In this document: positions 1 to 64,000 of the stretch, one piece after another
Layout of the letters: the number at the start of each line of letters is the position of its first letter
Position numbering within the stretch: the first letter of the stretch is position 1
Assembly (NCBI GenBank): GCA_008330645.1
Contig: VLTN01000037.1
Coordinates: 186,001 to 250,000 of the forward strand
Length of the DNA stretch: 64,000 bases
Direction: 5' to 3'
Source of the DNA: Cafeteria roenbergensis
Taxonomy: Eukaryota; Sar; Bigyra; Bicosoecida; Cafeteriaceae
Translations under genes and position numbers: made by a program
The notes under the pieces: generated by a model
The model's database searches: none
The model's input: the letters and a program-made list of their open reading frames with translations, nothing else
What the model was told of the DNA's origin: nothing

Positions 1-1
1 C

Positions 2-304
2 AGGAGTGCCTTCACTTACGACCTCACTGGCGTTGTCAACCATTCTGGGGGCTTGGGCAGCGGTCACTACACAGCATACGCCAGGCTTCCTGCCGAGGGC
101 GCCGGGCTCGACCGCTTGTGCGTCAACGGGCTGTCACGTTCGGGAGCTCCGGCTTGGGCGGGGCGCTGGGCTCACTTCAATGACCACAGCGTGCGCACGG
201 ACGTTGACCCAGCCGAAATCGTCAGCAACCGAGCGTACCTCCTGTTCTACCGCAGGCGCGCCCTCTCGCCCCGGAACCTCGTTGCCCTGGGGGGGCAAGC
301 TTGA
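2..304 (+). CDS. Ubiquitin-specific protease, C-terminal end (5' partial)
   Basis: Only the last 100 residues lie in the window; the reading frame is open to base 2. They carry the C-terminal signature of the USP catalytic domain. There is a His box (VNHSGGLGSGHYTAYAR, catalytic His in GHYTAY), then WAHFNDHSV with the acidic/Asn residue that completes the triad, then NRAYLLFYRRR, the final strand of the fold. The tail after the domain is only about a dozen residues before a TGA. USPs remove ubiquitin from proteins, probably in cytosol or nucleus. The subfamily cannot be decided from this piece, although the YLLFYRR ending is common in USP4/11/15-like and USP8-like enzymes. No intron is visible in the fragment. 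The call as USP is firm; substrate and subfamily are unknown. Confidence 0.95.
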   Translation, partial: RSAFTYDLTGVVNHSGGLGSGHYTAYARLPAEGAGLDRLCVNGLSRSGAPAWAGRWAHFNDHSVRTDVDPAEIVSNRAYLLFYRRRALSPRNLVALGGQA

Positions 305-796
305 TACCAAGGCGCCGGGCCGGCGCAGACTTCGTTGCGCGCAGCTGGCGATAGGGCGCTCTGCAGCGACGCTGTCACGCGCGCTGCGAGCGTCCCTGGC
401 TTCGCAAGCCTGCCACCCTCCAACTGCGGCGCCGAGCCTGCCCTCGAGTTTGACGTCGCGCGAGCCAGCAACGTGGCCAAGCTCTTGCTCGCTACCTGCG
501 CCTTTCATGCGAAGCGAACGCTTTGGGCCCGGCTGGCTTCCGTTTCTCACACGCGTGCAGCAGAGCCACCGTTTGACGACAAGCTCAGACAACCTCGAGC
601 CCGGCACCGCAACCAGCAGCAGCTGCACCAGCCGTTCTTGGGACGCCGAGAGAGCGGCACTGCGCTCTTCTGCGCCTGGGTCCCCGCCAAGTCGTCCGAG
701 CTCCGCGCCGGCTGCCTCGGCGAGGAAGAGCCGCCGAAGGCTGCCTCGAGCAACGAGCCGCCGCCCCGTGTCAGCAAGTGCCTTGTCGCGCCTCCC
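305..796. promoter_or_regulatory. Spacer upstream of the polycystin-like gene
   Basis: This spacer of about 490 bases separates two genes on the same strand. It must hold the USP 3' end and the promoter and leader of the next gene. The downstream frame stays open through most of it, but without a convincing protein: it is Arg/Ser/Ala-rich, and the signal peptide begins only at the ATG at 797. I see no clear core promoter element, poly(A) signal or RNA gene. Confidence 0.4.
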
Positions 797-3700
797 ATGC
801 GCCTAGCGGCATCTGCGGTGCGCGCGTGGCTGACTGCTCCTCTGGTTCTCTGCATATTTGTGGGCATGGCAGCTCCTGCCTTGGCCGTCTGCGCGCCCGG
901 GGTCGAGGACGCGCCTGCCGACATTGAGCGGCTCGTCGTCAACGCCACCTGGTTCAGCAACGACAACCTGGTCCTCGGAATATCCGCGGCTGCCATTGGT
1001 GACCTTGATGATAACGGGGCGGTGGACTTTCTTGCTGGCCTTCCCCAGATCGATCTTGGGGACAATGCAAAAGGGACGGTGGCCGTTTTTTACATGAAGC
1101 CGCATATGCAAGGGCTCACGGGAGAGTACTACATCTTGCTACCGGGCAAGAACAGCGCGCTCGATGCGCGCATGACGGCCACCGGCCTGTTCGGGGTGGC
1201 GGTTGCGACTGGGCTGCCCGATGCTAGTCTAGGCGTTTCGACGTTTGCTGTGGGCGCGCCTGGCCTCGTCGTTACCGGCGAAGCACGCGCCAAAGGAGCC
1301 GTGTTCTTGCTCGAGGCCAATCCCAGAACTGGGGATGTCCCAAGCTACACTGAAATCAGTGCCAGCACGGCAGCGGCAATCCTTCCTGCCGCTGCACAGG
1401 TCGATGGCGCCCAATTTGGTCGAGGCCTGGCCGTGCTTGGCGTAGAGTCCTCTGGATTCGCGTGGTTGGCAGTTGGCGTGATGCATGCGCAGTTCAATGG
1501 CGTGCCGTATGTCGGCGGCGTGGTGCTCATGAAGCTGAACGCGACCAATTCCTTGGTGTCAGCCGTGATGCTGGAGCCCGCCGGCACCAGCGACGCGGTG
1601 CTCAGCATGTTCACCCACGGCCGCCAGCTGGGCTTCTCCGTGGCGGCAGTGCGCGACATGTCCGCCCCGCTGGACCCCTCAGGCGTGATCACGCTGGCCG
1701 TGGGCACCATCAGTGACTTGGCTCTGGGGCCTGGCACGGGGGGCGCCGTGTACGTGGTGCGGGCGAACATGACTGGAGCCGTCCTGGACGCCCTCCGCAT
1801 CGACAACACGACCCACCCGGTGCTCAGTGCGAGGGTGACGCCGACCGGGGCCTTCGGCTACGCCATTGCCGACGCCGGGGACGTGAACGGTGACGATACC
1901 CGTGACCTGCTGGTGTCCGCGCCGGACGCGTTGGTGGGCAGCAACCCCGCTGGGCCGGGCCAGGTCTTCACGCTGATGATGGGGCAGGACTCCATGAGCG
2001 TGTGCGGAGCATCGGTGCTGAGCAATTCGTCAGCGCAAGAGGTCGACGGCCTCAATGGCTATACTCACGGTGGCTTCGGGACGTCTCTCGCTATGTTCAA
2101 GAAGGATGCCGTTTTGATCGGCGAAGCCTATGCGTCTTCCACCGGCTTCACGGCTCATGGAGCTCTGTGGTCGATACAGTTCCGGACCGTGCGAAACGCC
2201 TCCATACCGTTCCCATCCACGTCGCCCACGCCTTCGGTGACTGCGTCGCCGTCCCCCTCCTCCAGCATGACCAGCTCTGCCACTCCTTCGCCCACCCCGG
2301 TCCCGGCCAAGCTCACTCGGATCGGGTCCCCGATTCTCACGTCCAAGTCGGACCCGGTGCTCAGCGGCTTGCATTCGGCCAGCAAGTTCGGGGCGAGCGT
2401 CGCCTTCGCTGGCGACCGCGACGGCGACGGCATCGACGACCTGCTGGTTGGTGCTCCGCTTCGCGACTTCGACAGCCCGAGCGTCACCGAAGCGGGAACC
2501 GTCTTCGTGTGCTACCTGGAGGCCACCGGAGCCGTGCGCGAGGCCGTGGAGCTGCCGTTCATGCAGGGCCAAACCGGTCTGGCCTCAGCCCAGATGGGCT
2601 CGAGCGTGGCGATGCTGAGCGGGTGGGGGACCAACGGGACGGGACTGGTGCTCACGGGCGGCACTGACAAGACCCACGGCGGAGTGGCGCTCGTCAACGT
2701 CACCGACTGGAGCGAGGCGAAGCTGGAGTGGCGCCTGCGTCGGTCCGACCCCAGCCTCCCGGGCGGGTCCGTGGGCGGAGGCGACCCTCTGTGGGGCCAG
2801 GACGTGAGCCTGCTGTCGCCGACGTGGAACCCAGTGCTGGGGGGCACCATTGCCGTCGGGGCGCCAGCGTCGGGCTTTGGGGAGTTCCGCATCTTGCACG
2901 TCCTGGGCAATGGCACGGTGGTGGGCGGAGAGCGGTTTTCCTCGTCGACGCCTGGATTGGAGTCCACTGTGGACAGCGACATGAACTTCGGCGCGTCAAT
3001 ATCGTCGCAGCTCGTGGATGGCGTGTACAATATCGCGGTGGGCGCGCCCAAGCACTCCGATGTGTTGGTGCAAAACGGTGCTGTTGCCGTGGTAGAAGTG
3101 AATGCAAGCTCGCTGGAGGTGATTTCGGCGAAGCTCTTCGGAGATGGCTGGACGCAGCTGGCGAGCATGAGGCAGCACTTCAACAAGTTCGGCTGGCGCA
3201 TCAGGTGGCTGGACAGCTGGGGGACGTGGGGATCTGACCGCGCCCTGGTAGTGACCGCAACAGGTGCCGATCGCGATGGTCTGTATGACCGCGGCCAACT
3301 CATGATTCTGGTGCTAGGCGAAGACATGGGACTTGAGACGGCGTTCAGGCTTGACGATATCCTGCTGTCCAACGGCTCAGGACTTTTGCCGTACACGCGG
3401 GCCGGCACCGGTGTCGCCGTGTTTCCCAATGGCGACTTGCAGATTGGCGCTGCAGGCTTGGGAGGGGCCGGAGGCCTGATCCGCGTGCAATTCGAGCTGG
3501 TGACTGAAGGAACTTTGCCTTCGGCAAGCCCCGCCACCACCCCGACCCCCAGCGTCACGCCTTCTTGGACACCTACGCCATCGATGACAAGCTCCCAAAC
3601 TCCCACGCCGTCGGGCACGGGCACGCCCACGCCGTCGGTCACGCCGTCGGGCACGGGCACGCCCACGCCGTCGGTCACGCCGTCGGGCACGGGCACGCCC

Positions 3701-6700
3701 ACGCCGTCGGTCACGCCGTCGGGCACGGGCACGCCCACGCCGTCGGTCACGCCGTCGGGCACGGGCACGCCCACGCCGTCGGTCACGCCGTCGGGCACGG
3801 GCACGCCCACGCCGTCGGTCACGCCGTCGGGCACGGGCACGCCCACGCCGTCGGTCACGCCGTCGGGCACGGGCACGCCCACGCCGTCGGTCACGCCGTC
3901 GGGCACGGGCACGCCCACGCCGTCGGTCACGCCGTCGGGCACGGGCACGCCCACGCCGTCGGTCACGTCGTCGGGCACGGGCACGCCCACGCCGTCGGTC
4001 ACGCCGTCGGGCACGGGCACGCCCACGCCGTCGGTCACGCCGTCGGGCACGGGCACGCCCACGCCGTCGGTCACGCCGTCGGGCACGGGCACGCCCACGC
4101 CGTCGGTCACGCCGTCGGGCACGGGCACGCCCACGCCGTCGGTCACGCCGTCGGGCACGGGCACGCCCACGCCGTCGGTCACGCCGACAGCCACTGCGAC
4201 TCTCTCTCCGGGCGCCTCCCCATCCGTGTCGTCGTCTCCTTCCCAGTCGGCGACCCCGTCGCCCAGTGCCTCAGCATCGGCGCCTCCGCCCATGGAGGGC
4301 CCGCTGTTCGACCCTACCTTCGCCCCCGTCGCCGTGGCCGGGCTGGCCACGTCATCCAGTGAGCTTCAGCCGTGCTCGGACTCGTCCGCAGACTTCGCCA
4401 GCAGCCTGCTCCCCGTCAGCCCGACTGTGGCGTCACTGCCCGTGCTGCGGCTGACCAGCCCCGCGGAGGTGGTCGAGATCGGCGTGCGCGCCCTCACGCC
4501 CGCATCGGCGCCGCTGGCGCGCTCGCTGGCCTCGCTGTGGTCGGTGCTGGCGCTGATGCGCATCGGTGTGGTCGGCCACGCGCTGCAGCCGTCTGCGTGG
4601 ACCGCCGACGGGTCGGCGAGCGGGCCCCTGAGCCTGTCGAAGCTGAACGCATCGGCGGCGCTGCTGCCCGCCGGCGCGCGACAGGCCTACGCGGCGCTGC
4701 TGGGCGCAGTTCCCACGATCCCCGCTGCGCCTGCTGTGGCGCCCGGCGCGGCTGCGTCGATGGCGACCGTGGCCGGGCCGCTCCTGCGCGCGTCTGGCGC
4801 GGCGCTTGCCAACGCCACCGGGTCCACGCTTGCGATGGCGCTGCGGCTGTCGTCTTCGAGCGGAGTGGCGGTGTTCGCTCGGGAGCTGCTGCTGGGGGCT
4901 GCGTCGGCGGGGTCGGCAGTGGAGGCTGTTGGTGTGGCGCGGAACGCGGCCGGTCGGGTGGGGTACGGCAGCGTGGCCTTCCGCGTCGGGGCGGGCGCGT
5001 CGTCGGCTCTGCGGGTGCGCGCCTCGGTATCGGGGGCGTCAGCGGGCACGGCGCAGCACGGGGACGCGCTGAGCATCAGTGCGTCGGCCGATGCCTCGCT
5101 CTGCGGTGGGGCCAAGGCGCTGAGCCTGTCGGGCAGTCCCTCGTGGTCGCTCCGGCTGGTGGGCCTCGCGCCGCTGAACAGCTCGTGGCCGCTGCCGGCA
5201 GTCAGCGTGGCGGACCTGGACGCGGCGCTGCAGCGGGCGTGGTCGAAGCGCGCGAGCCCCGCGCGGTGGAGCGTGGCGGGCGGGACGCTGCCGGCGGGGC
5301 ACTCGGCGGAGTTCGAGGTGTCGGCCACTGCGGCCGTGGCCAGTGGCGGGGCCGCCCTGCAGACGCTGAGCGGCTCCGCGAGGGCGCAGGTGTCGGTGTC
5401 GGCCACGGCCGGCCTCTCGACGTTGCTGTCCTCGTCCAGCGGGTCGGAGATCGGGGGCACTGAGGGGTCCGCCGTCGCAGCGACCGTGCGAGACCTGGAC
5501 GGGCTGGAGGGCGCTGCGAGCGCTGTGCTGGAGTGGGAGTGCGTGCTCGTGCCGGGTGCGGACGCGGCCCGCCTGGGGTCGATGGCCGCGGCGGCGGGCG
5601 GCGCGACCGGCTCGGCGCTCGCGAGCGTGGCGCGGTCGCAGAGCGGGGCCGTCAGCTGCAGCAGCGACGGCGCCAGGTCGGCCGCCGCGGCTCTGGCGGC
5701 TGCGCAGGACCTGGAGGCGGGCCGAGTCCCGGTGCCGGCGGTGGACTGGTCGCGGTCCACGCTGGCGCTCGGGGGGATCGTGACGGTGCGGGCCGGGGCG
5801 CTGCGCGCGGGGGCGCTGATGCTGTCGGTCCGCGCAGTGGCTGGCCAGGCCGGCGCGCTGCCGCCGCTGCACCGGCGGGAGGCGGTGGGGAGCGTAGTGC
5901 TGCAGGTGCGGAGCGGGCCGGCGCTGAGCGTGCAGCTGTCGGCGGCGGGGTCCAGCCGGGGCTCGGACGGCTCGCCGTCCGTTGTCCACCCGGCCCACCT
6001 GCCGCTGCCCGTGCGGGCACAGGTGGGCGGCTCGTCGGCTGGCGCTGGTCGCACTGTGCTGCTGTCGTGGTCGTTGCGAGACGCATCGGCGGCATCGCTG
6101 GTGCCGGCCTTCACGGACGACTGCGCCTTGGCGGCGGGTCAGACGCTGTGGTCGCTGCTTCCCTCGGGGCTGCGCGTCGCCGCGGGCGGGGCCAGCGTTG
6201 CGACCCAGGCCTGGTCGCCAGCCGCGCCGTCGGCCTTCCTGGCGTCGCTGCGGAACGTGTCGGCGGCGATGGCGGGCGGCGCGGACGCGAGCGCTGCCGC
6301 CACTGTGCAGTCCTGGTCGCTGAGCCCGGCGGGCGGGAGCAGCTCCGCGTCGGCTGTGGACAGCCTGGTCTCTCCGGCTGCGGGGTCGTCGTCCGGGTCG
6401 AGCCGGTCCGTGACGGCTTGCGCCCTGCGGTGGTCGGCGCTGTACGAGGTGGAGGTGCGGGCGGTGCGGCCCAGCGACGGGGCGGAGGGGTCTGCGGTGC
6501 TGCGCATCCGGACGTCGGCGAGGCCCTCCGGCGGGCTGCTGGCGGTCTCGGCAACGTCGACCGACGCCGGTCCGGCGACGGGCCCGTGGTCGTCGAGCCT
6601 CGCCGTGGCGGTGCCGGCTCTGGCCGCGGACAGCGTCGCCTTCGAGGCGCGGGGGCTCGCGGGGGCGGTGTCGGTGTCGTTCGTGGCGTTCAAGCCGACC

Positions 6701-9700
6701 GTGGCTGCGGCCGAGGCCCTGGCCGCGTCGCCGTCGTCGGCTCAAGCGCGGCTGGACGCTGTGATGGGCGCCCAGCGGACCGTCCTGTCGTCGGGAGTGT
6801 CCGCGCAGTCCCCCACGGTGGCCCTTCCCGCGGGGGCGGGCGAGTGGGGCGTGCTGGTCATCGGGGCAGTGGCGCAGTCCGCCGACGGGGGCGTGTCCGT
6901 GTCGCTGAGCGCTGCGTCGGGCGGCGCACTGCTGGTCCAGGCGATGAGCCCCGTGGCGGTGCATGCGGCGCGCGACCTGAGCGATGAAGTGCTCGTGGCG
7001 TCCCAGCTGGGGAATGCCAGCACGGACGATGCGTCAGCATCGGTGGCGGCGGCGGCTGCACTGATCTGGAACAGCTCCTCGGCGGGCGGCGGCATCGCGG
7101 CGTCGGCGGCAGATGCTCTCGCGCTGGGCGACACGGAAGGCGCGCTGAGTCGCGTCGCAGGCGCGGCATCGCTGCTGGGTGCGGTGTCCGCGTCGCAGTC
7201 GCAGTCGGCGAGCAAGTGCGCGCGGGAGCTGATCCTGCTTGGTCAAGACGGGGCGACGGGCCCGCACGCGTCGTGCTCTGGCCGGGGAAAGTGCTCGCTG
7301 TCGGGCCAGGCCCCGGAGTGCGAGGCAGTGCTCGCGAGGGCGATCGGCGCCACAGCTAACGCAGACGATCGTCGGGCGGCCGCCAGTGCGGGCGAGCAGG
7401 AGCTTGCGGACGCTGGCTGCCGCGCATCGTGCGTATGCCTAGCGGGTCGCAAGGGGTCGGCCTGCGGCCTGAGCGAGGCGGCGTCCGCGGCCCAGGCGGC
7501 TGCAATGGGGAGCTTGCTGCGCACTTTGCACGGGGCGGCGACGCAGGCCGGTGACGGCTCGAGTGCGGATCAGCTGGCTTCCGCCGCATCGGGCGTGCGA
7601 GCGGCCGTGTCTGGCGACCCGGAGGGCGTGGACGGCGCCTCGGCGGGGCTGGCCCTTGACACGCTCGAGACCCTCTCGACTGTGTCCGCGGCTTCGTCCC
7701 GAGAGGGCGGCGGCAACGAGACGACGGGGTCGATTCCGGCCGAGCTTGCGTCGCACGTGTGCAGCGCCCTGTCGGGCCTGCTGGCGTCCGGGGTGGCACG
7801 CGCCTCGTCGGAAGGCAGTGCGTCCTTGGCGGGCGGCCAGCAGCCCGGCAGGCGACTGGGTGCCGCATCGTCGGCGGAGCTGGATGAGGCCGCCGCGCGG
7901 GCGTGGGATGCGGCACGGACTGCGTTCCGCGCGAGGCGGCTGCTTGCTCCCGCCGCCTTGCAGGGCTTCGTGTCGACGGGCGGGTCGTACGCGGACGACA
8001 CCGTCACCATCTCGGCCGCCGAGGTGTCTTCGGGCGCAGGGCTGGCTGAGCAGGCAGGCGCGGGCGTGGGCGCATTGGCTGCCAGGGGCGGCGGCACGCT
8101 GGTCACGACGGCGTGGAGCCGCGGCACGTCGCCCTTCGCCGCCGCTGCGGCCGCCGCTCGGCTGCAGGAAGCCGCCGACGCGGCTCGCGCTGCGGCGGTG
8201 AGCAGAGCGGATGCTGCCTCCAACGCCTCGCTGGGCGACAGCCAGCTCGACTCCGGCACGGTGGCAGCCATGGCAGTGTCGGCGGCCAGCTCCGTTGGGC
8301 AGGTCACTGAGGTCACGATGCTGGTGCCAGCTGGGGGTGGGGCGCAGCAGGGGCTCGAGTCGGGCTTCGCCACTCTGCTCGCCGATGAGGGGTGCCTTGC
8401 CCGAGGGGGGGCGAATGGCTCGCTGGCCGCGACGTACGGCGTTGCTGTGGCTGCTGGGCAGAGCGCGGCGGCTGGGCTGGTGACGGCGTCGCCTGCCCTG
8501 GGTGTGGCGTCGCCGCACGTGCGGTGCCTGCGCGAGCCGCTGCTGCTGCGACTGCCCCTCCCCGCCGGGATGACGGCGGCAGACTTCGTCCCGCGCTGGT
8601 GGAGCGAGGAGACCGGGTCGTGGGCCACGGGGGGCGTGGTGGTGCTCTCGGTGGACGAGGCCTCGCGCACTGCCGTGGTGGCCACGACGCATCTGACCGG
8701 GTTCGCGGCGACAGCAGAGGCTGTGTTGGCGCGCGTGAGGCTCCCGTCGCTCAGTCGCGACGTGGGCCGTCTGCGCAACTACCTGCGGCCGGAGAACGCC
8801 CTCCCCGCGCTGGTCATCGGCGGCATTGTGCTGGCCTTCGCGATCGCCTGGGTCGTGGCGTGGCGGTACGACCAGGCGGATCGCACACGGGCACGCTACA
8901 TGGCCGCTCGGCGGGCGCTGGTGCTGGCGTACGGCTTCACGGGCGTGCCGACCCACGAGCAGGCGCGGTCGTTCAAGCGGCTGCAAAGGCTGCGGCGGCT
9001 CGAGGAGCAGGGGATCCGCCGCAAGCTTCGCCGGGCGCGGCGGCAGCGCGAGGCCGGCGGGCAGGTCGTTCCGGGCGAGTCGCACGGCGGTGCAAGGAGC
9101 TCGACGATTTCTCGCTCGGCGAGGCGGGGCAGTGTTGCTGCGGCTGGCGGAGTCGCGGCAGCGCAAGTGGATGGCGCCTGGTTCAGCGACCCCAGATCGG
9201 CCCCTGCGGACGAGCCTCGGTCGCCCACGCGCGAGTCGAGCGCCTTGTCGCAGTACTCGCGGTGGGTGTGTCAGCTGTTCATGATGAAGCTCCGGTCCGA
9301 CCACCCGCTGAGCTTCTGCACGGCGCCGCCCGAGGCGCTGGTGACCTTCACGCGGACGCAGCGGGTCCTCGTGCTGTGCGTGCTGTGGATCCTGTCCATG
9401 TCCGTGGCTGCGGCCTTCTTCGGGAAGCAGCCGGCGTCGATCGAGGTGCGGGCTGGAGTGGTGCTCTTGTCGGCGCTGTGCATGCTGCCCGCGACGTTCC
9501 TGCTTCCGTTCGTGTTCCGGTACGTGTCCTCGCTTCGCTCGGTGACGGCGACGGTCGGCTCTCGTGCGCCAGCGATGCGGGAGTGGGCGAGCGCCGTGGC
9601 GAGCACGGACCGCTCTGCTGGCGCAGCCAAGCCGGGCGGGGGCCGCAGCAGCGTGCCAGTGAGGCCCAGGGGACGGCAGCGGGAGGCCCGCAGCTCGTCC

Positions 9701-11995
9701 GCGCCCGAGCAGTTCGCCGTCCGAGGAGCGGAGCCGGTGCGTGACAGCCACGGTGGCGGCTCCAGCCGCGGCCTCGCCGACGAGGCGGGACGGTCTGGGG
9801 GCTCTGAGGGCGGGCGAGGGGTGGGAGGGCGCAAGCGCAGCTGGCGCGATCCTGCAGGAGCAGCGGTGCCAGTGCTGGAGGACGACGAGGCGGCGCGAGC
9901 GTCGCCCGTGCTGGCTGGGCTGCCAGCGCGCGTGGCGGCGACGGATGCTGCCGTGGTGCAGGCTGTGGGCGGAGCTGGCGGCAGCGACGACGGCTCTGAC
10001 TCCGGCAGCGAGGGATCGGTTGCATTCCGCCCCGCAATGTCGATCGAGCCTCCCATGGAGCCGGATGTGACTGCTGTGGAGCCTCCCCGCCTGCCTTCTT
10101 CAGTCAGGCCAGCCGAGGCGGTGAGTGCAGCCGTGGTGCCATCTGCCAGCCCGGGCCAGCGGCGGTCTTCTGCCGCCCGGTGGTCTGCCGGGCCCTCGGG
10201 CGGGGCGCGGAGCAGCAGTCGGTCCACCCACTCGCGTGGGTCTGCGAGCGTCGGGCGGCGCGCGAGCTGGCTGAGCAGGGGCGCGCTGCCCGCGGACATG
10301 AGCCGGCGAACCAGCGGCCTGGAGGCTGCCGAGTTTGTGGCCGAGCAGGCGCGGCGCGAGAAGGACTTCGTGTTGCTGACCAATCTGCACGCCGACGTGA
10401 TCCTCAAGTTCTCGCCCTATCTGCGGGGCCCGCCCGGGAGCAGCGCCACCGCCGCACGCATCGCGTCGTACTTCACTGTGTGGTGCGGTCTAGCGCTGGT
10501 CGGGGCGGCGGCCGTGTTTGCGGTGTCGGCCGAGGGCTACCCGGGGAAGGACACCGGTCTGACGCCGCGCTCGGTCTGCTTCTTGGGCCTGGGCGTGGCT
10601 GCCATGGGCGCGCTCGCGCTGCTGCTCATCCGCCGAGCAGGCGTGGCAGCGCGCTCGGCTGCCAAGCACGGCCACCAAGTGTTCCTGGCGGCCGCAGCGA
10701 AGCGCCGGACGCCGCTGGAGCGCAGGCGCCGCGACAGCCAGCTCGGGGCCGACACCGCGTCGCGCCGCTTCCAGGGGGGCCGGGCTGCCGGGGGCGGCGC
10801 GGGGGCCGCTGTGGCGGAGGGAGTGGTGACCAAGTCGGCTCTGGAGGCCTCGGCTGGCAAGGCCCTGCGGTCCGCGTACAGGCGAGCAGGCTGCTGCGGG
10901 TGCCTTGGGGGCGCGTGGCTGGTGGGGGCGGGGATCGTGCTGGGCTCGGTGTACATTGGCCAGGTGGTGGCCGCTGTGCTCTTCGTGATGCTGCTGGACT
11001 CGCCGCTGGCGCTGGAGGCGTGCCTGACCATCGCTGGGCTGGAGGGCGCGCTGCTGGTGTCGGTGGCGGGCGTGCTGGTGTTCCTGTGGTGGGACGCGCG
11101 CAGGGCCCACTCGCGCGCCCTGGTGATCGCGTTCGAGGGCGGCGGGGTGAACCGGCTGCTGCGGGCGCAGGTTGAGGAGGAACTGCGGCGTCGCCACCGG
11201 CGGCAGGCCCTGATGGACGCGAAGGCGGCCGACGCGGCCGTGCTTTCCGTCACGCGCCGCGCCATGCGAGGCCCTCGCATGGTGCTGGACGCCGCCGGGG
11301 TGGAGATCATCGTGGCGCGCCTGTGGACGTCGCGGCTGGTCAAGCCCGCGCCGAGCGGGGGCTCAGTCCTCCCGCCGGCGCTGCGCCGCTTCCAGGCCGC
11401 AGCGGCCACGGTGCTTGTGCGGGACGTGCTGGGGCGGCACCTCGAGGACGCGGGCGTGCTTGAGGCGTCCAGCCGCCGGTCGTCGGTCAGCGCTGGGCGA
11501 GCGAGCGGCCTCGGGTCGCCGTCCGGCGCCGAGTCGGGCTCGTTCGTCTCCGGGAGCGCGCGCCCCATCGCCCGGCTGGCCTGGCGGCAGATGGAGGAGG
11601 AGTGCGCCGTGCAGATCCAGGCGACGTGGCGGGGCCACATTGGGCGGAGGTCTGCGCTGCGGATGTACGAGCTGCAGGTGTGGGAGGAGGACCTGGCGCT
11701 GGAGCGCGGCTGCCTGACAGGGCTCGTGTACGCTGTGGCGATGCTGCTGCTTGGGGCCGGGACGTTCATTTGCCTGGTCTTCGGCGTGCTCTTCACGCCC
11801 GAGCAGGCTCGCGTGTGGCTGCTGACGAGCCTGGCGTCGTTCGCGCTGGACCTGCTCGTGCAGAAGCCGGTGGTCATCTTTTGCAACGCGGTGGCGCTGA
11901 CTGTTTGGGGCGCCTGCACGGGGCGCACGGCGTCGTGGGCGAACGTGTCGCCCAACTTCGTGGGGGCGGGTGGCGCTTGGATGGGCGTGCTGTAG
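797..11995 (+). CDS. Polycystin-1-like giant membrane protein with FG-GAP, mucin-like repeat, REJ-like, EGF-like and GPS-like parts
   Basis: A single 3732-aa ORF. The start at 797 is chosen because a signal peptide follows at once (MRLAASAVRAW, then a hydrophobic core ending in ALA). Residues about 60-870 hold FG-GAP/integrin-alpha-like calcium loops (DVNGDDTRD, DRDGDGIDD). Residues about 936-1128 are sixteen 12-residue Thr/Ser/Pro repeats. A long Ser/Ala-rich part contains a REJ-like segment near 1890-1990 (RPSGGLLAV). A Cys-rich EGF-like piece lies near 2140-2230. A GPS-like site with HLTGF sits near 2632. TM1 follows near 2667, then several more helices, an IQ motif near 3600 (AVQIQATWRGHIGRR) and a final TM pair with WLLTSLASFALDLLVQKP, which resembles polycystin-1 before its channel part. 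No channel region follows. Known relatives are surface or ciliary sensors; the function here is inferred. The gene is convergent with the dynein gene. Confidence 0.85.
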   Translation: MRLAASAVRAWLTAPLVLCIFVGMAAPALAVCAPGVEDAPADIERLVVNATWFSNDNLVLGISAAAIGDLDDNGAVDFLAGLPQIDLGDNAKGTVAVFYMKPHMQGLTGEYYILLPGKNSALDARMTATGLFGVAVATGLPDASLGVSTFAVGAPGLVVTGEARAKGAVFLLEANPRTGDVPSYTEISASTAAAILPAAAQVDGAQFGRGLAVLGVESSGFAWLAVGVMHAQFNGVPYVGGVVLMKLNATNSLVSAVMLEPAGTSDAVLSMFTHGRQLGFSVAAVRDMSAPLDPSGVITLAVGTISDLALGPGTGGAVYVVRANMTGAVLDALRIDNTTHPVLSARVTPTGAFGYAIADAGDVNGDDTRDLLVSAPDALVGSNPAGPGQVFTLMMGQDSMSVCGASVLSNSSAQEVDGLNGYTHGGFGTSLAMFKKDAVLIGEAYASSTGFTAHGALWSIQFRTVRNASIPFPSTSPTPSVTASPSPSSSMTSSATPSPTPVPAKLTRIGSPILTSKSDPVLSGLHSASKFGASVAFAGDRDGDGIDDLLVGAPLRDFDSPSVTEAGTVFVCYLEATGAVREAVELPFMQGQTGLASAQMGSSVAMLSGWGTNGTGLVLTGGTDKTHGGVALVNVTDWSEAKLEWRLRRSDPSLPGGSVGGGDPLWGQDVSLLSPTWNPVLGGTIAVGAPASGFGEFRILHVLGNGTVVGGERFSSSTPGLESTVDSDMNFGASISSQLVDGVYNIAVGAPKHSDVLVQNGAVAVVEVNASSLEVISAKLFGDGWTQLASMRQHFNKFGWRIRWLDSWGTWGSDRALVVTATGADRDGLYDRGQLMILVLGEDMGLETAFRLDDILLSNGSGLLPYTRAGTGVAVFPNGDLQIGAAGLGGAGGLIRVQFELVTEGTLPSASPATTPTPSVTPSWTPTPSMTSSQTPTPSGTGTPTPSVTPSGTGTPTPSVTPSGTGTPTPSVTPSGTGTPTPSVTPSGTGTPTPSVTPSGTGTPTPSVTPSGTGTPTPSVTPSGTGTPTPSVTPSGTGTPTPSVTPSGTGTPTPSVTSSGTGTPTPSVTPSGTGTPTPSVTPSGTGTPTPSVTPSGTGTPTPSVTPSGTGTPTPSVTPSGTGTPTPSVTPTATATLSPGASPSVSSSPSQSATPSPSASASAPPPMEGPLFDPTFAPVAVAGLATSSSELQPCSDSSADFASSLLPVSPTVASLPVLRLTSPAEVVEIGVRALTPASAPLARSLASLWSVLALMRIGVVGHALQPSAWTADGSASGPLSLSKLNASAALLPAGARQAYAALLGAVPTIPAAPAVAPGAAASMATVAGPLLRASGAALANATGSTLAMALRLSSSSGVAVFARELLLGAASAGSAVEAVGVARNAAGRVGYGSVAFRVGAGASSALRVRASVSGASAGTAQHGDALSISASADASLCGGAKALSLSGSPSWSLRLVGLAPLNSSWPLPAVSVADLDAALQRAWSKRASPARWSVAGGTLPAGHSAEFEVSATAAVASGGAALQTLSGSARAQVSVSATAGLSTLLSSSSGSEIGGTEGSAVAATVRDLDGLEGAASAVLEWECVLVPGADAARLGSMAAAAGGATGSALASVARSQSGAVSCSSDGARSAAAALAAAQDLEAGRVPVPAVDWSRSTLALGGIVTVRAGALRAGALMLSVRAVAGQAGALPPLHRREAVGSVVLQVRSGPALSVQLSAAGSSRGSDGSPSVVHPAHLPLPVRAQVGGSSAGAGRTVLLSWSLRDASAASLVPAFTDDCALAAGQTLWSLLPSGLRVAAGGASVATQAWSPAAPSAFLASLRNVSAAMAGGADASAAATVQSWSLSPAGGSSSASAVDSLVSPAAGSSSGSSRSVTACALRWSALYEVEVRAVRPSDGAEGSAVLRIRTSARPSGGLLAVSATSTDAGPATGPWSSSLAVAVPALAADSVAFEARGLAGAVSVSFVAFKPTVAAAEALAASPSSAQARLDAVMGAQRTVLSSGVSAQSPTVALPAGAGEWGVLVIGAVAQSADGGVSVSLSAASGGALLVQAMSPVAVHAARDLSDEVLVASQLGNASTDDASASVAAAAALIWNSSSAGGGIAASAADALALGDTEGALSRVAGAASLLGAVSASQSQSASKCARELILLGQDGATGPHASCSGRGKCSLSGQAPECEAVLARAIGATANADDRRAAASAGEQELADAGCRASCVCLAGRKGSACGLSEAASAAQAAAMGSLLRTLHGAATQAGDGSSADQLASAASGVRAAVSGDPEGVDGASAGLALDTLETLSTVSAASSREGGGNETTGSIPAELASHVCSALSGLLASGVARASSEGSASLAGGQQPGRRLGAASSAELDEAAARAWDAARTAFRARRLLAPAALQGFVSTGGSYADDTVTISAAEVSSGAGLAEQAGAGVGALAARGGGTLVTTAWSRGTSPFAAAAAAARLQEAADAARAAAVSRADAASNASLGDSQLDSGTVAAMAVSAASSVGQVTEVTMLVPAGGGAQQGLESGFATLLADEGCLARGGANGSLAATYGVAVAAGQSAAAGLVTASPALGVASPHVRCLREPLLLRLPLPAGMTAADFVPRWWSEETGSWATGGVVVLSVDEASRTAVVATTHLTGFAATAEAVLARVRLPSLSRDVGRLRNYLRPENALPALVIGGIVLAFAIAWVVAWRYDQADRTRARYMAARRALVLAYGFTGVPTHEQARSFKRLQRLRRLEEQGIRRKLRRARRQREAGGQVVPGESHGGARSSTISRSARRGSVAAAGGVAAAQVDGAWFSDPRSAPADEPRSPTRESSALSQYSRWVCQLFMMKLRSDHPLSFCTAPPEALVTFTRTQRVLVLCVLWILSMSVAAAFFGKQPASIEVRAGVVLLSALCMLPATFLLPFVFRYVSSLRSVTATVGSRAPAMREWASAVASTDRSAGAAKPGGGRSSVPVRPRGRQREARSSSAPEQFAVRGAEPVRDSHGGGSSRGLADEAGRSGGSEGGRGVGGRKRSWRDPAGAAVPVLEDDEAARASPVLAGLPARVAATDAAVVQAVGGAGGSDDGSDSGSEGSVAFRPAMSIEPPMEPDVTAVEPPRLPSSVRPAEAVSAAVVPSASPGQRRSSAARWSAGPSGGARSSSRSTHSRGSASVGRRASWLSRGALPADMSRRTSGLEAAEFVAEQARREKDFVLLTNLHADVILKFSPYLRGPPGSSATAARIASYFTVWCGLALVGAAAVFAVSAEGYPGKDTGLTPRSVCFLGLGVAAMGALALLLIRRAGVAARSAAKHGHQVFLAAAAKRRTPLERRRRDSQLGADTASRRFQGGRAAGGGAGAAVAEGVVTKSALEASAGKALRSAYRRAGCCGCLGGAWLVGAGIVLGSVYIGQVVAAVLFVMLLDSPLALEACLTIAGLEGALLVSVAGVLVFLWWDARRAHSRALVIAFEGGGVNRLLRAQVEEELRRRHRRQALMDAKAADAAVLSVTRRAMRGPRMVLDAAGVEIIVARLWTSRLVKPAPSGGSVLPPALRRFQAAAATVLVRDVLGRHLEDAGVLEASSRRSSVSAGRASGLGSPSGAESGSFVSGSARPIARLAWRQMEEECAVQIQATWRGHIGRRSALRMYELQVWEEDLALERGCLTGLVYAVAMLLLGAGTFICLVFGVLFTPEQARVWLLTSLASFALDLLVQKPVVIFCNAVALTVWGACTGRTASWANVSPNFVGAGGAWMGVL
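3605..4180 (+). repeat. 36-bp coding minisatellite, 16 units
   Basis: Sixteen head-to-tail copies of a 36-base unit, each encoding PSGTGTPTPSVT or a rotation of it. By eye the units are identical except the eleventh (from 3965), where a C-to-T change turns Pro into Ser. The array forms a Thr/Ser/Pro-rich, probably O-glycosylated stalk between the FG-GAP head and the REJ-like region of the host protein. Because 36 is divisible by three and the unit lacks stops, all six frames stay open across it. That explains the His/Gly-rich and Val/Asp/Gly-rich phantom ORFs here. Confidence 0.97.
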
Positions 11996-12194
11996 CCGCC
12001 CAGCGCGATTCGTGGGGAAGTGGTTTCTTCGAGTGCTGGCAGAGCATTCAGAGTGTGAATTTCGCATGGCCCAAGCAGACAGGCGCAAACAGCCCCCCCC
12101 CACACACACACGCATAGAAACGCGACACAACGTCGGATTTCAACGTCGCTACCTTCTCGTAGCATGGTCGCGGCAACGCCAGAGCACCACGGCG
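11996..12194. other. Convergent spacer with C-run and CA repeat
   Basis: A 199-base spacer between the 3' ends of the polycystin-like (+) and dynein (-) genes. It contains a run of Cs followed by an alternating CA/CG/TA tract (12101-12116). Both 3' UTRs and poly(A) sites must fit here. No AATAAA signal is seen. Confidence 0.6.
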
Positions 12195-15100
12195 CTAGTC
12201 GTTGAGCTGACAGAGCAGCGCGCAGCCCATCAGCACCCACTTGGCCGGGTCTGCGTCCGTGGGCATATCCACAGCAATGACGAAGTTCGTGCTCATGCCC
12301 GTCGTTGACAACGTGCCAGCTCGCACGCTGGTCTTGTAGACTGGTGCGCTGTACTCTGCTGGGTTGGGCTTGTAGTCTTGCTCGGGGCGGAAGTGGATGA
12401 CAGGCACCGACGAGAACATCTCCCCAGGCTTCGACTCCGCAACGGACCGACGCGTGGCATCCCACTGAGCCCCATCCATGAACAGCCCGGACACAAGTAC
12501 TCCGTCCTCAGGGACGTCAGCTTCGACGACGTCGCTTGCCTGGGGCTTGTCGGTTATCGTGAAGCCGAACCCAAGTGTGTCAATTGGCAAGCTGTACTTG
12601 CGTGCGTGGTTTTGCAACGTTCCGGTCATGAATCCTTGCGGGAAGAAGAAGCCACTGAGCCAGAACACGGCTGGCTGGCCACCAACAACCCAGGACCGCA
12701 TGAACTCGATCCTGGTTGCCAAATCCTTCGTCCAGCTGGCAAGCGGCTTGAGCGACGGATAGGCAGCTGCCTCCCAGTTTCCAGGCACCTGGTTGTTGAG
12801 GAGTGCGCCATACATGCGGTCCAGCTCGTCCGACATGAGGGCTTCGCCACGGATCGCCTTTTGCAGCTCCATCAACGACCGCTCCATCACTGCAAGCAAC
12901 TTGTTGAAGCGCACCATCTCCTGGCTGAGCACCGTGGCCAGAGAGTCCATGTGCTCGCCGCGGTAGACGAACGTGGACTCGCCTGCTTCCTCCCGATCAA
13001 GCAGCGCGGGGAGCGCAGACGCCACCTCCGACGCAAGAGCGGAAACCTCTGCATCAGGGCCCGACACAAGTGCGGCGTCGTCGTCGCCATCGTCGTCCTC
13101 GTCGTCCTTGCCTCCTGCCTCGTCGCCAGAAGACGTTGCCGCCGCCGCTCGGGGCTGGATGGACAGGCACGTCTTGAGAATGGCGTCTGTCTCGTTCGCC
13201 TGGAACGTGATGTTCGCGTTGTTGTGCATGCCAAAGATCCCAGGCCCGTCGTTTTGCGGCAACCCTGCAACGTACGCCTGGAACGTCTCGAGCTTCCCGG
13301 ATGGAGGAGCAAAGTACTCCCCCGACGCGGAGAAGCGGTAACTGTCATCCAGGACGGAAGGCGTCACGTACTGGCCCAGGATGCTCATCAGGCACCTTCG
13401 GTCCCAGTCATCCGTAACGCGTCCCCCGTAGTTGATTTGACCCGTCACGTAGCGCATCGCCTCCCAAGGCACCACCGGCTGCTCGCCAAGGAACCGCTTC
13501 AGCACCTGCAGGCTCGTTTCGAGGTCGGAGTCGTTGAACTCGTACCGGATGTTGAACCCGAGCGGCCCGAACTTGCGGCGCTCCTGGATCACAGCGTGGA
13601 AGAACATCAGGCCGAAGCCGAGCTTGTGCCAAGCCGTCTTTCGGTCGACGCCGTTGTCGAATTTGCCGTCGATGCCGTCCGCCCAAGACGTCCATGTGTC
13701 AACGTTTGCGAGGGACCGGGTCAGGTTCGCCCGAACCCCCTTGGGCGGCTCGTTCGTGAGCTTGACCCCGTTTTGCAGCACAGGCACCGGGAAGTACGGC
13801 GCGGGCATGGACGTGAGCCACAACCTGAAGTCCGGGTGCACTGAGCTTGGAATGACGCCGGCAACGCCCCCGCCTCCGCCCGCACCGCTTCCACCGCCGC
13901 CTGCAGCTCCCCCCTCCCCTGCTGACTGCGATTCGTCTTGCGGGCCTGCTGCCAGGCCACCGACAACCTCGCCGAGGCGCTCCACGATGAGCTCCAGATC
14001 TGGCATCCAGCTCTTGGCCAGGTGGCAGTTCTGGAGAAGCACCCAGTCGCCTGTGTGGCACGCCTCCCGGATCAGGGCCTGAGCGCGGGGGCCCTGCCCC
14101 TGTCCAAGGGAGATGAGCTGCAGTCTGCTGGAGTAGTCGACTTGCTTTGCGTACGAGAACAAGAGCCCCGTCGGGTCCGCGCCCACGGACAAGATAAAGA
14201 CGACGGGAACGTCCGCTCGGGTCTCTCCGTGAATGTCTGCCATGCGAACCGGCGGGGACTCCACGAACGGGCGGCCCAAGTGCTCCACCACGAAGTCCTT
14301 GATGGCGAAGAGCAGCTTTTCCTCCCGCCAGACCTTGAGGATGAGCATCTTTTGCATGGAGTTCAGCTGCGTGTCCCACGGGGCCGGCATCGGCTCGCTC
14401 TGGGGCTCGTCCCCCTCTGCCCAGGCGCGCCAGAGATCCAGGCGACTGGCAATGTGGTCCGAAAGCCCCCCAAACGCTGCCGGCATGCTTGTCTGAATGG
14501 CGGAAACGAGGTTCCAAGCGGCCTCAGGCAGCAGGTCCTCGGCCGGGTTCTCGGCGGGGTTTTCGGTCAAGCCCGCTCCGCGAAGCAGGGCAGACCATTC
14601 AGTGTCGGCAACGGTCCCTGCCTTTCGCATGACCTGGATGCAGATGAGGAACGAGAAGAGGAGCTTGTGCGCCTCAAAGAGGCCGCGGCAGACGTTGGCG
14701 TACACGGTTTCCGTCATGTAGCTCATGAGGTTCTTCAGGCGGGTTTCAAGGATGTCTGACTTTGCTGCTTCGTCGATGCACAAGTCGTACAGACGCTTGA
14801 AGTACGCCAGCGAAAACTGGTACATGGGGTCGATGCGGCTGAGATCAGCGATGACGAAGTAAATGATTGCACCTCGCTCGGCGACTGGGCGGTACTTCTC
14901 GCGAGTCTCCATGATGATTTCGTTCGTCTTCATGCTCTCTTCCAGCCGAGCGTTGATGACCTTGGACAGCTCCTTGCTCTCGCCCAAGGTGTCGATGAGC
15001 TCGACGTCGTCCACAATCATGCCCGTCGACTTGCGCAGCAGCTCGAGAATCTTGTCCTCAAGCTCCTTGAGCTGGCGCTTGTCCGAGGCCATGGACACCA

Positions 15101-18100
15101 CGAGCTTGTTGCGCCTGCGCTCGACTTCGGCCGCCTCCTTGCTCACCACCGCGCCCAGAAGCTGGTCCTCAAGGCCGGACATGGTCACGGTGAAGTTGAT
15201 CACGGTCACGCGGATGCATACCTCGGGCATGTAGTGCGGGTTCGGCAGCTTCGTTGACATGTAGAACGAGAATCGGTCATCGTAGTCGACGTCGTTGTCG
15301 CCCAGCCTGATGAGCGTGCGGCCCTGCTGCTTGAAGATGGCTTTTGCGAGCACGGGCTCCAGGGCCGGGTCGAGCGTCTCTCCAATGTCCTCGATCAAGA
15401 GCGGCCTCCCGAGGCGGATGCAAGACTCGAGCGTGCGCAGCATGTTCGGGTTGCTCAGCTTGGACGACGCCAGGCGGCGGCGGACCTCCATGCGCTTGAT
15501 CCAACGCTTTGCTTGCTCCTGGGGGTCGATCATCAGCGGCCAGCGCTCCCCTCGAGTCACCATGATGGCGTTATCGGTGGACACGGCGTCGGTCGGGAGG
15601 CCGTCGATCTGCCATTGGCGCACGACTACGGCATCGCCCACCGTGTTCATGAGAGTCGGGGCCTCGCTGCAGGGGATGCCGTGCTCCCTGCAGCCGCTCA
15701 CCCAACCCTCGAGCATTTCGTCGCGGTATGCGCCGGTGAAGGGACCGAGGTACGACACGCAGCCTGCAGCGATGAGGACGTCGCCCACGAGCGCGGTGAT
15801 CTGCTTCTCCAGCCGCGACACGGACTCCTTCCAGCGAACCTGCTCGTCGGCAAGCCCGGTCGTCAGCTTGCCAGCGCGCACAAGCCGGTCCTCTGTCAGC
15901 TTGGCCTCCGATTCCAGTCGCTCCTTCTCTGCCTCGGTCTCATCGGCCTGCTGCTGCAGAGCTGCGACCTTGTCCTGCACCTCCTTGAGGGCGGCCTGCT
16001 TGCCCGCAAGCTCCTCCTGCGCCTGCGCGACCTGCGCGTTGAGGGCGGCAAGCTTGAGCTTCTTGGGCTCAACCTCCTTGGCCACGATGGAGTACGTGTT
16101 CACCGCGTGCACCCACGCGCACATTGGCCCGGCAGCGCCACTCTTGCGCGTGACGTCCGCGGTAACCATGAGCGGGTGGTCGATGTAGGTTTCGCGAATT
16201 TTTGCGAGCGCCCTCGGCGGGATGTTGTCCTTGTCGTACCCCTTGAGCTCGTCGAGGAAGGTGGTGCGCGACATGACGCGCTTTGCGGTCTCCCAGTCGG
16301 GCTTCTCGCCGAGCAGGATGCAAACAGCCTCGAGCACGACCTTTACAGCCTCGGGGGGCTGGGCAAAGGACTTGACCTCGGAGATGGCGCCCTTGGTGAG
16401 CTTGGCAAGGTCCCGCTCGGCCTGCTCGAGCGCCGGAAGGGCCTTGTCCAGCTCAGTCTGCGCGTCCGCCTGCACCGCCTCAGCCTCTGCCACCTGGTCA
16501 GCCACGATGGCGGCTTCGGCGGACACTTTGACCTCGATGGCGTCCGCTTCGCCCTTTTCCACGCCCACGCGCTCCAGAAGCTCCGCAGTCTCCACCTGCT
16601 TTCGCTCCAGCACTGGCTGCAGCTCCACGAGGCCCTCCTTCAGCCCCGCGACGGCAGAGTCAGCTTCGGCCAGCTTCTCCACGCCCGTCTTGAGCGTGTC
16701 ACGCGCCCTGCCGATCTGCGACTGCCGCTCGTCCAGCATCTTCGTGTAGAGGTTGATGAGGTCGAGGTACGACTTGGGCGTGGTGTACACGCGCCGCTGA
16801 AGCTCTGCGAAGAAGCGCTCCGAGCCGCGCTCCACGGACGTGTGGAGCAGGCCGCACATGACGCAGACTGCAGCGTTGACGGCCTCGGACGCGCCGAGGT
16901 CGCGCTCCATGAGGAACTGGCGGGCCACGGAGAGCAGTGCGTCCTCGGGCCACGGCATGTACCAGTCGATGGTGCAGCAGTTGATGAGGGAGGGGAAGTT
17001 GCGGCAGCGGACGCGCAGCGAGTCCCCGACCGGGGACATTGCAAGGATGATGTGCAGGTTGTCGCGCACCCGCGACACGAAGAAGCGCATGCAATTGTCC
17101 AGCGTCTCGGGAATGCCCCGCTCCTGCACGGCAGGTCGCACGCCGTCGACGATGGCGGTCAGCTCGTCGGAGGCCCACAGCGACGGTATCTCGCCGGTGT
17201 TGAGCACGTTGTTGATGTCCTCGAGGAAGCCCTCCTCCACGATCTGCGTGTCGGTGAACAGGAACGCGAGGCTCTCGCCCTTGACCCCGGCTTGCAGCAT
17301 TCGCTTCTTGATGTCCTCGCGGAACTCGTTGCGGCCGTAGCCGCGCGTCAGCTCCACCCCAGTGCACGGGATTTCGGCCAGAGCACAGGCCATTCTTGTC
17401 AGGGACTGCTTGCCCGAGCCGCCCACCCCGACCAGCATGGCGTTCCCGCGAGGCTGGCGGAGGATGCGCGCGACGCGGGCAACGTGCTCGACGGCGTCCC
17501 GGAAGAACACGAGCCGCATCTGCGTGGGGTGGGACATGTTGTAGTCCTCGAGCGCCTCTGTGAGACGGTGGACGACCTTGTCCATGCTGGAAGCCTCTTC
17601 GTAGCGCCCAGGGCCGTCGTCCATCTTGGGGGAGACGAAGTCGACGAAGAGCAGGGGCTTCTCCTGCTCGAACAGGTCCTCGTGGCTCCACCCGGCACTC
17701 GACTTGGCAAACACCCGCTTGATGAGCTCTGCCACCGCGTTGGTGAACCAGGCCTTGTCCTTGGCGTCGACCAGACGGTCGTGGAACACTCGGAGGCACT
17801 CGTGGGCCCAGAGGCGGATGAATACGTCGCCAGAGGGGCACCCCTTCTTATCGACCATTAGGATGCCCTGGAACACCTTGGACACGTCGCGAAGGTTGAA
17901 CGTGTAGTGCGACTTGGCGGGGGTGGGGCGCATGGCCTCGCGGATGTTCTTGTAGACGTCAATGGTGGCGGTGGTCACGCGGGGGGCCTGCGCTTGCACG
18001 TCGCTCGGGAACACCTCGAGGAAGCCGGCCACGATTGAGCCGAAGATGTGCTTCAGCACGTCGTCCGACGACTGGGGCACGCACAGCATGTGGAAGTGCC

Positions 18101-21100
18101 TGCTGAACCGCGGAGTCACCTCGGCGCGGCCGCCGCCCGGCGGGGCGGCGCCGCAGACCAGCATGGTGTCCTGAATGTGCTTGAAGAAGAGCTTCTCGCG
18201 GTCGTAGAAGCCCTTGAAGTCCAGGAACTGTCGCAGCAGCTCGATGGGCGGCTGGGCCCCGTACTCCTCCACCGCCGGCATGTTCACGTCGTCCACGAAC
18301 ACGACAGCGCGGCGGCCGACTGGAGCGCCGATGCGGTCCTTGGTCTTCTTCTCAAGCTTGCCCTCGATCGTGGACTGCGTTCCGAGCGACGGGGTTTGCG
18401 CGGAGAAGTTGATCACGATGGGCGTGGTGGGCTTGCCTCCGGAGAAGCCGTCCGCCGACGTCTTGTTCAGGTAGTCTGCCACGATGACGGTTTTCCCTGT
18501 GCCGGTGACGCCCGTGAAGAACACGGGGTGGAGGCGGTCGACCTGGGCCGTGAGCAGGAAATCGAACCTGACCGTGTCCAGCGTCGGGACGACGAGGTCG
18601 AAGTAGGGCAGGGAGCGGTCGTACTCGAACGCGGGAACCACCTCCTGCCACTTGCGCCAGCGCGCCTCGGGCTCCTTGTCTGGCTCCAGCTGCCCCGAGA
18701 ACTCGGGGAACAGGTCGAAGACGGTGCCGCCCCCAGGCCACCGGCCGACCGTGGACAGCGTCGAGTGCCCCCTGCAAAAGCTGTCGAACTCGGCGTAGGC
18801 CTCGCCGTCGATTGAGCCTCCGATCGCCCAAACGAAGCTGAACGCGAAGAGCCTGTCCAGCACTGGCAGAAGCTTCTCATCCGGCAGGCTCAGGTCGAGC
18901 GAGGTGCCCTTTTTCTCGCGCCCGAGGAGGGACGTGAAGAGGCTGCAGAGCGAGGTGGTAAGCTGGACGTCCACAGTGACGATGCGCTCCTTCTCCAGGG
19001 CGCGCTGCGCCTCAAGGCCGTCGGCGACGGTGGACAGGAAGAGGCCAAGGATGTGTGCGCGCACGCCTTCGCTCAGCGACTCGGGCAGGTCCCGCGGCAG
19101 CCAGGAGCGCACGTACGGCTCCCATCCCAGGTTGTCCGGGTTGACGTACACCACTCCAAGGCGCGAGACCGTGGCCGGCGAGGCCTGCTCCAGGTCCCCC
19201 ACCTCGAAGAGCATCCTCATGGTGTCCTTGAGCTTGATGCGCTCGCCGTTGGCGAGGCAGAGCATCTTGTTGTCGTCCAGCACCGTGTTCATGTTCTCGA
19301 TCCAGAGGGCGTCCACCGGGCCGTCGAACACCGTCCACTTCTTGTCCTCGTCCTCCATGGCCACGTTCCTGCGCATCAGAGTCGACGCGAGACCGTCGGT
19401 CCACTCCTGGGTCACCGGGTCCAGGTCGCCATACAGCTCGCCCATTGTGATGCACTTGGGGTTGAGAACGTTCGTGTGCACGGGCTGGAATGGCTCCCCC
19501 TTGGGCGACACCACGCCCTTGCTTGCAAGCAGCGTCATGGCGTCCTGGAGCACTTCGTAGATTCGCGTCTTTCCGCCCCCGGTCGGTCCGACGAGCACCA
19601 CGCCGAAGCGAACCTCGAACGTCTTGTACAGCTGGACGACCTTATCGATGAAGCCGGACACCAGCTGCAGTCCCTTGCTCGTGATCACTTCCTTGACCGC
19701 CACGAGCAGCTGCCCCAAGTCCTCCTCCGGCACTGTCACGCCGGGGAAGAGGTCCTGGACGATGGCATAGAACAGCGGCAGGTCCTCGGCCAGGAACTTG
19801 GGGACGTTGGAGTTTTGCATCGCGCGGATCAGCACAACGTCCTCGGTGAGCCGGCCCGCAGACTCGCGCTTGCCGTCGCCCGCCATAACCAGCACGCTCT
19901 TGACGGCACGCATGCCGAAGTCGTAGTGGCGCTGCTGCGAGAGCTGCTCGGAGGACAGCTTGTACAGCTTGGTCATCTTGCGGGCGAGGTTGCGCGCGTC
20001 GTCGAAGCCCTCGGCGTACAGAATGATCTCCGCAATCAGGGCGTAGTCGGGCACCATCATGGCCACGGGCCGGAAGAGAATCTTGAGGTTGTCGGGCAGC
20101 TCCGTGCGGCCGGCGTAGCCGGGGTTCATCGTGATGATGACGCAGTGAACCTTGAGCTTGATGCTGCGCCCCTCAAAGTCCATGTGGGTGCGGTCAGCGA
20201 GGATACCCTGGCGCAGCTGCTGCAGTTGCTGCGCCACCACGGAGAGCACCTCGATGTCGATGCGGTTGAACTCGTCGAGGCAGGTCCAGGAGCCGCCCTG
20301 CGCGAGGCCCGCGAAGTGCTTGCCCATCTGCTTGTACGTGATCTGGTCGGAGCAGTTGAACACGATGCACTGGATGGCGACGTTCTTCGCGAGGTCCTTG
20401 GACGACTCTGTCTTTCCCGTGCCGGCGGGCCCCGCAGGCGCGGCGCCAAGTCGCAGCGCGACGGCGCCCGTGATGGTCATCCAGCAGCGGTCGGTGAGCG
20501 GCGTGATGACCAGCCTCCCGGCGCAGCCTTGGTACTCGTAGCCGTACTCGATTTTGGAGTCCGACTGCTTGACCTGCACGCGGCCATCGCCGTCGAGGTA
20601 GAAGCGCAGCTGCTGCTGCCACGTGAAGTTGCCCACGTCGGCAACCTTGTCAGCAACCATGCGGTCGATGATGTCGCGGGCGTGCACGTCCACGGTCACC
20701 AGGGCCACAACGACCTTGCGGAGGCGCTTGATCAGCTTTTCGCGCACCATGCGCGTGAGGCCTCGCAGCTGCACGTTGTTCTGCTCGAGCCACTTCTTCA
20801 TGCTCCCCAGAGCGTCGCTGGAGCGCAGCGCCGCCTCCGTGCCGTTGGCCCACTTGATTTGCGTCACGGTGGCCACCACCTGGCCCTTCTTCTCCCGCAC
20901 CCAGTCCTCGCGGCCCTCGTCGGTGTAGTCGCCGCAGCCCTCCTTGATCAGCACTTGAAGCGACTGCTTCATGTTCTCTTCCACCTCGCTGAGCCACGAC
21001 TCGACCTGTCCGCGAGCCTTGAGGTTCCGGCCGAGCTCGACAACCTCCCCCTCGGGGCTCTTCATGGCCAGGATGTCCGTTGACCCCTCCTCCTCGCCGA

Positions 21101-24100
21101 AGTCAAGGCGCACCAGGGCGTCGAAGCACTTGCGGAGGTGCGGCTGGACTGCCTGCGGGTCGCGCGTCTGCGCCAGGATCTCGAGGAGCTCCTCGTCGGA
21201 GAGGAAGTAGAAGCGAGGGAAGGCGTTCCGCTTCGTCTCCAGGTACTCCTCGAGCGACTTTTGGATCACGTCGAGCGACTCGTTGTGGCGGGCCAGCTGC
21301 TCCTTCATGCCCTTGACCGTGCCTGCCACGATGGCCCGCGGGTTGTCGTTGGTCCGGCGCATGATGGTGCGCCAGCTCTTGTCCACGGCGGCAAACTTCC
21401 GCGACTCCTCCGGGAGCTGGCGCTTGATGTCCTCTGCGGCGAAGATGGTCTCGAGGTACATCCAGTTGCGCTGGCAGGTGAGCCACTCGTCGAGCGTGTC
21501 TGAGAGCAGGCGCAGCTTGCGCTGCTCCTCCTCCACGGGCCCGCGAATCGCGCCGACGAAGCGCGAGGCGAGGATGGTGTTGATCGTCACGAGCGACTCG
21601 TCAAGCGCCGCGAAGACGTCGTCCACGCCTCCCAGGATGAACACGTCCTTGGTGTCCTTGTAGGGCTTGAGGTCGAACTCCAGCTCCGCCCACACGGATT
21701 CGACCTTCTTGCGGAACAGCTCCATGAGCGCAGCCTCCTGCACCGCCTTGGTGGAGATGGCGCCAATGGCCGAGGCCTCCCTGACGACTCCCATCTCGAT
21801 GAGCTCCCCCACGCTGTAGTCCTTTCCTTCCTCCAGCTCCACGCCGAGGGCCTCCTGGATGTCGCCCCAGTGCCGCGAGGTGAGCGCCTCGGATCGCAGG
21901 TTCACCACGACGGGGACGAGCGTCTGGAAGTCTTCCACCATGGCGCGCAGCTTGGGGGCCGCCTTGTTCCCTGGGAGGCCGCGCTCGCCTCTCACTGCCG
22001 TCTTGATGTACCCCTGGACCTCCTTTCCCATGACGTCGGCGTCGATGGCAGAGAGGGCCGTGTCCCGCCAGGCGTCCACGCGGCTGTCCCACTCGCGGAG
22101 CGCCCGCCACAGGTTCCGCTTGAGCGTGAGGTCCACCTGGAGGTCCTCGATGACGTCATACTCGGCAACCGGCTGAGAGAGCAGCGTCTGCCACTTCTGG
22201 TACGTGTCGGACAGGGCCACGAGGGACTTGAAGTCGTCCTCCTTTGCGGCCATGAACCGGTCCACCTCCTCAGGGTCCGAGTCTGCGGAGGCCACCTTGC
22301 CGTGGTCCAGCTCCGCGCGCAGCGCCGAGAAGTCGGCGCGGAGTTTCTTCACGAGCTTCTCCACCGTGGCGCTGAACTTGGCCGTGTCCTCAGCCTGGGC
22401 GGCCTCAAACTTGGTCGCGGCGTCCTCCACGCGCCGAATCTGCTCGCCGACGAGGCGGCGCATCGTCTGCTCCTCGTCGCCGATTGGCCAGCGCTGCTCG
22501 ATCATCAGCTGCGCGAGCGACGTGGCGTGGGCGATGCCGTTGCGCAGCTCGCCCTGCCGGTCGTGGAAGCGGTGCAGCGTCGACACCTTCTCGACGAACG
22601 GCTCAACGTCCTTGGGGTCGCTCTCGAGGATGGCCGTCATGGGCCGCATTTCCGAAAGCAGCTCATCGCACTGCGCGTGGATGAGGCGGGGCAAAATGTC
22701 CCGGGTCCGCTGCAGCACGCGGTTCGGGCTCGGGATGAGCTCGAGCTTGAGCGCCTCGCTGTCGACCCGAAGCACGCCCACGTCGCTGCAGTACGGGGCC
22801 GTGGTGATGGCGTCCGCCTGGCTGCGGAACTTGTGAAGCAGCGCCTCCAGCACAGGCAGGGGCGTCTGGGTCGACAGCGCCTCGGCCAGCGTAAATTCGC
22901 GGCGCGCGTTGCGGATAAACGTGCGGCCGAACGGGCGAAACCGCTCCACGAACGACAGCACCCGGTCGAAGGCGCTGTCCAGGGCAGCCATGGCAGCGTG
23001 CTGCACCCGCTTGTACCGCGGATCGCGCAGAATCATCTGGGTGAGCTGGTCGCTGGCGCTGTCTCCGTCCCCGCCGAGGTCCAGCTCCCCGTCCTCTGCC
23101 GCCGTCTGCGTGTACGGGAGGAGGTCCTCGTGCGTGAGCAGCTGGGGAACCGTGGCCACCACCTCCATCGCCTTTGTGAATGCCGACGCGATCCTGGACC
23201 GGAACACCTGCTGCGGAGGGTCCAGCGCCAGGTCTGCCTCGGCGTCGTCCAGCGGAGCAGTGTCGTCCTCCGCGACGATGGCCTTGGCAGCGGCGTACGG
23301 GTCCGCCTTGGCCGCTGCTGCCGCCGCCGGGTCGCCCTCACCGTCCTTGCCCTCGGCCTCGCTCGCGGCTGCGGCTGCGCCGGCAGCGGAGGGGCCGCCC
23401 TCCTCGCTGGCCTGACGCCGCGCGTCCTCCTCGCGAGCGCGCGACACGCCCTGCGCACGTGGCGAGAGGGCCCGCTCTGACAGGATCACGGCAACGGTCA
23501 GCAGCGGCCGCCGCAGGCTGGCTGAGCCGCCAGCGCCTGCCTCGTCCGTCTCAGATGCGGCGGCAGCGACGGCGGCCGCGCCGTGCGCGCCGGCACGGCC
23601 GCGCCTCTTGGACGCCGCGGCCGCGCGCTCCGCCGCCGCAGCCTCCGCCCCTGCGAGGGGGCCGACGTCGGCTTCAATGGCGGCGGCCTCGGCGGAGAAG
23701 TCGGCCTCGCGGGTGCTGAGGTCAGTGAGGATGCGGAGCGGCGGCTCCTCGCCCTCTGCCGGGCTGAGGAGGGACATGAGGGCGGCTGCCGACGTGAGCC
23801 CGAGGCCGAACAGGGTGTCCCTCACGACAAAGTCGGCCAGCCTGATGAAGCGCGTGAGCCGCTTGCACTCCCCGCGCAGCGCGGCGCGCTCCATGAAGGA
23901 CATGCGGCTGTCGCCGCGGATGCCCTTGGTGTCCAGAAAGGCGTCCAGCACCTCGTCGCACGCGCCGCGGACGAGGGCCCGGGCGTCCTCGGCGAACTCC
24001 CTCAGCCACACGCCGGTGGCCCGGCGCTTCTCGGCCTGGTTCCGCACAAACTCGGTGAGAGTGTACGTGCGACGGGTGTCGGCGTGGAAGAGGCTCCACT

Positions 24101-25235
24101 CCGAGACGGCGGAGCACAGGCGGTGGAGGCGGGCGAGCGCGCGCCGGAGGGCGGGCTCGTTGTGGAACAGCAGGGCGGAAACGCGCTTGTGGGCGATGGC
24201 CCGCTTCCTCCGCGACACGTGGAGCCGCCAGGCGGAGAACGACTTCCAGCGGCGGAACAGGCGGAAGAAGCGGACCCGCTCGATGGCCAGCAGGTTCGCG
24301 TGCTCCGCCTCCCACTCCGGGAGAGGAGTGAACTCGGACGTGGCCCCCACGAAGCGAGTCACCCCGCCAGCGGAGAGAGTGTAGTAACCGCCCTCGTCGT
24401 CCGTCTCGGCGCCCGGGGTCACCTGGAGCAGGAAGGGGGGCGCCGAGCGGCCGTCCGACTCGACGCGGCGCATGTAGACGAAGTCCCCCGCCTCGATAGC
24501 CTCCAGCTGCTGCTTGGAGAGGCCCAGGCTGGCGACGAAGGACACTCCTGGCCGGCGCAGCTCCTCAGCCGTAGGGGGCGCCGAGCCGTCCTTGCGCTCC
24601 GCCGAGTCGTCGTCGTCGGCGTTGCCGCCGAGGGAGGAGGAGGCCAGGGGCCGCTCCCGCCGCCGCACTGCCGCGCGGGACAGCGAGGCCGCCGAGGCGC
24701 CTGCAGCGGAAGCGGCGTGGGACGCAGTCGCCCGGGGCAGCCCCGACCGCGCCGTGCTCGACCGCAGAAGCGATTCCCGCGCCCGGGCCGGCGTCGCCAG
24801 GGAGGCGGCCGACGCCGTGGAGCCCATGCCTCTGGTCGCAGCGCTGCCGGACGAGCTGCCGAAAAGCGAACCGCTCCCGCCCGAGGGAAGCGGCCTCTTG
24901 GCCGCCGCCATGGCGATGATGGGCCGGCCGTCGGGCGTCAAGTGCACGTCGCGGTTGCGCGACCGCGCTGCCGAGGCCCTCGCCAGCAGCCCGGTCGAGC
25001 CGGTTTGCCCGGTGGTTGCCAGCGCTGCCGACGCCCCCTGCTTGCGCGGCCGCGGCACGAGCGAGGCAGTCGACTCGGCCATCCCGCCTGAGCCGTGCGA
25101 CAGCCTCGTCGCCGACAGCGACGAGCCGAGGCCGCCCGCCCCTGAGGGCCGCGCCACGACGCGGTGCGCAAGCGAGGCCGGGTCCACGGCGCGCGGCGCG
25201 CCCGGAAGCGACGCCCCGCTGAGGGATGGCAGCAT
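12195..25235 (-). CDS. Axonemal dynein heavy chain, single-headed inner-arm type (DNAH6-like)
   Basis: A 4346-aa single-exon ORF of normal dynein heavy chain length. P-loops, in order: AAA1 GPAGTGKT (about residue 1601), AAA2 GPTGGGKT (about 1881), AAA3 GVTGTGKT (about 2240) and AAA4 GVGGSGKQS (about 2600). AAA1 Walker B is CLDEFNRID. The two coiled-coil halves of the stalk with the microtubule-binding tip lie near 2800-3150, and AAA5 (GRPLLIEDIGETLDP) near 3280. The C-terminus (LSTTGMSTNFV ... CQLND) is typical of axonemal rather than cytoplasmic chains. The AAA1 text (YKQMGKHFAGLAQGGSW, IDIEVLSV) and the tail segment ECKRLTRFIRLADF are closest, from memory, to DNAH6/DNAH14, so an inner arm is likely but the class is inferred. 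The protein uses ATP to slide axonemal doublets. Oddities are a Ser/Ala-rich N-terminus, a Gly-rich insert near residue 3780 and an Asp-rich insert near 4040. Confidence 0.97.
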   Translation of the reverse strand: MLPSLSGASLPGAPRAVDPASLAHRVVARPSGAGGLGSSLSATRLSHGSGGMAESTASLVPRPRKQGASAALATTGQTGSTGLLARASAARSRNRDVHLTPDGRPIIAMAAAKRPLPSGGSGSLFGSSSGSAATRGMGSTASAASLATPARARESLLRSSTARSGLPRATASHAASAAGASAASLSRAAVRRRERPLASSSLGGNADDDDSAERKDGSAPPTAEELRRPGVSFVASLGLSKQQLEAIEAGDFVYMRRVESDGRSAPPFLLQVTPGAETDDEGGYYTLSAGGVTRFVGATSEFTPLPEWEAEHANLLAIERVRFFRLFRRWKSFSAWRLHVSRRKRAIAHKRVSALLFHNEPALRRALARLHRLCSAVSEWSLFHADTRRTYTLTEFVRNQAEKRRATGVWLREFAEDARALVRGACDEVLDAFLDTKGIRGDSRMSFMERAALRGECKRLTRFIRLADFVVRDTLFGLGLTSAAALMSLLSPAEGEEPPLRILTDLSTREADFSAEAAAIEADVGPLAGAEAAAAERAAAASKRRGRAGAHGAAAVAAAASETDEAGAGGSASLRRPLLTVAVILSERALSPRAQGVSRAREEDARRQASEEGGPSAAGAAAAASEAEGKDGEGDPAAAAAAKADPYAAAKAIVAEDDTAPLDDAEADLALDPPQQVFRSRIASAFTKAMEVVATVPQLLTHEDLLPYTQTAAEDGELDLGGDGDSASDQLTQMILRDPRYKRVQHAAMAALDSAFDRVLSFVERFRPFGRTFIRNARREFTLAEALSTQTPLPVLEALLHKFRSQADAITTAPYCSDVGVLRVDSEALKLELIPSPNRVLQRTRDILPRLIHAQCDELLSEMRPMTAILESDPKDVEPFVEKVSTLHRFHDRQGELRNGIAHATSLAQLMIEQRWPIGDEEQTMRRLVGEQIRRVEDAATKFEAAQAEDTAKFSATVEKLVKKLRADFSALRAELDHGKVASADSDPEEVDRFMAAKEDDFKSLVALSDTYQKWQTLLSQPVAEYDVIEDLQVDLTLKRNLWRALREWDSRVDAWRDTALSAIDADVMGKEVQGYIKTAVRGERGLPGNKAAPKLRAMVEDFQTLVPVVVNLRSEALTSRHWGDIQEALGVELEEGKDYSVGELIEMGVVREASAIGAISTKAVQEAALMELFRKKVESVWAELEFDLKPYKDTKDVFILGGVDDVFAALDESLVTINTILASRFVGAIRGPVEEEQRKLRLLSDTLDEWLTCQRNWMYLETIFAAEDIKRQLPEESRKFAAVDKSWRTIMRRTNDNPRAIVAGTVKGMKEQLARHNESLDVIQKSLEEYLETKRNAFPRFYFLSDEELLEILAQTRDPQAVQPHLRKCFDALVRLDFGEEEGSTDILAMKSPEGEVVELGRNLKARGQVESWLSEVEENMKQSLQVLIKEGCGDYTDEGREDWVREKKGQVVATVTQIKWANGTEAALRSSDALGSMKKWLEQNNVQLRGLTRMVREKLIKRLRKVVVALVTVDVHARDIIDRMVADKVADVGNFTWQQQLRFYLDGDGRVQVKQSDSKIEYGYEYQGCAGRLVITPLTDRCWMTITGAVALRLGAAPAGPAGTGKTESSKDLAKNVAIQCIVFNCSDQITYKQMGKHFAGLAQGGSWTCLDEFNRIDIEVLSVVAQQLQQLRQGILADRTHMDFEGRSIKLKVHCVIITMNPGYAGRTELPDNLKILFRPVAMMVPDYALIAEIILYAEGFDDARNLARKMTKLYKLSSEQLSQQRHYDFGMRAVKSVLVMAGDGKRESAGRLTEDVVLIRAMQNSNVPKFLAEDLPLFYAIVQDLFPGVTVPEEDLGQLLVAVKEVITSKGLQLVSGFIDKVVQLYKTFEVRFGVVLVGPTGGGKTRIYEVLQDAMTLLASKGVVSPKGEPFQPVHTNVLNPKCITMGELYGDLDPVTQEWTDGLASTLMRRNVAMEDEDKKWTVFDGPVDALWIENMNTVLDDNKMLCLANGERIKLKDTMRMLFEVGDLEQASPATVSRLGVVYVNPDNLGWEPYVRSWLPRDLPESLSEGVRAHILGLFLSTVADGLEAQRALEKERIVTVDVQLTTSLCSLFTSLLGREKKGTSLDLSLPDEKLLPVLDRLFAFSFVWAIGGSIDGEAYAEFDSFCRGHSTLSTVGRWPGGGTVFDLFPEFSGQLEPDKEPEARWRKWQEVVPAFEYDRSLPYFDLVVPTLDTVRFDFLLTAQVDRLHPVFFTGVTGTGKTVIVADYLNKTSADGFSGGKPTTPIVINFSAQTPSLGTQSTIEGKLEKKTKDRIGAPVGRRAVVFVDDVNMPAVEEYGAQPPIELLRQFLDFKGFYDREKLFFKHIQDTMLVCGAAPPGGGRAEVTPRFSRHFHMLCVPQSSDDVLKHIFGSIVAGFLEVFPSDVQAQAPRVTTATIDVYKNIREAMRPTPAKSHYTFNLRDVSKVFQGILMVDKKGCPSGDVFIRLWAHECLRVFHDRLVDAKDKAWFTNAVAELIKRVFAKSSAGWSHEDLFEQEKPLLFVDFVSPKMDDGPGRYEEASSMDKVVHRLTEALEDYNMSHPTQMRLVFFRDAVEHVARVARILRQPRGNAMLVGVGGSGKQSLTRMACALAEIPCTGVELTRGYGRNEFREDIKKRMLQAGVKGESLAFLFTDTQIVEEGFLEDINNVLNTGEIPSLWASDELTAIVDGVRPAVQERGIPETLDNCMRFFVSRVRDNLHIILAMSPVGDSLRVRCRNFPSLINCCTIDWYMPWPEDALLSVARQFLMERDLGASEAVNAAVCVMCGLLHTSVERGSERFFAELQRRVYTTPKSYLDLINLYTKMLDERQSQIGRARDTLKTGVEKLAEADSAVAGLKEGLVELQPVLERKQVETAELLERVGVEKGEADAIEVKVSAEAAIVADQVAEAEAVQADAQTELDKALPALEQAERDLAKLTKGAISEVKSFAQPPEAVKVVLEAVCILLGEKPDWETAKRVMSRTTFLDELKGYDKDNIPPRALAKIRETYIDHPLMVTADVTRKSGAAGPMCAWVHAVNTYSIVAKEVEPKKLKLAALNAQVAQAQEELAGKQAALKEVQDKVAALQQQADETEAEKERLESEAKLTEDRLVRAGKLTTGLADEQVRWKESVSRLEKQITALVGDVLIAAGCVSYLGPFTGAYRDEMLEGWVSGCREHGIPCSEAPTLMNTVGDAVVVRQWQIDGLPTDAVSTDNAIMVTRGERWPLMIDPQEQAKRWIKRMEVRRRLASSKLSNPNMLRTLESCIRLGRPLLIEDIGETLDPALEPVLAKAIFKQQGRTLIRLGDNDVDYDDRFSFYMSTKLPNPHYMPEVCIRVTVINFTVTMSGLEDQLLGAVVSKEAAEVERRRNKLVVSMASDKRQLKELEDKILELLRKSTGMIVDDVELIDTLGESKELSKVINARLEESMKTNEIIMETREKYRPVAERGAIIYFVIADLSRIDPMYQFSLAYFKRLYDLCIDEAAKSDILETRLKNLMSYMTETVYANVCRGLFEAHKLLFSFLICIQVMRKAGTVADTEWSALLRGAGLTENPAENPAEDLLPEAAWNLVSAIQTSMPAAFGGLSDHIASRLDLWRAWAEGDEPQSEPMPAPWDTQLNSMQKMLILKVWREEKLLFAIKDFVVEHLGRPFVESPPVRMADIHGETRADVPVVFILSVGADPTGLLFSYAKQVDYSSRLQLISLGQGQGPRAQALIREACHTGDWVLLQNCHLAKSWMPDLELIVERLGEVVGGLAAGPQDESQSAGEGGAAGGGGSGAGGGGGVAGVIPSSVHPDFRLWLTSMPAPYFPVPVLQNGVKLTNEPPKGVRANLTRSLANVDTWTSWADGIDGKFDNGVDRKTAWHKLGFGLMFFHAVIQERRKFGPLGFNIRYEFNDSDLETSLQVLKRFLGEQPVVPWEAMRYVTGQINYGGRVTDDWDRRCLMSILGQYVTPSVLDDSYRFSASGEYFAPPSGKLETFQAYVAGLPQNDGPGIFGMHNNANITFQANETDAILKTCLSIQPRAAAATSSGDEAGGKDDEDDDGDDDAALVSGPDAEVSALASEVASALPALLDREEAGESTFVYRGEHMDSLATVLSQEMVRFNKLLAVMERSLMELQKAIRGEALMSDELDRMYGALLNNQVPGNWEAAAYPSLKPLASWTKDLATRIEFMRSWVVGGQPAVFWLSGFFFPQGFMTGTLQNHARKYSLPIDTLGFGFTITDKPQASDVVEADVPEDGVLVSGLFMDGAQWDATRRSVAESKPGEMFSSVPVIHFRPEQDYKPNPAEYSAPVYKTSVRAGTLSTTGMSTNFVIAVDMPTDADPAKWVLMGCALLCQLND

Positions 25236-25586
25236 TCTTGCCCCGTCAGCAGAGTGGGGCTGGTCTCAGTGAGCGATGACGGCGCGTCGCTGCCCCGGAG
25301 ACGGGCAAGGGAGGTGCGCGCTGCTCACGCCCGGCTGCGCCTCGCCAACCCGACAAGCCGTTTGGTTTTGGTTTTGCTGCTGGCACCCCGCACCCGGCAG
25401 AGCCGCCGCCTTGCCCGCGACTGCCGGCGGCGGCACAGCCACGGCTCAGCCGCCGCCGGCCCGCCTCAGGCTGGCTTCCGGGCGAGGGGGAGCGCGGCGT
25501 GCCCCGGGCAGCTGCCGGGTGTGCCAGCTGGCAGCGCAAGTGCGCGCCCGCCGGTTCACCCTTCCAGGTCTTGCGCCAGGTCCGCG
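25236..25586. promoter_or_regulatory. Bidirectional promoter region, dynein heavy chain / ankyrin gene
   Basis: A 351-base spacer separates the ATG of the dynein gene (-) from the chosen ATG of the ankyrin-repeat gene (+), so both promoters and 5' leaders must share it. It is GC-rich, with a slightly T-rich patch around 25361-25380 (the GTTTGGTTTTGG stretch). No X-box, TATA or other named motif could be supported by eye. Confidence 0.5.
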
Positions 25587-28112
25587 ATGGCGGCTCGGCC
25601 CTCGGCTTGGTCGCTCTCGAGCGCCGCGGACGCGCTGAGGGACCCGGTGACGGGGAAGGCGCTGCTCTTTCGCGTGCCTGGGGACGCCAGGCCGGCGAGC
25701 TTGGCCGACGAGGAGCTTCTGGAGGCGGTTGCAGCAGACGACGCCGAAGCAATTCGCTTTTTCGTCCAACAGCGCGGTGCTGACCCGGGGCTTGCTGACT
25801 TTCTGCATCGAGCGGGCGCACGTCCTGTCCATGCTGCGGCGACGGGGCGGCGCTGGAGTGCGCTGGGCGCGCTGCTCGATTGCGGCGCGGAGGCCGACGC
25901 CGGCGACTCTCGCGGTCGCACGCCGCTGCACCTGCTGGCCAGGCAAGGGGACGAGAGCGCCGTTCGTCGGCTCCTCACCACAGCGTGGGCGCGGGGCCAG
26001 CGCGTGAGGGCCAGCCGGGCCTGCCTGGGGTCGGGTTTCACTGCCCTACACATGGCCGTCCACAGCGGCAGCGAGGAGCTGGTGGCTCTGCTGCTGGAGG
26101 TGCTGGCCGCGGAGGCCGAGGAGGGTGGTGGCTGCGGGCAGCCTCCGCCTCAGCGCGGGCGAGCGGGCGGTGCGGCGGCGACGGGCCAGGAGGGCGCGGC
26201 AACGGACAGCCCCTCGGCTGGGAGCCGCGCTGGTGCGGCGGGAGGCAGCGTTGGCATGCCCGCCCAAGTGCCGCTGACGGTCCCGCTGCCAGCGGTGCGG
26301 GCTGCGGCTGAGCGGGGCCTCGGCGCCGTGAGAGCGCACCTGCAGAGTCTGTGGGGCGTTGATCCGGCGAGCGGGGCGCCTGCCGCTGGACGGGGGACGG
26401 GATACGCGGAGCCGAGTGGCGGCGGTGGCGGTGGCAGTGGCGGCGATGGCGATGGCAGCGGCGGCGGCGGCAGTGGCGGCAGTCGCTGTGAGAGCGCTGG
26501 CGATCGCGGCGCCGAAGACTCCGGCCGTGCTGCCGGAGCCACCACGGTGCCTGATCGCACGAGGGCCGCCCCCGCCGAAGCGTCGCTCGGATCCGCGGTG
26601 CCTGCCGGGGTGGCCAGGGCGGCTGTGCAGGCCGAGGCGGCGGCCAGGCGGAGGGGCTTGCTCGCCGCCGGTGATGGGCTGGGGATGCCCCGGCGCGCGC
26701 AGGACTTTGGCGGAGGGCCGAGCGGTGGGCAGGACGAGGTGTCGCGGCTGCTGCTGGGCGACAGGTGGGCCGACGTGGTGGCGGGGGGCAGCAGCATGGC
26801 TGCGAGGGTGGAGGGGTCGCTGCTCGGTCTGGGGTCCGGCGGCCACCACCACGAGCGGCGCGGGGAGAGAGGCGGTGTCGCTCAGGGCGCCGCCAGATCG
26901 TCGCTCGCGGGCCTTGGCGGCGCCGAGATGGACAGGGGCAAGGTGGTCTCGGACGCGTGGGACGACGCGGAGGCGGCGGCGGAGGCCGAGGAGGCTGACG
27001 AAGCGAACGCGGACGCAGCCTCCGTGATAGCCACTGGCGAGCTCACGCCGCGCCCGGCGCAGCTGCAGGGGGTCACGTTCGCGACGATGGTGAAGGAGGA
27101 CGCGGAGGCCAGGGCCCGGGCGGAGCCGCGCAGCCGGGACCATGCGTGTTCGGCTGTGGCTGCGGGTTCGGCTGTGGCAGCGGGGTCGGCTGTGGCTGCG
27201 GGTTCGGCTGTGGCAGCGTGTTCGGCGGGGGCGCCTGCGCGCCGCGGGGGCGGCGCTCTGCCGGGGCGGGCGGGCGCTGCGGCGCCGGCCGCCGGGGCGG
27301 TCGCGGCGGGCCGGGGTGCCGCGGGTTCCGCGTCAGCTCCAGTGAGGGAGCTAGCGTCAGTGCCGGGGGAGGTGGAGGCGCCGTGGCTGCGCGAGGACTG
27401 CGCCGGCGACGGGGATCGTGCGGGTGCGCCGAGCCCGAGCCCGAGCTCGAGCGGAGGGCCCCGGCCGGGGCGGCGGGTGCCCGCCGCGCTGGTGGACGCC
27501 CGGACATCGCTCGGGGAGACGGCTCTGCTGATGGCCTGCCGACTCGGAAGGAGCCGGTGCGCCGCCGCGCTGGTGGCGGCCGGGGCGGACCCCGCGGCAC
27601 GCACGGCCATGGGCAGGACGGCCCTCGGGCTCGCTGCGGCCGGCGGTTTCGCGGAGCTGTCAGCCGACCTGATTGAGCACTGCGGATCGTCGCTGTTCCG
27701 GTGGGAGGACGCCGGGGGGTCGACGTCGCTCGAGGTCGCGGCGCGCATGACTGAGCCCGAGTCCGTGGTGGCACTGCTGTCGCTCGAGGAGCGGCTTCGC
27801 GAGAGCGCAGAGGCGAGGCTGAAGGAGCGGGAGAAGCAGCACAGACGGGAGGCAAAGGCGGCGGAGCAAAGGCGCGCCCAAGCTGCGGCCGAGCGCCGAG
27901 CAGAGCGCAAGCGCGCAGCAGAGGCAAGGCTCGAGGCCGAGGACCGCGCATACTTGGCGCGCTGCCGCGCTGCGCGCAAGGCCGAAGCGCAAGAGCAGAA
28001 GCTGGTCTTGTCGGAGATTGCAAAGGTGCGAGCCGCAGCCGCAAGGCGCGAGAAGGAGGCCTCTCGCCAGCGGTTCAAGGCGGCGAATGCTCGCCTCTCG
28101 CCGCCCGGGTGA
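25587..28112 (+). CDS. Ankyrin-repeat protein with Arg/Glu-rich coiled-coil tail
   Basis: An 841-aa protein of unknown role. The frame is open further upstream into the dynein gene, but the ATG at 25587 is the first that leaves a spacer. Ankyrin repeats come in two blocks: residues about 45-170 (SRGRTPLHLLARQGDESAVRRLL, then GFTALHMAVHSGSEELVALLL) and about 635-700 (LGETALLMACRLGRSRCAAALVAAG, MGRTALGLAA). About 450 residues of low-complexity Gly/Ala/Ser-rich sequence separate them, with an 18-bp tandem repeat. The last 110 residues are highly charged (EKQHRREAKAAEQRRAQ) and look like a single alpha helix or coiled coil. Ankyrin repeats bind proteins, and no catalytic domain is visible. Sharing a promoter region with an axonemal dynein gene makes a ciliary role possible, but that is only inference. 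Confidence 0.85.
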   Translation: MAARPSAWSLSSAADALRDPVTGKALLFRVPGDARPASLADEELLEAVAADDAEAIRFFVQQRGADPGLADFLHRAGARPVHAAATGRRWSALGALLDCGAEADAGDSRGRTPLHLLARQGDESAVRRLLTTAWARGQRVRASRACLGSGFTALHMAVHSGSEELVALLLEVLAAEAEEGGGCGQPPPQRGRAGGAAATGQEGAATDSPSAGSRAGAAGGSVGMPAQVPLTVPLPAVRAAAERGLGAVRAHLQSLWGVDPASGAPAAGRGTGYAEPSGGGGGGSGGDGDGSGGGGSGGSRCESAGDRGAEDSGRAAGATTVPDRTRAAPAEASLGSAVPAGVARAAVQAEAAARRRGLLAAGDGLGMPRRAQDFGGGPSGGQDEVSRLLLGDRWADVVAGGSSMAARVEGSLLGLGSGGHHHERRGERGGVAQGAARSSLAGLGGAEMDRGKVVSDAWDDAEAAAEAEEADEANADAASVIATGELTPRPAQLQGVTFATMVKEDAEARARAEPRSRDHACSAVAAGSAVAAGSAVAAGSAVAACSAGAPARRGGGALPGRAGAAAPAAGAVAAGRGAAGSASAPVRELASVPGEVEAPWLREDCAGDGDRAGAPSPSPSSSGGPRPGRRVPAALVDARTSLGETALLMACRLGRSRCAAALVAAGADPAARTAMGRTALGLAAAGGFAELSADLIEHCGSSLFRWEDAGGSTSLEVAARMTEPESVVALLSLEERLRESAEARLKEREKQHRREAKAAEQRRAQAAAERRAERKRAAEARLEAEDRAYLARCRAARKAEAQEQKLVLSEIAKVRAAAARREKEASRQRFKAANARLSPPG
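27147..27218 (+). repeat. 18-bp coding tandem repeat, 4 units
   Basis: Four copies of an 18-base unit (core TTCGGCTGTGG) that alternate at two positions, encoding four SAVAAG-like hexapeptides in the linker between the ankyrin blocks. The phase is preserved, as expected of a coding repeat. Confidence 0.9.
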
Positions 28113-28345
28113 CTCCTGCCGGCGCCACAGACTGTCCGAGCGTGCGAGGGTGTCCCCCGTGCGCGTTGCCGTCGTGTTACGAGCATTGTGGAGCCCGGCC
28201 ACCGGCGTGGCAGCGCGCAACGCGCTTAGCCGCTTGCAGAGCTGCAACTCACACGCGGCTTGCCAAATTCAGCACTCGCCGTAGCCGATTGGCAGGAGAG
28301 GGAGGGGAAGGCTGCGACCTCGCCTCTGATGCGAAGCGCCCGGAA
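28113..28345. other. Tandem spacer before the TIPE-RGS gene
   Basis: About 230 bases between the ankyrin gene stop and the proposed first ATG of the next same-strand gene. It must contain the ankyrin gene 3' end and the promoter of the next gene. No specific element is recognised. Confidence 0.4.
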
Positions 28346-30661
28346 ATGGATCGTCTCGCGCATTTCGTGAGCTGAGCCGCGCAGTGGGATGGGGGGAGGG
28401 GGGGGGGGTGCGGCGGCGCGCCGCCGCAAACGGAAGCTGATTCCTGGCCCGGCGTCGTGCAGAAAGCCCGACCGTCCCGCGACGCCTGCCTGGGCCCCGC
28501 GCCGCCTCGTCGCGGCCGCAGTGAAACTCGCTTTGGGAGGGCCTCGCTGGTCAAGGCGTTCGGGCCAGAGGGTGCTGAGTTTGTGTCGATCATCGAGTCA
28601 GCGACCGAGAAAGGTGAGCGCGCCCGGGCGCCCGACTGCGCAAGCGCCGCGCAGGTCTCGGAGGTGCCCCGCTGGCCCGCCTGCTGCGCCAGCAAGTGGC
28701 GCGTGCGCATGCATCCCAACCGCAGTGCGCGCGCGCGATGGCTCGAGCGTGCCCGCGAGGGAGGCGAGCTCAGGGACGCCAATCGGCACGCGTTGCCAAT
28801 TGCTGCCTGGGTTGCCGCAGTCACCGGCGACAAAGCCAAAACGGACGAGCTCCTGTCGGGCGTCGTGAAGATGCTCACCAAGGTCGGCCTGCTGTGGAAG
28901 GAGGGCAAGCTGGACCAGAAGGCAGTGGAGCACCTGCGGGAGCCCGGGCAGGCGATTGCGGAGGAAGCTGGCTTGCTTCTTCGCCAGGTCGGCGCCCACT
29001 TGCCCGCCGACGACGGCAGCTCCTCGCTCCCCGGCTCCGCGGCCCAGAGCAGGCGGGGGTCGTCGTCGTCGGCGGCGGCAGCGGCGGCTGCGGGGTCTGG
29101 GTCGGCGGCAGGCGGCCGTGATGCGATCATTGACGTGGTCAGCCTTGTCTCGCAGTGCGAGGCCTGGCGCAAGCTTGCGCTCCCCGTGCTGGAGGGCCTC
29201 ATCCGCGACCGCAACATCGCCCGCGGGCACACGCTGGGCCAGTTTTACACAGGAACCACGTTCGTGACAGCGCTGCTCTGCCGTGCCGACTTGCGCCCGG
29301 AGCGCGAGCGGCTCGTTCCCCTCGTCGACGAGGCCCTCCGCCGCTCCGGCAAGGCCGCGCTGGTGGACCGCCCCAAGTGCGTCATGGTGGGGTGCGATTT
29401 GCCTCGCGCGACCATCCCAGGCACGGACTTTTGCCTCGCCCACCACGCCATCCGGTTCTCCAGTCCAACCACGCTTCAAGAGTTTCTCGACAGCCCTGTG
29501 TACCGCGGCTGCCTGGCTGACTACCTGGAGACGGACCGGCCGCACCTTGCACCGCTGCTGGCCTTCCTGGAGCGCTGCGACTCCATCACGTCGGCCGGCA
29601 CGAGGGCCGTGCTGCACGAGCGCACCAAAGCCATCGTACGGAGGTACGTTGCGCCGGATGCGGAGGACCGGCTCTTCTTCCTGGACTGCAGCCAGCACAT
29701 GCCCGCCGAGGCGGCGGCGGCGGCGTCGTCAGCTGCGTCAGCGGCGGCGGCGGGGTCGTCAGCAGCGGGCGATGGGGCTTCGTCCCCCCTGGCCGCCATG
29801 GGGCCTGGGACCGAGCTGGAAGGGCAGGCAGAGCCACTTCCCTGGGGCAGAGCGGGCTTTGACTCCACAGTTGCCGATGCGGTCAGGCCAGTGCCAGAGC
29901 CCCGGCCCGTCGCGCTGGCCGACGCACGGTTCGCTGCTGTGGGGGGGCGGGTCTCTGCGCTGGACGCGTCGCGGGTGCAGCGTGCCGCCGAGAACCTGTG
30001 CAGACTGGCCGAGACGCCCTCCGCCCCGATTCGCGGCGACACGTTCGTGGGGCTGACGAGCACCGCCCTGGCCATTCTGGACGCCGAGTTCGTGGGCGCC
30101 TTCCCGCACTCGAAGCAGTTCCGGGCCTGGGCCGAGGACAACTTGGGCCTGCCCCTCCCCCGCATCAGCTTTGCGCGGCTTCGCATGCTTCTCGAGCGTG
30201 GCGTGTCCGTCGAGAGCATCACCGGTAGCCACGTCAGGCAGGCTGGCCCCGGCGTGGTCGTTGCCGTGACGGAGATTGGCACGTCGGCCGTCGGGGCCGG
30301 CTTGGGGGTGCCCGTCAGCCTCGAGACAGGGGAGCCCTTGGAGGGCTCAGAGCGCGAAGCAGCGCTTGCCATCGTCGCCCACCTGCTCCCCAAGGCGGCG
30401 GCGGCGGCGGCAGCAGGGGCAGGGATCTCGGCAGAGGCGCAGCCTGAGTCGGAGCCTGGGCACAGGCCGGAGACCGAGGCAGCGGGGTGCGACAGCGGGG
30501 TCAGAGGCGCGGCGGAGCGGCTTGGAAAGCTGGGCTCCGCGGGGGGACTGGGGTCTGGCCCGAGCGACTGGTCGCCTGAGACCCCCGTGGCGGCGGCGGG
30601 CAACGGGCTGCCGGACGAGGAGCCTGCTCCGGCCGAGCACGTAGTCTCTTTCGTCGTGTGA
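28346..30661 (+). CDS. TIPE (TNFAIP8)-like helical domain fused to an RGS-like domain
   Basis: Proposed exons are 28346-28366, 28463-28613 and 28821-30661, giving 670 aa. The second intron is likely although the frame stays open through it: removing it joins FVSIIESATEK directly to TGDKAKTDELLSGVVKMLTK, as in the first helices of TNFAIP8/TIPE proteins. The match continues with VGLLWKEGKLDQ and GQFYTGTTFVTALLCRAD, which parallels the VFDHFSDCEFLAALYN region. Next comes a C-x4-C-x12-C-x2-H cluster (CVMVGC ... CLAHH). Then comes an RGS-like stretch (TLQEFLDSPVYRGCLADYL, LLAFLERCDSI) with a low-complexity insertion. TIPE proteins bind lipids and modulate phosphoinositide and small-GTPase signalling; RGS domains act on G-alpha. 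A G-protein or lipid signalling role is inferred. The 21-nt first exon is tentative. Confidence 0.65.
28367..28462 (+). other. Proposed intron 1 of the TIPE-RGS gene
   Basis: The donor GTGAGC follows ATG GAT CGT CTC GCG CAT TTC, and the acceptor is GTGCAG. The phase is 0 on both sides, length 96. It gives the only in-frame ATG available, since the downstream frame has an upstream stop at 28373 and no ATG. Tentative. Confidence 0.45.
28614..28820 (+). other. Proposed intron 2 of the TIPE-RGS gene (frame-preserving, 207 bp)
   Basis: The donor is GTGAGC and the acceptor TTGCCGCAG, phase 1. The length is a multiple of three with no stop, so it could be mistaken for coding sequence. Its translation is Arg/Cys/Trp-rich and interrupts the first conserved helices of the TIPE-like domain. 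Confidence 0.7.
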
Positions 30662-31154
30662 GGCCGAGAGCGCGGCGCTCTGCAGAGCTGGGGCGTTAGG
30701 AGGGGGCAAGGGGGGAAGGGCAGTGCTCGGCACGGAGGCAATGCCTATGGGAAACGCGCTATGTATCCGGCGGCGACTATGCCGCGGGCAGCGTTTTGGG
30801 GCGGTCGTGTGATAGGTGTTCGTGGCTCGACGACAACTTGTGACTTTGCGTGGCTGGCCAGCGTCCTGCTGGGCGAAAAGGCGGACCGGCGCAACCGCGG
30901 GCGGCAGGCAACTCTCACGGCTTCGCTCGGGTGAATGCCGTGCTGCGCGCCCTCGGTGCCCAGTCACGCGGCCCGGCTTGCCCGCCCATTGCGGCCACCG
31001 TGCCCACCGACCACACACAGCCTGCCAAGTGCGCAAAGCGCGCCGCGCGGCGCGCGCCGCGCGCCGCGCGCCGCTCGCAGGGCGGGGGCGCGTGCACTCG
31101 CTGCCGTAACGAGGCCAGGGTTTGCGCCGGCTTGGCCGCGCCCGCGGAGTCACG
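30662..31154. other. Convergent spacer with a GC palindromic tract
   Basis: 493 bases between the 3' ends of the TIPE-RGS gene (+) and the channel gene (-). It contains a dense run of CG/GC steps at about 31038-31074, able to fold into several hairpins. It also has a less GC-rich part around 30740-30850. Small ORFs cross it in several frames but lack recognisable content. No gene is called. Confidence 0.6.
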
Positions 31155-34100
31155 CTAGATCTTGCGAAGCACCGCCGAGGCTTGCCCAAGCGACGTTTGG
31201 TGCTGCACCACCCCTCCCGTGGAGAGCCGGCGCCGGCTGTTGATGCGGAGAGATACCCGGCCCGATGCCCGGGGTTTCGCCGCGGACGACGGCTCCGCGC
31301 CCGGCAGAGGCCGCCCCTGGATCAGCGCTCGCTTGACGGCCTCTCGCGCGCGGCTTGCCTCGCCGATGTGCGCCAGCCCGTAGCCGAGCACCACGCTGTT
31401 GAAAATGGTGGAGATGAGGATGTGGGCGATGCAAGCGAGCCGGGCGTACCAGGCAGAGGGCGCGACGTCGCCGAAGCCCGTTGACGACTGCACGGCGAAT
31501 GAAAAATACATAAATTCAAAGACGAGGGCAAGCAGGACCGACCCGGACTGCGTTGGCTGCTCTCCACCTCGGGGGTCCTGCCAGGCTCTCTCCGGCACGG
31601 TAAAGGCGTTCTCGCCGGCGCCGAGCAGGAATATGAGGAGGTAAATGCCCCCAAACGCGATGACCAGAGCCAGGTACGCCTGCAGCAGCACGAGCACAGT
31701 GACGCTCCACGCCCGCGCGACGAACTTGAGCGACGTGGACACGATGAGGACGACTTGGGCAATTTGCAGCGCAACCGCGCCCCACAGCACACCCGTCTCC
31801 CCGAGGCCCTGCTGCCTGCGAAGCACGTCGCTGAAGCCCGGGTCCGCCATCACCACTCCCACCACCAGCAGCTGAAGCGTCGCGGACACCAACACCAGGC
31901 GGTTCCGAGCCCAGTGCCGAACCAGAGTCACTGTCTCGTCGTGAACGATGGCATCGCCCCACACCCGCATGCGAAGCTGGCACGGCCGGGAGCACCAGCA
32001 CCAGCTGCAGCGGCCTCGCCGCGCACTTGCATCCGCCGCAAATGGCGTTGAAATCGCCGCCCGGATTGTGGCCAGCGCTGCCACGGAGTCCGTGCCGCCG
32101 CCCTCCGTCTCCGCATCGGACGCGCCGAAGCTCTCTTCGCCATCGCTCCAAACGTCGCTGCTGGTGGACACTCCGCCCTCGCTGCTGCCGCTGCCCTCGT
32201 CCACGGCGGGGAGCATATTGTCCATCGACGCAAGGTCGTCCTCCAAACCGTCCTCGGTCATTCCGGACGCCCGTCCCCAAGACGGCCGCCGCGCCGCACC
32301 TGGCCCCGCTCCCAGCTGTGAGGGAGCGAGCGTGAGCGGCTCCATGCGCGGCGGCCCGCCGAAGGACCCAGCGCGCCTGGGAGAGCGCCGGGGCGAGGCG
32401 CGCGCCGCTTGCCGCGGGGAGGGCGCCGGTCCCCGGCTGGACTGCGATCGCTCGATGCGGGCGATGGAGTCGGCGCGCGCCCGGGCCTGCGCTTCGGCCG
32501 CGGCCGCTGCCTGCCTGGCCGCTTCCTCGGCTGCGGCCGCCGCCTCCTCCTCGCGCCTGGCCCGGCGCCGCTGCCGCTCTCGCCGCCGCCGCTTCGCCCG
32601 CTCCTCACGCCTCTCAACCGCAGCAGCTTGCGCTGCGTCCCGCCCAAAAGCCGGAAGCACCTGCGCGATGATAAACACCCCAAAACACACCCCAACAACC
32701 TGCTGGGCGATGGCCACGCCCTGCGCGGCTGGCGTCATCGGGAGCGCGTCCCCAAGCCCCACCAGCGCCTGCGTCTCCACGCTGAAGAACAGCAGGACGA
32801 ATAAGATACTGGCCCCCTGCCAGGCGGCAGCCGGGGTCGGCCCATCGGCCGCTCGCTCTGCTTTGCCCCCAGAGCCGGACGGCTCCACCCAGGGGCGACC
32901 CGCTGCCGCCGCTGGAGCCGCTGCCGCTGTCGCCGCTGCCGCCGACGCCGCTGCCGCCGCTGGAGCCGCTGCCGGCATCGGCGCTGCCGTCGTCGAAGCG
33001 CCACGGCAACCAGCGCTTGCGAGCGCTTGGCCTTCGCAGGGCGGCGCGCTCGCAGGCTGCATCGCGCTCGCAGGCTGCATCGCGCTCGCAGGCTGCATCG
33101 CGCTGCCTCGCTGCGGCAGGCGCGCCTGGCCGGCCAGTAGCTGGCCAAGCAAGCCCCGCGGCGGCCGGAGGCCAGCTCCGCCACCAGCACGGGCTCCACG
33201 CGTCATGGCGGCACGCGCTGCCGTGCCGAGCGCGGTGTCCGCTGCCGGGACCGACCCCGCCTGCGCCAGCTCAAGGGCGGCCGTGCCGCCCACGCCGCTG
33301 AACCCGCTGACGTCATCGGCGAGGTGGGCAAAGGACCCGACGTCCATGAGGACGAGCAGTGAGTAGAGCCCCAGGAACGCCAGCGCCGTCGCCCCGAACA
33401 GCGCCAGCGCCCCCCACAGCGTCGCCCGGCGGCGAGCGAGCGCGAGGTGCGGCTGTTGGGGGGGAGCTGAGGCGTGCCCGACCCCCGCGTCAGACCCGGC
33501 CGACAGAGGCGTGACGGGCGACACCGGGGAGTCGGCGGCAGCGGCCGCAGCGTCCCGTAGCTGGGCTGCCCGGTCGAGGCGCGCGCCGGTGAGAGCCTCC
33601 CTGGCCGGCCCGCTGGCCAGCGTCCCCGCGGCGGCGGAGACCGAACGGCCGTGACCTTCCCCGGCGCGGGGAAGGCTGCTCCCCTGCGGCAAGCCGCCTG
33701 CCCCCGCCGCGCCCGCGCCCCATGGCGCAGCGGCCGGCCCGGCCGGAGCTCGCGACCCGGACTGATTGGCTGCCGACCCCAGGGCAGTCAGCGCCGACGG
33801 AACAGCCCTCCACCGCTGCCCGGCCGCGACGCCCACGCCGGGAGTGGACCGACGGGGCGCCTCCCGGGCCTGAGGACTCATCGTCCCGGATCCCGCGCTG
33901 TCGGACCACCTCGGGCGCGCCTCAGCAGGGGGAGCTTGCGCGTGCTCGCTCTCAGCGGCAATGGCCGCCGCTTCGGCGCCCCCCAACCCGTTCGAGGCCC
34001 CCGCAGCGCACACGGTCCAGATAGTCAGAATCGCCTGCACAATCTGCGCGCCCCCCACTGCCAGCAACGTGGTGTCATCCCCGAGCAGCAGCCGGTTGTC

Positions 34101-34244
34101 CGAGACGCGGACCCCCGCGCAGAACAGGCCCGCCGACACCAGCTGGACCACGAGCGATCCAGCAAGTGCCACCAACAGAATGCGGTCTGTCGCAGAGCAG
34201 GACCTTGGCGCGGACGGCTTGGGAGGCGCACTTGCTGTTGGCAT
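31155..34244 (-). CDS. Two-pore-domain, internally duplicated K+-type channel
   Basis: A 1029-aa membrane protein made of two similar halves. Each has about three hydrophobic helices, a pore loop and a last helix. Pore 1, near residue 488, reads SVETQALVGLGDALP; pore 2, near residue 920, reads AVQSSTGFGDVAPSAWYARL. GLGD and GFGD fit the T-x-G-x-G-D selectivity filter of potassium channels, and pore 2 is the more canonical. The long linker (about residues 530-740) is Arg-rich then Ser/acidic, probably cytoplasmic. A low-complexity loop lies before pore 1. Known two-pore K+ channels (TWIK type) have 2+2 TM segments. Here each unit carries extra preceding helices, so it is not a plain K2P. No voltage-sensor Arg ladder is evident. 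The product probably conducts K+ at a plasma or organelle membrane. It shares a 302-base upstream region with ARMC2. Confidence 0.8.
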   Translation of the reverse strand: MPTASAPPKPSAPRSCSATDRILLVALAGSLVVQLVSAGLFCAGVRVSDNRLLLGDDTTLLAVGGAQIVQAILTIWTVCAAGASNGLGGAEAAAIAAESEHAQAPPAEARPRWSDSAGSGTMSPQAREAPRRSTPGVGVAAGQRWRAVPSALTALGSAANQSGSRAPAGPAAAPWGAGAAGAGGLPQGSSLPRAGEGHGRSVSAAAGTLASGPAREALTGARLDRAAQLRDAAAAAADSPVSPVTPLSAGSDAGVGHASAPPQQPHLALARRRATLWGALALFGATALAFLGLYSLLVLMDVGSFAHLADDVSGFSGVGGTAALELAQAGSVPAADTALGTAARAAMTRGARAGGGAGLRPPRGLLGQLLAGQARLPQRGSAMQPASAMQPASAMQPASAPPCEGQALASAGCRGASTTAAPMPAAAPAAAAASAAAATAAAAPAAAAGRPWVEPSGSGGKAERAADGPTPAAAWQGASILFVLLFFSVETQALVGLGDALPMTPAAQGVAIAQQVVGVCFGVFIIAQVLPAFGRDAAQAAAVERREERAKRRRRERQRRRARREEEAAAAAEEAARQAAAAAEAQARARADSIARIERSQSSRGPAPSPRQAARASPRRSPRRAGSFGGPPRMEPLTLAPSQLGAGPGAARRPSWGRASGMTEDGLEDDLASMDNMLPAVDEGSGSSEGGVSTSSDVWSDGEESFGASDAETEGGGTDSVAALATIRAAISTPFAADASARRGRCSWCWCSRPCQLRMRVWGDAIVHDETVTLVRHWARNRLVLVSATLQLLVVGVVMADPGFSDVLRRQQGLGETGVLWGAVALQIAQVVLIVSTSLKFVARAWSVTVLVLLQAYLALVIAFGGIYLLIFLLGAGENAFTVPERAWQDPRGGEQPTQSGSVLLALVFEFMYFSFAVQSSTGFGDVAPSAWYARLACIAHILISTIFNSVVLGYGLAHIGEASRAREAVKRALIQGRPLPGAEPSSAAKPRASGRVSLRINSRRRLSTGGVVQHQTSLGQASAVLRKI
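33046..33099 (-). repeat. 18-bp coding tandem repeat, 3 units plus a partial
   Basis: Three exact copies of an 18-base unit (GCGCTCGCAGGCTGCATC on the + strand) followed by a partial copy. On the coding strand it gives SAMQPA repeats in the extramembrane loop before pore 1 of the channel. Confidence 0.93.
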
Positions 34245-34546
34245 CGCCGGACTGGCAACTCAGTCTGAGCCCGGGACCGAGGCCACACCCGAGAGACGGC
34301 GCGCCTGCCGCCAGCCCCACAAACAGGTGCGCGTGGGCGCCGCGCAGACCGGTGCAAGCCGGGCCGCGGCGCGCCGCGTGCTGGGGCTGTGCCTTGGGGC
34401 GCGTGCTGCAGGCGAGCAGAGCCGGCCCGTGATTCGGCGGACCGGACCTTGCAGCGGGGGGGGAGTGCACGCAGCGCCGCTGCAGCCGGCCTCGACGGAG
34501 GCTCGGACAGCGACACCAGCGGCTTTGGGGGGGGGCGGGGCCGATC
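34245..34546. promoter_or_regulatory. Bidirectional promoter region, channel / ARMC2
   Basis: 302 bases separate the ATG of the channel gene (-) from the proposed first ATG of ARMC2 (+). Both promoters must lie here. It includes a G-run around 34526-34537 just upstream of the ARMC2 start. No defined motif is recognised. Confidence 0.45.
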
Positions 34547-37500
34547 ATGGACCGCCCCACAAGCATCTCGTCGATGCTTGCAGAGGTGAGAGCGCGAACG
34601 GGGGAGGGCGGGGCGGGGAATCGGAGTCATTTCGACTGGACGCCCGCCGCCGCCCCGCCGCAAGAGGGCCCGAGCCCCCTGCCCTCCAGGCTGGAAGGCG
34701 GCCCGCCGGGACGCCGCAGCCGCTGCACAGCGCAGAGGCGAGGGGGGCGGGTTCGTTCCCTGGACCCCGGCGGCCCGTGCCCTGGGCGTCGTGACCCGCC
34801 TCGATGGTTGAACGGGCCGGATGCCGCCGTTGCCAGATGTTCTCGACCCGCGCGGCGCATGTCCGCCAGGCGGTGTGGCGCATGTGGCTGCGCGTGTCGT
34901 CCCCACGTTGCGCCTTGATGCCACGGGGCTGCGATCCGGCTCGTCCGAGGCGGTTGCGGGCGTGGGGTCGAGGCGGGGCCGGCGCGCACGCTGCTCGCGG
35001 TCGGCCGGCGACGGCGAGCTGTCGCGCTCGCACCCCTCGGCTCGGCCTTGCGCCACCGCATTCCGGCTGGCAGCGAGGAGGCCCCGCCGCGCCGTTTGAG
35101 CTCCAAGCTGGCCTGGCTCGGCCCCGCTGTGGTGCTGCCCCTGGCTTGCGGCTGCATTTGCTCTCGAGGTCGTGTGGCCAATTCAGGCTCTCGCTCCCCC
35201 TGCCCTCGCCCCCTGTCACGCGCGTGCTCGCAGGCGAGAGCCGAGGCTGCAGGGACGCCAGGCGTCGCCTCACTGGAGCGGCCGTCGAGACCAATGACCC
35301 CGACCGCCGAGACGCGGGCTGCCCGCGGCCTCCATGGTCAAGTATTGCCGGCCTCGCATTTCGCGGCCAGCTCCCTCGGAGGTGGCGTTCCCCGTCCTAC
35401 AACATCTGCTGGGCGCCCTTCCACCGCAGCGAGGCTGGCCGAGCGCGCCAAGCCCCTTATGGAGAGGCTCGCGACGCCTCGGGACGAGCGCAGCTACGAC
35501 GCGGCCGCCTTGCGACGCAAGGCGCCGGGAGCCCCGGCGCTGGGCGCTGGGTTTGCCCCAGACCCGCCGCAGCATGCCATGGCGTATGACGACGAGGCTG
35601 AGGTGCTCCACCCCTGCATCGACAGCCTGCAAGCGGCCGTGAACGAGTGCGCGCCGCTGCTGGCAGCCTTGGCGGCGGCCGCGCCCGCGAGCGCCAGCAG
35701 CCCCGACGGCGGTCGCGCATCCTGGACTGCCACTCCGACAGGCTCCGGAAGCGCGCCCGGCAAGCGAGAGGACGAGGACGCGGACGAGGACGAGCTGGCG
35801 GAGGCTTGCGCCGCCGCCGACGCGCTCGTGGAGCCCTGCCGCCGACTGGCCGCCGCGATCCGGCGCGCGGCCGCGGCCGCTTCCGCGGCAGCTGAGGGCG
35901 CCGCGACGGCCCCCTCGCTCGCCGTGCCGCCGTCCCAGCTGGACCTGCTAGACGCCACCATCGCCTCGGCCGCCGCGTGCCGGCGCCGCATTGCGCGGTC
36001 GGCGCTGCGTTCGATGCGGAGTGGCGAGCCACCCTTCCAGGCGCGAAGCTGCCGCCTCGTCCTCCTCCTCGCTGTCTCGGTGAGCCCGCCACAGCAGGCC
36101 GCCCTCGCCAGCGGGGCCGCTGCAACCTCCACCAACGGCACGAGCGATCGTGCCGGCGCCGGGTCGACGCCGCCAGCGTCGTTCTCGTCGTCGCTGTCGT
36201 CAGCGGCGCTGCTTGACGCCGCCGCTCACGCCGGAAGGGTGCTCTTCAGCCTGAGCAAGCGTCCCGAGCTGGACCCCATCATCCGACAGGCGGGCGCCAC
36301 GGAGGCGGTGCTGGACGTGCTGCGCTCCGGCCTCAGGCCGTACAGGGCAGCGGCAGCGTCAGCCCCCGCACAGCCATCGTCGGCAGCGACGTCAGCAGCG
36401 CCCGCCGCCGCTGCAGCGTCTGGCGCGACGGCTGGCGATGCCGCTGCCGACAGCGAGGACGAGGCCGGGAACGCTCTCGCCGAGGCGCAGGGCAGGCCGG
36501 CGCCCCGGTTCGAGTTCAGCAGGTGTCCGTTGGACGTCGTGACGCTGACGTACCTGGCCGGCGCAGTGAAGAACTCGACCAACGACGCCGGCAACGCCAC
36601 CGCAGCCGTGGCCATGGGGGCGGTCCCTCTGCTCTGCGCCGTAATCAGGGCAGGGGCCCGCCGTGTGAGGGTGCGGGCGAGGCTTCCCGGCGCCGAGCCC
36701 CGCCACTCCGCGGCCTCCTCCGTCGCGGGCACGGGCAGCTGCAGCCCGCCCGCCTCGCCGTCCTCCGTGAACACCGCTAGCACGCTCGCGGCAGCCGACG
36801 CCACCGCGCCGTCGGCCGCACCCAGTGGTGCGTCCGCCGCGGCGGCCCTGACCCCGCGCCGCGTCGCGGGTCTCATGACGCAGTGCGTCCTCGCCCTCCG
36901 AAACCTGGCGCTGGACAGGCGACACGTGGCAGAGCTGCGCGACTGCGGCGCCGTGGACTCCGTCCTCGCCCTCTTCCCGTCACTGCGCCGCCACTCCGAG
37001 CTGGCGTCGGCTACGGCGCGCCTCCTCGCCAAGCTAACGCTCTCCGAGTCGGCTCGGCGCCGATTCGCCCTCCGCCCCGTCCTCCTCCAGCGCCTCCTCA
37101 GCCTCGCATCGGTGCACTGTCCGCCGCTCCCGCCCGACGCAGCAGCAGCAGCAGCTGGTCCAGGTCGGAGCGGCGGCGGCGGCGGCGGCGGAGGCGGCGG
37201 CGGCGGCGGAGGCGGAGGCGGAATCGGTGTCAGCAGCGCCACACAGCGCCCCGAGACGATGACGACGACGACCCGCGCCTCGGCCGCCACGTCCGCGCCA
37301 GTGGCCCTGCAGCCCACGGAAGGCGCCACCGACGCCGACGCCCGCCTTCGGGCGGCCTCCCGTCTCAGCGCCCCGCTGCTGCGTCGGCCGTCGCGCGGTC
37401 CGGGCGTGCCCGCTGCCGGCAGCGCCGGCCTTAGGGCCGTGGCCGCTCCCGGGCCAACGGCGTCCCCGGCCGGAGTCGCTGGCGGCTCGCAGCCGGAGTC

Positions 37501-39433
37501 GGATGGCGGCGGCAGCCGCAGCGGCGGCAGCGGCGGCAGCGGCGGCAGCGGCGGCAGCGGCGGCGGCAAGGACGATGAGGACGAGGCCGAGGAGGCAGAG
37601 GCGGATGTCAGCGACGGTGCTGCCGACGGAGTCGCAGGGGGCGACGAGGCGGAGGACGGCGACGGCTTGGGTGCTGCTGCTGGGAGGGACAGGCCGTTGG
37701 CGTCGACCGGTGGGTCGATCGGCCGCCACCGCCGCAGCAGCAAGCAAGGCGACGACGACTCCGACGGCGGCGCTTCGGGTGATGGCGCTGGCGACGGCGA
37801 CGGCGACGACGAGGAGGACGAGGAGGACTCTGACGACGCTGATGGCGACGATTCGAGCGGCTACAGCGGGTCCGCAGGCAGGGCCCGCGCTGGCGGGCGC
37901 AGGGCACCGCGCTCAGCTGCCGCCTCCACCGTGGGCGGCATCTCGGCTCTGCCCGGCAGGAGGAGGAGGAGGTCCTCCCTGCAGGTGGTGGCCCCCAGCG
38001 TGCCAGACGGCTCGCCTGAAAAGCCGGGCCCGGACGAGGTGCTGGGTAGCAGCAGCAGCAGCGGCGGCGGCGCTGCCGGCAGCCGCGGCGCTGCGCCGGC
38101 TGAGAGCAGGAGCCGAGTTCCTTCTGCCGGCTCGGGCTTGGGGGCCGGCGGGGCCGCGTCGCGCGCCGGCTCTCGAAGCGGCTCTGCGGTTGTTGGTCGC
38201 GCCTCGGCCGGAGGGCCAGTGGCCGTGGCGTCGGCCGCCGCCGCGGCGCCGCTGTTGACCCGGCTATTCTTCGCCCTCGGCAACCTCACCGCCAGCAACG
38301 ACCGCAACCGCCAGCGGCTCGCCCACCGCCTCGGTGCCGTCGACGTCCTCATGCGGACGCTGGCAGTGTACGTCTGGCAGCTGCGCCGGGCCCGAGACGC
38401 AGGGCGCGCGGGGGAGGCGGCCGACGCGCGAGACGTGCTCGTCAAGGGGCTGCGATTCGCCGGCAATCTCGCCGTCAACCCACAGGTGGCGGCGCTGCTG
38501 GGCGCCGCGCCGGGCATCGCCGCGGTCGGCGAGGTGCTGATGGCCGCCAGAGCTGCGGCTGACTCGGAGATGATGCTCAACGCCGTGGCGGCCTTGGGCA
38601 ACGTGGCCTTTGCGTCGATGGGCGCAGAGGCCCCCGCCGGGGCCGCCGCCGGGGCCGCCGCCGGGGCAAGCGATGGGGCAAACGATGGGGCCGGGCCGTC
38701 GGCGGAGCCAGCCGTGATATCCACTGCGGCGCGGTGCGTGCAGCGCCTGCTCCCGCTGCTGCTGATGCAGTCGAGCACGGAGGCGCAGCTGGAGGCGGTT
38801 CGGGCCGTGGCCAACCTGGGGAGGCACGCGGGGCTCCGGGCGCAGATGGTGGGGGCGGGGGTGCCGGCGGCGGTTCTCGAGCTGCTCGCCGAGCAGCTGG
38901 GCAGGGGCCTTCGCTGCATCGCCGCTGCTGAGCTGGACGGCGGGGGGGGCACCGAGCCGGCTGCAGACCTGCCCGAGCATGTCGGGGGGCTGGTGTACAC
39001 GGCAGCAGGGGCGCTGGTCAACTTGGTCGCGGACCCTGCTGGGCGGGCGCAGGTGCGCGCCACGGTGACGATGAGCGCGAGCCTGGCAGCGGCGGGCGGC
39101 GACCAAGCCGGGCCGGACGTGATGGTCCGAGCGGCGGACTGGAGCTACTGGGACATTGGCCGCGGGGACATTTGCGAGGTTCTGCTGCAGGGGCTGTTCA
39201 ACGTGGTGCTGGGCTGGGAAGAGGGCGGCCCGCCGCGGCTGACGGCGGGCCAGGCAGCGGACCTCGCGAGCTTCCTGCAGGGCGTCGAGGAGGAGGAAGA
39301 CGCGAGGCTGACCGCCGGGCCCGAGGAAGGCCTGCCGCCTCAGTCGCCCAGCCTGCGCGCACTCGCGGCCCGCGTGGCTGCTACCGTTCGCGCAATGATC
39401 GATGCCGACGCGGTGGACGCCTCGGACGACTGA
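34547..39433 (+). CDS. ARMC2: ARMC2 homologue (armadillo repeat, axoneme assembly)
   Basis: Proposed exons are 34547-34585 and 35234-39433, giving 1412 aa. The first exon is chosen because MDRPTSISSMLAE joined to ARAEAAG ... RPMTP mirrors the conserved ARMC2 N-terminus (an EAR motif followed by RPFTP). A shorter alternative starts at 35294. ARM-type helices near the C-terminus match ARMC2 closely: LTRLFFALGNLTASNDRNRQ, DVLVKGLRFAGNLAVNPQ, GAAPGIAAVGEVL and YTAAGALVNLVADP. A long Gly/Ser/Asp-rich insertion with GGC-type repeats splits the ARM array. The protein is much longer than the human one (about 870 aa). ARMC2 is known as a flagellar assembly factor linked to radial spoke transport in algae and to sperm tail structure in mammals. 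A cytoplasm-to-axoneme role is inferred by homology. Confidence 0.85.
34586..35233 (+). other. Proposed ARMC2 intron 1 (648 bp)
   Basis: The donor is GTGAGA after codon 13. The acceptor is GTGCTCGCAG, preceded by a pyrimidine-rich run (around 35190-35215), phase 0. It is the longest intron inferred here. The splice recreates a conserved SMLAEAR motif. Several ORFs cross it on both strands but none is convincing. Confidence 0.7.
37170..37223 (+). repeat. GGC triplet run in ARMC2
   Basis: A near-pure GGC/GGA run encoding polyglycine within the ARMC2 insertion, preceded by an AGC run near 37141. A second GGCAGC hexamer run lies at about 37515-37567 and encodes Gly/Ser. Both are typical replication-slippage repeats. 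Confidence 0.9.
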
Positions 39434-39752
39434 AGCGCAGGCAGTTTGCGTGCTCAATCGGCGAGCGGGGCTGCTTGTCTCGCGCCTGGCTGCCCGTTCG
39501 ACGCGCCCGCGCGAGTGGTACTCGGCCGTGGCGCAGCCGCATGCCTCGAACCGATGATGCATTCACGCGCTGCTCGATTGGCACGTGCCCCCTCCCGAAA
39601 ACACAAGCCCACATCTCCCTCCCGCACACAAAACGCTCTGCTCTGCAGCAACTGGATCGTCGAAAGCAACGAGGACTCGGCCACACGCCACGCGGCGGAG
39701 CGAAGGCCGACCCGCAGCGCAGGGGGCTGCCGTCCGCTGCCAGGACGCGGCC
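39434..39752. promoter_or_regulatory. Tandem spacer between ARMC2 and SKI3
   Basis: 319 bases between two same-strand genes. The SKI3 frame stays open through part of it, but the first N-terminal TPR-like helix begins right after the ATG at 39753. A moderately AC-rich stretch lies at 39598-39640. No RNA gene or defined promoter motif is recognised. Confidence 0.4.
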
Positions 39753-41293
39753 ATGGACTCCAAGGCTGCCAAGGCCGCCGTCAAGGCTGCCAAGGCGCTG
39801 ATCGACTCCGAGGACTGGGCGGGGGCACGCGAGCAGCTCCGCCCCGTGGTTGCGCTGTCGGGACTGCGCACCCCGGGCGACGGCCATTCCGCAGCCACCG
39901 CTGCGGCGGGAAAGCCCCCGAAGGCGTCCACGCTCCTGGGCGCAGCCGTGCGCTTCGGGGTGTGCTGCCAGCGCTTGGGAGACATCTCCGGAGCAGCCGA
40001 CGCCTTCCGCCATGCCCTGACCATTGATGCCGAGTCCGCGCACGCCAAGCAGGGACTGGCAGACGCGCTTGCAACCGGCCTGGACCCAGTCGGCGCCGAG
40101 GTCTTGTTCAAGGAGTTGCGCGAGCTTGCGGCGAGCGCGGGCGACGAGGCGCGAGTGGCGCTGCTGGATTCCCGCATCGCCGCGCTTCCCGCGAGCGGCG
40201 CGGCCGGGGCGTCAGCCACCGCTGCGCCGGGCTCGGATTCGCTGCACCTCGGCGGGTCCTGCGCAGCGGTCCTCGCCGAAGGGGCGGGAGCTGACGCGGC
40301 CAATGCCTTGTTCGCAAGCCTGGCTGCAGCGGCGACCGCGCCAGACGGCGCATCAGCCGACGGAGCCCCAGACCTGCTCGCAGCATCGCTCGCTGCGGCA
40401 GCGCTGACCTCGCCACTGGCTGCGGCCAGTGCGGCCCTGCCTCCTCACGGGCCCTTTGACGCGCTCCACGCCTGGGAGGCTGCCGAGTCGCCCTCCCCCA
40501 ACGCAGCCGCCGCTGCTGCCGCCGCCGCGCTGCTGAGCGACGCGTGGCTGCCCGCGATGCTCTCGTCAGGCGCGTCGTCGGAGCTTGCCATCGCATGCGC
40601 AGCCGCGCGCTCCATCACCGCATCTGCGTCGCCCCTCGCCGCCTCAGACGGCACCAGCGACCCCTCCGGCCAGGCCGCCGCGTCCGCCATCGCTGCCCTT
40701 CAGGTTGCCGCTGTGCTCTCGGACCTGCTTGCGCTCGTGGGAGACCCCGATCCTTCCGCTGGCCTGCCGGCCCCCATCGACTCCGCGGCCGTCGCCGCGG
40801 CTGCCGAGGCTGTGTTGGCGCGAGCCGCGGCAGCCGCCGCCTCCGCCGCCCCTGCGAGCTGCCAGCACCGTCGCCTCTGGAGGCTGGCGGCCGGATGCGC
40901 CGCTGAAGCGCTCCTCGGCGCCGCGGGTTCGGCCGCATCCGAACCGCTCGCGCTGCCGCTTGCCAGGCGGGCCGCGGAGGCGGCGGGCGCGTTGGCAGAC
41001 GTTTGCAGCGCGGCGGCCGCGGCCGAGGAGGAGGCGGCCGCGGTGCGGGTCCAGGCCAGAGCCCTCGAGGCGGCAGCACTGGCAGAGCCGCGGTGGGGTC
41101 CGGGCCCGAAGGGCTCTGCAGGAACTTGGCCGGCGGGCAGAGCTCTCGCGGCCGGGGCGGCGAGCTGGCTGACGAGAACGGCGAGGGCGGCCGCCACTGC
41201 GGCCGGACCGTGGAGTGCGCTGGCGGCACTCTCGGACGCTGGCAGCGAAGTGAGCTGGCTGCACGGCACCACAACTGCAACTGCAACTGGCGG

Positions 41294-41324
<31 letters not shown>

Positions 41325-44300
41325 GGCGCTGCTGCTGGCGCTGCTGGCTCGGCCACAGCGGCAGCGCCGTCTGAGGCTGTGGCGGCTTGCGCTGCGTCTG
41401 CGCTCTCCGCCCTCGCGATGGCTGAGGCCGGCGGCCAGCTGGCCCTTCCGTGGCTCCAGGCGCCCACGGCAGGCGGCAGCGGCCTCGTCGGGGGCTGGGC
41501 GCGGACTGTGGGCCGCGTGCTCGCGGGCCTGACGCCTGATCCGGAGGTGGCAGCGACGTCGGCCCTGCTCGAGGCCGTGGCCGCGGCGGAGGCGGCGCCC
41601 CAGCGCCCCGCTGCTGCGGATGCCTGGGAGAGCGGCGAGCCGGCGGCGGGCTCCCAGGCGGCCGCCGCGGCGGCAGCAGCCGTTGCAGCCGCTGGTTGCG
41701 TCGTACGCATGGCTGCGGGGACCAAGGCGGCAGCGGCCACCTCTGCAGCGGCGTCCGCGCGGCTGGCCAGGCCCAGCGGCAAGGAAGACGCCTTTCGCTG
41801 GGGGCTGAGCGACGCCACGTGGGCCCTCCTAGGCCCGGCGCCGGCTCGCCGCCTGGCCGGCCGCCCCTCCGCCGCCCGTGCGTGGCTGCTGCTGGCGGCA
41901 GCGCAGTGGCTGGCCGGGGGCGAAGCGCGTGCCTCCCGGCAGGGCCTCTCCCGATCCTGCCTGGCGGCGGCGCAGCTCTGCCCCGGCGTCGCTGCTCCCT
42001 TCGTGGTGTTGGGCATGGCATCGCGTGCATCGCCCAGCGCCCGCAGCAGGGCTGTGCAGTGCTTCGGCAAGGCGGCGCTGCTCCAGCCGGGCCACCCTGC
42101 CGCCGCCCCGGCCCTCATCGACGCGACCCTCGCGCTTGGAGACCGCCCCGCAGCCATCGACGCGGCGCGCCGGGCCGTGGAGGACGCCCCGCGCGCCGCG
42201 TGGGCCTGGTTCCGGCTTGCAGAGCTAGCTCGCCGCGGCCCCCGCCACGCCGTGTGCCGCGTGGAGCAGGCTGACGTGGCATCCCTGACGGAGTCTATGC
42301 ACGCGTACCAGCGCTGCCTGAGCGCGCGCCCCTCCGCTGCGGCGGGCTGGCGCGGCCTCGCCGACGTCTATCTCTCCCTCGGGCGGCTCAGCGCGGCGCT
42401 CAAGGCCGCAGCCCGCGGCGTGACCCTCATCGGGCTGCGGAACCCGGCCGAGCGCGCTGCGGGCCTGGCAGTGCTCGCCGCGGTGCACGCCGCGATGGCG
42501 GAGCACGACGAGGCCGCGGCCGCGTGGGAGGAGGCGCTGTGCTGCCGCCCGCGGAACAGGGCGGCGCTGCAGGGCGCAGCCGAGGCCTGGCTGGCCATCG
42601 CGAGGCAGCGGGCCGAGGAGGACAGGGGGACGTCGACCGCCGACGCAGTGGCCTCCGCCCGCGTCTACGCGCGAGCGGCGGTGGGCACGGGGCCCCGACG
42701 GGCGGCGGTGCAGGCGGCGGCGGCAGGCGTGGCCTCGCGCTCCGCCAGGGTGGCGCTCGCTGCCGCGGCTAGCCGCGGCTCTGCCGGTGCGCTGGGCGCG
42801 GAGGGCGTGCAGTGGTGCACGCGGGTGCAGCTGCCAGCGACCTGGCTGCAGCAGGCGGCTGCGACCGAGCGCTGGCCCGTGGCCGAGGACGAGAAGGCTG
42901 CGCTGGCAGCGTCGCAGCTTGTGTCGGCTGCGGCCGCGGCAGGGGCGTCCGCCGCGGTGGGCGCCGCGTCGGCCGGCGACGACGCTGCCAAGCTCGCGGG
43001 GATGGCGCCTGGCCCGGCGTGGAAGCTGCTCGCCGACGTCGGCGCTGCAGCCTTCAGCGTTTGTCCCCCCCTCTTCGGCCGTCGGGCCCGTCAGCTGGCC
43101 GAGGCGGGCGCGCCCGCTGCCGGGCCCGCCATGTGGGGCGAGCGGGAGGCGCCGGACGCGTCCTCACCGGCTCTCACCGGCTCTCTGGGCCCCCGTGCGC
43201 GCGCCGCCGCGAAGCTGCTCGACGGCTGCGCGGAGGAGGCCGTTGCCGCCGCCACCATGGCCGTGCTGGCGGAGCAAGCGGAGGCGCGCGACGGCCGCGC
43301 CTCCGCCGCCGCGTGGACCGACGTCGGCAGGTGCCTCCTCCTCCAGGCCCTGGCGGTGCGGTCTGCCGCTGGCCACGGCGGGGCGTCCGCTATCGGCGGC
43401 GCCGCGTCGGCGGACCAATCCCGCCCAGCGGCGGGCGCCTCCGCCCTCGCTGTGTGGCCGCGCGGCTGCTCGTCGGACGCCGCCGAGGCTGCCTGCCGCG
43501 CGTTCAGGCGCGCGATCGACCAAGACGCGGAGTTTCCGCCTGCGTGGTCTGGACTGGGGGCGGCGGAGGCTCGTCCGCTGGCCGCCCAGCGTGCCCTCGC
43601 GCGGGCCGTGGAGCTGTCCGGGTCCGGCGCCTCGCTGTGCGGTCTCGGCGCCATCTACGCGCAGGCCGGCCTTCCCATGCTGGCGAGGCGTGCGCTGGTG
43701 CAGGCGCAGGCAGCTGACCCCGACAACGTGTCGATGTGGGTCGGCCACGGTGCGCTGGGCGAGAGCGCCCGCGCCGCGGCGGCCTCCGCCCGGTCGGCGG
43801 CTGCCTTCTGGTCGGCAGCCTCGCTCTCGTTGGCACCGCCCGTCGCTGTGCCCGCGGCGCTGGCCAGCCTTGGCCTGTCGGCGGCGCGGCTGCCATTCGA
43901 CGCAGGCACGACCGCCGACTCGGCGCCTGGCAAGTTGATGGCCGCCGGCACTGGCGCTCCCCCTTCGCTCGTTGACGCCACTGCGCTGCTGCGCGGGGCT
44001 TGCGAGGCCGACCCGTGCAACGCACTGGCTCTGCTGGGCATGGCGGCAGCGGAGGAGGCGGCCGGCGGCGTGGACGCAGCCGCGCGCTGGGCTGACGCCG
44101 CCCTTGCCCGAGCTGAGGCCTCGGCGGCAGCGCAAGCGGGCGCGGCCGCAGGCCCGCCTGAGGCCCCGGAGCCGGCTGTGGGTGCGGTGCTGCAGGCGGC
44201 CCGGCTCAACGCGGCGCGGCTGGCTCTGCTCTCTGCTGGGTTGGCGCTCAGGCGCGCCGGGAGCCCGGGCAGCGGCGCCTCCTCAGCTGCGTTGCGGGCC

Positions 44301-45305
44301 TCTGCGCGCGCAGCGGCCCTGGGTGTGATGCGGACGGTTGCAGCGGTCCGGGCAGGCGCGTCAGCTGCGCCCGGGAACGACGAAGCAGCGCGGGCCGCGG
44401 CCGACCTGGCGTCGTCGCTGGAGGTTATGGCCGGGCGAGTCGTAGCGGCAGCAGATGGCGCTGGCCACGACACCGAGGGTGCTGCCGCGGCGGCGCCAGA
44501 GTCGCCCTCGTCATCCGCGGGCGCGGCAGCGTGGCCCCCTGCGGCGTCTCGGCAGGCAGCGGCGGCGGCTGCTGCAGAGGGCGACTTCGTCCGTGCCAAG
44601 CAGCTCCTGCTGCAGGCCGCGGCCCAGGCAGAGGGTGCCAATCTGGACGACGAAGCAGCCACCGTGGGCGCAGCGGCCCGCGAGCTGGAGGCCGTGGCCG
44701 TCGCGGCGGTGGCGCTGCTGCCGGCCGGGCCGGGCAGGGAGCGTCTCATTCGCCGCGTGCTGGTGCGTGCGCCGTCGAGCCTCCGGCTGTGGCGCCTCCT
44801 CCATCAGGAGCGCGCGGCCTCTGCAACGCCCTCGCGCAGCGGTGCGCGGGCTGCCGGCAGGTGCGCCTCGGCTGCAGCGCGGCTGGCAGAGCTGGTTGCG
44901 GCGCAGCGCCCCTCGCTTCGCGGGGCGGCAATGGACGAGGAGGCGGCCGCCGAGTTGCTCGGAGCTGCCTCTGAGGCAGCGCCGCGCGGGCGGCACCAGG
45001 CTGCTGTCGCTCTGGCTGAGGCCAGCGCAGGCGCGGGCCCGGTGGACACGACATGTCCCCAGGCGTGGCTCGCGGAGGGCTCCGCGTGGGAAGCAGGGTC
45101 GCGCGCCTGCGTTGCGGCTTGCCGGCGGGGGGTGCACTCGCAGCCAGGGAACGCGGATGCGTGGCTCCGACTCAGCCTGGCAGAAGCAGCCACCAAGGGA
45201 GGGGCTGGCAGAGCCGCTCGCGCCCACCGCGCGGCCGTGGCCCTGGACCCGGACCACTCCGGCATCGAGCGAGTGAGCGCAGTTGTGTCATCCCTCTCCG
45301 GCTGA
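39753..45305 (+). CDS. TTC37: SKI3/TTC37 homologue (TPR scaffold of the SKI complex)
   Basis: An intronless 1850-aa protein. The N-terminus (AAKAAVKAAKALIDSEDWAGAREQL, then LGAAVRFGVCCQRLGDISGAADAFRHAL and AKQGLADAL) is the TPR opening typical of SKI3/TTC37. Recognisable TPRs recur around residues 740-960: AAWAWFRLAEL, AYQRCLSARPSAAAGWRGLADVYLSLGRLSAAL, and RNRAALQGAAEAWLAIAR, which parallels the LKGLGE motif of TTC37. The last repeat ends the protein (QPGNADAWLRLSLAEAA). TTC37 scaffolds the SKI2-SKI3-SKI8 helicase complex that feeds mRNA to the cytoplasmic exosome. The length exceeds the human protein (about 1560 aa), largely through Ala-rich spacers. Some helices are so Ala-rich that exact repeat borders cannot be set by eye. 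Another large TPR protein is the main alternative. Confidence 0.75.
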
Positions 45306-45825
45306 CAGCCGGCCTCTGGCGCGTGCGTTGACCCGCCCGTTGGCAGCTCTTGCGCGCGCGCGCGTGTGAGTGACAGAGCGGGGGGTGCGCAGCGGCGGGC
45401 TTCAGACGGATGCGAGGTTGCGCGGCGGTTCAGCCAATGTTTTGCCGCGCGGATGTTATGAACCATGTCACACAAAGGCCGGAGGGTATTCCTTCACACA
45501 GGCATGGCGCTGCGCCCCGCGCGCCCAGGGACGGCAAAGTACTGATGGTGAATCGGCGGCTGTTTCGAGGTGCCTGCCTGGACGCCCGATACCCAGCTCC
45601 AGGCGGTTCCCATGACGTCTGCATGAACAATCTTCAACAGCTGGCGCGGACGCGGCTGTGGATTCAGGAGCCGAGGCCCCGTCCACCGCAGGGGGTGCGT
45701 GTGACCCCGGGACGGATGCCTGCTCCGGAAGTCATTGCCTGCATGTTCGAGCTCATTGCCGGCGCAGCTGCTGGTGCCGGTGCAGACGTCTAGAACCTGA
45801 ACGGGCTGCCTCCTTCGGAAGGCAT
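45306..45825. other. Convergent spacer with alternating CG/TG tract
   Basis: 520 bases between the 3' ends of SKI3 (+) and the NPF-motif gene (-). It begins with a perfectly alternating pyrimidine-purine tract at 45351-45368. The rest has somewhat lower GC. A 127-aa + strand ORF lies here (45410-45793) but has no recognisable content. No gene is called. Confidence 0.55.
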
Positions 45826-47128
45826 CTACCCGAACGGGTTGAGCATCGATGAAGCTCCTCGTGCCGGTGCGGGCGCTGCGGACCCGAACGGACCGCTGGC
45901 CCGGGAAGACGACGTCACCCCGAACATGGTTGACGTCGGCGCATCTGCTGAGGCAGGGTCTCGAGCGGAGGCTGCTCCGAACGGCCTCATGGGTGGAGTC
46001 AGCGCCACGCCAGTGGGGGCCACGGGCTCGCTTCGGCCGAACACCGGCCTGCTCGGCGGCTCGTAGGCTGGGGGCGACGGGCCCGCAGAACCAAACAGAG
46101 CGTATCCTGCTCCGCATCTGGCTGAGCGGGCTGGAACCGGCTCCGGCTCTGCGAATGACACACCTGGCCACCCCGGCGAGCGGCTTCTGGAGCGCCCCCT
46201 CGACGCTGAGAACGGGTCCGCAGGTGCATCTTCCGTTGGGAAAGCGACCGAGCGTGCTCCGAACGTGGCGCCTCGGCCGATGCTTGAACTAGACTCGCTC
46301 GGCCCGCGCCCGGGGCGTGACATGGCTCGCTTGAGCCTGACCGGCGCCGGTTCTCCGCTACGAATCGACCCTTTCACGGTCGTGGCTGCTCCAAACGGAT
46401 TGCTCGTGACCGAGGCTGATGAAAACGGATTGCTTGTGTCGCGGGCCATGGCCCTGTCTGAAAAGGGGTTCCTGCACGGCTGCACTGCAATTTCAGGCGA
46501 CAAAAAAGACGAACGACAGGCACGGTCCGCTCAAGCAGTGCACGTTGCGTTCGCCGCCGGTGAACGTGCGCAATGCGCGCGCCTACGCGACCTCACCTGC
46601 CTCCATGGACGCGCCGGGGACCAGCCGCTTCTCTAGCTGCAAAGCCAGGTTGTGCGCGAAGGCAGTCCACTCGGGAGAGAGTGTCAGCGCGTCGTCCGCG
46701 GCTACGCTCGCCTTCCGCCTGATGCTTTCGGCCTTGGCACCCGCAAACAGAGGAAACGCGCGGGAGGTGGCCCCTGGGTGCAAGTCTGCTGCCAGCGAAC
46801 GGATCACGCGCCATTCCATGGCCGGATCGCAGTGCAATGGGGCCTTGACCAAAGCCGCGAAGAAGCCACCCGCAACTACCTCAGCCAGCACCTCAGCACT
46901 CTCAGACGTGATGCCCTCGGGAACCATGGCCACCAAGCTCTCCTCGATGTGAGCCAGCATCCCGGTGGGGTGGGCGAGGAACATTGCGCGGGACCAGCTG
47001 GGGACTGCTTTGAGAAGCAGCGCCCGAACCGCCGCGCGCGTCGACGGGGGCTCTCCCTCTGCTGAAGCCCCTCCTGACGCCGTGGCAGCATCGGCTTGCT
47101 TCGGCGAGAGTGCCTCTGAGTCGGCCAT
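45826..47128 (-). CDS. Two-exon protein with NPF/DPF and FG motifs in its tail
   Basis: Exons 47128-46597 and 46484-45826 give 396 aa; the family is not recognised. Exon 1 encodes a mostly helical domain of about 177 residues (RAAVRALLLKAVPSWSRAMF, GMLAHIEESLVAMVPEGITS, EWTAFAHNLALQLEKRL). Exon 2 encodes a disordered tail with four NPF motifs (RNPFSDR, SNPFSSA, SNPFGAA and a terminal LNPFG), one DPF and several more FG dipeptides. NPF binds EH domains and DPF binds clathrin adaptor appendages, so an endocytic adaptor is the best guess. An FG nucleoporin-like protein is an alternative because FG recurs about eight times. The start ATG at 47128 is the first in frame; upstream is only a TTG. It sits 135 bases downstream of the ChaC-CGS gene on the same strand. 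Confidence 0.75.
46485..46596 (-). other. Intron in the NPF-motif gene (112 bp)
   Basis: On the coding strand the donor is GCAG/GTGAGG and the acceptor AAATTGCAG, phase 1. Without splicing, exon 1 stops four codons later. Splicing joins it in frame to the NPF-rich tail, whose own frame has no ATG at its beginning. Confidence 0.85.
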
Positions 47129-47263
47129 TGCGCGCCCAGCTGGAGTGCTGCCCGAGCGCAATGGCCGCGCTTGTGCCCGCAGAGCTGTCTCGGTGACAAA
47201 TCGCAAGCGCTTTCGGTGAACATTCCAACGAGATTCGGGCGCGCGGGAGCGGAAGCGACGGGC

Positions 47264-50215
47264 TCACGCAGACGGCCTGGGTGGAAGTGCTCTCTCCACG
47301 GCTGCCAAAACGGCGGCGGTGGGCTCCATGCCGCAGGAGATTCGGATCACCCACGGGCTGAGGCCGGCTCGGTCGAGCAGCTTGCGCCCGTCCTCTGACG
47401 TGACCAAGTCGTAGTGGGCCAGCAAGGCGAACGGGCAAGCCAAGGTCGCCCCGATGCCAAAGGAGGGACCTTTGACTGCGTCAAGGGCGTCGTAAAACGC
47501 CCTCGCCGCCTCCAGGCCGCCCTTGAGCACCACCGAGAGCACGCTGCCGCACAAGGGGTCACTGGTCCCAGCGCCCCCCGGGCGGGCCAGCCGGCGGTAC
47601 TTCTCGCCGGACCCTCCCGCCGCCTGCAGCGCCCAGTGTACGCTCTCCACGCAGTCTGAACGGCTCTCCAGGTAGCGGGCCAGCGCCGCGCACGTGGCAC
47701 TGCCGGTTTCAACCACCTCGCGCGCGCCTTCGCACTGGCCCGCCACGCAAGCCAAGTCCGCTGCCCCCGACGGCTCTGCGTGCGCAGCAGCCCGGGCCCA
47801 GAGCCCGGGGTGCGCTGCCAAGAGCGGCGAGCGCGGGTTGCGCGCCAGCGCGCCCGCCATGACGGAGCCGTCGCTGCCAAAGTACTTGGTGAGCGAGAGC
47901 GCGACGAGGTCCGCCAGCGGCCCTCCGCTCGCACTGTCGGTCAGCACGTCGACCGCGAAGGGGCTGGCCACTGTAGGGTCAACGACCAGCGCCGCCCCAC
48001 ACGCGTCGCAGTGGTCCCGCAGCTGTGCCAAATCCACGGACTGGACAAGCGGGTTGGACGGCGTCTCCGTAATGACTCCGGCCAGGCTCGCCCCGTGCTC
48101 GGCAAACGCGGCGGCAATCGCAGCATCGTCAGTGGGGTCCAGCACGCGCACGACGGACACCGGCTCTGTCGCGGCTCCTCCACCGCTCGCCGCAGCGTCC
48201 GGGGTGGCCCCGCCACCGCTGCAAGCTGCCGAGCCGTCCTCCCCGCGGGCATCCGCCTCCCAGTCAGACGCGGGCCACCCCGCGCACAAGGCCTGCCCCG
48301 CCGAAAAGCGCTCCAGCACCATGGTGGTGTCGACGTAGAGCCACCCGATCTGCAGCCACACGCGCCTGCCTCGGGGGCGCATCACGTCGTTCACCGCCTT
48401 GAACGCGGCGTAGAAGGCGTTCATGCCGCTGCGGCACAGCGCGACGTCGTCGGAGCCGATGCCGCCCCCCATGGCGTCGACCACGCTCCCACGAAGGCGG
48501 GCCTCTGCCGCCTCGCGCCCCGCCGGCGTGTGACACTGGTCGCAGCCCGCCTCTGCGGAGGCCGAGGCCGAGGAAGTCGAGGAGGACGGGGGGACGGAGG
48601 AGGAAGAGGAGGAGGCCGCGAGCGCGCCCAGGAGGGCCTCCGCCTCCCTGGAGCTCGATCGCACGCCGGTGTGCTGAAGGAACGCCTTGGCGGCGGAGCG
48701 TAGGCCCTCCTTTGCAGAGGCCGCCGCGTCGCCCGCGGTCGCCGTGCCCCCCGCGCCGGGCTCAGCGGGCCGCGCCCGATCCGCCACCAGGGGGAGCACC
48801 ACCGCCCACGCAGCCTCAGGCGAGGCCTCGAAGCCGGCCACCTCCCGCGTGGACACAAGCACGAACGGCCCCCCTGGCTCCCTCCTGCCGCACCGAGCCA
48901 CTGCCGCCTCCAAGCCCACCGCCACCTCCCCGCAGCAGGCGGCGTGGGCAGAGCAATAGGCCGCCAGCTCCCGCCCCGCCCGCTCGGAGCACACGGACAA
49001 GACGTCCTCCCCGCATAGCCCCGCCGCTGCCTGGGCCCCTGCTTCCGGCCCTGCCGCTGCCCCCGCTGCCCCCGCTGCCCCCGCTGCCTCCGCTGCCCCT
49101 GCTGCCCCTGCTGCCCCCGCTGCCGCTGCGAGACGCGAGAGTTCTGCCGCCAGCCTGTCGTGCAGCCGGAGGAGCAGCGAGTGCACCACGAACCGCGGGT
49201 AGCCGTGCCGCACGAGCGACGTCACGGCGGGGTCGCCCTCCTCGTACCCCTCGCAGTGCGCGACGGTGGGCAGCGACACCACCACGGAGTGCTGGTCTCC
49301 GGCGGGCACGGCCGAGCCCAGCGGGAAGGACCTCGGCCCCGCGGCGGCCAGGCGGCGGGCGCCGCTGAGCGGGTCCGAGGGGTCCGAGGGGGGCTCCTGC
49401 TCCGCGCTGGCTGCCGCCACGGCTCTGTCCAGAACGTCGGCGTGGCCGTTGGGGCCGAAGGCCGCAGCCACGGCCTCGAGATGCGGATCCGGCGTGCCGC
49501 GCCGGCGCATGGCCGCCAGGAGCCGGGCAAAGTACTCAACATTCGGGCCCGACTGCCCGGCGCTGGTGGCGATGACCTTGGCGATGTCGGCGGCCGGCTG
49601 CGCGCCCACGAAGAACTCGTTCTCGCTCGCGCCCCAGAACACGTTTGCGTCGCGCACCACCCCGTCCTGGCAGTGCACGCGGACTGAGCGCAGGCCGTAG
49701 CCCGCGCGCTCGCGGTGCAGCAGCGCGGCGAACGTGTCTTCGGCCACTGCGGCGCTGATGCGGTACAGCGTGCCGTGCGCCCGGTGCAGGTCCGCGGCGT
49801 CCACGCCGGGCGCCTTGGCGGCCAGCAGGGTGGCCTCGTCGTCGGCAGGCTCCTCGCCAGCGGGAACCAGCGTCACGACTCTGCCGAGGGAGTCCGGGCG
49901 GCCGCGGTGCTCCGGGCTGCCTTGCCAAAAGCGGCGCCTGTAGCCCTCCACGTACCCGTTGTGGCTCTCGATGAACTCGAACCCCGGCTGCGGGCAGGAT
50001 GGCACGGCGCAGGGCGCAGGGAACCGAGAAACTGCTTTCGCGTTCACTGCTCGGCTGGGAGCCTCGCTCGGCCGGGCCGAGCGAGGGGCGGGTCAGCGGG
50101 GCGCTGGCGAGACAACTCTCCCGGTGCGGACCGGGCGCCGTGCCCCTCGCCTCACGCGCCAAACGAGGGAGCCGTAGCCCCAGACCACAAAGTCTTCGCC
50201 TTCTTTGATCGCCAT
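47264..50215 (-). CDS. ChaC-type gamma-glutamylcyclotransferase fused to fungal-type cystathionine gamma-synthase
   Basis: Exons 50215-50156 and 49987-47264 give 927 aa. Exon 1 ends in WGYGSLVWR, the substrate-binding motif of ChaC; exon 2 continues with HNGYVEGYRRRFWQGSPEHRG and GRVVTLV. The probable catalytic Glu is in HRERAGY, and PNVEYFARLL matches the ChaC C-terminus. ChaC splits glutathione into 5-oxoproline and Cys-Gly. From about residue 240 the rest resembles fungal cystathionine gamma-synthase: FPLGSAVPAGDQHSVVVSLP and GYEEGDPAV, then the PLP fold with Lys in LSLTKYFGSDGSVMAG (about residue 720) and WVIRISCGMEPT at the end. That enzyme makes cystathionine from cysteine and an activated homoserine. 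The fusion links thiol release to transsulfuration. Low-complexity Ala/Ser loops lie between conserved blocks. Both calls are strong; joint activity is inferred. Confidence 0.92.
49988..50155 (-). other. Intron in the ChaC-CGS gene (168 bp)
   Basis: The donor is CGC/GTGAGG and the acceptor CTGCCCGCAG, phase 0. It separates the first 20 codons from the rest. Splicing restores the GYGSL motif ahead of the GYRRRFWQGS block, at the spacing usual in ChaC proteins. Confidence 0.95.
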
Positions 50216-50656
50216 CGCAGCGCCGCTCTCGACCGACTCTCTCTCTCGGCCACCGCAAGTGCGTGGCGCCGGCCCGGCAAGGTCGCGTCGCTGCCTTTGC
50301 TCTGCCGCGCAAAGCTTTCCGAATCTTGACCCGCGCGCGGACGGCCCATGTTCGATGCGGCGACAGGCCTGGAACCGTATGGCGCATAGCGCGCCCGCTT
50401 ATCCCGCTACGGCTTGCTGGGGCGAGATCGGCTGCTGCTCAAGGGAGTGGCAGTCATCTGGGACGCTTGCGCGCCTGCAGACACTCGACGCCTGCCTCCA
50501 TGAGCGAGCACCGCCGCCCCCAGCGGTGCCGAAGCGCGTGTGGGGAGGCGCGGAAGCGCGCGGAGGTGCGCTCGCTTGGGATCACGCAGTTTTGGCAAGC
50601 AAGCCGCGGGAGCGCAGTCGCGTGCCGGTTGGCCAGCAGCGGGCCTGCCCGAACAC
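50216..50656. promoter_or_regulatory. Tandem spacer between the phosphatase and ChaC-CGS genes
   Basis: 441 bases upstream of the ChaC-CGS ATG and downstream of the phosphatase stop, both on the minus strand. It must hold the ChaC-CGS promoter. ORFs crossing it have no recognisable content, and no motif is identified. Confidence 0.4.
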
Positions 50657-51157
50657 TCAGCCTCGAGGCGGCTCCTTTCCCGCGAGGATGGCGGCAATCA
50701 GGCCGTCGCTCCCCTTCTCAACCAAGTCGACCACGGTGCCAAAGTTTCGCTCGTAGTAGGGGTCGGGGGTGTCCGTGGTCCCGCACTCGGGCGCGTAGTC
50801 GCGCAGAAACAGTCGAAGCTTCTTCTCGCCGCGCGCCCCGAAGCGGCGCTTTGCATCCGACAGGTTGCTCGAGTCCATGGCGATGATCAGGTCGAACTCC
50901 TCAAAGTGCTCGGCCGCAATCTGCTGCGCCGCGTGCGGGCTCATGTCGTAGCCCTTGGCTCTCGCGGCAGCAACCATTGCGCCGTACGCGCTGTCGCCCA
51001 CGTGGTAGGACGCTGTGCCGCTTGACGCCACCTTGACCTTGAGGCCCGCTGCCTCGGCGCGCTTCCGAAACACGTACTCGGCCGTGGGCGAGCGGCAGAT
51101 GTTGCCGAGGCACAAGAACATGACCCTGACCGGATCTGCAGCGGCACCCGCAGCCAT
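50657..51157 (-). CDS. Low-molecular-weight protein tyrosine phosphatase
   Basis: A 166-aa single-exon protein of typical family length (about 155-165). The P-loop CLGNICRSPTAE near residue 16 has the C-x5-R-S signature: Cys is the nucleophile and Arg binds phosphate. The general-acid Asp sits in DTPDPYY near residue 133. The flanking SSGTASYHVGD and FDLIIAMDSSN are also family-typical. The enzyme dephosphorylates phosphotyrosine, and small phosphate esters in vitro, in the cytosol. The ATG at 51157 is chosen because the P-loop follows at the usual distance; the longer ORF upstream has no homology. It is head-to-head with the SET/MYND gene. Confidence 0.96.
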   Translation of the reverse strand: MAAGAAADPVRVMFLCLGNICRSPTAEYVFRKRAEAAGLKVKVASSGTASYHVGDSAYGAMVAAARAKGYDMSPHAAQQIAAEHFEEFDLIIAMDSSNLSDAKRRFGARGEKKLRLFLRDYAPECGTTDTPDPYYERNFGTVVDLVEKGSDGLIAAILAGKEPPRG

Positions 51158-51349
51158 GACAACCAGATGTTGTGGACACCAAGAGCAGGCAAGCGCAGGG
51201 CTGGAGGCCGCTCGCGCAAGGGCGGCGGGTGTGGTTGCCGGGGGCCGGCTGTCCGCCGCAGGCCTGCTGCTGAAAGCAGAGCCGCAATCGACGCCGCCAC
51301 GGATGGGCCCGCGCCCGAGGCGGCACGCTGGTGTTGCGCGGGACGCCCC
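51158..51349. promoter_or_regulatory. Short divergent spacer, phosphatase / SET-MYND
   Basis: 192 bases between the phosphatase ATG and the chosen SET/MYND ATG. If the alternative ATG at 51167 were used, only nine bases would separate the two genes. This favours 51350 as the start and the spacer as a shared promoter. Confidence 0.5.
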
Positions 51350-53275
51350 ATGCCCGTGGGGCTGCGCTGCGTCCGTTCCCCGGGTGCTGGCCTGGGATGC
51401 CAGTCTGAGGGCCCCTGCAAGGAGGGAGGCGTGCTGCTGGAAGAAGTCCCCGCGTTGAGCGTGCCTCTTGTTGCCAAGCTCAGCTGCGCGCGGTGCGGCC
51501 GGCGGGCGGCGGAGGCCGGGGTTGAGAAGCTGCGGCGGTGTGTGGCGTGCAAGCAGGCGCGCTACTGCAGCGAGGGCTGCCAGTCGCGAGACTGGGCGCT
51601 CCACGGGCTCGAGTGTGGAGTGCTTGCCGGCGTGCGGGAGCACGGCCGCACGCTGGAGGCGGAGCTTCGGGCCGTGGTCCGGGTGGCGTGCATGGTGGTG
51701 CGTGCTGAGCAAGGCGCCGCCGCAATGTCGGCCTTCGTCCGGGGCTCGCCAGTGGGGGGTGATGCTGCCGGGGCCGTCGGCCGCTTGCTCGCGCTGGTGC
51801 ACAACCGGGAGCGGTTGTCACCGGACGACGAGGCGAGAGCAGGGCAGGGGCTTGCGCGCCTGCACGCTGCCACTGCCGGTACAGCGCTTGCCAGGGCGCT
51901 GGGTGACGCGCTGCCGGAGGCTGCCGGCGCGGGCTCGGAGGCCAGGCCTGCCCAGTCGGTGCTGACCGTTCTCGGGGCAGCGGCGGTTTTGCGCTTGCTT
52001 GGGCTGGTGCGCTGCAACGGCTTCACGGCGTACGACTCGTCGCTTGAACCCTGCACGCTGGCGGTGTACCCCCGCGCTGCGCGGGTGAACCACTCGTGCG
52101 ATCCGACGGCGGTGGCGTCCTTCCTCCCCTCCGCCGACGGCCCCAGGCTCAGCCTGCGAGCATGCACGCGTGTGGACGCCGGCGGCCCCGTGACGATTTC
52201 GTACGACGACCCCGCCACCCCCCGCGCCCGGCGCCGGTCGCGCCTCAGCCGGGCATACTTCTTCTCCTGCGGCTGCGAGCGCTGCAGCGCCGCCGGGGAA
52301 GGGGCCTCGTGGCAGAGCCTCAGCCTGGCGGCGCACGCAACGCTTGCGGAGATGAGCGGGTTCGCGGCCGCGAGCGGGGCGTCGTCATTGCTGGGCCCGC
52401 TGCCGCGCGCCTGCGCAGCGAGGGACCCGGCATCGAACGAGCGGCGCATGCTGTGGGTTGCCGAGGTGGCGGCGAGCGGGGTCCGCTCTGGACAGGCGCT
52501 GCACGTGCCGCGGTTGGGCGAGGAGGGCGACCTGCGCCAGGGGGGCGCTGCAGCCGCGCCCTTCTCCCCAGGGTCGCGCGCGACCGCGGCTGCGGGCGGC
52601 AGCGCGGCGCTGCAGGCGCCGACCGATGGCTCAGGGCCCGACCGCGCTGCTGGGGAGGCGGCGGCCGCTGCGGCCGACGAGGCCTCCGCCGGGCTGGAGC
52701 ACGCTGCGGCTTGCACCGGTACGGGCACGGAGCTGCGCGCTGAGGAAGCGAGCGCGTCAAGTGGCGGGGTGGACGGGTTGACGCAGCTTCGCCTGGACCA
52801 AGCCGTCGCAGCTGCGGAGCGCCTGAGAGCTGCGGTGGACGATGCGGAGGCGCGCGAGCCAAGGGTCCGGTCGGCGGGCCGCGCCGCGCACGAGGCAGCG
52901 GCTCTGGAGGCGGCGGTGGCGGAGACCGCAGATGCGTTGAGCCCGGCTCACTTCGACCGGCGCCGCGCTCTGACGCTGCTGGCGCGGCTCAGGCTCAAAG
53001 CCGGCAGCACCGATGAGGCCTGCGACGCAGCGCTCGCCGCCCTTGCGCTTGCTCGCCTGCAGTACACGCGCCCGTGTGCCCCGCTTGCCATCGCTGCCAC
53101 GTTTGCGTCCCGCGTCGCGTGGGCCTGCGAGCGGCCTGAGCTGGCTGCCAGGCTCATCCAGATGCACCGCTCCACGCTCGAGGTGGCGCTGGGGCCAGAT
53201 CACCCGGTCGTTCGAGAGGCCCTGCTCACGCTTGCGGAGTGCGCCGCCGAGATCCGGGCCAAGGAGGACGCCTGA
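51350..53275 (+). CDS. SMYD-type SET and MYND domain protein
   Basis: A 641-aa protein. The start at 51350 gives MPVGLRCVRSPGAGLG, which leads into an N-SET-like strand (EGGVLLEEVPAL). A MYND zinc finger follows at residues about 46-90: CARC ... CVAC ... YCSEGCQSRDW ... H ... C. The SET core has VNHSCDPTAVASF near residue 247 and GPVTISYDD. The post-SET Cys cluster is FFSCGCERC. The C-terminal third has TPR-like helices (LTLLARLRLKAG, LALARLQYTRP, LGPDHPVVREALLTLAE), as in SMYD2/3. SMYD proteins methylate lysines on histones or cytoplasmic proteins using SAM. A low-complexity insertion lies between post-SET and TPR. The substrate is unknown. The in-frame ATG at 51167 is an alternative start. 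Confidence 0.9.
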   Translation: MPVGLRCVRSPGAGLGCQSEGPCKEGGVLLEEVPALSVPLVAKLSCARCGRRAAEAGVEKLRRCVACKQARYCSEGCQSRDWALHGLECGVLAGVREHGRTLEAELRAVVRVACMVVRAEQGAAAMSAFVRGSPVGGDAAGAVGRLLALVHNRERLSPDDEARAGQGLARLHAATAGTALARALGDALPEAAGAGSEARPAQSVLTVLGAAAVLRLLGLVRCNGFTAYDSSLEPCTLAVYPRAARVNHSCDPTAVASFLPSADGPRLSLRACTRVDAGGPVTISYDDPATPRARRRSRLSRAYFFSCGCERCSAAGEGASWQSLSLAAHATLAEMSGFAAASGASSLLGPLPRACAARDPASNERRMLWVAEVAASGVRSGQALHVPRLGEEGDLRQGGAAAAPFSPGSRATAAAGGSAALQAPTDGSGPDRAAGEAAAAAADEASAGLEHAAACTGTGTELRAEEASASSGGVDGLTQLRLDQAVAAAERLRAAVDDAEAREPRVRSAGRAAHEAAALEAAVAETADALSPAHFDRRRALTLLARLRLKAGSTDEACDAALAALALARLQYTRPCAPLAIAATFASRVAWACERPELAARLIQMHRSTLEVALGPDHPVVREALLTLAECAAEIRAKEDA

Positions 53276-53541
53276 CCGCCGGCGGCAGAGCGCTCCGTCC
53301 GACCCGGGCGCGCGATCGCATGCACGTCTGCGCGCCACCGCCCGAGGGCGAGCGGGGATGCGCCGGGAGGGGCGGGGCGGGCCCATACCGGAAGCGTGCA
53401 GCTTGCGTGGTGCGTGTGCGCGACCAAAGCAGTCCGTGTTGTTGCGACCACAAATCCGGCATCGCCAAACGGGGGTTGCCTCAGTATTTGCCATCAGGTC
53501 AAACATGCTGCGCCGTCGCAGCCTCGCCACTCCCTGACGAG
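53276..53541. other. Tandem spacer before COA6
   Basis: 266 bases between two same-strand genes, with a modestly less GC-rich part around 53410-53515. No element is recognised. Confidence 0.4.
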
Positions 53542-53965
53542 ATGGAGGGCGACGCCGTCACCAGGCCCAAGAGCAGAGAGGAGTGCTATGTTGCGCGCGA
53601 CGCGTTTCATGCGTGCCTGAGTGAGCTCCGGGGGCTACTTTCCACCGGTGTCAGACGCGAGGCGACGCCGCGCGTGCGGCCACCGCCCTGCCCGGCTCGG
53701 CAGCTGCCATGGCGGCAACCCTTGGCCTGTGCGATGTGCATCGGGCGCACGCGAGCGACTGGCCGTGCCCCTGCGTGTGGCATCCCGTTCCCTGGCGTGT
53801 GCGCTGGCGTTCGCAGCCCAGTTCGAGGAGGACAAGTCCAAGTGCACCGCCCCGCACGAAGAGTACAAGGCGCACTGCATGAAGTCTTGGCGCAAGTATT
53901 TCGACAGCCGCAGGAAGGCGGGCAAGGGCCAGGTCGACGTCGGAACGTACCGCCCGGGAAAATGA
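53542..53965 (+). CDS. COA6: COA6-like cytochrome c oxidase assembly factor
   Basis: Two exons (53542-53620 and 53817-53965) give 75 aa. The protein has the diagnostic twin-Cys pattern of COA6: CYVARDAFHAC (C-x9-C) from exon 1 and CTAPHEEYKAHC (C-x10-C) from exon 2, then MKSWRKYFDSRRK, which matches the conserved W-x-KYFDKRR block. The length is close to the short human form. COA6 acts in the mitochondrial intermembrane space, helping copper delivery to the CuA site of COX2; the disulfides of the CHCH-like fold are made there. It was identified only by joining the exons, because each exon alone is too small to be convincing. No N-terminal presequence is seen, as expected for a Mia40-type substrate. 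Confidence 0.95.
53621..53816 (+). other. COA6 intron (196 bp)
   Basis: The donor is GTGAGC and the acceptor GCGTTCGCAG, phase 1 on both sides. It lies exactly between the C-x9-C and C-x10-C hairpins. Confidence 0.95.
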
Positions 53966-54278
53966 GGCGCTGTCATGCGGCGGCGTTCCGCGCAGCTGAG
54001 GCTTTGCTCGGTCACCTCCCCGACGCCTTGCCCTGGCAGCCTTTGCGCGCGTGTGGTAGCTGCGCAAGCGTGGACGTTTCCCCCCAAAATTCTTGCGTGT
54101 CCTGTCTCGGGGGCGGGGAGGGCGGGAACAGGGGGCTTGCGCCGCTGCACTCACGCACGCTTTTTGCCCGAGAGGCGAGCACAAATATTTAGGCCGATCG
54201 CAAAGATTGCGAGGCTGCCCAGCTCCTGGCCCCAGCAGCACCACCAGGCCCTGCCACCACACCACACAACGGACCTGG
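53966..54278. other. Convergent spacer, COA6 / FHA-RING-PHD
   Basis: 313 bases between two 3' ends. It contains short alternating purine-pyrimidine pieces near 54045 and 54150 and an AT-rich patch (AAATATTTAGG, about 54183) that could serve a 3' processing signal. Nothing else is recognised. Confidence 0.4.
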
Positions 54279-56532
54279 CTAGGAGGCGCCGGTGGCTTGC
54301 CCCGCTAGGGCCAGGCGGCGGCGCAGCGGCCCGGGCCCAGCCCCGCCCGAGGCGCCGCCCGCAGCACCGCCCGGCCTCCCCGTCGGAGCGCCCGTCCCAC
54401 GGCCTGCGGCGAAGAACCGCGATCGAACAACCTCCCGAGCGGCGCCCCGGCCGCGGCCCGCTGCCCCGCCCCCGCCACGGCCGCGGCTGCGCGCTCGGGC
54501 AGGGGGTGCTGTCCGCCGCACGGAACCTCTGCCGGGAGGACCCCTCGAGGCTGCCGCCGCCACAGGTGGGCTGTCCCCACCCCCGTCGCTGTAGCTGTCG
54601 TCACTGTCGCTGAGTCCGAGCCGGCGGCGGTGCACTCGCGCCGTGGCTGCCGGAACAGCCATGCTTCGGGGGGTCCTTCGAGGCGATTGCTGCCTGATCG
54701 CGCGGGCGCTAGGACCCTCATCGCTGCTGTAGTCGCTCGGCAGCTCAACTAGATCGGAGCTGCGTCCCCTCGCCCGCCCTGCCCCCGCTGCGGAGCCTCG
54801 GGTGCGCAGCCTGAGGGGTTCACGGCGGAGGCCGGCTTGCCCGGGTGAGCGCTGGGCTCGCACCACGCCAGCGCCCGCGTCCTCGCCCTCGCCGTCGTCT
54901 CCGCCGCTCGAACCCCCGCTCGTCTCTTCGTCGAACAGCGACTCGCTGAAACGAAGCCGCTGCCCAGCGGCGCGCCGCGCGGCACCGGCTTGGCCAGCGG
55001 GCCGCTTTCGCGCCCGAGTCGCCCGGCCGCCACCGCCACCGCCACCGCCACCGCCACCGCCACCGCCACCGCCACCGACTGCCGGTGCTGGTGCCGGCGC
55101 CGGCGCCGGTGCCCGTGCCGCGGCAGCCGCGCTGGGCGCCCCTGCGGCTGGCTGTCCTGCGTCTGAACGGCGCCTGACGCCTGGGGCCGCCGAGCCCGCG
55201 GTCGCGATGCCGAACCGCCCTCCCGCCAGCGCCCGCACCGGCGCCCCGCCGTGTCTCCAAGCGTAAGCCTCCAACGATGCGCCGAGACCAGGCCCCCTCC
55301 TGCCCGCACTTGCTGCCGCTGCTGCTGCTGCCGCTGCTGCTGCCGCTGCTGCTGCCGCCGGCGCCGCAGCGCCCATCAGGGCCTGGCCCTGGCTCTGCCG
55401 CCCCTCCCCCGGCCGGCGACGGGCCGTGGACCGCCCCGCATCGTCGACGTCCGATCCGCTCGAAACCACCGTCACGTCTGCCTCACCAGCTGCCGCGAGC
55501 CCTCTCGCGGGCAGGCCCGCGGCCACACGAGCCGCCATCGCTGACAGCATGCGGCCGCGCCTCGCTCGGCGCCGCTGGGCTGCGGTCAACGGACGCCGCT
55601 GCGCAGCTGCCTCCGTCGCCCGGCGCCTGCCCAGACCCACGTCAGAGTCGCTGTCACTGTTGCTGCCGCTGCTGCTGCCGCTGCCGCTGCCGCTGACCAA
55701 CACTCCCTCGTCGTCCTCGTCGCCCTCGCAATCCTCGTCGTCGTCGTCGTCATCGTCATCGCTGTCCTCCAGCAGCGACCCCTCCTGCGGACTGCTCACG
55801 CTTTCGTCATCGCTGTCATCGTCCACCACAATGACCCGCCGAGCGCGCGACCGCCGCGCCGACCCGGAGCTGCGACGCCGCCTCCTGGCACGCGCCCCCG
55901 CTGGCCCGCTGGCCACTGCGTGCCTAGCAGCCTCGCAACCCTCGCAAAACCACTCGCCCTCCGGCACACCCTCCAGCGGAGGGCGCAAGCAGAACGTGTG
56001 CCATGCGCCGTCACAGCCGTCGCACAGCAGCAGGCTCGCCTCGTTGTGCCCCCCTCCACAGACCGTGCAAAGGCCCCACCCCTCTGGAAACGTGCCCTCG
56101 CCGAGAGCGCCGTCGTCGGGCACCGCCTGCTTGCGGGGCGAGATCGCCACGCGGCAGGCGGACAGGACAAGCGGCCGCAGCGCTGCCGGCAGCGCCAGTG
56201 CTGCGCCGGGGCTTGCAATGCTTGCTCCAGCGTCGCCGGCCGTGGCAGCGCCGCCTGGGTCTCGAAGCCGCGCATGCACGACTGAGTCAAACTCCGCCTT
56301 GCACAGAGGGCAGTTGGACGCGACGCGAGCCCACTGCGTGACGCACCCGAAGCAGTACAGGTGGCCACAGGGAAGGGCGGCGAGGCTGCCTCGGCTGACT
56401 GTGCAGAGGCACACAGCGCACGTGGGCATGCGTGTCGCCGACGCAGCGGCGGGGGAGCTCAGCGCCGTGGCGGCCTGCGGCGTGGCAACACCAGAGCCGC
56501 CCGCCGCCGCCGCCGCCGCCGCCGCTGTTGAC

Positions 56533-56569
<37 letters not shown>

Positions 56570-57617
56570 CTGTTGCTGACGCTGCTGCTGCAGCTGCTGC
56601 CCCCGCGGCTGCTGACTGCGAGCCGCCGCTGGAGGAGGACGAGGCAGGCGGGCAGCGGTCGGCGGCGCGTCGAGGGGTCGCCGGAGCACCGGCCGGGGGC
56701 GCAGCGGCTGCTCCGGTGCCCGGTGGGGGGCCCGCGCGCTGCGCCGCGGGGCTGCGCCCAGCGCGACCGGCGCCGCGGCCGGGGCTGCATTGGGCAGCGC
56801 CTGGTTCTCCGGCAACCTCGGGCCTGCCGCTGGCGCTGTGAGCTGCGCCGCTGGCGTCTCCCGGTGGGACCAAGCACCGCGTGGGTGCTGTGGCCGCGGA
56901 CGCGGCGGTGGAGAGGGAGGAGGATCTCTGCGACGCGCGGGGAGGCTGTGGGGTGGATGGCGCCTCGGGCTGCGTCGACGGCTCGGAAGCCTCCTGTCCG
57001 GGCATGCCGCCGCGTGCAGCCCGCACGCCCGCGCAAGCAACGGGCCTGTCCTCGACCGCCGCATCGAGCGCTCCGGGTGGCAACCCTGCCGCGGGTGGCG
57101 CGGCCAGCGGCGAGGGCCCCAGAGCGGGCTGGGAGGGTGCTTTCCCGAGAGCGGGGGTCGACGGCGCGCGAGGCGAGCCGGCTGGGCCGCGCTGCGCTTG
57201 CGCCGATGCGGCAGACGCAGCCCGAGGGGGGCGGGGTGGCGGCAATGCCACGACGCGAAACACAAGGCGGCCGTGGCGGCCGTCGAGCGCCACCGTGCCG
57301 CCCTCTGCCAGCGTTGAGGACTGGAGGGGCGCAAGCACGAGGCTCTCCGCCGCCCCCGTGGCTGAGACGCGCAGCGGAACGCGCGACGAGAGGCCCGCGA
57401 CTCGCACTTGGACCGCGGGGGCGGTGCGGACCAGGGTGAAGCGCGCGTGCTTGCGCGCCACATGTAGCGCCGTGATTTTCCACTCCGCCGACCGCCCGAC
57501 CACAACCGGAGAGTCGGCCCTGATCGGAACAGGAGCCGCGTCCTCGCCGAGCGCTGTCCGGTGCGCCAGCCCTGCAGCTACGTCGGTCTCTCGGGTTACC
57601 CACTCGAGCGCGGCCAT
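54279..57617 (-). CDS. FHA-RING-PHD protein (PHRF1-like ubiquitin ligase candidate)
   Basis: A 1112-aa single-exon protein. N-terminal residues about 30-130 look like a forkhead-associated fold ([40 protein letters not shown]). A C3HC4 RING lies near residue 396 ([30 protein letters not shown]). A PHD finger lies near residue 511 ([42 protein letters not shown]). RING followed by PHD is the PHRF1 arrangement; PHRF1 is a nuclear E3 ligase that reads histone marks and binds RNA polymerase II. An N-terminal FHA is, as far as I recall, not part of animal PHRF1; it suggests phospho-Thr recognition as in CHFR or RNF8. The remainder is low complexity: polyglycine, polyalanine, acidic/Ser runs and an Arg/Gly-rich C-terminus. 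Nuclear function is inferred. Confidence 0.88.
55028..55076 (-). repeat. Hexamer run encoding polyglycine
   Basis: A CCGCCA/GCCACC hexamer repeated about eight times on the + strand, encoding a run of about eighteen glycines (with neighbouring Gly codons) in the FHA-RING-PHD protein. Confidence 0.93.
56533..56604 (-). repeat. CTG-type triplet run encoding polyalanine
   Basis: Imperfect CTG repeats on the + strand, interrupted by GTTG and ACG, read as GCA/GCG alanine codons upstream of the RING finger. A second, CTG/CCG-rich alanine run lies at about 55313-55362. Confidence 0.9.
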
Positions 57618-58290
57618 CGCCGTGCTCCGCCTCCTCCGGGAATCGCGGACGGATCCTCCGCTGGCTGCCCCACGGGGCGGCCCAAGCGTGGACCGTCCGC
57701 CACAACTGCGGTGGAAATGCCTCAGCCCAGAGCGTCAGTGCCGCGTGCAGGCTGCGCTCGAGATTGAACGGCCCGCCCCGCTGGCAGAGCCAACCGCCAA
57801 GCCCGCCAAACCCATGTGCGGGGCCACCGCCCCTCAGCGCGGCCCTTGACGACGGCTGTCTCAAGACTTTGCAGCTGGCGCGTGCCATTATCCCCGGTGG
57901 GGGCTGCACTTGCCACGCGGCCCAAGCGGCAGTGCCGCAGCCTGTGAATGGGGCCGGGCAGTTGATGCTGCTGGCGTGTTGCGGAGCCCCTTGCCGCGAG
58001 GCGCACGACCAAGGCCTGAGGCGCACGACCAGAGGCAAGATCAGGGCAACGCAGTTGGCTTCGGGTCGAGCGGTGGGACAGCTCCCTCAAGCCTTGGGGC
58101 GCATTAACAAGCAGGCACAGTTTGAGGCACTGGCACTTGCTCGTGTTGCGCCGTTTGCGTTTGTCAGCATCATTGGTCCGGGACGCAAAGCACAACTGCC
58201 CAGGGCCCGTGCGCTCCCTGGCACACGCACCAACAAGCTGATTGGGGCGATGGGCCCGGCTGCCCCGCTGCACTCAGCTTGCAAGCCGCG
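57618..58290. promoter_or_regulatory. Longest spacer, between TRAPPC12 and FHA-RING-PHD
   Basis: 673 bases between a minus-strand stop (58291) and a minus-strand start (57617). It must hold the TRAPPC12 3' end and the promoter of the FHA-RING-PHD gene. It is noticeably less GC-rich than coding sequence in the part around 58080-58180. It has a near-perfect 14-base direct repeat (GAGGCGCACGACCA, near 57999 and 58018). ORFs of 183 and 361 aa cross it, but neither has recognisable content. A non-coding RNA or upstream exon cannot be excluded. Confidence 0.45.
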
Positions 58291-60825
58291 CTACGACGCC
58301 CCGGCCGCAAAGTGTGCGACTCCGAACCGCGCCGCGACCGCTCGCAAGGCGTCCTTGTCCCGCTTGGCTTCCCGGGGTGCGCGGCTCAGGTCGATGAGCG
58401 TGAACGCTGCATACACCGTGTCGGCGCGCATGGTCACCGGGGGCGCCGCCACAAGGAAGCCCCTAAGCATCTCCGCGGCGTCGGCCGGCTGGCCGTGGTG
58501 CAGCCGGCACAGCGCCATCCCGGCCACAGCCGCACGCACAAGCCCGCCCCGCTCAGCCGCCGCATCCAGGGCGCCGGCCTTGCTTGCGCCGGGCCACCCA
58601 ACCACCTCGTCGTCGCCCGCTGCGGGCAGCGCGCCAGCCACGCACGCCCAGCCTCGCTGCACTTGCAGAAAGCCTGGCCGCTTCGACGGCGCCCCCGCCC
58701 CCGCCCCCGCCGCCACCCGCTCGCACCCGCCCTCGTCGCCGGACAGCGCCAGCTCTGCCGAAAGCGCGAAGAGCCTTCCAGCGGTTGCGGCAGAGCCGCG
58801 GTCGGCCAGCAGGAGCCCAGCGAGCGACGCGGCAACGGCCGCCAGCTGAGCCGGCGAGGTGGCCTCCGGCTCGCGCAGGGACGCTGCAGCCGCCTCCACC
58901 GCCTTGCTTCCAGTGCCCCACCCGTCAGCCGGCTCACCGCCTGCAGCGGCGCCAACGGCCCTCAGCAGCGTTGCGAGCGACGTCCCCGCCAGCGCCGCAG
59001 CAGCCCCGAGGGCGGTGCCCGCAGCCTCCACCGCCCCTGCCGCGATGGCCGCATCGGCCTCCGCACGCAGCAGCATCTGGCCGGCTGCCAGCCTGGCAGG
59101 GCCGGACGCAAGGCTCAGCCACGCCGGAAGGATTGCGCCCGGCGGCGCAGCCGCGGCAGCGTCCTCCGCCTCCGCTGAAGCCGCGAGCCAAGCCTGTCCT
59201 GCGGCGTCCCAGGCATGCCCGGCCGAGGCGGCGGCAGCGGCGGCGGCAGCTGGAGCAGGAGCAGAGTCAGGCGAGGCGCCCCCACCGTCGGCGCCCCCAT
59301 CGCCAGCGGCCCCGCCGTCGGCGCCGGCTCTCTGCCGTGCCGCCGCCGCCGCAGCTGCCGCCGCCGCAGCTGCCGCCCAGCCGAGAAGGTCCGACACTTC
59401 GGAAGCGGAGGCCCCTGCCGCCCGCAGCGCCGCTGCCTGGGAGAGTGTTGCAAGCGTCCATGCCCCCAGCAGGCAGTCCGCCACCGCGGTAGTGGGCGCA
59501 TCGGCGGCGCCTGGGGCGCCTGGGGCGCCGGCGGCCCCCGCGACGGCGCCGCCTGATGCGCCCTCCGTGGCTGGCTGCACTGGCACCGCCGTGGACGCCG
59601 CGAGGGCCGCGCAGGGGGCCTGCGCGATTGCGTCGGCGAGCTCCGATAGGCGCGTCAGTGCCAAGCCCGGATCCCCTGCGCGCATGGGCAGCGCGGCGTG
59701 AAGGAGGGCGATCTGGACGGGAAGGCGACCCGCCGCTGATGCCGGGGGGGCTTCCGGTGAGTCGGGCCTCGCGCCGAAGCACAGCTGGGCGTAGGGGGCT
59801 GGGGCGCTGGGGGCTGGGGTGGCGCCCCCGCCGTGGGTTGGCGGGGCCAATGCGGCCGGGGCCTCGGCAACGAGAGCGTCGAGAACGGTCGCGGTCTGGG
59901 CGGGCGTGGCCGTGAATGCCGCTGCGCGGGCGAGGAGGAGGAGGCGGGCGAAACCGCCGTCTGGCCCGGAGAGCGGGGCGGTCGACGGCCGCTGGGCGAT
60001 GTCATGGGGCGAGTGGGGCGGGAGGGCGTGTCCCGGCGCGGGAGCGAGAGACGCCAGTGCCGCTGCGACGTCGGACCAGGCCCCTGCGGCCGCTGCTGCC
60101 GCCGCGTCGGCGTCGGTGCCGGACGCGTCGCAGGCCACTGGTCGGGGCTCAGCGGGCGGTGCGGGGCCCACGGCCGCTGCTGCGCCCGAGGCGGGCCACG
60201 ATCCGGTCCGGGCTGCGGTAGTGAGGTTCGCGAGCCGAAGGCCGAGGCGGAGGCCAGTGGAGGGATCGGTGGAGGGATCGGTGGAGGGATCGGCCGAGGG
60301 GGCCGCGGCGGAGGATACGGAGCGGAGGTGCAACCAGCGGTCGGCCATCGCAGCGGGGCCGAGAGACCCCTCGCGGAGGCTCAGGAAGCCGCCGCCGCCT
60401 GCTTCCGTCGGGGCGTCCAGGGTCCGAGAGGCCGCCGCTCCCAGCCGCTGGGAAGGGGGCAGGCCGCCGCGCGGCGCCTCCGCGGGCCTGGCTGCCGCGG
60501 TGCCTCTCGCCGGCCCGGCCACAGCCGCGCCCGACGCCGAGATTGGCGTCGCCTGGCCTGGCACAGGCGCTGCGGGAGCTGCCGACGAGGGCGGGCGGCC
60601 GGTCAGGAACGGATTCGCCTCCGGCGGCGCCGCCCGGCTCAGCGGATCATCGCTCGTGAGGGTGCCCCGCAGGACGCGAGCAGTAGTGCTGCTCGAGCTG
60701 CGGGAGCGAGCACGAAACACTGGAACAGGCAAGAAGCGCGTGTTGGCTCGGCGGGCGCCGGGCCCGGACCCCTGCAAATGCGAGCGGCGCGGCAGCGGGC
60801 GCCCTCACCTCGGCTGGTGGGCCAT
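58291..60825 (-). CDS. TRAPPC12: TRAPPC12 homologue (TRAPPIII tethering complex subunit)
   Basis: Proposed exons 60825-60809 and 60697-58291 give 807 aa. The 17-nt first exon encodes MAHQP plus two bases. Splicing joins it to SSSTTARVLRGTL, which resembles the ATRxVL motif before the TPR part of TRAPPC12. The diagnostic segment LPVQIALLHAALPMRAGDPGLALTRL parallels VPFSMRLLHAEL ... LGNPQESLDRL of the animal protein. The end (TVYAAFTLIDLSRAPREAKRDKDALRAVAARFG) matches the final helices before its C-terminus. Between these, Ala/Gly-rich TPR-like helices are hard to delimit. An early NPF (EANPFLTG) might be a sorting or binding motif. TRAPPC12 helps the TRAPPIII complex in ER-Golgi and autophagosome membrane traffic in the cytosol. 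It is divergently transcribed from DCAF7. Confidence 0.85.
60698..60808 (-). other. Proposed TRAPPC12 intron 1 (111 bp)
   Basis: The donor is CCGAG/GTGAGG and the acceptor CTCCCGCAG after a pyrimidine-rich tract, phase 2 on both sides. The downstream frame has no usable ATG before conserved sequence, only a TTG at 60777 that sits inside this intron. Confidence 0.8.
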
Positions 60826-61129
60826 GGCTGGTCCAAGGGCGGTCCGCTCGGCGGGGAACGGCCGCGCTGCGCCCGGCCGCCGCGGCGGGAAGCCGCTCGC
60901 ACTCGCGCGCGCGCGCGTGCTTGGGTGGGGCGCCCGGAGGCAGTTCGCCGCTAGCCGCTGGCTCTGCCGGCAAGGACGCACCGTTGCTGCCGGCGGCTTC
61001 CGCGTTCACTCTCCGTGCCCCGAGCGCGGCAGCACCGGCCGCCACTCCGTGCCTTTGGCCCTGATTGGCCCCTCGCGCGAAGCAGGGCGCCCTCTGCAGC
61101 CAGGCCAGCGCCAGCGCGGAACAGCAAGC
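60826..61129. promoter_or_regulatory. Bidirectional promoter region, TRAPPC12 / DCAF7
   Basis: 304 bases between two proposed ATGs pointing outward. It contains a 15-base alternating CG/TG tract (60904-60918) and a CCAGC-rich stretch just before the DCAF7 start. A CGATTGG-like (CCAAT-type) element near 61062 (CTGATTGGCC) is possible but unproven. Confidence 0.45.
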
Positions 61130-62610
61130 ATGGCGGCCGCGATGGGGGCTTCCAGCGGCTCGGCCATGACCAGCACCGCTGCCGGCGCCACCACCGGCGC
61201 CGCAGACGCCACCGGGGTCAACTCCAAGGAAATTCACACCTACCAGGCGCCGTGGATGGTTTACGGCCTCGCGGCAAGCCTCAAGGAGGGCAGCGACTAC
61301 TCTTTTCGCTACGCCATTGGGTCGTTCATCGAGGAGTACTCGAACAAGGTGATGGTGAGACCCCCCTCCGCCGCCCGCGGGCAGCAATGCTGCGAGCCGT
61401 CGCAGCTCACGTGCCGTGCAGCGGGCGCGTCGCCTCTGCGCCAGCCGCTGCGCCTGCCCCCTTGAGCGCGGCAGAGTGCAAGCGCTGACGGCGAGCGCCC
61501 TCGGCCACGCAGCCCGCCTCCGCTCGACCGGCGCTGGTCCCCGCGCTCGCAGGTGGTGCAACTGGACGAGTCCACGGGAGAGTTCGTGACGAAAGGGTCG
61601 TTCGACCACCCGTACCCGACGACCAACATTCAGTGGGCGCCCAAGTCCCTCGCTGCCCGCCGCGACATGCTCGCCACCACCGGCGACTTCCTTCGCCTCT
61701 GGGAGGTCAAGGACAGCGGCCAGGTGGACTTTGTGTCGCTCCTGAACCCGAACAAGAACTCCGAGTACTGCGCCCCGCTCACCTCGTTCGACTGGAACCT
61801 CACCGATGAGAACATGGTGGGCACCTCCTCCATCGACACCACCTGCACCATCTGGGACATCAACGTCGAGAAGGTGCGCACGCAGCTCATCGCCCACGAC
61901 AAGGAGGTGTACGACATTGCATTCGCCACGGGCAAGCACATCTTCGGCACCGTGGGCTCCGACGGCTCTCTTCGCCTCTTCGACCTGCGCTCCCTGGAAC
62001 ACTCCACCATCATGTACGAGTCGCCCGACGCCACCCCCCTCCTGCGCCTCCGCTGGAACCTGATGGACCCCAACTACATCGCCTGCGTCACAATGGATTC
62101 CTCCACGGTGATCGTGCTGGACATCAGGATGCCCGCCACGGCCGCCGCGACCCTCCGCACGCACACCGCCGCCGCAAACTGCCTCGCGTGGGCGCCCCAC
62201 AGCTCCTGCCACCTCTGCAGCGGCGCCGACGACAACCAAGCCCTCATCTGGGACCTTGCCAGCCTGCCCAAGTCCGTGGAGGGTGAGCCTCGCGCGCCAG
62301 CCGCTGGGCGCCGCCTGTCGCACGCACGCCGCCGCCACCCTCGCCCGACTGCGTTGAGGCCGCGACTCGTCTGCTTGGCCCTGCCCAGCGCGATTCAGCG
62401 ACCCGCCGCAACCGCCGCTGCCGCCGCTGTCGTCACCGCTGCCGCCGCCGCCACCCACGCCGCCCCGCCTCACGCCCGCTCTCGCCCCCCGCAGACCCTA
62501 TCCTCGCCTACGGCGCCGAGCGTGAGATCAACAACCTCGTCTGGCCGCGCTCCAACCCTGACTGGGTCACAGTGGCGTTCGACGACAAGCTGCAGGTGCT
62601 GCGGGTGTAG
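61130..62610 (+). CDS. DCAF7: DCAF7/WDR68 homologue (WD40 adaptor, TTG1/LWD family)
   Basis: Three exons (61130-61354, 61553-62282 and 62495-62610) give 356 aa, close to human DCAF7 (342). The match is nearly continuous: [135 protein letters not shown] and finally [18 protein letters not shown] ... LQVLRV. The protein is a seven-bladed WD40 propeller. The family acts as a scaffold for DYRK/HIPK kinases and as a CUL4-DDB1 substrate receptor in animals, and in plants with MYB/bHLH factors. Location is probably nuclear and cytosolic. The N-terminal 30 residues are Ala/Thr-rich and not conserved. Confidence 0.98.
61355..61552 (+). other. DCAF7 intron 1 (198 bp)
   Basis: The donor is ATG/GTGAGA and the acceptor GCTCGCAG, phase 0. 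Splicing gives NKVM-VVQLDES, the exact spacing of the family block NKVQVVGLDEES. Confidence 0.97.
62283..62494 (+). other. DCAF7 intron 2 (212 bp)
   Basis: The donor is GAGG/GTGAGC and the acceptor CCCCCCGCAG, phase 1. It rebuilds [11 protein letters not shown], the conserved start of the last blade. The intron includes a run of CCGCCG triplets. Confidence 0.97.
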
Positions 62611-63191
62611 GCCCGCGCCCACGCCGACGGACGGGCCGGCTGACAGGGCGCGCCTCGCTGCTCCCGCGCCCGGCACGGCGGCCCAGCCGCGCCTGGCCGG
62701 CCAACGCAGCAACGCCGGGCTGCGGAGGAGGGGTTCGTGGCGCAACCAGCGGTCGCTGCCGGTGCCGCGCCAGCCCGGACCGGCCTGGCCAGGACCACGC
62801 GCGGAACGGCTCTGCGGCCGAGCGGGCCCTGCCTGCGCGGCATTCCGCTGGGCGGCATGAGGACGACGGCGCAGTGCCTGAGCCGCGAGCGCGACCTTTG
62901 CGGAGGCGGGGCCCCGAACGGCATGCTCGCTCCGACCAGCGCGGTGGTCCGCCCTGGGAGGCTGTACCAGTGCCAGTGTCTGTTTCGGCGACTGTGTCAG
63001 TGTCAGTGTCTGTGTGTGAGTGTGAGTAGGAGTGCTGTGCGGGGCTGAGCTTGAGCGTCGTGCAGGAGACCACTGCGCAAAACCCAGCATTCGTTTCGTG
63101 CCCCAGCCAGAGTGGCCCGCTGCTGCAGCTCGCGAAACCGCACTGAGGGCCCGGGTATCATCGCCTTGCACGCGCCGTGGCGCACTGCTTG
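62611..63191. other. Convergent spacer with CAGTGT / TG repeats
   Basis: 581 bases between DCAF7 (+) and the right-edge gene (-). It contains an imperfect CAGTGT/CTGTGT/GAGTGT simple repeat at about 62969-63027. The rest is GC-rich with no recognisable ORF content. Confidence 0.6.
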
Positions 63192-64000
63192 CTACAAGTC
63201 TTCGTCGATGTCCACCGCCTTGAGGCCGCTGCGCCGCACCGCCTCCTCCCGCGCGGTGCCGTGCTCGACCATGTCTCTGGCCGCGGCCATCGCTTTCCGG
63301 AGCACAGCGTCCATGTAGCGGTTCGCGGAGGCCACTTCTGGGTCCCTTTCGAGCGCCTCCTCTGCCTCTTCGGCCGCCTCTTCGTCCAAACCCATGGCCT
63401 CGCAAACCATGCCAAGCGCACCGGGTAGCGTGCCCATCAGCCCGTTCTGGACCTCGACCATGCCCGCCTCCTCCCCGCTGGAGGCCGCGGCCTCCACCAC
63501 TTGCTCCGCCTCAACAAGCACCAGCGCTGCCTGGACGCGGGCCACTTTGCGGGTCATGGCAGCCAGCGTCGGAGCATCCACGCTGCGCGACAGCGGCCGG
63601 GCCGGCGGCGCAGCGGGGGGAGTGCGACCCGCGGGCCGAACGGCAGCCTGCAGGGCCTGTGTGACCATTGGCTGCAGGGGCGACCGAGACCCAGGGCTGG
63701 AAGGAAGCATGCCGTGCTGCGCCAGCCACTGGCCAATGGCCGCGTGCGACGGCCCGGCGGCAGGCTGCCTCGCCCCGGGCGCGCCATCAACAGGCCGCCC
63801 CGCAGCCACCGCCGCGCGGGCGCGCAGGACGCTGACGCCAACCTTTGCTGCGCGCAGCGCAGCCGGGCCAGCAGACACGCCCTTCCGCTGCAGAAGCGCT
63901 TGCATGGCGGCCTCGTATTCCTCCACGCTTGCCGAGGCGGCCGCCGCGCCAGCGCTCGCGGCAGCTGAGGCCGCCGACGAGCCTGCCACCACGCCACCAG
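63192..64000 (-). CDS. Unknown protein, C-terminal part (runs off the right edge)
   Basis: The frame is open from the window edge (64000) to a stop at 63192, about 269 codons; no convincing ATG is seen near the edge, so the 5' end is probably outside. I do not recognise the family. It has an Ala-rich start, then VEEYEAAMQALLQRKG, and a Pro/Ala-rich linker (around 63580-63780). The C-terminal 130 residues are conserved-looking and helical: AAMTRKVARVQAALVLVEAE, NGLMGTLPGALGMVCEAMG, an acidic stretch, then NRYMDAVLRKAMAAARDMVEHG, ending in GLKAVDIDEDL. The acidic tail and amphipathic helices would suit a coiled-coil or adaptor protein. No catalytic motif, signal peptide or TM segment is seen. 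Confidence 0.7.
   Translation of the reverse strand, partial: GGVVAGSSAASAAASAGAAAASASVEEYEAAMQALLQRKGVSAGPAALRAAKVGVSVLRARAAVAAGRPVDGAPGARQPAAGPSHAAIGQWLAQHGMLPSSPGSRSPLQPMVTQALQAAVRPAGRTPPAAPPARPLSRSVDAPTLAAMTRKVARVQAALVLVEAEQVVEAAASSGEEAGMVEVQNGLMGTLPGALGMVCEAMGLDEEAAEEAEEALERDPEVASANRYMDAVLRKAMAAARDMVEHGTAREEAVRRSGLKAVDIDEDL

Follow-up and report, generated by a model that had tools for sequence, protein, structure and literature searches.

A predicted gene of Cafeteria roenbergensis with resemblance to the TIPE (TNFAIP8) and RGS families fused in one exon

Proteins of the TNFAIP8/TIPE family, a lipid-cavity family that includes animal immune proteins, are known as small single-domain proteins. 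The family is conserved in animals, and for unicellular organisms, for example Dictyostelium, one weakly related protein, Gip1, is described (PMC7170861). Gip1 of Dictyostelium discoideum consists of a PH domain and a TNFAIP8-like C-terminal region and binds heterotrimeric G proteins; the TIPE-like region binds Gβγ via the geranylgeranyl group of Gγ, and changes to Trp in the cavity abolish this binding (PMC6219514). Gip1 is reported to keep part of the heterotrimeric G proteins in the cytosol, with the prenyl group apparently in the cavity (PMC6219514, PMC8369479), and its authors raised the possibility that lipid modifications are the targets of certain TNFAIP8 proteins (PMC6219514). Mouse Tnfaip8 is reported to form a complex with Gαi3, which is lost in a mutant without bound cavity lipid (PMC5524748). 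An earlier note on the DNA studied here had described TIPE proteins as mainly stand-alone animal proteins, but TIPE-like domains also occur outside such proteins, as in Gip1, in which a TIPE-like region is joined to a PH domain.

Combinations of G-protein modules with other domains have precedents in protists. In Naegleria, 7TM-RGS and RGS-RhoGEF proteins are known, and RGS domains joined to other modules are reported to be active GAPs on several Gα subunits, though none of them was active on Gα1 (PMC9283941). Fusions of G protein-coupled receptors with phospholipid kinases are also on record for protists (PMC5784254).

Here we describe a predicted gene of Cafeteria roenbergensis in which a TIPE-like domain is followed by an RGS-like domain, a kind of module that normally switches G proteins off. 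Profile comparisons of the encoded protein support both family resemblances, the RGS one less firmly, and their fusion in one exon. The features of the gene are collected in Table 1; positions refer to the window, that is, the whole stretch of 64,000 nt that was analysed.

Table 1. Features of the TIPE-RGS gene, by position in the window
Feature	Position	Strand	Basis
Candidate first coding exon (MDRLAHF), uncertain	28346..28366	+	In-frame ATG, then GTGAGC; requires a second intron
Exon with N-terminal part of TIPE, 5' boundary uncertain	28463..28613	+	Open frame; alignment with TIPE1-3/TNFAIP8
TIPE domain, first part	28523..29005	+	Split by the intron; spliced-protein residues 28-119; Pfam PF05527
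Probable frame-preserving intron	28614..28820	+	GT...AG ends; longer TNFAIP8 reach without the intron
Main exon, 612 full codons and stop	28821..30661	+	Most of TIPE, knuckle, RGS, tail
Ala/Ser/Gly-rich linker inside TIPE domain, 37 residues	29006..29116	+	TNFAIP8 score rises without the linker
TIPE domain, second part	29117..29374	+	About 13 bits above shuffled second halves (5/5)
Cys/His knuckle C-x4-C-x12-C-x2-H(H), possible zinc site	29378..29446	+	Pattern; between TIPE and RGS
RGS domain, first part	29474..29686	+	Pfam PF00615, profile 2-71/117
Ala/Ser-rich insert in RGS domain, 93 residues	29687..29965	+	Composition; RGS score rises without the insert
RGS domain, last part	29966..30130	+	Extends match to profile 114/117
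C-terminal tail, no recognised domain	30164..30658	+	No Pfam match in full-length scan

The N-terminal domain proposed in the earlier note to be TIPE-like was borne out by the Pfam TNFAIP8 profile (PF05527; cut-off 22.5 bits). As in animal TNFAIP8 and TIPE1-3, the profile is matched above its cut-off, here by the spliced N-terminal piece (25.7 bits, E 1.2e-5, profile positions 33-92); the full spliced model of 670 aa falls just under the cut-off with 21.6 bits. Removal of the 37-residue linker brings the score to 33.0 bits (E 7.2e-8), with the match then covering positions 33-158 of 181. Shuffling of the second half of the domain lowers this score to 19.5-20.1 bits in five of five shuffles, and the second half alone gives no Pfam match. 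At the level of residues, the first part of the domain is similar to stretches of PDB chains 8gyn, 5jxd, 4q9v and 3f4m. Pairwise comparison of its first 70 residues with PDB stretches (200 shuffles each) yielded z 9.6 for TIPE1, 7.0 for TIPE3, 4.7 for TNFAIP8 and 3.0 for TIPE2, the last being an alignment in which the best of the 200 shuffles outscored the real sequence. The alignment with the chain stretches of TIPE1-3 and TNFAIP8 begins at E46 of the spliced protein. A phmmer search of the PDB returned TIPE1 (8gyn) only at non-significant E values of 2 and 0.45, behind unrelated chains. With a chimeric query anchored on TIPE1, four TIPE chains were found, and all four alignments ended at query residues 57-80 of 163, without going far into the second half.

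The TNFAIP8 profile also bears on the gene model, for which the earlier note had postulated one frame-preserving intron and a start at position 28346. The plus-strand frame is open from 28376 to 30661 and contains a candidate intron of 207 bp with the ends GTGAGC...GCAG. Without the intron the TNFAIP8 match begins at profile position 33, as compared to position 44 and a sub-cut-off score of 21.0 bits in the unspliced N-terminal piece. Because the spliced and unspliced pieces are not alike in length or starting residues, and the complete spliced model still falls under the cut-off, the bits partly reflect context, and the longer reach along the profile is better evidence for the intron. Codon-position composition does not set the intron apart and speaks against it, because in a block of 150 bp that is nearly all intron (28613-28762) GC at third positions is 0.86, as high as in the exon. 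Reading the candidate intron as a coding insert was rejected, since its inclusion shortens the TIPE match; composition does not decide between the two. The postulated intron is thus probable by its effect on profile reach, whereas third-position GC gives it no support. The postulated start is blocked when only this intron is removed, since a TGA at 28373 is in frame with the ATG at 28346. Either a second intron is needed, for example 28367-28462, which ends in CAG and would link this ATG to the frame, or the true start lies elsewhere.

The fusion itself is independent of the intron call and of the choice of start, because most of the TIPE domain and the whole RGS domain are located in the main exon. 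GC peaks at the third codon position in 11 of the 13 blocks of this exon; one further block shows a tie, and the single exception falls in the Ala-rich insert. Under independent bases at its composition, an open frame of this length has a chance of about 1e-5. The length alone is not proof, given that long open frames are numerous on both strands of the window DNA.

Between the two domains, the Cys/His knuckle noted earlier behind the TIPE region was located at 29378-29443. It has no Pfam match and is a possible zinc site; the pattern alone is weak evidence, because its loose form has three further matches across all six reading frames of the window.

For the RGS-like region, the outcome depends on the insert. 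As encoded, the region remains below the cut-off of the Pfam RGS profile (PF00615; 23.9 bits), the full model scoring 20.8 bits (residues 276-348) and the C-terminal piece 22.5 bits (E 1.5e-4). After removal of the 93-residue insert, the score at the best junction is 31.7 bits (E 2.1e-7; profile positions 2-114 of 117). Four junctions gave 31.7 and 30.9 bits (both 2-114), 25.6 bits (2-79) and 24.9 bits (2-71), and the two higher-scoring ones had been picked after the RGS-like flanks were viewed, a selection that favours them. Shuffling of the second half reduced the 31.7 bits to 24.1-26.2 in five of five cases, with the match never going beyond profile position 74. The last part of the domain, which has no Pfam match by itself, thus contributes about 5 to 8 bits. 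The insert differs in composition from its surroundings, with a second-codon-position GC of 0.72 and 0.60 against 0.48-0.56 in four flanking blocks. Pairwise similarity to RGS chains is weak (200 shuffles; RGS3 z 4.1, RGS4 z 2.8, RGS8 z 2.7), and for both RGS4 and RGS8 the best of the shuffles scored above the real sequence. No RGS chain was found by phmmer in the PDB at E up to 10, and an HMM with just three RGS chains as its input scored 0.8 bits, a profile too narrow to judge by. The RGS assignment of the earlier note is upheld, less firmly than the TIPE one, because the region passes the cut-off without its insert but stays under it as encoded.

One might ask whether the appearance of a fusion could be an artefact of two adjacent genes, or of helical Ala-rich sequence that matches the profiles by chance. 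The model is a predicted one, its sequence is rich in Ala, the DNA around it is GC-rich and full of long frames on either strand, and the searched collections, mainly of viruses and prokaryotes, contained no independent relative. A single open exon spans both domains, however, and none of six control domains (four of six shuffles made, and both reversals) matched TNFAIP8 or RGS. The real second halves outscored the shuffled ones in 10 of 10 comparisons (TIPE 5/5, RGS 5/5), and the TIPE and RGS families have a known functional link. We regard such an artefact as highly improbable. With regard to relatives, a peptide pattern search matched three stretches in viral contigs and 593 in genome contigs, of which none was confirmed as a relative, and tblastn against phages found none. 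As these collections are mainly of viruses and prokaryotes, missing relatives say little about eukaryotes.

Structure models predicted by AlphaFold without an alignment neither support nor contradict these assignments. The main-exon part of the TIPE domain was modelled with six helices at a mean pLDDT of 51.9, too poor to show a cavity, and the RGS part at a mean pLDDT of 41.5, too poor to show an RGS fold. Foldseek searches with these low-pLDDT models gave nothing at E up to 0.001. At E up to 10, the poor TIPE model (pLDDT 51.9) had 86 matches, the best with E 1.3 and no TIPE chain among the best 50 of the 86, and the poor RGS model (pLDDT 41.5) had 22 matches with no RGS chain among them.

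The positions by which RGS4 contacts Gα, which we take to be two Asn, an acidic residue and an Arg, are kept in part. The first interface Asn is not kept in the candidate domain. At the second, Asn is found in the MAFFT alignment against three of three RGS chains and in two of three pairwise alignments. The acidic position near the end of the domain is a Glu, and the Arg that follows is replaced by Ala. With some contact positions changed, the domain cannot be taken to be an active GAP. The candidate could instead be a scaffold with a degenerate RGS fold that binds something other than Gα, much as Axin uses its RGS domain to bind other proteins, with the TIPE domain acting as a sensor of lipid or membrane. 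The sub-cut-off score as encoded, the insert of 93 residues and the changed contact positions would all fit such a scaffold. We nevertheless judge it unlikely, considering that the second Asn, in the alignments just named, and the acidic residue are kept and that Naegleria RGS domains on multi-module proteins are active GAPs, Gα1 being the reported exception (PMC9283941).

For the TIPE domain, simultaneous changes of TIPE2 H28, R75, R91 and K183 are reported to reduce binding to PtdIns(4,5)P2 (PMC7170861). R75 and R91 were recognised in the TIPE2 stretch from the 16 positions between them, whereas H28 and K183 had no mappable place in it. R75 aligns with K84 of the candidate in four of four pairwise alignments, and R91 aligns with R97 in two of four (those with TIPE1 and TIPE3), the other two placing Gly there. 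Two of the four mutated positions are thus basic in the candidate, the second of them in half of the alignments, and animal TIPE2 and TIPE3 have been reported to bind phosphoinositides at the membrane. It is therefore conceivable that the TIPE domain binds membrane phosphoinositides and only brings the RGS domain there, and does not hold the lipid of a G protein. Against this stand the two positions that could not be mapped and the example of Gip1, the one characterised protist relative in the cited work, which uses its cavity for a prenyl group. On balance, such lipid guidance of an RGS domain seems to us rather unlikely.

We tentatively favour a different reading, in which the gene product is a multidomain protein, probably cytosolic, that regulates heterotrimeric G proteins and whose TIPE cavity would hold a G-protein lipid or a phospholipid while the RGS domain would meet Gα. 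The simplest reading is a soluble regulator that grips one G protein by both lipid and Gα, because the TIPE fold meets G proteins in Gip1 and Tnfaip8 and RGS domains bind Gα. From the association of domains, we infer that the two modules may act on the same G protein. The TIPE cavity would accommodate the lipid tail of one G-protein subunit, in the way that Gip1 binds the Gγ geranylgeranyl group, or alternatively a phospholipid that promotes binding of Gα, as in mouse Tnfaip8. This lipid grip would place the attached RGS domain beside Gα, and the switching off of Gα-GTP could be coupled to withdrawal of the re-formed complex from the membrane; GAP activity of the RGS domain, given the changed contact positions, would be the least certain step. 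In its strongest form this would be a single-chain 'terminate and extract' regulator, in which the RGS module turns Gα off and the TIPE cavity, by receiving its lipid anchor, lifts the re-formed heterotrimer from the membrane. We consider this strong form unlikely. If it is true, signal termination and removal of the switch from the membrane are both the work of one protein, and the holding of lipidated G proteins, not the carrying of phosphoinositides, would be the old function of the TIPE fold outside animals.

Comparison with described systems places the favoured G-protein regulator closest to Gip1. In protists the link of TIPE to G proteins has better precedent than a link to lipid transfer, because Gip1 binds heterotrimeric G proteins. 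Both Gip1 and the candidate carry a TIPE-like domain in a larger protist protein; action on G proteins is established for Gip1 and proposed by analogy for the candidate. The partner domain in Gip1 is PH, not RGS, whereas a full-length Pfam scan of the candidate, whose start is unsettled, found no PH match, and binding of a prenyl group by the candidate is likewise a proposal. The four solved animal TIPE chains have 160-198 residues, and the candidate departs from them by its linker and by the fusion to RGS. RGS proteins, including the 7TM-RGS and RGS-RhoGEF proteins of protists, share with the candidate the joining of RGS to another module (PMC9283941), and the candidate differs in its TIPE partner, its weak RGS score, its large internal insert and its changed contact positions. 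A large loop insertion in an RGS-homology domain is also tolerated in G protein-coupled receptor kinases (PMC3307776). There, as described, the insertion is the kinase and is located in the α9-α10 loop, whereas that of the candidate is of low complexity and lies further upstream in the domain. The receptor-phospholipid kinase fusions similarly join G-protein and lipid modules in protists, with entirely different domains (PMC5784254).

In the freely accessible literature pairing TIPE names with RGS, we found no description of a TIPE-RGS protein, in agreement with the earlier note. Among the matches listed, a TIPE name and RGS occur together only in the Gip1 paper. An annotated or unpublished relative may exist. 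The combination is new to us, while the TIPE and RGS parts are already known. The fusion suggests that a lipid cavity and G-protein switching work together, and its presence in a protist provides independent circumstantial evidence for the G-protein side of TIPE function over the phosphoinositide side. The protein is a concrete candidate for testing a role of the TIPE fold in G-protein signalling.

The surroundings of the gene are those of a eukaryotic genome. Average GC of the window is about 71.5% (range 62.0-77.7% in 32 blocks of 2 kb), which fits the published GC of Cafeteria roenbergensis, 70-71%; the figure given there for introns per gene is 1.67-1.89 (PMC6972860). The window contains a dynein heavy chain (4356 aa in one open frame), and other genes in it have Pfam matches to ankyrin repeats, an ion-channel pore, SET with MYND, RING with PHD, and WD40. 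Neither a tRNA nor an Rfam family at its gathering score was found in the window. The WD40 gene at 61466-62857 was examined as a possible Gβ and rejected (39.7 bits against a cut-off of 150). Equally, the ankyrin gene lying upstream and the channel gene on the minus strand were rejected as parts of the TIPE-RGS gene, as each lies in another frame or strand and has its own stops.

Several neighbouring frames deserve mention in their own right. The adjoining ankyrin and channel frames (within 25146-34259) also carry long Ala/Gly/Ser-rich stretches in translation, which resemble the linker within the TIPE domain and the insert within the RGS domain. The channel frame, of 1034 aa on the minus strand (31158-34259), matches Ion_trans_2 at residues 913-960. 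It has a marginal second pore-like match, to IRK, at residues 486-535 (22.8 bits against 22.7), in which no single stretch passes alone. Further upstream, the dynein frame (12198-25265, minus strand) covers the heavy chain from N-terminal region 2 to the C-terminal domains and stays open without any intron. A plus-strand frame of 3896 aa (305-11992) has FG-GAP repeats as its sole Pfam match at E up to 0.01. Finally, a minus-strand frame of 942 aa (47267-50092) is ChaC-like at residues 35-209 (E 1.3e-32) and matches PLP enzymes of Cys/Met metabolism at residues 648-936 (E 3.9e-15), its best NCBIfam model being BesB with 222.8 bits against a cut-off of 800. Unless two genes share this frame, it apparently encodes a fusion of an enzyme of glutathione-breakdown type with one of sulphur amino acid type.
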